DNA of 34,000 bases. Source: Bacteroidales bacterium (GTDB lineage Bacteria; Bacteroidota; Bacteroidia; Bacteroidales; JAIPAH01). Within the stretch, counting starts at the first letter, position 1. Every line of letters starts with the position of its first letter. Positions 1-34,000 of the stretch are shown piece by piece. The DNA lies in NCBI GenBank assembly GCA_021740175.1, contig JAIPAH010000019.1, positions 1 to 34,000 of the forward strand, given 5' to 3'. The notes beneath the pieces are model-generated. The model made no database searches. It saw nothing but the letters and a program-made list of their open reading frames with translations, and was not told the DNA's origin. The translations under genes and the position numbers were made by a program.

Positions 1-2338
1 ATGAATGAAAAAAATGTAAATCCAGGATCTGACCGAACCCGGGAAACAAATCCCGGTGACTTTGACGCCGGAGGTTAGAAAAATAGACACGGGGTTGCAG
101 GGTAAAATACCTATCATTACTAAAACTCAACGTGTCAGTATTATAAATATCATTAACCCGATAATCCCCCTTTAGCCCGAGACTTAAAAACCTGTTAAAT
201 GCCCCGGCATTAAAGGTATAAGGTAATTCCAGCCCCCCGGAAACTTCAAATTGATTCCATTTAACAAGCTTTTCTTTATCATCTACCTCCAACACTCGTT
301 CTCTTCTGCCGTAGCTCGTACCAAAATTTAATCTCGGGTACCACCCGTCATAGGCTACTTCCAAATAATAATTACCTCCTTCATCGTCATAATCATAATA
401 ATAACCGGCGGATGTAAACGTACTGCTCATCAGATTCTGAGAATGAACGGAAACACCAGGTCCATAGAACCGGTTGTTTTTGCTGTAGCCAAAAGGGGTC
501 AGGCTGTGAAAATTAAAAAGATTTTTCTCTTTTTTGTAATCCGCTATCTCTTTCTCCGGTTTCGGGAGATCTTCGTAATCTATCGGTTTCTTTTTTATTC
601 GGCTTGCCAGACGAAAAGGTTCACCGGCAGGCACCCTGGTTTTTTTCCACAAACCCTCTTTAACATCAAAACCTCTCAATTTGTATCCATCGGCAGTGTA
701 GCTGGAAAGCAATATTTCATCAGAATAATGAAACGAGGGGTAACCGACACCATACCTGGCATTAGTAAGGCGATAAAGATCGCGGGTTTTTAGCCGGAAG
801 GCAAAAAGGTCATTCTTCCCATAATAGGGAGCTATAAAAAAAAGATACTCCCCGGTAAGATAAGGATGGGCGATGTCAAAATGGGTTTCCCCAAAAATCT
901 TCTTCACTTTATCCATGGATGGATCGAGGGAATATATCGCCTTGCCTTCCCCGGTTACTTTAACAAAAACTATCTTGTCGCCCTGTGAAGACCAGCGGGG
1001 CGTCATGATAAATTCTCCAGGGGGAAAGACACGTGAATAAGTGATTTTGCCGGACTTCGGGTTCATCACTACAAGCGAATAATCTCCGCTTTTGTTTGCC
1101 CTGACGGCAACAAGAGCTTCTTTTTGGGGAGACACATCAGGTGCAAAGTAGCGTTTATTTTTGGGGGTTAATTCAGAAGATTCTTCTCTTTGATAATCAT
1201 ATCTTTTCAGCACCGAATAGTTTTGCAGCCCCCAGCGAGGGTCATTGTAATACTCCGCCCAGTAGACTGCATTTTCTCCAATCGCTAATTTCTCATCAAA
1301 CACATTGCCCGGGTAGTGAAGGATTTCTTCCTTCGCTCCATTTAGCCTAACAAAGGCAGGGATATCTTTATAACTTTCCCGGTAGGCAATGATGTCATCG
1401 CCCACTCTTCGGGCATGTGTATACGATTTATAAACTCCTTCGGGGGTATGAATCGTATCATAATCCGGTTTTTGCTTTTTTTTGAATTCCTTATTATCCA
1501 CCACCTCGCGCATCGCTTCTTGATAAAAGGCCTCCAGCTTTTTTCCTGTATGGTGTTTTACTGAAGCGGCAAAAGGAGACGGTGCATAGGGTTTCCGCGC
1601 TGTTTCACCGCTCACCTTGCGCCATAACGAGTCGCCGTATTCTTTCTTCCCATAAGCCACAAGATGATAACCCAAATTGTAATGATTCAGCTGCTTATCC
1701 TTATAAGAACCATTAATAGCCTTGTCATACGAATATATCTCTCCTTCGTTCATGGCCGCTCTTAGTTGCATCAGGAAATCGGCATCCCGGCCCCGCCCGC
1801 TTTCCGAATAGGCCGTTTCACCGGCTACGGCTTCCCCTTCAATAAACCAGAATGGTAAGCGGGACATAGCTCCTGCTATGGCAGCGTCTCCCATTAGCCA
1901 GGTTAAATGTCGCGCAAATCCCTGGCGAAAAACTTCAATCTGCTGAGTATGATAATATTCATGCAAAGAGAGCTGCTGAAGCCACTTTTGTGCACCTGAA
2001 GTCTGAGGGGCAATGGTGTTGATTTCCATACGTAAAGGAGCGGGAACACTAAAACCATTGGAAACAACCGACCTATTATGTACCACCACATCGGTATGAC
2101 GAGGGATAATACCGGTTTTTTCTGAAAAAAATGCTCGCGTCTTTTCCATTAATCGGGCATAATAGTAGGCCTGAAGACTGCTGCTTTCGCTGAAATGGAC
2201 GGTAAAATGCCCGGTGTTTAACTGTTTCCATTCCACACTAGCTGGCTCCTGTCCGTAGAAAAAAAACTGAGACTTGCCCGGAATGGCGAGTAAAAGGAAA
2301 AACAAAAAAGCAGAAAAAAATAAAATACGATTATTCAT
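1..2338 (-). CDS. Exported gluzincin-like peptidase / beta-propeller / outer-membrane barrel protein (partial, C-terminus off window)
   Basis: I translated this frame on the minus strand; it is open from an ATG at 2338 to the window edge, about 779 codons with no stop. The N-terminus is a signal peptide (hydrophobic run at residues 4-20). Residues 126-130 read HEYYH, an HExxH zinc site, followed by FIEGEA near 165-170, whose Glu is the likely third ligand; this is the pattern of peptidase-MA-like gluzincins. The middle (about 300-560) has TolB-like propeller strands such as SPQKEALVAV and RWSSQGDKIVFV. From about 600 on, the alternating aromatic segments (NLMSSTFTSAGYYYDYD, RVYFSNLRRQSHRDLFPGFG) look like an outer-membrane beta barrel. 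The start is favoured by the signal peptide directly after it. Domain families are inferred from motifs; substrate and activity are unknown. A gap of 88 bases separates it from the upstream gene on the same strand, and I see no clear promoter or terminator there. Confidence 0.75.
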   Translation of the reverse strand, partial: MNNRILFFSAFLFFLLLAIPGKSQFFFYGQEPASVEWKQLNTGHFTVHFSESSSLQAYYYARLMEKTRAFFSEKTGIIPRHTDVVVHNRSVVSNGFSVPAPLRMEINTIAPQTSGAQKWLQQLSLHEYYHTQQIEVFRQGFARHLTWLMGDAAIAGAMSRLPFWFIEGEAVAGETAYSESGRGRDADFLMQLRAAMNEGEIYSYDKAINGSYKDKQLNHYNLGYHLVAYGKKEYGDSLWRKVSGETARKPYAPSPFAASVKHHTGKKLEAFYQEAMREVVDNKEFKKKQKPDYDTIHTPEGVYKSYTHARRVGDDIIAYRESYKDIPAFVRLNGAKEEILHYPGNVFDEKLAIGENAVYWAEYYNDPRWGLQNYSVLKRYDYQREESSELTPKNKRYFAPDVSPQKEALVAVRANKSGDYSLVVMNPKSGKITYSRVFPPGEFIMTPRWSSQGDKIVFVKVTGEGKAIYSLDPSMDKVKKIFGETHFDIAHPYLTGEYLFFIAPYYGKNDLFAFRLKTRDLYRLTNARYGVGYPSFHYSDEILLSSYTADGYKLRGFDVKEGLWKKTRVPAGEPFRLASRIKKKPIDYEDLPKPEKEIADYKKEKNLFNFHSLTPFGYSKNNRFYGPGVSVHSQNLMSSTFTSAGYYYDYDDEGGNYYLEVAYDGWYPRLNFGTSYGRRERVLEVDDKEKLVKWNQFEVSGGLELPYTFNAGAFNRFLSLGLKGDYRVNDIYNTDTLSFSNDRYFTLQPRVYFSNLRRQSHRDLFPGFGQILDLHFFHS

Positions 2339-2426
2339 TCACAGAACATTTTTATAATCCACACAATACCTACTTCATTAACCCAATAACCCGTTGAGGA
2401 AACCGAATGTTCAGCATATAAGTTTC

Positions 2427-3137
2427 CTAACCGAAATGCCTTTCAAAATATTTCCACAGCTTATCACCAGGTACCGGCGCGGTAATCGCTACTTCCGTCT
2501 CTTTAACAGGATGCGGAAAAAACATTTTCCGGGCATGCAAGTGGATAGAAGCATCCTTGTTTGACGTATAAAAACCATATTTAAGGTCCCCTTTGATAGG
2601 GTTCCCTATGGCAGAAAGCTGCGAGCGCACCTGGTGATGACGTCCTGTAACGAGTCGGACTTGCAAAAGATAATACCGGTCACTATGACCAATTGTTTGG
2701 TATTCCATGCGAGCTATTTTTGCATTTTTCCGGAACCCGGGAAAGGCGTAAGACTTATTCTTCTGCGGGTTTCTCACCATATAGTGTACCAGGGTTCCCG
2801 TGGATTTCTCCATAGCCTTTGCAACCACCGCCCAGTAATATTTTGTGATTACGTGCTCCTGGAGCATCCGGTTCATTCTTGCAAGCGCTTTACTTGTCTT
2901 GGCAAAAACAACGATCCCGCTTGTAGGGCGATCGATACGATGAACAACACCCAAAAAAACATTTCCCGGCTTATTGTCTTTTTGCTGAAGGAAGTGTTTG
3001 TATTGTTCATTTAAAGGTATATCACCCGTTTTATCCCCCTGAACAATTTCGGAAGGCTGTTTATTAACAATCAGGAGATGATTATCCTCAAAAAGTACTT
3101 TCGAGGCCAAATCGTTATATGTATTCCCGGTCGGCAA
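2427..3137 (-). CDS. RluA-family RNA pseudouridine synthase
   Basis: This 236-residue protein should isomerise a specific uridine in rRNA or tRNA to pseudouridine in the cytoplasm. The family signature HRIDRPTSG is at residues 66-74, with the catalytic Asp at 69, followed by VVFAKTSKAL. Further family marks are VTGRHHQVRSQLS (RNA-binding/active-site helix) and the C-terminal IHLHARKMFFPHP. There is no N-terminal S4 domain, so it is a short form like RluA/TruC, and the target uridine cannot be told from sequence. The gene starts 6 bases after the stop of panB on the same strand, so the two are very probably co-transcribed from the panB promoter. The family call is secure; the subfamily is not. 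Confidence 0.93.
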   Translation of the reverse strand: MPTGNTYNDLASKVLFEDNHLLIVNKQPSEIVQGDKTGDIPLNEQYKHFLQQKDNKPGNVFLGVVHRIDRPTSGIVVFAKTSKALARMNRMLQEHVITKYYWAVVAKAMEKSTGTLVHYMVRNPQKNKSYAFPGFRKNAKIARMEYQTIGHSDRYYLLQVRLVTGRHHQVRSQLSAIGNPIKGDLKYGFYTSNKDASIHLHARKMFFPHPVKETEVAITAPVPGDKLWKYFERHFG

Positions 3138-3143
3138 AGGCTC

Positions 3144-3965
3144 TTAATATTGTTCCCTATCATTGGGGAAATCCAAAGATTTAACATCCTGAATATAAGT
3201 TTGCACCGAACCTGTTATCTCTTCTTTCAAATTATGATAGCGTCTCAAAAAACGAGGAGAAAAATCCTGGGTAATACCCAGCATATCATGAAGCACCAGC
3301 ACTTGTCCGTCAACATCGGGGCCTGCACCTATTCCTATTACCGGGATACTCAATTCTCCGGCTATTCTTTTTCCAAGATGGGCGGGGATCTTTTCCAGAA
3401 CCAGGGCAAAGCAACCGGCATCTTCCAAGCGGTGGGCATTCTCTATAAGTTTATTAGCTTCTTCATCCTTGGTAGCCCGAACAACATATGTCCCGAATTT
3501 ATGTATGGATTGCGGTGTGAGTCCTAAATGGCCCATAATTGGGATTCCTGCGGAAAGAATGCGCTCTACCGATTCGATAATCTCTACTCCGCCTTCCATC
3601 TTTATGGCATTAGCTCCACTCTCTTTCATAATACGGATAGCTGAATTCAGGGCTTCCTTTGAATTGCCCTGGTATGTTCCGAAAGGCATATCGACAACTA
3701 CCAGCGCCCTTTCTACAGCACGCTTAACCGAAGTAGCATGATATATCATTTGATCGAGGGTTATTGGTAATGTTGTAGTATTGCCTGCCATAACATTGGA
3801 AGCTGAGTCGCCCACCAGCAACACATCTATACCTGCTGCATCCAATATTCGCGCCATAGAAAAATCGTACGCAGTCAACATGGCTATTTTTTCTTGTTTG
3901 AGCTTCATTTCCTGCAGGACATGAGTTGTTACTTTTGGCGCCGGTGACATTTTAGCTGATGACAT
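3144..3965 (-). CDS. panB: 3-methyl-2-oxobutanoate hydroxymethyltransferase (ketopantoate hydroxymethyltransferase)
   Basis: PanB transfers a hydroxymethyl group from 5,10-methylene-tetrahydrofolate to 2-oxoisovalerate, giving ketopantoate, the first committed step of pantothenate and coenzyme A synthesis. The 273-residue length is normal for the family (about 265-280). Diagnostic segments are [13 protein letters not shown] (metal-binding Asp), [30 protein letters not shown] and [20 protein letters not shown]. It forms a two-gene unit with the pseudouridine synthase downstream and is divergent from the lipoprotein gene starting at 4148. A Bacteroidota -7 element lies about 40 bases upstream of the start. 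No other pantothenate genes are in the window. Confidence 0.97.
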
Positions 3966-4005
3966 AAGCTATTGTTTAATTTTCTTCATTCTAATAAGAC
4001 GAGCA

Positions 4006-4013
4006 CAAAAATA
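4006..4013 (-). promoter_or_regulatory. Probable -7 element for panB-rluA operon
   Basis: On the minus strand this reads TATTTTTG, an exact fit to the Bacteroidota -7 consensus TAnnTTTG, 40 bases before the panB start. I see no good TTG at the -33 position, so the assignment rests on the -7 element and its location. Confidence 0.5.
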
Positions 4014-4109
4014 CAGCCTTAACACGTGATTAGTAAATATAGTTTCGATTTTTTTTTGCCTGATATTTATTATGTGATGGTGATAAACCTACTGAAACCT
4101 TTTATTTAT

Positions 4110-4117
4110 TACATTTG
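4110..4117 (+). promoter_or_regulatory. Probable -7 element for lipoprotein gene
   Basis: TACATTTG fits the Bacteroidota TAnnTTTG consensus and would give a leader of roughly 25 bases before the ATG at 4148. A second match, TAATTTTG, lies at 4131-4138 but is too close to the start to be the better candidate. No clear -33 TTG is present. The location argues against the earlier ATG at 4115, which falls inside this element. Confidence 0.45.
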
Positions 4118-4147
4118 TCAGTTGTTAAAATAATTTTGTTTTCAATT

Positions 4148-5215
4148 ATGAATAAATTCTCCTTAATTATAGCCGGCATTTTCGGTGCTCTGCTTTTCCA
4201 GTCATGTGAAACGGATTTTGATGTCACGGCAGAATGGCAGGATATAACCATAGTGTATGGCTTGCTGAATACGAATGACAGTGTTCATGAAATCAAAATA
4301 AACAAAGCTTTTCTAGGTGATGGGAGTCTTATCGAATATGCCGCCAATGAAGATTCCGCACTTTACGAAAACCTGGATGTCAAACTTCAGGAGCTTAATA
4401 AAGACTCAACCGTAATCGATGAATTCCCGCTTGATACCACCGTAATTCATAATAAAGACACTGCCGGTGCTTTTTTTGCTCCCGACCAGGTGATCTATAC
4501 CACCGGAAGGGATAATAAGGTTTTTCTGGATGATGATTATCTTTATCGGCTTAAAATATACATCCCGGCGCGGGATAAAACCGTCACGGCAACTACCGGC
4601 CTTGTGTACAATAACGACAACCATTTTTCGGAAGACAACTTAACCATTGATAAACCTTCTTTGGGTGGTTTCGGTGAACCTACTATTTATTTCTCTATGA
4701 ATGAAGATTTTTATCAAACAGTAAAGTGGAATACGGCAAAAAACGGCCGGCGCTATCAGCTTGAAATCCATTTTCGATTCCAGGAACGAACCCAAAACGG
4801 CGATATCAAAAAACGAACTATCACATGGTCTTCCTTTGACCTCAAGCAGTCACGTAGCTCCGAAGGTGGAGAAACTATGGAGATTAGGTTCCCCCATACA
4901 AAATTCTATAAATTTGTCGCCGATAATGTCCCCTATGAAAACCAAGAGAAAGAAGATGAAGTATCTTTACGGATCGCTAAAAAAATTGATTTTGAAATCT
5001 CCGTAGCCTCCGATGTTTTTGATACTTACATGCAGATATATGAACCCTCGCAAGGAATCGTAGAATACCGACCGGAATTCTCCAACGTGGAAAACGGGAT
5101 GGGGCTATTTGCCAGCCGTACTTCAAAAACACGTTCCTTTGTTCCATCAATAAATGTAAAAGATATCTTAAACGAAGAATACACCCTCCTCAAGTTTCAA
5201 AAAGTTGATAACTAA
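4148..5215 (+). CDS. Uncharacterised surface lipoprotein (possibly DUF4249-like)
   Basis: From the ATG at 4148 the protein has 355 residues. It opens with a lipoprotein signal peptide (MNKFSLIIAGIFGALLFQSC), with the lipid-carrying Cys at residue 20, so it should be anchored to the outer or inner membrane. An in-frame ATG at 4115 would add 11 residues before an already complete signal peptide and overlaps the likely promoter, so I prefer 4148. The mature part is beta-rich, with the segments ITIVYGLLNTNDSVHEIKIN and ENGMGLFASRTSK near its two ends, an arrangement I associate with DUF4249-type Bacteroidota lipoproteins. No catalytic motif is visible. It is transcribed divergently from panB and is followed by a 215-base gap before dnaK, so it is probably monocistronic. 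Function unknown; the family assignment is tentative. Confidence 0.8.
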   Translation: MNKFSLIIAGIFGALLFQSCETDFDVTAEWQDITIVYGLLNTNDSVHEIKINKAFLGDGSLIEYAANEDSALYENLDVKLQELNKDSTVIDEFPLDTTVIHNKDTAGAFFAPDQVIYTTGRDNKVFLDDDYLYRLKIYIPARDKTVTATTGLVYNNDNHFSEDNLTIDKPSLGGFGEPTIYFSMNEDFYQTVKWNTAKNGRRYQLEIHFRFQERTQNGDIKKRTITWSSFDLKQSRSSEGGETMEIRFPHTKFYKFVADNVPYENQEKEDEVSLRIAKKIDFEISVASDVFDTYMQIYEPSQGIVEYRPEFSNVENGMGLFASRTSKTRSFVPSINVKDILNEEYTLLKFQKVDN

Positions 5216-5370
5216 AAATCAGGAGGTTCAACCCTAATATTTCTTTAAAAGTTTACACACACAAATTCAAGTGCTTAAACCAAACTGTCTTTTTGTCACA
5301 ACACCCAAAACTTCAGTAATTGCTAGACAAATACATGTCATTATTGCATCATAAGGATGTAAAATATTTT

Positions 5371-5386
5371 TGGCATAATGATTGAA
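5371..5386 (+). promoter_or_regulatory. Possible sigma-54-like -24/-12 promoter of dnaK
   Basis: The stretch TGGCATAATGATTGAA has the GG of a -24 box and the TTG of a -12 box at exactly the sigma-54 spacing (consensus TGGCAC-N5-TTGCW), 44 bases before the dnaK ATG. The last conserved position is A instead of C, so it is an imperfect match. No TAnnTTTG element is obvious nearby. Confidence 0.3.
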
Positions 5387-5430
5387 ACGTTCTTTTCTGA
5401 AAAAAAATTTGTAAACAAAAAAGGAATAAA

Positions 5431-7419
5431 ATGGGAAAAGTAATAGGTATAGACCTTGGAACTACGAACTCATGTGTAGCAGTAGTTGAAGGTAAAGATC
5501 CGCAAGTTATACAAAATAGTGAAGGCCGACGCACAACGCCGTCTATTGTTGCGTTTACAGAAAATAATGAACGCAAAATCGGCGACCCGGCAAAACGACA
5601 AGCTATAACGAATTCAGAAAAGACGATTCATTCTATCAAGCGTTTTATGGGAGAGACCTATGATAAAGTTGAGCAAGAAATCAACAGGGTCTCTTACAAA
5701 ATCGAAAAAGGTGACAACAATACCCCGCGAGTTAAGATTGATGATCGGATGTACACACCCCAGGAAATCTCAGCGATGATTCTTCAAAAAATGAAGAAAA
5801 CAGCTGAAGATTATCTGGGTCAAGAGGTTACGGATGCGGTAATAACCGTGCCGGCTTATTTTAGCGATTCACAAAGGCAAGCTACCAAAGAAGCAGGTGA
5901 AATTGCCGGGTTGAATGTAAAAAGAATTATTAATGAGCCGACAGCAGCATCCTTGGCTTACGGGCTGGACAGAAAAGACAAAGATGAGAAAATCGCCGTT
6001 TATGACTTGGGTGGAGGTACTTTTGACATCTCTGTACTCGAGTTAGGCGGTGGTGTTTTTGAAGTTAAATCCACCAGCGGTAATACTCATCTCGGTGGCG
6101 ACGACTTCGATGAGGCTGTCATCAACTGGTTAGCCGAAGAGTTTCTCAAAGACGAAAATATTGATCTTCGGAAAGACCCGATGGCATTGCAGCGATTGAA
6201 AGAAGCTGCGGAAAAAGCCAAAATTGAGCTTTCCAGCGCTCAATCCACGGATATTAATCTGCCATACATTATGCCGGTAGACGGTATTCCGAAGCACTTG
6301 GTCAAGACCCTTACAAGAGCTAAGTTTGATGCGCTGACCGAAGATTTGGTTAAATCAGCCTCAGACCCGATGAAAAAAGCGCTGGATGATGCCGGTTATT
6401 CACCTAGTGACATTGATGAAGTGATTCTTGTAGGAGGTACTACGCGTATGCCTTCTATTCAAAAATCCGTTGAGGATTTCTTTGGTAAGAAACCATCCAA
6501 AGGAATTAACCCCGATGAAGTCGTAGCTTTAGGTGCCGCTATTCAAGGAGCTGTTCTCGGTGGAGATTATCAGAAAGAAGATATCGTACTTCTTGATGTA
6601 ACTCCGCTCTCATTAGGCATCGAAACATTGGGTGGCGTGATGACCAAACTCATTGAGGCTAACACGACTATCCCGACCAAGAAGACGGAAACATTCTCCA
6701 CAGCTGCCGATAATCAAACGTCGGTAGAGATACATGTGCTGCAGGGTGAGCGACCAATGGCTAAAGACAATAAGAGTATCGGTAAATTCCATCTCGATGG
6801 TATTCCACCGGCACCGAGAGGGGTCCCTCAAATTGATGTCACTTTTGACATTGACAGCAATGGCATTATCCACGTATCGGCCAAAGACAAAGGCACAGGC
6901 AAAGAACAGAATATACGCATCGAAGCCAGCTCTACGCTTAGCGAAGAGGAAATCAACAAGATGAAAGAAGAAGCTAAAGCGCATGAAGAAGAGGATAAGA
7001 AACAAAAAGAGCGTGTTGAAAAACTGAACCAGGCCGATGGCTTAATTGCTCAAACTGAAAAACAGATGAAAGATTACGGGGATAAGTTGCCGGCCGATAA
7101 GAAGAAACCGATTGAAGATGCCTTGCAAAAGTTGAAAGATGCCCATCAGAAACAAGAGATGGAAACCATCGATTCAGCTATGGAGGAGCTCAATAAAGCT
7201 TGGCAAGCTGCCAGCCAGGACCTTTACAATGCTCAGCAACAAGAGCAGTCAGGTCAGCAAGGCGGCGGTGAACAAACCCAGGAAGAGAGCCAGGCCAGCG
7301 GCCAGGAAGCTTCATCTGAACAACAGCAGTCTTCGGGCAGTGATGATGAAGTGACAGACGTTGACTTTGAAGAAGTCAATGAAGAAGATAAGAACAAGAA
7401 TAAAGATAAAAATAAATAA
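5431..7419 (+). CDS. dnaK: Molecular chaperone DnaK (Hsp70)
   Basis: DnaK is the cytoplasmic ATP-driven chaperone that binds exposed hydrophobic peptides, working with DnaJ and GrpE. The nucleotide-binding domain (about 1-385) shows [13 protein letters not shown] at the N-terminus, [45 protein letters not shown] and [12 protein letters not shown]. The substrate-binding domain follows, with [17 protein letters not shown], then the helical lid. The 662-residue length is slightly above the usual 630-640 because of a Gln/Gly/Ser-rich linker and a Lys/Asn/Asp-rich tail after the conserved VTDVDFEEV end. AGGAA just before the ATG can serve as a weak ribosome site. dnaJ and grpE are not adjacent. 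A clear terminator follows, so the gene is a single transcription unit. Confidence 0.99.
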
Positions 7420-7438
7420 CAGATAATCCCGATTAGTT

Positions 7439-7477
7439 AAAAGCCATCTTTATCAAAAAAGATGGCTTTTTTATTTT
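7439..7477 (+). terminator. Rho-independent terminator of dnaK
   Basis: A perfect 10-bp stem AAGCCATCTT (7441-7450) pairs with AAGATGGCTT (7459-7468) around an 8-base loop, followed by a T-rich tract to 7477. It lies 20 bases after the dnaK stop. Confidence 0.92.
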
Positions 7478-7530
7478 TCAAAAATTCTTTAATTTTACAT
7501 CATCCTTAAAAAAGTAAAAAGGAGAAAAAG

Positions 7531-7551
7531 ATGAAATACCAATTACACTAA
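7531..7551 (+). promoter_or_regulatory. Possible six-codon leader ORF upstream of the T9SS gene
   Basis: ATG AAA TAC CAA TTA CAC TAA (MKYQLH) sits 24 bases before the ATG at 7576. It is preceded by AAGGAGAAAAAG, a stronger Shine-Dalgarno sequence than most of the real genes in this window have. The related leader at 12185-12228 keeps the downstream part but has lost this ATG and stop. It may be a chance ORF. Confidence 0.25.
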
Positions 7552-7575
7552 TAAAAACTAAAAAATTATTGAATT

Positions 7576-9174
7576 ATGAGAACACTATCTACTCTTTTTA
7601 CAGCAGCATTCATAATGGCTTCAATCTTGTCTTTTGGCCAGAACAAAGAAGTCATTCTTGAAGAGACCTTTGATGACGGTCTGGGCGAATTCACTCAATA
7701 CAGTGTGCTCGACGATGATCTTAACTGGTATTGGGACGAAGAATATGGTGATCCGGCACCATGTGCAACAATGACAGGTTATGGGCAGGTCAACAACGAA
7801 ACGGAAGATTGGCTGATATCCTCTGAATTAGACTTCACAGATTATGAACAACCACGTCTTACGTTCATAGAAGCCATAAATTACGAAGGGGTTGGTGTCA
7901 ACGAAAACCAAAAGGTCATGGTTTCTACGGATTATTCAGGATCGGGTGACCCAAATAATGCTACCTGGGACGAAATGGAAGTTACCAACCGTACCGATGG
8001 CCAATCTTGGAGCTTTATTGAACCCGACCCGGTTGACCTCACCGATTATGAAGGTATGCCAGGTGTTTACATTGCATTTAAGTACACTAGCTCAAGTGAT
8101 AATGCCGCAACATGGGAAATAGACAATATTGTCGTAGAAGAAGCTACGGCCGAAGAACTTATAGTTAATACCCCTAACGGGTTAGAACATTGGCAAAGGG
8201 GTGAAACCTACGAAATTACCTGGACCTCCAACAATTTTGATAACAATGTAAAAATTGAATTGACAGGGGATAACGCCCAGGTTCTTGAAGAATCGGCTGA
8301 AAACACAGGTTCTTATAGCTGGGAAATCCCGTCAGACATTGCTTTAGCAGATGATTATAAAGTAAAAATTTCAGACGTCGATGACGGCACGCCTATGGGC
8401 CAATCCGATACGACTTTCTCTATTATTGACCCGATTTATTTTGAAGGTTTTGAAGAAGATTTCGGTGATTTCATGACAAAAAATGTTACCGGTGAGCAAG
8501 TGTGGCAGCAAGAGACTTATGAAATGCGAAACTATGCCAATATGAGTGGTTATAGCGATGGAGCCGTCGAAAATGAAGACTGGCTTATCTCACCGGCCTT
8601 TGACATGGATGCCTATGAAAATGAAGTCCTTACTTTTGAAAGCGCCGCCAATTATGAAGGCCCTAATATTGAACTGAAAATGTCAACAGACTATGACGGT
8701 TCAAGCGACCCGAGCGAGCAGGGAACATGGTCTGATATAACAGGTGAGGCTGATTGGTCGGAAACAGAGTATAACTGGGTTCCCTCCGGGGAAATTGATC
8801 TTTCAGCAGAAGAAGGCTCCTCCGTATATATAGCTTTTGTTTACAAATCAAACCCGGATGAAGGCGCTATGACTTGGGAAATAGATAATTTCATGCTGCA
8901 GGGAGATGAAACCAACAGTATTGGTGATAACGAGTTTAGCTCCGGCATTTCCATTTACCCGAACCCCTCAAACGGACAGTTTACAGTTGACTCCGAAAAT
9001 CTTGAAAATGCTGAAGTAGCTGTTTACTCCATTACCGGGGCCAAAGTTTATGAAACCCGGATAAGTAACACCAAGCAAAACATGAATCTCTCAAACCTGG
9101 ATAAAGGCATATACACACTGCGTTTTATTACACAGGATAACAAAGTAGGCGTTAAGCAAGTGGTTATCAAATAA
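7576..9174 (+). CDS. Secreted T9SS protein with two choice-of-anchor J (cleaved-adhesin type) domains
   Basis: The 532-residue product starts with a signal peptide (MRTLSTLFTA, cleaved near residue 22). A choice-of-anchor J / cleaved-adhesin-type domain spans about 27-190 (ETEDWLISS, NNATWDEMEV, AATWEIDNIVVEE). A Kre9/KNH-like Ig-fold follows at about 198-288 (LIVNTPNGLEHWQRGETYEI, SYSWEIPSDI), then a second anchor-J domain (about 292-440; ENEDWLISPAFDM, MTWEIDNFML). The last 75 residues are a type A T9SS sorting domain: ISIYPNPSNGQFTV, an internal VAVYSITGAKVYE, GIYTLRF and a basic end QVVIK. It should cross the outer membrane by T9SS and be surface-bound or released; such domains often bind glycans or proteins, but the ligand is unknown. 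It is flanked by terminators and so is monocistronic. Its N-terminal module recurs in the gene at 12229. Confidence 0.92.
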   Translation: MRTLSTLFTAAFIMASILSFGQNKEVILEETFDDGLGEFTQYSVLDDDLNWYWDEEYGDPAPCATMTGYGQVNNETEDWLISSELDFTDYEQPRLTFIEAINYEGVGVNENQKVMVSTDYSGSGDPNNATWDEMEVTNRTDGQSWSFIEPDPVDLTDYEGMPGVYIAFKYTSSSDNAATWEIDNIVVEEATAEELIVNTPNGLEHWQRGETYEITWTSNNFDNNVKIELTGDNAQVLEESAENTGSYSWEIPSDIALADDYKVKISDVDDGTPMGQSDTTFSIIDPIYFEGFEEDFGDFMTKNVTGEQVWQQETYEMRNYANMSGYSDGAVENEDWLISPAFDMDAYENEVLTFESAANYEGPNIELKMSTDYDGSSDPSEQGTWSDITGEADWSETEYNWVPSGEIDLSAEEGSSVYIAFVYKSNPDEGAMTWEIDNFMLQGDETNSIGDNEFSSGISIYPNPSNGQFTVDSENLENAEVAVYSITGAKVYETRISNTKQNMNLSNLDKGIYTLRFITQDNKVGVKQVVIK

Positions 9175-9200
9175 CAACGAAAGGTTCTTATAAAATTTAA

Positions 9201-9233
9201 AAGCCGCCATCATTTTTATGGCGGCTTTTTTTT
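9201..9233 (+). terminator. Rho-independent terminator
   Basis: AAGCCGCCAT (9201-9210) pairs perfectly with ATGGCGGCTT (9218-9227) around a 7-base loop and runs into eight T residues. It lies 26 bases after the stop at 9174. A closely similar hairpin follows the next gene. Confidence 0.93.
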
Positions 9234-9372
9234 ACTCTTTATCTCTAAAGAATTAATTTTAACTTTACTTTTAAGATTTTTAATAATAATTTTATATAAG
9301 AATACTAATATCTATAATCAAATTTGCATCTTTACATCGAATTAATTCATAAACGACAAAACTTACTTAAGG

Positions 9373-11820
9373 ATGAAAAAGTTTACATTTTTAATTTTAG
9401 CTTTTTTCGGTGTCGGAATTTTAGGCCACGCCCAAATCATCAGTCAATACATCGAAACCAATTCAGGAACAGAACCAAAGGGAATTGAAATCTGGAACAA
9501 TACCGATTCCCAGCTTGATTTTAATGCCAATACCCTCTTGATTGAGCAAGGGACCAATGGAAACCCTTTATCAGAAGAGTACACTTTAGAATCCGGCACG
9601 CTGGATGCAGGAGATGTGCTTGTAATTGGCACATCCGATTTGCAAGCCACCACTGAAGGCAATGGAGCGGATTTTTACGAGCATACATTTCAGTTTAATG
9701 GCAACGATGCCTTAGCCGTAAATTACGGAGGAACGACAATCGATGTCTTCGGTATGCCTGAAGAAGATCCGGGCAGTGCCTGGGAAGGCAATGGTGTATC
9801 TACGGCAGATCAAAACATAGGGCTGCTCGGCGGCATCACATCGGGGGACCCTGATGGATGGACCGACCCAAGTGAGCGTTTTGAAACCGTCAATACCGAT
9901 CCGTCGGGAGATAATGGTGACGAAGGATTTGGGATTGCACCTGAAGGTGGCGACAACCAAAACCCCTCGATTACTAATATTGTGCAAACCCCGGAAGTCG
10001 TTACTTCTTCCGATGAAGTAAACGTCTCGGCCGATGTGACCGACAGCGACGGAACGGTGGAAAACGTGGAACTCCATTGGGGTACCGAATCCGGCAACCT
10101 GGACAACACCATCAACATGTCGACAACGCGTGCCACGTACACAACCGACAGCCCCATCCCATCCCAGGCTGACGGGACAACGGTATACTACGAAGTTTTT
10201 GCCGAAGATAACGAAAGCGGCACCTCCACATCCGCCGAATTAAGCTATACCGTCACCGACCCGGCTACCACCGGCCTGCCCTACGAGCAGACATTTGACG
10301 CGGACCTGGGAGATACTTATACCTACAGCGTCTCAGGCGACGATGAAGAGTGGTACTGGTACGATGACGATGGAAATGGTGTTGCAGCTATGAATGGTTA
10401 TGACACCGGCGACACGGAAATCGACTGGCTCATCCTGCCGGGTATCAATCTCGATGAGTATGAAAGCGAGTTTATGACTTTCGAATCATGGTATCAGTAC
10501 GGTACGGACAACGAAAGCAATTACCTCAAACTGTACTATTCGACCGATTATGAAGGGGTCGGCGATCCCTCGGAAGCCACCTGGACGGAGCTGGAGTATA
10601 ACCAGCCCGAAAGCGAACAAACCTGGGCTTCTTCAGGCGAGGTCGACCTCTCGGGCATTTCCGGCACTCAAGTATATATTGGCTACAAGTATAAATATGA
10701 ACCGGGGATGTATCGCCTGTGGCAAGTTGACAATATTTCCATACAGGAAGAAGGGAGCAACGAAACCCCGGAAATTACCAATGTCACTCATACACCTGAG
10801 GTTGTCACTTCCTCCGATGAGGTGAATGTTTCGGCTGATGTCACCGATCCCGATGGTTCCGTGGATGTGGTAGAACTTAACTGGGGGACTGAATCGGGTA
10901 ACCTGACCAACATTATCAATATGTCGACCAGTCGCGCCACATACACCACCGATAGCCCGATTCCGTCACAACCCGACGGCACAACGGTTTATTACAAAGT
11001 TTACGCCATGGATAACGGTGGCGGCGAATCGACCTCTTCGGAAATGAGCTACACCGTCACCGACCCGGCTACCACCGGCCTGCCTTACGAGCAGACATTT
11101 GACGCGGACCTGGGAGATGCCTATACCTACAGTGTTTCAGGCGATACCAAGGAGTGGTACTGGAGTGAATATGACGGGAATGGTTTTGCGGCCATGAACG
11201 GTTATGACAGCGGCGATACGGAAATTGACTGGCTCATCCTGCCGGGTATTAATTTCGATGAGTATGAAAACGAATTCATGACCTTCGACACATGGTACAA
11301 TTACGGCGAGGACAATGAGAATAATTACCTAAAGCTTTACTATTCAACCGATTATGAAGGCGTAGGTGATCCCTCGGAAGCCACCTGGACGGAGCTGGAG
11401 TATAACCAGCCCGAAAGTGCTGAGACATGGGCTTCTTCAGGTGATATTGATCTCTCGGGCATTTCCGGTACACAAGTGTACATTGGCTACAAGTACCGTT
11501 ATGAACAGGGCATGTACCGCCAGTGGGAAGTCGACAATATATCCATCGATTATAGTACCGGTATTGCATCGAAATCAGATTTAAATAAACCGTTTTCCAT
11601 TTACCCGAATCCCTCGAGCGGGCAGTTTACAGTTGACTCCGAAAATCTTGAAAATGCTGAAGTAGCTGTTTACTCCATTACAGGGGCTAAAGTTTATGAA
11701 ACCCGGATAAACAGCAACAAGCAAAACATAAATCTTTCAAACCTGGATAAAGGCGTGTACACACTGCGTTTTATTACACAGGATAATAAAGTGTCCGTCC
11801 GGCAGGTAGTCATCAAATAG
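9373..11820 (+). CDS. Secreted T9SS protein: lamin-tail domain plus two Ig/anchor-J repeats
   Basis: The 815-residue product has a signal peptide (MKKFTFLILAFFGVGILGHA). It continues with a lamin-tail (LTD)-like domain at about 21-190 (QIISQYIETNSGTEPKGIEI, VLVIGTSDLQA, DVFGMPEEDPG). Two copies of a 268-residue unit follow, each an Ig-like segment (TPEVVTSSDEVNVSADVTD) and a choice-of-anchor J domain (DTEIDWLILPGIN, PSEATWTELEYNQPES, WQVDNISI). The last 75 residues are a type A T9SS sorting domain almost identical to that of the gene at 7576. The protein is strikingly acidic with no catalytic motif, which suggests an adhesin or surface-binding role; that is inference. AAGG lies directly before the ATG. 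The upstream sequence around 9286-9372 is repeated at 11932-12014. A terminator follows. Confidence 0.92.
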   Translation: MKKFTFLILAFFGVGILGHAQIISQYIETNSGTEPKGIEIWNNTDSQLDFNANTLLIEQGTNGNPLSEEYTLESGTLDAGDVLVIGTSDLQATTEGNGADFYEHTFQFNGNDALAVNYGGTTIDVFGMPEEDPGSAWEGNGVSTADQNIGLLGGITSGDPDGWTDPSERFETVNTDPSGDNGDEGFGIAPEGGDNQNPSITNIVQTPEVVTSSDEVNVSADVTDSDGTVENVELHWGTESGNLDNTINMSTTRATYTTDSPIPSQADGTTVYYEVFAEDNESGTSTSAELSYTVTDPATTGLPYEQTFDADLGDTYTYSVSGDDEEWYWYDDDGNGVAAMNGYDTGDTEIDWLILPGINLDEYESEFMTFESWYQYGTDNESNYLKLYYSTDYEGVGDPSEATWTELEYNQPESEQTWASSGEVDLSGISGTQVYIGYKYKYEPGMYRLWQVDNISIQEEGSNETPEITNVTHTPEVVTSSDEVNVSADVTDPDGSVDVVELNWGTESGNLTNIINMSTSRATYTTDSPIPSQPDGTTVYYKVYAMDNGGGESTSSEMSYTVTDPATTGLPYEQTFDADLGDAYTYSVSGDTKEWYWSEYDGNGFAAMNGYDSGDTEIDWLILPGINFDEYENEFMTFDTWYNYGEDNENNYLKLYYSTDYEGVGDPSEATWTELEYNQPESAETWASSGDIDLSGISGTQVYIGYKYRYEQGMYRQWEVDNISIDYSTGIASKSDLNKPFSIYPNPSSGQFTVDSENLENAEVAVYSITGAKVYETRINSNKQNINLSNLDKGVYTLRFITQDNKVSVRQVVIK
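9973..11565 (+). repeat. Duplicated block copy A (two 804-bp units)
   Basis: Two tandem coding units with a period of 804 bp (for example CCGGAAGTCG at 9991 and its counterpart at 10795) encode the Ig plus anchor-J module. The whole two-unit block is repeated at 12823-14415 with a constant offset of 2850, so there is no net insertion or deletion. In the stretches I compared by eye, about nine bases in ten agree. Confidence 0.9.
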
Positions 11821-11844
11821 CAATTAAAGATTTTTATAAAACTC

Positions 11845-11878
11845 AAAACCGCCATTTTTTTATGGCGGTTTTTTTTTT
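11845..11878 (+). terminator. Rho-independent terminator
   Basis: AAAACCGCCAT (11845-11855) pairs with ATGGCGGTTTT (11862-11872) around a 6-T loop, followed by a long T tract to 11878. It lies 25 bases after the stop at 11820. Confidence 0.93.
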
Positions 11879-12014
11879 AACTTTATTATTGGATTCATTT
11901 TAATATTGTTTTGAGGTGTTTTAACATTAGTTTTACATAAGAAAGATTACTATTTGTAATCAAATTTGCATATTAACATCGAATGAATTCATGAATGACA
12001 AAATTTACTTAAGT

Positions 12015-12135
12015 ATGAAAATAAGTTTATGATGCTAGAAACCTGGTACCAATACGGTGAGAATGATGAAAACAATTTCCTGAAACTTTATTATTCGACC
12101 GATTATGCCAGTGTCGGTGATGTTTCGACGGCTAG
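12015..12135 (+). pseudogene. Deleted relic of a fourth repeat-type T9SS gene
   Basis: The region from about 11932 to 12020 repeats the promoter and start of the gene at 9373: CAAATTTGCAT and the ATG both sit at an offset of 2642. After the copied start codon (12015) the frame closes within six codons. The sequence then jumps directly into the middle of an anchor-J domain: from 12029 it encodes ETWYQYGENDENNFLKLYY and STDYASVGD, matching FETLYQYGEDDENNYLKLYY in the gene at 12229. Similarity stops near 12130 and the frame runs on into the leader of the next gene. I read this as a copy of the 9373-type gene that lost most of its body by deletion. The ATG at 12029 opens a 61-codon frame, but nothing suggests it is a working gene. 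Confidence 0.8.
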
Positions 12136-12228
12136 GCGGAACAAACTTAGCCACCACATAACCGGAAAACTCATAGACAAAGCTGAAATTCCAATTACAC
12201 GAATAACAAACTAAAATTTTATTGAATT

Positions 12229-14673
12229 ATGAGAACATTATCTACTCTTTTTACAGCAGTATTAATAATGGCTTCAATTTTGACTTTTGGTCAGAACAGA
12301 GAGGTCATTCTTGAAGAGACCTTTGACGGTGGCTTGGGAGAATTCACTCAATACAGTGTGATCAATGATGATCTTAATTGGTATTGGGACGAAGAATATG
12401 GTGACCCAGCGCCATGTGCAACGATGTCAGGTTATGACGGAGAAAACTACGAAACGGAAGATTGGCTAATATCTTCAGCTTTAGCCTTTACAGACTATGA
12501 ACAAATAACGCTTACGTTCGTGGAGGCCATCAATTATGAGAATACCGGTGTAGACGAGAACGAAAAGGTCATGGTTTCTACGGATTATTCAGGCTCGGGT
12601 AACCCAAATAATGCTACCTGGGATGAAATGGAAGTTACCAACCGGACCGATGGCCAATCATGGGACTTTATTGAGCCCGACCCGGTAGACCTCTCCAGTT
12701 ATGCCGGCATGTCAGGTGTTTATATTGCATTCAGATATACAAGCTCTACTGATAATGCTGCAACTTGGGAAGTCGACAATATCTCCGTAGAGGGAGAAGG
12801 GAGCAACGCAACCCCCGAAATCACCAATATCACCCAAACCCCGGAAGTCGTCACTTCTTCCGACGAAGTGAACGTTTCGGCCGATGTGACCGATAGTGAC
12901 GGTACGGTGGAAAACGTGGAACTCCACTGGGGTACTGAGTCCGGCAGCCTGAACAATACCATCAACATGTCGACAACCCGCGCTACGTATACCACCGACA
13001 GTCCAATTCCGGCCCAGGAAGACGGGACGACGGTGTACTACGAGGTTTTTGCCGAAGATAACGAAGGTGGCACATCAACCTCCTCCGAATTAAGCTATAC
13101 CGTTACCGACCCGGCTACCACCGGCCTGCCTTACGAGCAGACATTTGATTCGGATTTGGGAGATACCTACACCTACAGCGTCTCCGGCGATGACGAAGAA
13201 TGGTACTGGTACGACGACGGCGGTAATGGCGTTGCAGCTATGAATGGTTATGACACCGGCGACACGGAAATCGACTGGCTCATCCTGCCGGGTATCAATC
13301 TCGATGAGTATGAAAGCGAGTTCATGACCTTCGAAACATTGTACCAATACGGGGAGGATGATGAGAACAATTACCTCAAACTGTATTATTCGACCGATTA
13401 TGAAGGGGTCGGCGATCCCTCGGAAGCCACCTGGACGGAGCTGGATTACAACCAGCCTGAAAGTGCTGAAACCTGGGCTTCTTCAGGCGAAGTCGACCTC
13501 TCGGGCATTTCCGGTACTCAAGTATATATTGGCTACAAGTATAAATATGAACCGGGGATGTATCGCCTGTGGCAAGTCGACAATATTTCCATAGAGGGAG
13601 AAGGGGGCAACGAAACCCCGGAAATTACCAATGTCACTCATACGCCTGAGGTTGTCACTTCCTCCGATGAGGTGAATGTATCGGCTGATGTCACCGATCC
13701 CGATGGTTCCGTGGATGTGGTAGAACTTAACTGGGGGACTGAATCGGGTAACCTGACCAACACTATCAATATGTCGACCACTCGCGCCACATACACCACC
13801 GATAGCCCGATCCCGCCACAACCCGACGGCACAACGGTTTATTACGAAGTTTACGCCATGGATAACGGCGGCGGCGAATCGACTTCTTCGGAAATGAGCT
13901 ACACCGTAACCGACCCGGCTACCACCGGCCTACCCTACGATCAGAATTTCGACTCGGACCTGGGTGATACCTACACCTACAGTGTTTCAGGCGATACCAA
14001 GGAGTGGTACTGGAGTGAATACGACGGGAACGGTTTTGCAGCCATGAACGGTTATGACAGCGGCGACACGGAAATCGACTGGCTCATCCTGCCGGGTATT
14101 AATTTCGATGAGTACGAAAACGAGTTCATGACCTTCGACACATGGTACAATTACGGCGAGGACAATGAGAATAATTACCTAAAGCTTTACTATTCAACCG
14201 ATTATGAAGGCGTAGGTGATCCATCGGAAGCCACCTGGACGGAGCTGGAGTATAACCAGCCCGAAAGTGCTGAAACCTGGGCTTCTTCAGGAGACATAGA
14301 TCTCTCGGGCATTTCCGGTACACAAGTGTACATTGGCTACAAGTACCGTTATGAACAGGGCATGTACCGCCAGTGGGAAGTCGACAATATATCCATCGAT
14401 TATAGTACCGGTATTGAGCCTGTTGCAAATAATGGCGATCGAATGAGTGTTTATCCCAATCCGGCTCAATCATCGTTTACACTAAAAACAGATTTGGAGA
14501 AAGGCTCGGAAGTATACATTTATTCTGTTACCGGGCAGAGAGTACACCGGGAAACTTTGAAAAGCAACGAAACCCAAATCAGTGTTAATAACCTGGAGCC
14601 AGGAATTTATACAGTTCGTATTCATGAGACAGGAAATCAAAAGACTATTTCAGAAAAATTAATTATCCGGTAA
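12229..14673 (+). CDS. Mosaic secreted T9SS protein: anchor-J domain, two Ig/anchor-J repeats, distinct sorting domain
   Basis: The 814-residue product starts with a signal peptide and a choice-of-anchor J domain (to about residue 190) that nearly copy the gene at 7576 (MRTLSTLFTA, LNWYWDEEYGDPAPCATM). From about residue 198 it switches to the two 268-residue Ig/anchor-J units of the gene at 9373 (TPEVVTSSDEVNVSADVTD, DTEIDWLILPGIN). It then ends in a T9SS sorting domain (SVYPNPAQSSFTLKTD, VYIYSVTGQRV, GIYTVRIHE, KLIIR) clearly different from the one shared by its two neighbours. The modules are joined in frame with no sign of decay, so the gene is probably functional. It should be exported by T9SS to the surface; the ligand is unknown. 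The 44 bases before the start also match the leader of the 7576 gene. Confidence 0.92.
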   Translation: MRTLSTLFTAVLIMASILTFGQNREVILEETFDGGLGEFTQYSVINDDLNWYWDEEYGDPAPCATMSGYDGENYETEDWLISSALAFTDYEQITLTFVEAINYENTGVDENEKVMVSTDYSGSGNPNNATWDEMEVTNRTDGQSWDFIEPDPVDLSSYAGMSGVYIAFRYTSSTDNAATWEVDNISVEGEGSNATPEITNITQTPEVVTSSDEVNVSADVTDSDGTVENVELHWGTESGSLNNTINMSTTRATYTTDSPIPAQEDGTTVYYEVFAEDNEGGTSTSSELSYTVTDPATTGLPYEQTFDSDLGDTYTYSVSGDDEEWYWYDDGGNGVAAMNGYDTGDTEIDWLILPGINLDEYESEFMTFETLYQYGEDDENNYLKLYYSTDYEGVGDPSEATWTELDYNQPESAETWASSGEVDLSGISGTQVYIGYKYKYEPGMYRLWQVDNISIEGEGGNETPEITNVTHTPEVVTSSDEVNVSADVTDPDGSVDVVELNWGTESGNLTNTINMSTTRATYTTDSPIPPQPDGTTVYYEVYAMDNGGGESTSSEMSYTVTDPATTGLPYDQNFDSDLGDTYTYSVSGDTKEWYWSEYDGNGFAAMNGYDSGDTEIDWLILPGINFDEYENEFMTFDTWYNYGEDNENNYLKLYYSTDYEGVGDPSEATWTELEYNQPESAETWASSGDIDLSGISGTQVYIGYKYRYEQGMYRQWEVDNISIDYSTGIEPVANNGDRMSVYPNPAQSSFTLKTDLEKGSEVYIYSVTGQRVHRETLKSNETQISVNNLEPGIYTVRIHETGNQKTISEKLIIR
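12823..14415 (+). repeat. Duplicated block copy B (two 804-bp units)
   Basis: This is the second copy of the block at 9973-11565, colinear at an offset of exactly 2850 from 9991/12841 through GGTATT at 11565/14415. First unit matches first unit and second matches second, so the block was duplicated or converted as a pair. Similarity ends abruptly after 14415, where the two genes enter different sorting domains. Confidence 0.9.
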
Positions 14674-14740
14674 GCTTTTCAATAGCTAACTTGGAGATAG
14701 CAGTAAAGGGGGCATTTCGACCTCTACTGAATCAATTAAA

Positions 14741-14783
14741 ACGCCCTGTAACCCCCCATTGGGATTACAGGGCGTATTTTTTT
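14741..14783 (+). terminator. Rho-independent terminator (usable from both strands)
   Basis: ACGCCCTGTAA (14741-14751) pairs with TTACAGGGCGT (14765-14775), and a T tract follows to 14783. It ends the T9SS gene at 12229 and, read backwards, could also stop transcription from the minus-strand gene at 14814. Confidence 0.9.
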
Positions 14784-14785
14784 GA

Positions 14786-14810
14786 TAAAAAAGCCCCCAT
14801 TTCAAGGGCT
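14786..14810 (-). terminator. Terminator of the minus-strand gene 14814-15317
   Basis: On the minus strand AGCCC TTGAAATGG GGGCT forms a short stem followed by six T residues, 3 bases after the stop codon. The stem is short, but position and T tract support it. Confidence 0.65.
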
Positions 14811-14813
14811 ATT

Positions 14814-15317
14814 TTATTTTGTTTCGTTTTGCGGCGTAAAAGTACCCTGGCCCTCATTATCTTCCGAAGGCCCTGACAGATTTTCTTTAGGAGGGTGGAA
14901 ATACTCCATCTTTTGCCATTTCTGAATATCGTCGATTCTCTTTCGCTCCTCGAAATAAGGTGGCAAACCCGGTGCAATATATTCCTTCGAATAAACCAAA
15001 TGATCTTTCGACAAACGCACGGGTGAAACCAATCCCTTATAAGTCGGGCCAATTTCAGCCCATACATCTCTCTTCATATCCATTAGGAAGATCGAAGTAT
15101 GCGGGCCGTTATGCGGGTCCAGCTCTATCCATTTTTGCACGGCCAGATACCTGGAATCAGTACTCCACAAAAAGTTGCGTGCGAAATACATATCTTTAAC
15201 TATATGATTATTAATCTTCATCCTGAAAAATGAAGGCCCGAAACGGATGTCTCCTATATACCTGAAACTTAAAATATAATTCCCGTCAGGTGAAATATTT
15301 CTATTCTTTTTTTTCAT
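14814..15317 (-). CDS. Uncharacterised protein with propeller-like strands
   Basis: The 167-residue product has no signal peptide or membrane segment. Residues 8-20 (ISPDGNYILSFRY) and 49-62 (LWSTDSRYLAVQKW) resemble the SPDG/WS-D-S-YLA strands of TolB/WD-type propeller repeats, but it has room for only two to three blades. The tail (about 140-167) is Pro/Glu/Gly/Asn-rich and probably disordered. GAGGGAG a few bases before the ATG is a good Shine-Dalgarno site and fixes the start. It lies 175 bases downstream of the O-methyltransferase on the same strand. I do not recognise the family; it could be a fragment of a longer propeller protein, an immunity-type protein or a stand-alone small protein. 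Confidence 0.7.
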   Translation of the reverse strand: MKKKNRNISPDGNYILSFRYIGDIRFGPSFFRMKINNHIVKDMYFARNFLWSTDSRYLAVQKWIELDPHNGPHTSIFLMDMKRDVWAEIGPTYKGLVSPVRLSKDHLVYSKEYIAPGLPPYFEERKRIDDIQKWQKMEYFHPPKENLSGPSEDNEGQGTFTPQNETK

Positions 15318-15492
15318 AACTCCCTCTGCTATTTATTATATGGAAATATCTAAATATGGCTAATGGACAATGTTTAGAATAGGCTATTTGTTCAAAAGAA
15401 AAATGTTAACGTTTTGTATACAGAGATTTCTGTGGTATACCTATCAACACCTGAAAAGATATGGAGCCCTTAAAAGACAGCCGAAAAGTTTG

Positions 15493-16131
15493 TTATAATT
15501 TTCTTAACAACATTAAGCCGTCTCTTAAAGGCAACAAGACATTTTCCACTTCGGGGTCATTATGCACATGATTATTAAAAGCAACAATACCAGCCGTTTC
15601 CGGGTCATCTGCCGCGGCTTCGTCAACTACTTTACCATTCCACAAGGCATTATCGGCAAGAATAAATCCTCCCACTCGCAATTTGGGTTTAACGATCTCA
15701 TAATAAGTGAGGTAATCCTTTTTCTCAGCATCTATAAATACAAGATCGAAAGGCCCGTCGAGATTCTTTGTTAGATCCCGGGCATCTCCAATCATCAGAT
15801 CAATCACCGATTGCAAACCCGCTTTCTTTACATAATGCTTGATAAAATCTTCCAGCTCCCGTTCCATCTCAAGGGTAATAAGTTTCCCCCCGCTTCGTAT
15901 GCCGTCAGCAAGACAAATAGCTGAATAGCCGGTATAGGTTCCGATTTCCAGCACCTTCTGAGGTTGTATCATATGGCTGACCATCTTCAGGTAAGCCCCC
16001 TGGATGTGTCCTGATAGCATCCTTGGTTTGGTAGCCTTCAAGTGGGTTTGCCGGTTGAGCTCATAGAGCACTTCATCTTCCTTAGTGGTATGCTGTTCGA
16101 TATATTCTTCCAGTCGTTTATCAATCATCAT
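15493..16131 (-). CDS. Class I SAM-dependent O-methyltransferase (COG4122 / caffeoyl-CoA OMT-like)
   Basis: The 212-residue cytoplasmic protein should transfer a methyl group from S-adenosylmethionine to a hydroxyl group. Motif I is LEIGTYTGYSA (61-71), the acidic motif after strand beta-2 is ITLEME (about 85-90), and the metal-binding DAEKKDY segment lies inside LVFIDAEKKDYLTYY, followed by GGFILADNALWNGKV. Together these define the cation-dependent caffeoyl-CoA OMT-like family. The substrate in bacteria is generally unknown and cannot be read from the sequence. The start overlaps the stop of the M16 peptidase gene in an ATGA arrangement (16128-16131), implying translational coupling. A second ATG follows immediately, so the true start may be one codon later. 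Confidence 0.93.
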   Translation of the reverse strand: MMIDKRLEEYIEQHTTKEDEVLYELNRQTHLKATKPRMLSGHIQGAYLKMVSHMIQPQKVLEIGTYTGYSAICLADGIRSGGKLITLEMERELEDFIKHYVKKAGLQSVIDLMIGDARDLTKNLDGPFDLVFIDAEKKDYLTYYEIVKPKLRVGGFILADNALWNGKVVDEAAADDPETAGIVAFNNHVHNDPEVENVLLPLRDGLMLLRKL

Positions 16132-17369
16132 GTTCGTTTTTTGTAAACCAACGTGGTTAGTTGATTTTCATCAAAAATCTCATTCGCTACTTCCTGTATC
16201 TCTTTGTCTGAAATACTTTCGATTTCTGTTGCCAGTTCCTGCAACGGTTTCACTTCATCAAATAATAACCGGTTCTTAGCCAGGGAAATCATCTCATTAA
16301 GGTTCGACTCATAATTAAGAGCCATTTGCCCGATGAGTTGTTTCCGGGCCATGTTAAGTTGTACCGGTCCCAGATTTTTCTCCCTGAGATGTTTCAATTC
16401 ATTGAAGACAAGATCAATCGATCGGTCGAGGTTCCCGTTACTGCAACTCACATACACACTGAAAAGACCCGAATCGGTATAGGGCATGTAGTTGGATTCA
16501 ACCATATAGGCATAACCCTTTCTTTCGCGGATAGAGAGGTTTAAGCGGGAATTCATCCCCGGACCGCCCAGGATATTATTCAACAAATTCAACACCAGCT
16601 TTTTTCTCGGCCTCAAGTGGCTGTAACCGATATTTCCTATCATGCAATGATTCTGAAATACCCTTTTATTTAATGCAGAATATTCCGGCTTATACCCTTC
16701 AAATTTCGCTCTGCTCTCCTGTCTCCGGGAAGCGGGCATCTGACTGAAAAACTTTTCCGCTATTCGGATAAGTTCTCTCATGGAAATATTGCCTACGGAA
16801 GCCACTACCATCTGGTCAGTGGTGTAGTTTCGCTCAAGGAAACGCTGAATGTGCCGCCGATCAAATTTTCGGATATTTTTTTTACTGCCAAGGATATTGC
16901 TGCCTAAGCCATGATGTTTGTACACCATTTCTTCAAACCGGTCGAAAATCATCTCCCCCGGATTATCCTTATAAGAATCGATTTCGTCAAGGATCACTTC
17001 CCGCTCCTTTTTTAGCTCATGCTCAGGAAAAGTGGAATTAAAAACAATGTCGGCCAGCAATTCAAAGGTACGGCTGTAATATTCTTTCAGAAAGGAAGCA
17101 TAAATCATGGTATCTTCCTTCGTTGTGAAGGCATTCAGATCAGCCCCTATTTTATCGAGGCGACTAATGACGTGGTAAGCTTTTCGCCGATGGGTTCCTT
17201 TAAAAAAAGTGTGTTCAATAAAATGCGCCAAACCCTGCTCGCCTTCCAGCTCATCGCGACTTCCGGCATTAATCATCACTCCGGCATGGGCTACCATTCC
17301 CGGTACCTGCTTATGTACTATACGAATCCCGTTTGATAGCGTATAATATTGATACAATTCTTTTTCCAT
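16128..17369 (-). CDS. M16-family (pitrilysin/MPP-like) zinc metallopeptidase
   Basis: The inverted zinc motif HFIEH is at residues 49-53, and the distal ligand is probably Glu129 in VILDEIDSYKDNPGE, at the usual distance. The 413 residues make one N-terminal catalytic and one C-terminal M16 domain (the latter with RERKGYAYMVESNY, the R/Y substrate-binding segment), as in the processing-peptidase-like bacterial forms. There is no signal peptide, so it is predicted to be cytoplasmic. The gene overlaps the O-methyltransferase by 4 bases, so the two are one operon. A strong -7 match lies only 9 bases before the ATG. Substrate unknown. Confidence 0.95.
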   Translation of the reverse strand: MEKELYQYYTLSNGIRIVHKQVPGMVAHAGVMINAGSRDELEGEQGLAHFIEHTFFKGTHRRKAYHVISRLDKIGADLNAFTTKEDTMIYASFLKEYYSRTFELLADIVFNSTFPEHELKKEREVILDEIDSYKDNPGEMIFDRFEEMVYKHHGLGSNILGSKKNIRKFDRRHIQRFLERNYTTDQMVVASVGNISMRELIRIAEKFFSQMPASRRQESRAKFEGYKPEYSALNKRVFQNHCMIGNIGYSHLRPRKKLVLNLLNNILGGPGMNSRLNLSIRERKGYAYMVESNYMPYTDSGLFSVYVSCSNGNLDRSIDLVFNELKHLREKNLGPVQLNMARKQLIGQMALNYESNLNEMISLAKNRLLFDEVKPLQELATEIESISDKEIQEVANEIFDENQLTTLVYKKRT

Positions 17370-17377
17370 AGCTTTTG

Positions 17378-17385
17378 CAAAATTA
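17378..17385 (-). promoter_or_regulatory. Possible -7 element for the M16-OMT operon
   Basis: The minus strand reads TAATTTTG, an exact TAnnTTTG match, ending 9 bases before the ATG at 17369. If used, the mRNA would be leaderless or nearly so. There is no convincing -33 TTG. Confidence 0.35.
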
Positions 17386-17553
17386 AAGATTTAGTGAATT
17401 CCGCAGAATGTATTGAATGAAAGCTCAAAGAAGAAATCGGCTCTATTGATATACGAAAGTCTCAGGATCAGTTGGCAGTTGGCAGGAAGCAGTATGAATT
17501 ATTTTCAAAATCAATTTACTATTTTCTTATCAGAAAGATATTCTATTGGACAC

Positions 17554-17582
17554 TTGAATTTCCAACAACTTTTCTATATTTA
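17554..17582 (+). promoter_or_regulatory. Probable promoter of the MFS gene
   Basis: TTG at 17554-17556 and TATATTTA at 17575-17582 are separated by 18 bases, close to the Bacteroidota -33/-7 pattern, with one mismatch at the last -7 position. The ATG is 47 bases further on. Confidence 0.5.
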
Positions 17583-17628
17583 CAGTTGAATTCAGGGAAT
17601 ACCTTCCATTCCCGTTAGAATAAAACGC

Positions 17629-18810
17629 ATGGACAGACTGGATTTACGTCAAAAACGAAACTTTTACATTATCCTGTCAGTGACATTGCTCTCGGTAGTT
17701 GGAGTAACTACCATCACCCCTGTATTCCCGGAGATGAGTAAAGAGCTCAATGTGTCGCGCGATAAAATCGGGTTGCTCATCACCGTATTTACCTTGCCAG
17801 GTGCCGTCTTAGCTCCTATAATCGGAGTAGCTGCCGACCGGTGGGGGCGTAAGAAGGTGTTGATTCCAGCGCTAATCCTGTTTGGAATTAGCGGGACACT
17901 ATGTTTTTTTGCCCGCGAATTTGAAGTCATTTTGGGGCTCCGTTTCTTCCAGGGTCTTGGCGCCGCCTGCCTCGGCATCATTAATACAACGCTAATAGGC
18001 GACATATTTTCAGGTAATCAAAAAGCCAAAGCTATGGGATACAACAGTGGAGCATTAAGTGTTGCTGCTGCGCTATTTCCGGCAATTGGCGGCCTTTTAG
18101 CTACCATCAACTGGTATTATCCTTTTTTGATACCCGCTTTGGCTTTAGGGGTCGCTGTGATAGTATATTTTTACCTGGACAACCCCGAACCCGAAGAGAA
18201 ACCCCAATTAAAAAATTATTTTCAGAATATTATCAAATCCATCTTTACCAAAGAAGCCATTACATTATTTTTACTTTGCTTCACCACATTTATCCTGCTT
18301 TTCGGGGTTATTATGACCTATCTCCCGATTTTCCTGAAAGATCAATTCAACCTGACAAGTAGCGAAATCGGATTCCTTTTATCCTTTCTGGCCATATCCA
18401 CAGGCATAGTAGCATCTCAGCTGGACAGGATATCAAAGATGCTTCCGATGAAATTTCTTATTATCTTCGGGTTTTTCAGCTACCTGGTAGGGTTCCTGGC
18501 CATACCCTACGCAGAAAATATTTACAGCATGCTCATTCTTTTATTAATCATTGGCATCGGTCAGGGCATTAATGTTCCCACGATTTTCAATATTCTGACA
18601 AGCATTGCCCCACTAGACCACCGGGGCGCTTTTATGTCGGTTAACAGTATGACCATTCGCGCCGGGCAAACGGTGGGGCCATTAATTGGCGGTGTTTTAT
18701 TCAGCCTGTGGGGAATCTCCTGGGTCTTCTGGGCGGGAGCCATTGTAGCATCGTTCTTTATACTGGTTGCAATGCTTTTTATCCCGTCTTTTGCTCATTC
18801 AAAAACTTAA
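17629..18810 (+). CDS. Major facilitator superfamily drug/metabolite exporter (DHA1-like)
   Basis: The 393-residue protein has about 12 hydrophobic helices and belongs in the inner membrane. MFS motif A, GVAADRWGRKKV, lies in the loop between helices 2 and 3, and helix 5 carries the antiporter-type motif GPLIGG-like variant FPAIGGLLA. The N-half reads TPVFPEMSKELNVS, typical of DHA1 proton-coupled efflux pumps. The mid loop (NPEPEEKPQLKNYF) separates the two six-helix halves. It is probably a proton antiporter for small molecules; the substrate is unknown. It converges on the sulfotransferase gene, whose stop is only 11 bases away, with no obvious terminator between them. Confidence 0.93.
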   Translation: MDRLDLRQKRNFYIILSVTLLSVVGVTTITPVFPEMSKELNVSRDKIGLLITVFTLPGAVLAPIIGVAADRWGRKKVLIPALILFGISGTLCFFAREFEVILGLRFFQGLGAACLGIINTTLIGDIFSGNQKAKAMGYNSGALSVAAALFPAIGGLLATINWYYPFLIPALALGVAVIVYFYLDNPEPEEKPQLKNYFQNIIKSIFTKEAITLFLLCFTTFILLFGVIMTYLPIFLKDQFNLTSSEIGFLLSFLAISTGIVASQLDRISKMLPMKFLIIFGFFSYLVGFLAIPYAENIYSMLILLLIIGIGQGINVPTIFNILTSIAPLDHRGAFMSVNSMTIRAGQTVGPLIGGVLFSLWGISWVFWAGAIVASFFILVAMLFIPSFAHSKT

Positions 18811-18821
18811 TACCTTAATAA

Positions 18822-20003
18822 TCAACCGGCTATATTAGCATTTGGGGATTTGGGATCCAACTTAGAGTAACCCCACAAATCAAAAGCAAAATCCCAATGC
18901 TTATTGATTAACCGGACATCTTCCGGCTGGATCTCGTAATCCATCTTCTCCCACTTGGGGCGATTATCGATATAGTGCTTAAACTCATTATAAGCTTTGT
19001 CAAAGCCCTGCAAATCAAGTTTTTCATAAACTTCACCGAGTGTTGATAAGGGTTGCCCCGTGATATCCCGATAGCTGATTTCCACCAGCTGATTGGGATT
19101 CAAAAGTTCTTTTTGCTCAAGATATTTCTGATGTAATTTTTGATAAACGTGCAGCACCAAACTCTTTTTTTCCTCTTCGGAAATGGTTTGCAAAGCAACC
19201 GTATTCAGCACATGTGTCCACAGTTTAAGGTTAGAATAAAACACCTCATAGGGATTCCGGTGAATGAAGATAAATTTTGCACCCGGATAGATATCCAGTA
19301 GATACTTCATCCGCGCCGTATCACCGGGATTCTTAATAAGCAGCCTGTCTTCCCGGTTTTTTAGATAAACCTTGTTTAAAACGGAACGCATGGTATCTCT
19401 CCATTCCTGTAATTCCTGATCGGAAAGGTCTTCGAGAAAAAGATACTTATCAAAATAAAATTTAGCGGATTGCGGGAAAAGATGGGCCCAGTGATATGTA
19501 AACTCGGATATCTCGCTTATCAAAGCCGTATCCGACTCCGAGGGAGTATCCAGGTTCATGGTTTTAGAAATATTACTCCGCCACTCCTTTACCGGGCTAA
19601 AAAAATCCATAACCCTCGACAAAACGGGCTTAAAAAAATCCTCCGTGGTCAGAAAATTATCCGAAAAGAAATTTTGGAATTTATTCTGATAAAAAAATCC
19701 GGGATCCCGGCTAAGTAAATAGTGAGCAAAAGTCGTCCCGCTGCGCCAGTGCCCGATAATAAATACGGGAGATTTTTCAGGACCAATCCTGTCCACTTCT
19801 TCTTTAAATTTCCTGCGCTCAATTAATCGAAAAGGCTCTGATAAAAGCAGCTTAAAATAGATAAGGTAAAGCATGTTTTTGTTGGGGCCTCCATTGAAAG
19901 CCTGATGCTGCTTCAATTTCCGGGTAAACGTGGTAAGCGGACTTTCGGATTTTTCCATTTTTTTGGTTTTTATTTTAAAATTTTCGCCCGTCGAAAACAA
20001 CAT
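18822..20003 (-). CDS. Sulfotransferase-family protein (Sulfotransfer_3 type)
   Basis: The 393-residue frame carries the PAPS-binding P-loop GHWRSGTTF at residues 84-92 (5'-phosphosulfate loop) and the later KFIFIHRNPYEVFYSNL, which fits the 3'-phosphate-binding strand and helix. It should move a sulfuryl group from PAPS to an acceptor that cannot be identified here. Residues 44-58 are hydrophobic, but I see no clear signal peptide. An alternative start at Met16 (19958) follows a run of A-rich sequence typical of starts in this group and would give 378 residues; I consider it at least as likely as the listed start. A -7 element at 20047-20054 fits either. No PAPS-synthesis genes are nearby. 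Confidence 0.9.
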   Translation of the reverse strand: MLFSTGENFKIKTKKMEKSESPLTTFTRKLKQHQAFNGGPNKNMLYLIYFKLLLSEPFRLIERRKFKEEVDRIGPEKSPVFIIGHWRSGTTFAHYLLSRDPGFFYQNKFQNFFSDNFLTTEDFFKPVLSRVMDFFSPVKEWRSNISKTMNLDTPSESDTALISEISEFTYHWAHLFPQSAKFYFDKYLFLEDLSDQELQEWRDTMRSVLNKVYLKNREDRLLIKNPGDTARMKYLLDIYPGAKFIFIHRNPYEVFYSNLKLWTHVLNTVALQTISEEEKKSLVLHVYQKLHQKYLEQKELLNPNQLVEISYRDITGQPLSTLGEVYEKLDLQGFDKAYNEFKHYIDNRPKWEKMDYEIQPEDVRLINKHWDFAFDLWGYSKLDPKSPNANIAG

Positions 20004-20046
20004 CCATTTTTAATATCCAAATCAATCTCTCCAAACGCAATTGCCG

Positions 20047-20054
20047 CAAAGATA
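20047..20054 (-). promoter_or_regulatory. Probable -7 element for the sulfotransferase gene
   Basis: The minus strand reads TATCTTTG followed by C, a full match to TAnnTTTGC, 44 bases upstream of the longest start and 89 bases upstream of the alternative start. A -33 TTG is not evident. Confidence 0.5.
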
Positions 20055-20097
20055 ATAAATCTCGGGGGCTTAATTAATAAATGGTATTTTAATAATA

Positions 20098-20441
20098 TTA
20101 TTCCATAATCTCATCCGACCATAATTTGTCTAAGAATATGTGCCAGGGCATAACCAGGATTTCACCCACCTTACGTGGATACGCATCCAAACTTATAAGA
20201 ATCAACTGCTTTGTGGTATATTCCTCTGCAAAACTTTTCAATCCCTTCATATGAAGCAGGGTAGCTTGCTCAACGGCCTTTACCTCAATGGCTACTCAAA
20301 AACATCAGAAAGTAAAAGATCAAACCACAGGGAGTTAGGATACAGTGCTTTAAGTAAAGTACTTTTCCCGGTTTGCCGGTGTCCCCATAAAAACAAACTC
20401 TCATTTCCTGCACTGCGGAAATCCTGTTTTCTTAAATACAT
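20098..20441 (-). pseudogene. Internally deleted DUF4143-type AAA ATPase
   Basis: From an ATG at 20441 the minus strand encodes MYLRKQDFRSAGNESLFLWG and then HRQTGKSTLLKALYP. This is the start and Walker A motif of the prokaryotic DUF4143 ATPases, and it continues to LLLSDVFE before a stop. One frame over, immediately after, the C-terminal end of the same family appears: AIEVKAVEQATLLHMKGLKS, then LISLDAYPRKVGEILVMPW and HIFLDKLW, ending at 20098. The several hundred codons between, including Walker B and the DUF4143 core, are missing. The gene is therefore a deletion plus frameshift remnant. The opposite strand contains a 117-codon frame (20140-20493) that is a shadow of this. Confidence 0.85.
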
Positions 20442-20534
20442 GCATTTTAAAAGTAATTGTTTAAATTATCATGATATTTTAAATCATAGATAAATATTAT
20501 CATAATAAATAACAACTCCTTTGACACTACCCAT

Positions 20535-20700
20535 TTACCAATCAACTAATTGCCAACTGACTGATTTCCAACTCCTCCAATAACCTAAACACATAAACAC
20601 TTACGCACTTAAGCACCTGACAACCATAACTTAAAAACCTACAAACCTCAAACTTAAAAACCTAATAACATACCAACTTACAAACTTCCAACAATCCCCC
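20535..20700. repeat. Degenerate A/C-rich intergenic repeat tract
   Basis: This stretch is strongly strand-biased (A and C) and built of short recurring words. AACTTAAAAACCTA occurs exactly at 20628-20641 and 20651-20664 (period 23), with looser variants (CCTAAACAC, ATAAACAC, CCAACTTACAAAC) around it. The 5' part holds TTGCCAACTGACTG, whose complement resembles CAGTTGGCAGTTGGCAG near 17470. No gene is visible in it. Confidence 0.6.
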
Positions 20701-20739
20701 AATTGTTTGTAATTTTACCTTTCAAATAGCAATTCAATC

Positions 20740-21858
20740 ATGAGCATTAATAATCTCGGCATAAAGACACCTACAGCGATTATTGATACCGACATCGTCG
20801 AAAATAATCTCAAACAGATGCTGGCCAAAGCCAAAGAAAACGGGCTAATGTTTCGTCCGCATTTCAAAACCCACCAATCGGGGCATATCGGCGAATTTTT
20901 CAGGGCCAGGGGCATAGAAAAAATAACAGTGTCGTCGGTGATGATGGCCGAGTATTTTGCTAGCTACGGCTGGAATGATATCACTATTGCTTTCCCGGTC
21001 AATCTGCTTGAAATGGAAGAAATCAATCGGTTGGCCGAAAGCATTGATTTGAGCCTTTTGGTAGAATCCGTGGATACACTTACCCAATTGCAGGAAGCTT
21101 TGTCTTCAAAATGCGGCATTTTTGTTAAAATCGATGCAGGCTATCGCCGGACAGGTGTTAAAGCCGGAGACCTTAAGACCATTTCGGCGTTGACCGAAAC
21201 CATCCATCATTCCCCCAAAACCCCTTTCAAAGGCTTTATCATCCACAACGGCCACAGCTATAACGCGACTTCTTCTGCCGAAATCCTCAAACTGCATAGC
21301 AAAAGCCTGGAAAACCTCTCCGAACTTTACAAATGGAAAGAAAAGCACTATCCGGAGTCGGTCATATCCCTGGGGGATACACCTTCACTGTCAATTGCGG
21401 ATAATTTCAAAAATGTCGACGAAATACGTCCGGGTAATTTTATCTTTTACGATATCATGCAGCACTACCTTGGAAGCTGTTCCCTTGAAGATGTAGCTAT
21501 GGCAGTGGCTTGTCCTGTTGTCGCTTCTCACCCTGAAAGAAACGAAGCTGTGATTTACGGAGGGGCCGTCCATCTCTCGAAAGACTCAATCAATCACAAA
21601 GGCAAAACCTTGTATGGTCGTGTGGCAATGCTGAGACAAAACGACTGGCGTATTCTTCCGGCCGGCAATTACGTAAAAAAACTCTCCCAGGAACATGGCG
21701 TAGTTCACCTCGATGATGGATTCATTCAACAGTTCGAACCCGGTGACCTGATAATGATCCTGCCGGTGCATTCATGCCTGGTACCCTCATTGCTCGGACA
21801 TTACATGTCCACCGAAGGGGAAACGCTCTCCGTCATGAAAAATTATCGTGACCTATGA
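20740..21858 (+). CDS. PLP-dependent D-threonine aldolase / D-serine dehydratase (DSD1)-like enzyme
   Basis: The 372-residue cytoplasmic protein has the fold-type III (alanine-racemase N-terminal) barrel. PLP should bind Lys43 in RPHFKTHQS, near the N-terminus as expected. FVKIDAGYRRTGV and FIIHNGHSY are further barrel segments, and SLGDTPSLS probably holds the cofactor phosphate. The C-terminal HSCLVPS places His and Cys as the metal pair used by DSD1-type enzymes. Members either cleave D-threonine-type beta-hydroxy amino acids or dehydrate D-serine; which one cannot be decided here. The stop overlaps the start of the next gene in ATGA (21855-21858), so translation is coupled. The preceding TAATTTTA at 20710-20717 may be a -7 element. 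Confidence 0.9.
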   Translation: MSINNLGIKTPTAIIDTDIVENNLKQMLAKAKENGLMFRPHFKTHQSGHIGEFFRARGIEKITVSSVMMAEYFASYGWNDITIAFPVNLLEMEEINRLAESIDLSLLVESVDTLTQLQEALSSKCGIFVKIDAGYRRTGVKAGDLKTISALTETIHHSPKTPFKGFIIHNGHSYNATSSAEILKLHSKSLENLSELYKWKEKHYPESVISLGDTPSLSIADNFKNVDEIRPGNFIFYDIMQHYLGSCSLEDVAMAVACPVVASHPERNEAVIYGGAVHLSKDSINHKGKTLYGRVAMLRQNDWRILPAGNYVKKLSQEHGVVHLDDGFIQQFEPGDLIMILPVHSCLVPSLLGHYMSTEGETLSVMKNYRDL

Positions 21859-24521
21859 AAACCTCGCTACTGCTTCTGGTTTGCATAGTCCTGGGTTCTA
21901 CGGTTTCTGCCCGGGATACCATCGATGCGCCCGAGAACCGCATTGTAATCCGCCAAAATTATTACACCCATGAAGACAGCGCGAGTGTTATTGCCCGACT
22001 TCCCGGAATAAAGCTGGGAGAAAAGCTAGGCCTGGAGCTTTATAAATCAGGCAAAGTTTTCGATAAATCCATAGTGTATCCGCAAATCATCAATGAATCC
22101 CGCTTTAGCATTTCGGACTGGGGGGATGGCATCCACCCCCTCCGTTACCTCCTGAAAAAAAAGGACTCTGTAGTCAATTCAGGCAAGCTTGTTTTGAGAA
22201 AACTTCCTCCTAAAGACAATGCGGTAAAAATCGACAAACTAACCGGGAAACTGATTTCAGAAGGATTACCCTTTTTTCCTTTTGGATTTTACACCTATTC
22301 GCCGGTGCAGGAGGGTTTGATTGCCCAGGAGGTGACTTCGGGATTTAACATGATATCGCCCTATCAACAAATCACCAAAAAGGGGATTGAGCAACAAAAA
22401 GCTTACATGGACCGTTGCGCACAGGTAGGGATGAAAGTTAATTACAACCTCCTGAGTGTTGCCGGAGGCGGCGGAGTGAACATGAACAGTTCCCCGATGA
22501 AGCGGGAGAAAAAACTGAAGCTGCTGGAAAAAGAGGTCAAACGATTCAAAGACCATCCAGCCCTGCTATCATGGTACATCAGCGATGAACCCACGGGACG
22601 AAAAGTCAACAAAAAATGGCTTGAAAAAATCTATCGCCGCATCAAACAAATCGATCCCTATCATCCGGTTACCATTGTCTTTATGAATGCCGAAAAAGCC
22701 GGCAAATATCGCGATGCAATGGATATTGTCATGACCGATCCCTACCCGGTACCCCATCACCCGGTAAATCAAGTGGAGAAGCCGGTCTCTTTCCTGGAAA
22801 AGGAATTCTTGATGGAAAAACCGGTATGGGTGGTGCCGCAAGCATTCGGAGGTAACGAGTGGTGGCAGCGCGAGCCCACCGCCCGGGAGCTGCGGGCCAT
22901 GACCTACCTCGCATTACTTAACGGAGCCACCGGTGTCCAGTATTTCATTCGCCACGGCCTGAACAGCTTCCCCAAATCTACAACCACTTGGAATGAAGCC
23001 GGCGAGATTGCCCTTGAAATCAAACAGCTAGCACCCTGGCTCACCTCAGATCATCGGCCCCGGAAACTTAAAGTGTCAGACACTGCTGTTCTGGCAAAAT
23101 CTTACCAAGCGGATGGTAAGCGCATCATCATCGCTCAAAACCGTGTGAAGGAACCCAAACGAATCCAAATCGAATTACGTGAGGAACTTTTGGCACAAGA
23201 TATAAAAGTGCTTTTCGAAAATCGCATTATCAAACCTGAGAACGGAAATTTAAGGGATTTCATAGAAGGTTACGGAACAAGGATATACAAACTCGGGGCA
23301 ACGGATACCGTAACGGATTCAACCAATTTAGTCTACAATCCCGGCTTTGAAAAGGTTTTTAGTCCGGGCGTGCCTGCCGGATGTTATGCCAAAGTTCGTA
23401 ATGATAGAGGCGCCACGTATTTTGTGGATTCGCGGATCAGCCACAGCGGCCGTCATTCCCTGCAAATGATTGCCCCTACCGAAAATGAGGGCATGCGCTT
23501 AAAATTCTTCCCGGTAAAACTCCATGCCGGCAACTCCTATGTTTACACCGTACATGCCAGGGCTTCCAAAAAGCTGTATATCGAAAAGCCCGAGCGTGGC
23601 TTTTTCCAGAAACTTTTCGGGATCAAAAAACCGGGCGATTCGACGGTTCGCTTCAAGCTGTCGCTGGGGCGCTCTCAACGAGAATTTCGGCTCAACAGGG
23701 AATGGCAGTCCTGCCGCATCATACACCACAGCAATCATGGCAAAAATGTGCAGCGAATTTCTCCACGCCTATGGATGACATCCTCCGGGAAGGCTTGGTT
23801 TGATGACCTGGAAGTTACGCCGGATCCTAAGATTCATCTGGAAGAATCCGAAAACAATCTCTACAAGGTCTCTTTCACAACACTATTTGACAGCGCTGAG
23901 CTAAGATACACCCTGGACGGCTCGCAACCCGGATTATCCTCAGAACTTTACGAAGGACCCTTCACCCTCAAAAAACCCGCCGATATCTCTGTTTCGTCAT
24001 TTCGCGGGGATACGCTGCTGACCACAGCCTCGATGTCGGTATTCATTCACAAAGCTTCCGGAGGGGAAGTAAAGTACTTATCATCCTACGAAAAATACAC
24101 GGCGGGTGGAGACAAAGCCCTTACTGACGGGCTTACCGGCAGCAAAGATTACAAGGACGGTAATTGGCAGGGTTTTATCGGCAAAGACATGGAGGTGGTC
24201 ATCGATTTGGGATCGAAACAAAATATCGAAACCATAAAGACCCGCTTTCTCCACCACCCGGCCAACTGGATTTTCCGGCCCAAAAAGGTCACGGTAAAAA
24301 TCTCGGAAGACGGTGAAAACTTTTCGGGCTTCGGCAGTTTCGATTTTGCAGAAGCTGACCAAGAACTTAACACAGGGATTTACCCGGCCGCTGTTAAACA
24401 AAAGAAAACCAACGCCCGTTATGTTAAAATCACCGCCGATGCTTACGAGGTCTGCCCCCAATGGCACAAAGGAGCCGGCAATGCCGCGTGGCTTTTCGTC
24501 GATGAGATTGTAGTATTTTAA
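21855..24521 (+). CDS. Secreted glycosidase-like protein with CBM, chitobiase-type and F5/8C domains
   Basis: The 888-residue product has a signal peptide (about 1-19). Residues 138-400 look like a TIM-barrel glycoside-hydrolase fold: PFFPFGFYTYSPVQEG opens it, HPALLSWYISDEPTG (234-248) holds Glu245 as a candidate catalytic acid, and DIVMTDPYPVP and ATGVQYFIRHG follow. From about 490 to 650 there is a CBM4/9-like module (NLVYNPGFEKV, KAWFDDLEVTPD). A chitobiase C-terminal-like domain follows (about 660-735; ELRYTLDGSQP), and the end (about 745-888) is an F5/8C/discoidin module (DMEVVIDLGSKQNIETI, ARYVKITADAYE). No T9SS tail is present. The domains point to an exported polysaccharide- or glycoprotein-acting enzyme; substrate and activity are inferred only. 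It is translationally coupled to the PLP enzyme. Confidence 0.88.
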   Translation: MKTSLLLLVCIVLGSTVSARDTIDAPENRIVIRQNYYTHEDSASVIARLPGIKLGEKLGLELYKSGKVFDKSIVYPQIINESRFSISDWGDGIHPLRYLLKKKDSVVNSGKLVLRKLPPKDNAVKIDKLTGKLISEGLPFFPFGFYTYSPVQEGLIAQEVTSGFNMISPYQQITKKGIEQQKAYMDRCAQVGMKVNYNLLSVAGGGGVNMNSSPMKREKKLKLLEKEVKRFKDHPALLSWYISDEPTGRKVNKKWLEKIYRRIKQIDPYHPVTIVFMNAEKAGKYRDAMDIVMTDPYPVPHHPVNQVEKPVSFLEKEFLMEKPVWVVPQAFGGNEWWQREPTARELRAMTYLALLNGATGVQYFIRHGLNSFPKSTTTWNEAGEIALEIKQLAPWLTSDHRPRKLKVSDTAVLAKSYQADGKRIIIAQNRVKEPKRIQIELREELLAQDIKVLFENRIIKPENGNLRDFIEGYGTRIYKLGATDTVTDSTNLVYNPGFEKVFSPGVPAGCYAKVRNDRGATYFVDSRISHSGRHSLQMIAPTENEGMRLKFFPVKLHAGNSYVYTVHARASKKLYIEKPERGFFQKLFGIKKPGDSTVRFKLSLGRSQREFRLNREWQSCRIIHHSNHGKNVQRISPRLWMTSSGKAWFDDLEVTPDPKIHLEESENNLYKVSFTTLFDSAELRYTLDGSQPGLSSELYEGPFTLKKPADISVSSFRGDTLLTTASMSVFIHKASGGEVKYLSSYEKYTAGGDKALTDGLTGSKDYKDGNWQGFIGKDMEVVIDLGSKQNIETIKTRFLHHPANWIFRPKKVTVKISEDGENFSGFGSFDFAEADQELNTGIYPAAVKQKKTNARYVKITADAYEVCPQWHKGAGNAAWLFVDEIVVF

Positions 24522-24532
24522 ATATCAAAACC

Positions 24533-25345
24533 ATGAAGAAAACAGGCAACATCCGGAAAATGATACCCCGTCTCGAAAACCCGGTTCAGTATACGCTACC
24601 GCTAAAAGACATTCTCGAAGACCACGAGCAGGTGGACATGAACCCGCTGGTGGGACGGGAAATCAAAATCACCTTCGAAAACGCGATTCACTGTGTGGTT
24701 ACCGGCAAGAAAATCAAAAAAGCTTACGGCGAAGGGATGAGCTACCCGGCTTTTAAAACCGCTCCGCAGGCCGTGGAAAGCATTATCCGCCCCGAGCTTT
24801 CGCGGGCGCACCTGGGTGAGGCCCTGCGCGACTGGGAGTGGGAGAAGAAACACGACCTGCAGCCGCACTACGTCTACCTGGCCCTCACCAATGCCGTAAA
24901 GGTTGGTGTCACCCGCCAGAGCCACCTTACCTCGCGCTGGATGGACCAGGGCGCCCGGAAAAGCATTATCCTGGCCGAAACACCTTACCGCCAACTGGCC
25001 GGTTTGATTGAAACCGACCTTAAACAGCACGTCACCGACAAAACCAACTGGCGCCGGATGCTGAAAGATGAGCGAATGGATGTTGACCTGGCCCAAAAAA
25101 AGGACGAGCTGGCCGCCCTCCTTCCCGAAGAATACCGGCAATATTTTTATGCCGACAATAAAATCACCGAAATCGAATACCCCGTGCTGCACTATCCCGA
25201 GAAGGTCAAAAGCATGAAACTCGACAAGGTCCCGGAGATTCAGAAAAAACTGATAGGCATACGTGGACAATACCTCATTTTTGAAGATGAAACCGTGATG
25301 AATGTCCGAAACCATGCAGGGTACCGGATTAGTGTGGAGTATTGA
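24533..25345 (+). CDS. DUF2797 family protein
   Basis: The 270-residue protein matches the DUF2797 pattern: start TGNIRKM, then CVVTGKKIKKAYGEGMSYPA, IIRPELSRAHLGEALRDWEW, HYVYLALTNAVKVGVTR and AETPYRQLAGLIE, ending in a small beta domain (IRGQYLIFEDE). The VYLALTNAVKVGVTR stretch resembles the core of GIY-YIG-like folds, but I would not call a nuclease. In many relatives, as I recall, Cys residues precede the IIRPELS segment; here it reads TAPQAVESIIRPELS without Cys. Function is unknown. It begins 11 bases after the glycosidase stop and is likely co-transcribed. Its coding sequence is clearly richer in G and C than the genes from 25996 on. Confidence 0.9.
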   Translation: MKKTGNIRKMIPRLENPVQYTLPLKDILEDHEQVDMNPLVGREIKITFENAIHCVVTGKKIKKAYGEGMSYPAFKTAPQAVESIIRPELSRAHLGEALRDWEWEKKHDLQPHYVYLALTNAVKVGVTRQSHLTSRWMDQGARKSIILAETPYRQLAGLIETDLKQHVTDKTNWRRMLKDERMDVDLAQKKDELAALLPEEYRQYFYADNKITEIEYPVLHYPEKVKSMKLDKVPEIQKKLIGIRGQYLIFEDETVMNVRNHAGYRISVEY

Positions 25346-25995
25346 TAAATAGAGGTAAACAGAGCCAGAGGAAATCTTCCTCTGCGCCCTTTACTTGAAT
25401 TCGGCTATACACTCACCTCTCACCTCTTCTTCCTCTGCGCCCTCTGCGTGAATTATTTTACCGACATCAAGTCATGATTGCACACTCCAGTATAAGCCGT
25501 GGCGCTCAAACAATACGAAAAGCATCAAATAATCATTTTGCATAGATAGCCCGAAAGTTTTTTGGTCTTCTTCTTCATGCTCCCTGCATTATTCAACGGA
25601 AAGAAATAAATTTACAAAGATCATCCAATAGAATCATAAATTTTACTTGCTTTTTGATTGTATTATTTTTATATTGGGTACATCGATGAAATAAAACTGA
25701 ATGGAAACCTTCCGGCTTAAACCCCCTGAGCGTTTTAAGCAGGAACATTGGAGAAAAGATAGGTCATTCATCGGTACATCTACACAACAATGAGGGCAAC
25801 ATTTAGGGGAGTTACTTTTTTATCTCGCTGAGCGGCGAGGTAAGAAACGAATGTGCCGTAATTATGGTGCAGGCTACTATAACAAATTCATGGAATCCCT
25901 TTAAAATCATACGTTTCTTAGAGGGTATGAAGGGGATTTTAGCGAAAAGCAATACAGAAAGAGCCTTATGACGGAAATCTTAAAAACCAAATAAC
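25346..25995. other. 650-bp gene-free gap with inverted repeats and the tail of a lost gene
   Basis: No convincing gene is present on either strand. Visible items are a perfect hairpin CAGAGGAA/TTCCTCTG at 25366-25384 with a 3-base loop; CTCTGCGCCCT-type words at 25380-25390 and 25432-25450; a hairpin GCTTAAAC/GTTTTAAGC at 25715-25740; CTCGC/GCGAG at 25824-25839; and TAAGAAACG/CGTTTCTTA at 25841-25849 and 25912-25920. The last 25 bases match the 3' end and junction of the gene at 25996-27504. No T tract follows the first hairpin, so termination is uncertain. Confidence 0.6.
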
Positions 25996-27504
25996 ATGAA
26001 AAAATTCATCTTACTTCTAACGGCTCTGACATTTTTCGCATTCAAAACAGGGGAGATACGCAGTAACTATAATATACCCCGTTCCGCATACAGTGTTACC
26101 GCAGGCGATATTGACCTTGACGGGGATCAGGATATTGTGGTGGGGCATAAAACAGCCTGGGAAAATTCAAATCCAACAATATCTATTCTAGAAAATAATG
26201 ATAGTGGATATTTCAATATTATTGATACTTCGAAGGCTTTTTGTGGCTATCAGGAAAACATATTGCTATTTAATATGAATGATGACACACTTCCGGATAT
26301 TGTTTCTTTCTACTCGGATTTTTCATCAGGAGAAGCAGAGCGGTACATAAGAATATATTATAATGAGGAAGGAGCATTTAATAATTTTAATGATTATACG
26401 CTTGATACCAATGCAATATTTAGCTACATAAATTATGGCGATATTAATGGCGATTCATTAAATGATATTGTTGTTGTATCTAATAATGATCAGTTTTGGG
26501 GGATCTTATATAATGACGGTACAGGAGGTTTCTCCGCCCCGGAATATCATGAAATAGAAGGTTCATACCCTACAGATATTGCCTGTGGCGACTTAGATGG
26601 CAATGGAAGGGAAGATATTGTGGTTTGTGGCTCCAAAGTTGAAATTCACTATAGCTTTGAAGAAGGGTTTGAATCACAGTTGCTTACTGAGCATGAAACC
26701 AGAGCTCGTATCACTGACTTTGACCTCGATGGAGATAATGACATTATTGCGCTTACTGATCTTTATATCGTTGGAAAAGCTGCTTTTTCTATTTTCGAAA
26801 ATACAGGGGATAATGCTTTTACCGAGCATGAAGAATACAATATTGAACCTTCCGGAAATAAGTTTATAACCACCGATATGAATAATAATGATTTACCGGA
26901 TATTGCTTTTTTGTCTCATTTTCCTCACTTCCCTGATAGCATTGATACAGAAAATGATACCATTGGTGGAATATATCTTATCTATAATGAGGGAAATAAC
27001 ACATTAGCCGGCCAACCTCAGTTTATCCCTCTTGAAAATTACAGGGAAGGCTGGAGGGATATACACTGTGAAGATATGGACGGAAATGGGTATAATGATA
27101 TTGTTATAGTTCGTACACTTTATGCTCCATTACCGGCTAACCTTACTGTTTTGTTTAATGACGGTGACGGTAATTTTGTACCGGAACCGCTCAATACTCC
27201 GGAATATCCGGGAAATTTAAACTGGAATAATACATTGACTTGCTATCCCAATCCGTTTAAGCAGGAAACAACATTCGAAATAAATCTAAAAAAACCGGCA
27301 CAGGCGGAGCTGGCTGTTTATAATCTTAAGGGACGCTTCATCAGATGTTTAACCAATAAATTTCAGAAAGGAGGTTCAATTATTAAAATAAAATGGGACG
27401 GGCTTGACGAATCCGGAAATCGCTGCAAGCCCGGCCCCTATATCGCTTACCTTAAGGTAAACGGAAAAATCCGCCGAACGGTGAAAATCTTAAAAACCAA
27501 GTGA
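25996..27504 (+). CDS. Secreted FG-GAP/VCBS seven-repeat beta-propeller protein with T9SS tail
   Basis: The 502-residue protein has a signal peptide (MKKFILLLTALTFFAF). It carries seven Ca-binding DxDxDGxxD-type loops spaced along the chain: DIDLDGDQDIVVGH, NMNDDTLPDIVSF, DINGDSLNDIVVV, DLDGNGREDIVVC, DFDLDGDNDIIAL, DMNNNDLPDIAFL and DMDGNGYNDIVIV. Seven repeats make a complete integrin-alpha-like FG-GAP propeller. The C-terminus (about 410-502) is a FlgD-like T9SS type A sorting domain: CYPNPFKQETTFEI, YNLKGRFIRCL, WDGLDESGNRCKPG, KILKTK. It should be exported and surface-bound, probably in adhesion or ligand binding. The next gene starts 1 base after its stop, so an operon is nearly certain. 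The region is AT-rich compared with the upstream genes. Confidence 0.92.
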   Translation: MKKFILLLTALTFFAFKTGEIRSNYNIPRSAYSVTAGDIDLDGDQDIVVGHKTAWENSNPTISILENNDSGYFNIIDTSKAFCGYQENILLFNMNDDTLPDIVSFYSDFSSGEAERYIRIYYNEEGAFNNFNDYTLDTNAIFSYINYGDINGDSLNDIVVVSNNDQFWGILYNDGTGGFSAPEYHEIEGSYPTDIACGDLDGNGREDIVVCGSKVEIHYSFEEGFESQLLTEHETRARITDFDLDGDNDIIALTDLYIVGKAAFSIFENTGDNAFTEHEEYNIEPSGNKFITTDMNNNDLPDIAFLSHFPHFPDSIDTENDTIGGIYLIYNEGNNTLAGQPQFIPLENYREGWRDIHCEDMDGNGYNDIVIVRTLYAPLPANLTVLFNDGDGNFVPEPLNTPEYPGNLNWNNTLTCYPNPFKQETTFEINLKKPAQAELAVYNLKGRFIRCLTNKFQKGGSIIKIKWDGLDESGNRCKPGPYIAYLKVNGKIRRTVKILKTK

Positions 27505-27505
27505 C

Positions 27506-28954
27506 ATGAAAAAATTAATTTTACTATTCGCAATCATCCTTCTTCACCCAACATATTCTTTCTCCCAGGAATGGAGTGAGCCGGTATTAATATCTACTAT
27601 GGAAGGGCATAATGAAAACCCTGACTTTATTATTGATCATGAAGGGATATTGCATTGTGTTTGGAATCATGAAGTAGAAGATAATTTTTATAAGCTCTAT
27701 TATTCTAAATCCGAAGATAATGGAGAAACCTGGAGTGAGCCTGAAGATATTTTAGGAAATGATTCCCTATGGATGGCAGATCCTCACCTGGCTGTAGATT
27801 CAGAAAACAACTTATACCTTAGTTACGATTATAATGCCGGCAATCCAGGTGCCATGCAGGTATTGTTCAGAACATACACTGGGAGCAACTGGAGTGAACC
27901 GGATACGATTTCAGCCGACCTGTATGGTTCAATGCACAATAAATTAATAATTGATAATAATGACAGAATATACGTGTTTTGGTATAGACCGGAAAGCATT
28001 TATTATAGGTATTTTGAAAACAATAGCTGGAGTGAAATCCAGTGTCCGTACAATAACGATAACCTATATTTTCTGGAAAAAGCCGTTGTGGATAGCAATA
28101 ATAATCTGCATTGTACAGGTAGTTTTCATTATGAAGGCCAAAGTGGATACGATGACAGAATAATTTATTTCAAATATACTTATGAAGATAATCAATGGAG
28201 TGAAGTAACTATATTGAGTGATGATACTTCATGGCAAGGAAATGATATCGATTTGGATAATGATGATTTACCTCATATTGCATGGGGGCAATATACATCA
28301 GATAGCATACCACCTAATGACGGAACATTTTATAGTTATTATAACGGCAATAATTGGACAACCCCCGAACTTATTGTTGAAGACCCCGAACATCAAACCA
28401 TTGCTATTGACTCGCAAAACCAAACTCATATTACCGATGAAGAAAAAACTGAAACCGGATACCAGTTAGTACACTATTATAAATGCCAAGAAAACTGGAA
28501 TGGACAAATTATTGATACCGCCGGAGCTGCATTAGCTAATTCAAAGTTAATCTATTATCAGAATCAATTGTATACAGTATATATTAAATCACCCGAACCT
28601 ACCACCGAGCATATTAATATAGTATTTTCCAGATATGAAATTCCCTCCGGTGTGGGGAATGAGATACCCTATACATATTATCTCCGGTTAAAACAAAATT
28701 ACCCCAACCCATTTAAATCAAAAACAACCATTCCCTTTGAGATAAATAAAAGCGGACATACAACACTCAAGATATTTGACCTTAAAGGAAAGTTAATTAA
28801 AACTTTGGTCAACAGCAATAAAAGAAGCGGAGCACATCATGCTATGTGGAACGGTAAAGACCAAAACGGAAAGGAGGTCAATTCAGGGCTTTACCTCTAT
28901 CGCCTGCAGGTAGGCAGGCACGTGATGACCCGTTCTCTGGAAGTATTGAAATAG
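27506..28954 (+). CDS. Secreted BNR/sialidase-like propeller protein with T9SS tail (first tandem copy)
   Basis: The 482-residue protein has a signal peptide (MKKLILLFAIILLHPTYSFS). Propeller repeats of the BNR/Asp-box style follow: YSKSEDNGETWSEPEDI (S-x-D-x-G-x-x-W), GSNWSEPDTI, NNSWSEIQC, NQWSEVTIL and NNWTTPELIV. The Asp-box repeats suggest a sialidase-like fold, but I see no FRIP motif or full arginine triad, so sialidase activity is not supported. The C-terminal 90 residues are a FlgD-like T9SS sorting domain (NYPNPFKSKTTIPFEI, WNGKDQNGKEVNSGLYLYRL, MTRSLEVLK). It is closely related to the next gene over its whole length, is preceded by the FG-GAP gene and is part of the same run. Confidence 0.9.
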   Translation: MKKLILLFAIILLHPTYSFSQEWSEPVLISTMEGHNENPDFIIDHEGILHCVWNHEVEDNFYKLYYSKSEDNGETWSEPEDILGNDSLWMADPHLAVDSENNLYLSYDYNAGNPGAMQVLFRTYTGSNWSEPDTISADLYGSMHNKLIIDNNDRIYVFWYRPESIYYRYFENNSWSEIQCPYNNDNLYFLEKAVVDSNNNLHCTGSFHYEGQSGYDDRIIYFKYTYEDNQWSEVTILSDDTSWQGNDIDLDNDDLPHIAWGQYTSDSIPPNDGTFYSYYNGNNWTTPELIVEDPEHQTIAIDSQNQTHITDEEKTETGYQLVHYYKCQENWNGQIIDTAGAALANSKLIYYQNQLYTVYIKSPEPTTEHINIVFSRYEIPSGVGNEIPYTYYLRLKQNYPNPFKSKTTIPFEINKSGHTTLKIFDLKGKLIKTLVNSNKRSGAHHAMWNGKDQNGKEVNSGLYLYRLQVGRHVMTRSLEVLK

Positions 28955-28977
28955 AAGATATATAAATTAAGTATCCT

Positions 28978-30432
28978 ATGAAAAAATGTCTTTACATATC
29001 ATTAATTTTGTGTACAATATTCTTCTCAGCGAGTTCACAAAACTGGACAGAACCTGTGAAAATTAACACTTTCATAGGTTTAAACAATAATCCTGATTTT
29101 TCCATAGACAATAGTGGAATTATCCATTGTGTTTGGAGCTTTAGGATAGAGGAGAACCACCGTGTTATTTATTATAGCAAGTCTATTGATGATGGGCTAA
29201 GCTGGAGTGCACCTGAAAATATATCGCAAAATGACAGTCTGTGGATGGAAAACCCACATATTGTAGCCGACTCCCAAAACAATTTACATCTTACTTATGA
29301 CTATAATACCGGAAACCCGGGAGAAACTTTAATTGTTTACAAAAAGTTTGAAGGACAAAACTGGAGCGAACCAGATACCGTATCTACAGATTGGCCGGGA
29401 GCTCGTCACAATCGTCTTGTAATAGATCATAACGATAAAATCTATTGTTTCTGGTTTCATGATTTTCAGAACGGTACTACTTTTTTAAGAACTTTGGAAA
29501 ACGGGCAGTGGGGAGAAATAATGACGCCTTATGACAATGACAACAGCTATTATGTTGATAATGTAATTGTCGATTCTACTAATGTTATCCACTGTTCGGG
29601 TTATCATTTTTACAATGGCCAAACATCTTACGATCAGGAGATAGTTTATTCGACTTATGAAAATCAGGTGTGGTCTGATTTGACTGAAGTAAGCCAAAGC
29701 CACGACTTTGAAGTTTGGGCAGGTAACGATATAGCACTTGATAATAAATTAAAACCACACATTGTATGGAGACAAACAGTTTCCAACACAATTCCGGCTA
29801 ACGACGCTACAATGTATGCAAAATTCAATGGAAGCAATTGGTCTTCCCCGGAAATAATAGTAGAAGACCCAAGTGACCAGGCCATTGCTATTGATAAAAA
29901 CAATAAAGTACATATTGTAAACAATGAAAAATTTGAAAATGGATACAGGTTAGTTCATTATCAATTTGTAGATAATGAATGGGTGGGTCAATTAATTACA
30001 GAAAATCAATATGATTATTTTGACAACAAATTATTTTTAAAGAATCAATTTCTTTATCTGCTTAATGGAAGGGTTGACACAATTTACCCTTCAGAAAGTT
30101 CAATAACATTACGAAAATATGAACTAAAACCAAATACAGTAGAAAGTTTTTCGTCGGCTTTTAATTCACTTACCATTTATCCAAACCCCACACATGGGAA
30201 GACTATTATTACTTATATTTTAAAAGAAACAAAGCATATAGCGCTGAAAATATACAGTTTAGAAGGAAAATTATTAAAAACAATTATGAAAAAGAAACAG
30301 GCACCGGGCGAGTATCAAATTATCTGGAAGGGTACAGATAAAAACGGAAAGGAGGTTGACAACGGCCTGTATCTTATTCGTCTGCAAGCCGGCAGGCAAA
30401 TTATGACTCGTTCGGTGGAGATAATTAAATAA
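28978..30432 (+). CDS. Secreted BNR/sialidase-like propeller protein with T9SS tail (second tandem copy)
   Basis: The 484-residue paralogue of the preceding gene has the same order: signal peptide (MKKCLYISLILCTIFFSASS), Asp-box repeats (YSKSIDDGLSWSAPENI, GQNWSEPDTVS, GSNWSSPEIIVED), and a FlgD-like T9SS sorting domain (TIYPNPTHGKTIITYIL, GTDKNGKEVDNGLYLIRLQ, MTRSVEIIK). Matching blocks such as NPDFxIDxxGIxHCVW and the NDSLWM segment align without large gaps. The two copies have diverged well beyond the near-identity of the 9-14 kb repeats, so this duplication is older. The gap of 23 bases and shared direction suggest co-transcription. A large hairpin follows before the next gene. Ligand unknown. 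Confidence 0.9.
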   Translation: MKKCLYISLILCTIFFSASSQNWTEPVKINTFIGLNNNPDFSIDNSGIIHCVWSFRIEENHRVIYYSKSIDDGLSWSAPENISQNDSLWMENPHIVADSQNNLHLTYDYNTGNPGETLIVYKKFEGQNWSEPDTVSTDWPGARHNRLVIDHNDKIYCFWFHDFQNGTTFLRTLENGQWGEIMTPYDNDNSYYVDNVIVDSTNVIHCSGYHFYNGQTSYDQEIVYSTYENQVWSDLTEVSQSHDFEVWAGNDIALDNKLKPHIVWRQTVSNTIPANDATMYAKFNGSNWSSPEIIVEDPSDQAIAIDKNNKVHIVNNEKFENGYRLVHYQFVDNEWVGQLITENQYDYFDNKLFLKNQFLYLLNGRVDTIYPSESSITLRKYELKPNTVESFSSAFNSLTIYPNPTHGKTIITYILKETKHIALKIYSLEGKLLKTIMKKKQAPGEYQIIWKGTDKNGKEVDNGLYLIRLQAGRQIMTRSVEIIK

Positions 30433-30443
30433 ATTTTTAAACC

Positions 30444-30528
30444 TGACTCAAAAACCGGAAAGAAGGAGCATACATGGCCGGTGTACTCAACAAAAAGGCC
30501 GTGTCGCTCCTACACCCGGTTTGAGTCA
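30444..30528. other. Long imperfect hairpin between the propeller genes and the C13 peptidase gene
   Basis: TGACTCAAAAACCGG (30444-30458) pairs with CCGGTTTGAGTCA (30516-30528), differing by two extra A. Inside, AGGAGC-TGGCC pairs with GGCC-GCTCCT (about 30464-30478 against 30497-30511), leaving a loop of roughly 18 bases. No T tract follows, so it is not an ordinary terminator. It ends 14 bases before the ATG at 30543. Confidence 0.7.
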
Positions 30529-30542
30529 CAAAATTAACAATT

Positions 30543-33500
30543 ATGTGTAAATTAAAAGCTTTATTGTTAGTATTGATTGTTTTTGGTATAAACCAATTTG
30601 CGCAATCACAGGAAAAGTATGCCGTGCTCATTACCGGCGATTATGCCGGCAAATCAAATTCTTCGCTTGATGAATGGAACAACGGACAAGGAAAAGGCAC
30701 TTACGGTTTTGATGAATTCTGGAACAACACCTTTTTAATGTGGGAAATGTTGCAGGAAAAAGGTTATTCACCGGATAACATTGTCGTACTGTTTGCTGGG
30801 GGTGAAGATTTTTCAGAAACAAATCCAAATATCGCCGATAGATATAAACCAGATCCGGGAGAAACAGTAACCGACTATTCAGCCAGCATATCCAATGTAA
30901 ATCAAGTATTCAATGGCTTGCAAAATGGTACCGGAGGATTTCCGAAAGTAACGGAAGATGATTTCCTTTTCGTATGGACATTCGATCACGGGGGCTGGGA
31001 CGGCGAAAACGCCACGCTTGGCTTAATTGACGGAGTGATGACGGATGAAGAATTTGCCGCTCTTGTCAATCCCATTAATGCCAACAAAAAGGTGTATTGG
31101 ATGCAGCAATGCCATTCAGGTGGTTTTGCCGATGATTTGGAAGCTAACGATGCGTTCTTTCATGCTGCTTGCCAGGATTATGAATCGGCACGGAGAGCAA
31201 ATGACACACCGGATATTGAGAACGAGGTGATCAATGGAATTACCTATCATCATGGGGAGTTTAATTTCCATGTGTATTCACCAACTAACCAGGAATCACC
31301 GGCTGATGACACCGAATATAATGGTGAGCCTTATGCTGATGCTGATTTGAATGCGGATAATTACATCACAGCTTATGAAGGCTGGATATGGGAATCGAAC
31401 CATGAGAATACCCTGGAAACACCTGTTTTGTCTGATCAAGGGAGTATTGGAAGCTATACATCCTTTGAATACCCAACACTTCTTCACACTGATGTTACTT
31501 CAAACGAGTTATACAGAGGAATTATCGGGGTTTCCAAAGATGTTCATATTACAGCCGGTAACCAGGTTACCCTTGCCAACAATGCAGACCTTACGCTTTT
31601 AAATGATGCTCATTTAATAGTAGATGCAGGGGCAACGTTGATTATCCGGGATAATGTTAAACTAGACGGCGACCTGTCTAATCAAATTGTTGTTAATGGT
31701 GAAATACAGGTGCAGGCGGATGAATTAGCCCTGGAATCAGGTTCGGCCTTAACCTTCAAAGGCCAGGGAAATATGTATTTCACGCAAAGCAATTCAAAAT
31801 TCATCATAAAACCGGGTGCGCATGTGGTTGTGGATGAGCTCACCTTAACACGGTCAGGCAATAACACCTGGCAAGGCATCCAGGTATGGGGCCAGGCCGA
31901 TTCATCTCAGTTTTGCATCTCTGAACCCTGCCCCCAGGGCAAGCTCGAAATCATCAACGGCGGTACGATTGAAAATGCCGAAATTGGCGTTGATTTGTGG
32001 CACCCCGATCACTGGAACTCGATGGGCGGTATTGTCCAGGCCGAAGATGCTGTTTTCCGCAACAACGCCAAAGCGGTGCATGCATCTCACTATCATAACT
32101 ATAACCCTTACGACCCGGGCACAGAACGCGACAACCTAAGCTACTTCACCAACTGTACCTTCGAAATCACCAATGATTACCCTGGCACGAAAACCTTCTA
32201 CAAACATGTGGACCTGGCCGATGTGCGGGGCATTGATTTTAGAGGGTGCGACTTTTCAGTGAATGACCAGGTTAACGGTGTTTCCACCTGGAACGGCGGT
32301 ATTTCCGCTTATGATGCAGGTTTCGGAGTTTATGCCCGTTGCACGAATAATACTATTCCCTGTAATAATTACGACAGTTGTACATTTACAGGTTTTTACA
32401 AGGCTGTAAGCGCTACCGCTACGAGTCGCAGCACTTACAACTTTGCCGTGAAACGAGCGCAGTTCACGAATAATGTGCATGGCGTATATGGGGGCGCCGA
32501 AAGCAATGCCACGATATTGTTCAACCATTTTGCCATTGGGCCGAATAACACGGGAGACAGCATTCAGTGCATTAATTCGGCTGGTACGGGTGTATTTATT
32601 GATAATGCCTCCGGGTTTGCCATTGAGGAAAACTCCTTTGAAAAAGCCCAGGGGGCGCCTACAGATAACTATATTGGGGTAAGAATCAAAAATACCCAGG
32701 CCACCGACGAGGTCTACAAAAACGATTTTGAAGGCCTGAGCTATGGTAATTTCTCCGAAGGGCAGAATTGGAAGGATGGAGATAGATTCAAAGGCCTTGC
32801 TTATTACTGCAATGAAAATACAGAAAATTATGCGGACTTTTTTGTCTGTGACGAAAGTCCTTCCGGTATCCAATCCAAGCAAGGGGATACAGCCTATTCA
32901 GCCGGGAATACGTTTTCGCCTTCCGCTGATTGGCATATCTATAATGGCGGCGACCATTTAGTAGCCTACTATTATTGCAATACTTGTCCCGGTGAGACGC
33001 CAGAATATTATAATAATGGTGGAGTGGTTACTATCGGGCAAGATACAGCTAATCCCTGCCCCTCGCATTACGGCGACGGAGATGAAGAACGACAGGTGAC
33101 CCTTACTTCCGATGAGCGACTGGCTACGGAAGAGGATTACTACGACAATTACACCAAATACAACAATGTTGAAAGCCTATATAACAACCTGAAAGACGGT
33201 GGAAGTACCCAGGCCGAACTTCAAACCGTTGAAAATGCCCAGCCTGATGAGATGTGGGAAGTCCGCTCACAGCTTTTGGGCGATTCGCCGCATTTATCGA
33301 TGGAGGTTTTGAAAACCACGGCGGATAAAACGGAGGTATTTTCCGATCAGGCCATTTTCGATATCATGGCGGCCAATCCCGACGAGCTGAAGAAAGAAGA
33401 GCTTATCAAGTACCTGGAAGAAAAGGAAGAGCCGCTGCCGGATTACATGATCTCTATCCTCGAAGAAGTGGCTGAAGGTACTTCCTACAAAACAGTCCTT

Positions 33501-34000
33501 CAACGGAAGATGGCTCGTTACAACCGGGGCAAAACCCGGGCCGCCCATGACATCATCCGCAGCATCCTGAGCAAGGATGAGCTGGATGTGCAGGATTTGA
33601 GAAACTGGCTGGATAACCTGGGCGGTTTGGCAGCCGACCGGCAAATTATTTCCACCTATGTTCAAAAAGGCGATTTTGCCAATGCCTTCACCCTGGCTGA
33701 AATGCTGCCCGAGCTTTATAAACTGGAAGGCGACGCACTGGAAGAGCACGGCCACTACATGAATATGCTCAACCTTTACCAGGACCTTGAGCAACAAGGA
33801 CGCAATACTTTCCAGCTAAAAGACCAGGAGCGACAGGAAGTGGAATACATCGCCTCCGCCAGTGAAGGTATCGCCGGCAGCCAGGCCCAAAACATCCTGG
33901 AGGCCGTTTATGGCGAGCACTTTTATGATTGCCCGGATACCGAAGGGGAAGAAGGCTACAAGCAAAGCGGCATTAAACCGGACGACCTAAACAAGCTCAG
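30543..34000 (+). CDS. Secreted C13 (legumain/gingipain-like fold) cysteine peptidase with beta-helix and helical regions (partial)
   Basis: I translated this frame from the ATG at 30543; it is open to the right edge, 1152 full codons. The signal peptide is MCKLKALLLVLIVFGINQFA. Residues 24-230 form a clan CD/C13-like domain: AVLITGDYA opens it, WTFDHGGWDG gives the catalytic His149 and YWMQQCHSGGFADDL the catalytic Cys190. About residues 330-740 show repeated short strands with Asn/Cys turns (LTLLNDAHLIVDAGATLIIR, GTIENAEIGVDLW, GVYGGAESNATILF) as in pectate-lyase-like parallel beta-helices. From about 850 on the sequence becomes charged and helical (YLEEKEEPLPDYMI, RNWLDNLGGLAADRQII). A T9SS tail may lie beyond the window. 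The peptidase target is unknown; the beta-helix suggests a carbohydrate- or surface-bound protein. Base composition rises in G and C after about 31850. Confidence 0.9.
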   Translation, partial: MCKLKALLLVLIVFGINQFAQSQEKYAVLITGDYAGKSNSSLDEWNNGQGKGTYGFDEFWNNTFLMWEMLQEKGYSPDNIVVLFAGGEDFSETNPNIADRYKPDPGETVTDYSASISNVNQVFNGLQNGTGGFPKVTEDDFLFVWTFDHGGWDGENATLGLIDGVMTDEEFAALVNPINANKKVYWMQQCHSGGFADDLEANDAFFHAACQDYESARRANDTPDIENEVINGITYHHGEFNFHVYSPTNQESPADDTEYNGEPYADADLNADNYITAYEGWIWESNHENTLETPVLSDQGSIGSYTSFEYPTLLHTDVTSNELYRGIIGVSKDVHITAGNQVTLANNADLTLLNDAHLIVDAGATLIIRDNVKLDGDLSNQIVVNGEIQVQADELALESGSALTFKGQGNMYFTQSNSKFIIKPGAHVVVDELTLTRSGNNTWQGIQVWGQADSSQFCISEPCPQGKLEIINGGTIENAEIGVDLWHPDHWNSMGGIVQAEDAVFRNNAKAVHASHYHNYNPYDPGTERDNLSYFTNCTFEITNDYPGTKTFYKHVDLADVRGIDFRGCDFSVNDQVNGVSTWNGGISAYDAGFGVYARCTNNTIPCNNYDSCTFTGFYKAVSATATSRSTYNFAVKRAQFTNNVHGVYGGAESNATILFNHFAIGPNNTGDSIQCINSAGTGVFIDNASGFAIEENSFEKAQGAPTDNYIGVRIKNTQATDEVYKNDFEGLSYGNFSEGQNWKDGDRFKGLAYYCNENTENYADFFVCDESPSGIQSKQGDTAYSAGNTFSPSADWHIYNGGDHLVAYYYCNTCPGETPEYYNNGGVVTIGQDTANPCPSHYGDGDEERQVTLTSDERLATEEDYYDNYTKYNNVESLYNNLKDGGSTQAELQTVENAQPDEMWEVRSQLLGDSPHLSMEVLKTTADKTEVFSDQAIFDIMAANPDELKKEELIKYLEEKEEPLPDYMISILEEVAEGTSYKTVLQRKMARYNRGKTRAAHDIIRSILSKDELDVQDLRNWLDNLGGLAADRQIISTYVQKGDFANAFTLAEMLPELYKLEGDALEEHGHYMNMLNLYQDLEQQGRNTFQLKDQERQEVEYIASASEGIAGSQAQNILEAVYGEHFYDCPDTEGEEGYKQSGIKPDDLNKL

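Follow-up and report, generated by a model that had tools for sequence, protein, structure and literature searches.

The window analysed here, 34,000 bases long, is the entire contig C183 of a Bacteroidales genome of 3.43 Mb in 239 contigs. Its species is represented by one MAG, 79.65% complete, and one genome per species was compared throughout. dnaK (5431-7419) is followed by three tandem genes on the plus strand, here called A (7576-9174), B (9373-11820) and C (12229-14673). Gene A encodes a putative signal peptide, a choice-of-anchor-J (J) module a, an Ig-like domain of the Kre9/KNH type (Pfam), a second J module b and a T9SS tail. Gene B carries an LTD-like N-terminal domain, a weak resemblance below the Pfam cut-off, followed by two copies (R1 and R2) of an internal repeat and a tail. 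This repeat, present in both B and C, measures 804 bp and consists of an Ig-like domain plus a J module; R1 and R2 are 79-81% alike. The 814-aa product of C contains three J modules, two Ig-like domains and a T9SS tail. By the J-module profile (NF038128, cut-off 30 bits), the three modules of C score 56.4, 49.6 and 46.3 bits, and B and A have two modules each. In a profile search, the C-terminal sorting domain TIGR04183/PF18962 was found in A, B and C with 49.8, 52.1 and 48.8 bits, respectively (cut-off 23). Hydrophobic N-termini ending in FGQ or HAQ were seen by eye; the signal peptides are putative. The T9SS sortase PorU is encoded in the genome (1387, 1313 and 575 bits versus a cut-off of 420), and the PorU-type genes, all above the NCBIfam cut-off, lie at G000:C237:367-3711(-), 4227-7526(-) and G000:C100:120-2639(-), two of them being adjacent. 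A, B and C are predicted modular surface proteins secreted by T9SS, in which jelly-roll J modules and Ig-like domains are arranged as beads on a string.

An AlphaFold2 model of residues 21-299 of C reached a mean pLDDT of 91. Foldseek searches with this two-domain model returned, among other matches, the cleaved-adhesin domains K1, K2 and K3 of Lys-gingipain (4itc, 3km5 and 3m1h), which are matched in part (TMt 0.58-0.66, 18-19% identity), along with MAM-Ig modules and carbohydrate-binding jelly rolls. On the basis of these fold matches, A, B and C are probably adhesins. As none of the three matched the cleaved-adhesin Pfam family (PF07675) at E 0.001, their kinship with gingipains is one of fold and evolutionary mode.

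Further genes with T9SS-type tails occur in this genome. A second tandem trio of T9SS-tail genes is located at 25996-30432 of the window (25996-27504, 27506-28954 and 28978-30432). Its second and third genes are 45% identical as proteins over their full length, and the first shares with the second only its tail and 41 bp around the start (90%). An A-like paralogue (J-Ig-J-tail, approx. 65-68% to A) lies on the minus strand of another contig (L036, G000:C185, 12-1520), where it is cut by the contig start; this contig also bears a TonB-receptor-like gene.

Gene C is an in-frame mosaic. The initial annotation had matched its leader and first 190 codons to gene A, and indeed 12175-12791 aligns with 7523-8138 at 84.1% (BLASTN; 617 columns, 1 gap), A-type homology being clear from approx. 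12181, 48 bases 5′ of the ATG. The centre of C resembles B at the constant offset of 2850 noted before, over 1613 ungapped bases instead of the earlier 1593 (12804-14416 versus 9954-11566; 92.3%, BLASTN). All E-values were printed as 0.0, which excludes chance. The frame, previously described as intact over both joins, is open throughout, and differences between B and C fall mostly on the third codon position (19, 15 and 90 at positions one to three), indicating that C has been kept as a protein. In a maximum likelihood tree of J modules, the first module of C groups with the first module of A and its orthologues (100/96), the second with the first of B (97/94) and the third with the second of B (91/90).

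Of the two breakpoints proposed initially, 12790-12823 and 14415, the latter was borne out, the similarity of B and C ending at 11566/14416, just 5′ of the T9SS tail. The first join could be refined and is tripartite. A-type sequence comprising the 48-base leader, the signal peptide and J module a extends from 12181 to 12766. It is followed by a crossover zone (12767-12838), in which a repeat J module ends and an R1/R2-type linker follows, and from approx. 12839 by an R1-type Ig domain, the beginning of R1 and R2 of C (12839-14416, offset 2850 from B). The crossover zone is 80-89% identical to the end of a repeat J module plus the R1-R2 linker, as against at most 65% to A and 32-66% to B's own pre-R1 linker. 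In fact, present B has no R1-R2-type linker ahead of its R1-type Ig domain. The Ig domain of C is 85-92% identical from approx. 12839 to the R1 copies and to R2 of a congener. In the AlphaFold2 model, the crossover coincides with the beginning of the last J strand (residues 159-171), where a conserved W-x-(V/I)-D-N-I motif is common to both parents.

The view that C was assembled from its two upstream neighbours therefore holds for the A-type 5′ end and the B-like centre. It does not hold for the tail (14417-14673), which comes from neither, nor for the linker, which stems from between two repeats; moreover, B itself has a swapped tail. The tail of C is orthologous to that of the single B gene of the congener and occupies the same place next to gene D. 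Hence, the 3′ half of C is the old B gene, and B with its A-type tail is a mosaic too. Gene A is the donor of the 5′ end of C and of the tail of B. The A-type region in B and the B-C spacer (11567-12029, with clear homology from 11594) comprises tail, terminator, spacer and a copied B start codon: 11594-12029 is a copy of the 3′ end of A and the A-B spacer (8948-9385; 83.7%, BLASTN) that extends through the start codon of a B-type gene. The spacer copy is 79.6% identical. Neither the A-B nor the B-C spacer matches the Bacteroidetes promoter consensus (TTG / TAnnTTTG) better than expected by chance.

The copied B start is fused at AGTATGAAAA, a microhomology of approx. 10 bp, to a remnant of a further repeat J module (12012-12131). 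Nearest to R1 of C (79%), this fossil is unlike any of the present repeats; its translation is still that of a module, and its differences are most frequent at third positions. The fossil represents the 5′ half and the junction at 12767 the 3′ end of a repeat J module, and they flank the A-type insert in correct order and orientation. They are the two sides of one J module interrupted by the A-type segment. A short stretch of 49 bases ahead of the A-type leader (12132-12180) has no match elsewhere in the genome. Thus, A-, B- or repeat-type sequence accounts for almost the whole of B, C and the spacer between them, and the breakpoints lie at the edges of modules and preserve the frame.

The ends of tandem duplications can form chimeric genes, and gene conversion drives concerted evolution. 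The A-B-C locus resembles such cases in its novel joins at duplication ends, in-frame fusion and uneven homogenisation, and differs from them in that it is an array in a bacterium, in which two genes are mosaic and a fossil has been preserved. It is quite probable that recombination within the array led from A and B to the mosaic C, made possible by the repeated homology between modules. In a first step, unequal crossover at the linker between J module and tail would have produced a tandem duplication that joined R2 of B to the tail of A and duplicated this tail, the terminator, the spacer and the following B gene. Secondly, the extra B copy would have lost its signal peptide and N-terminal domain through a deletion at the microhomology of approx. 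10 bp, which brought the start codon up against the middle of a repeat J module. Thirdly, a copy of the A leader, signal peptide and first J module would have been joined at the conserved last strand (TWEVDNI) of the interrupted J module, whereby C gained a secretion signal and an N-terminal module ahead of R1-R2 and the original B tail. For this, the A-type donor copy must have had one end without homology (the 49 bases at 12132-12180). Finally, later gene conversion between B and C would have homogenised R2. The array would thereby have gained a third surface protein, whose modules are newly ordered and which is under purifying selection. The order of the steps is inferred, and the fossil and the linker, the two traces that bear on it, suggest a third repeat in the donor.

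A scan of contigs for other species of the genus returned the same congener only, the Bacteroidales MAG Tobar18m-G3, accession JAIPBX01. Its locus is colinear with window positions 1-10201 and 12925-20442 and consists of A, B with a C-type tail and gene D. None of the congener contigs searched has a further A-type 5′ end or an A-type tail on B. As to a possible hybrid nature (B/C) of the single B gene, the informative sites are mixed. In the congener (L035), the R2 Ig domain is of the R1 type and approx. 87-91% identical to the first Ig domain of C near its start; the R2 Ig domain of the window differs, a contrast that amounts to module replacement within one gene. The N-terminal domain of B (window 9373-9957 versus L034) has a dS of 0.28 to the congener, as compared to 0.47-1.04 for seven flanking genes measured, and recent interspecies exchange or strong constraint is possible.

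Synonymous distances (NG86) bear on the age of the segments. For the A-type 5′ segment they form a star (A-C 0.56, A-congener A 0.50, C-congener A 0.52). In contrast to R1, in which dS is 0.43 between B and C and 0.56-0.61 between species, the corresponding values of R2 are 0.15 and 0.72-0.84. Likewise, B and C differ at 91 of 804 positions in R1 and 33 of 809 in R2 (Fisher P 3.7e-8), though both lie in one ungapped block. Such uneven identity shows that gene conversion does occur at the locus. In the simplest reading, the segments differ in age: the mosaic arose close to the time of the species split, to which the 5′ copy appears to date back, and gene conversion homogenised R2 later. dN/dS in the mosaic segments is 0.05-0.27, indicating that the products are kept by purifying selection, and gives no sign of diversifying selection. 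The suggestion that such shuffling is a source of new surface variants gains no support from a 5′ copy whose dS is close to that between A and its congener counterpart or from these low dN/dS values. A general annotation of the gene products adjoining the array brought neither an invertible element nor a recombinase to notice.

The same data leave room for an older origin, which we rate slightly below an even chance: the A-B-C array would predate the species split, and in the congener a single recombination event between the R1-R2 blocks of B and of C would have deleted 2850 bases, unless these are still hidden at a contig break. The shuffling would be the same, only older. In accordance with this are the star of the 5′ segment, codon-model tests that lean to A plus congener A (AU P 0.07 against A and C as the closest pair, not decisive) and 93% of column bootstraps for A with the congener's A. 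Dating of the 5′ copy by codon models with the C185 paralogue as outgroup gave no decision. Furthermore, two contigs of the congener meet inside R1 with an exact overlap of 127 bp, as left by a tandem loop in a de Bruijn graph. An assembler leaves just such an overlap at a branching k-mer. The extra 2850 bases may be hidden in the congener, and a short loop contig with a further copy could have been dropped from the assembly. Against an older origin stands the absence of any congener contig with a second A-type 5′ end or an A-type tail on B. In addition, A and B are favoured as the closest pair for tail and spacer (91% of bootstraps) and B and C for R1-R2, a pattern that points to events of more recent date or to subsequent conversion.

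It is improbable that C is a separate older paralogue in which gene conversion replaced 5′ end and centre by sequence from A and B. Conversion does take place, as the varying identity within the B-C block shows, but the orthology of the C tail to the congener's B tail beside gene D marks the 3′ half of C as old B, and the copied spacer, the copied B start and the fossil need duplication and deletion, not conversion alone. An assembly chimera would be conceivable in a MAG, where repeats are known to cause misjoins. We regard it as very improbable and rejected it: copies that differ by 4-21%, in-frame joins, mainly synonymous differences and a diverged spacer copy are not makeable by misjoined reads. 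It is extremely improbable that C is an independent orthologue that has this domain order without descending from its neighbours, and this reading was likewise rejected. J and Ig modules occur widely among the Bacteroidales, but the nucleotide identity of 84-92% to the neighbours is far above that to any other family, and a search of 295 Bacteroidales genomes for a single-gene orthologue in distant relatives found no gene outside the genus that aligns with the whole of C. The best pieces there cover approx. 300-344 residues at 55-61%. Domain shuffling in a tandem array, as claimed at the outset, is well supported by segment homology, the module tree, the fossil and the lack of a gene of the same order outside the genus.

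The closest known case is that of the Porphyromonas gingivalis gingipains, T9SS proteins with adhesin domains for which rearrangement of domains and allelic exchange have been described (PMC5266723). RgpA, Kgp and HagA, too, are modular surface proteins secreted by T9SS in a member of the Bacteroidales; they share with A-B-C the repeated jelly-roll adhesin modules and the occurrence of variants distinguished by module, and K1, K2 and K3 are the domains matched by the J fold. In contrast, the A-B-C proteins have no protease part, form a tandem array, belong to a MAG lineage rather than an oral pathogen and share approx. 19% identity with the K domains in their J module; their shuffling, traced in one genome per species, takes in signal peptide, tail, terminator and spacer. 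Putative T9SS adhesins listed for Prevotella intermedia include proteins with choice-of-anchor J domains (PMC11969387). These NF038128 plus TIGR04183 proteins have the same J modules and type A sorting tail; what distinguishes A-B-C is that module provenance was traced between neighbours. A search of the literature available here found no paper joining T9SS with domain shuffling. This kind of domain shuffling is already known, and A-B-C is a real, well-resolved further case.

Adjacent J-module T9SS genes with high identity over one segment only were found in at least four other families, and such sharing may be common in Bacteroidales. For instance, neighbours have the C-terminal 167 residues in common at 65% with an unrelated remainder (L062), one module at 66% with a remainder at 32% (L054), 480 residues at 66% with tails at 33% (L053), or the middle approx. 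280 residues at 56-61% with tails at 25-29% (L055, L056 and L059). As the loci were picked for having two hits, a biased choice, these examples are a lead, not a rate. In another genome (L058, G213, 5425-6882), near-perfect tandem repeats with a period of approx. 636 bp (98%) and without a long open frame adjoin the gene for a 1525-aa J-Ig repeat protein.

In summary, the locus shows that recombination between neighbours can rebuild modular T9SS surface proteins beyond a well-studied oral pathogen. Its intermediate steps can still be read from the two mosaic genes, the copied unit of terminator, spacer and start, the join at a microhomology and the fossil J module, and its exact breakpoints can be compared with related species. 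Tentatively, J-module T9SS arrays could be general sites of domain shuffling in Bacteroidales, in which neighbours keep exchanging 5′ ends, modules and tails where the edges of their modules are homologous. If so, new secreted adhesins would be built in place, and truncated copies would be revived by capturing the signal peptide of a neighbour.
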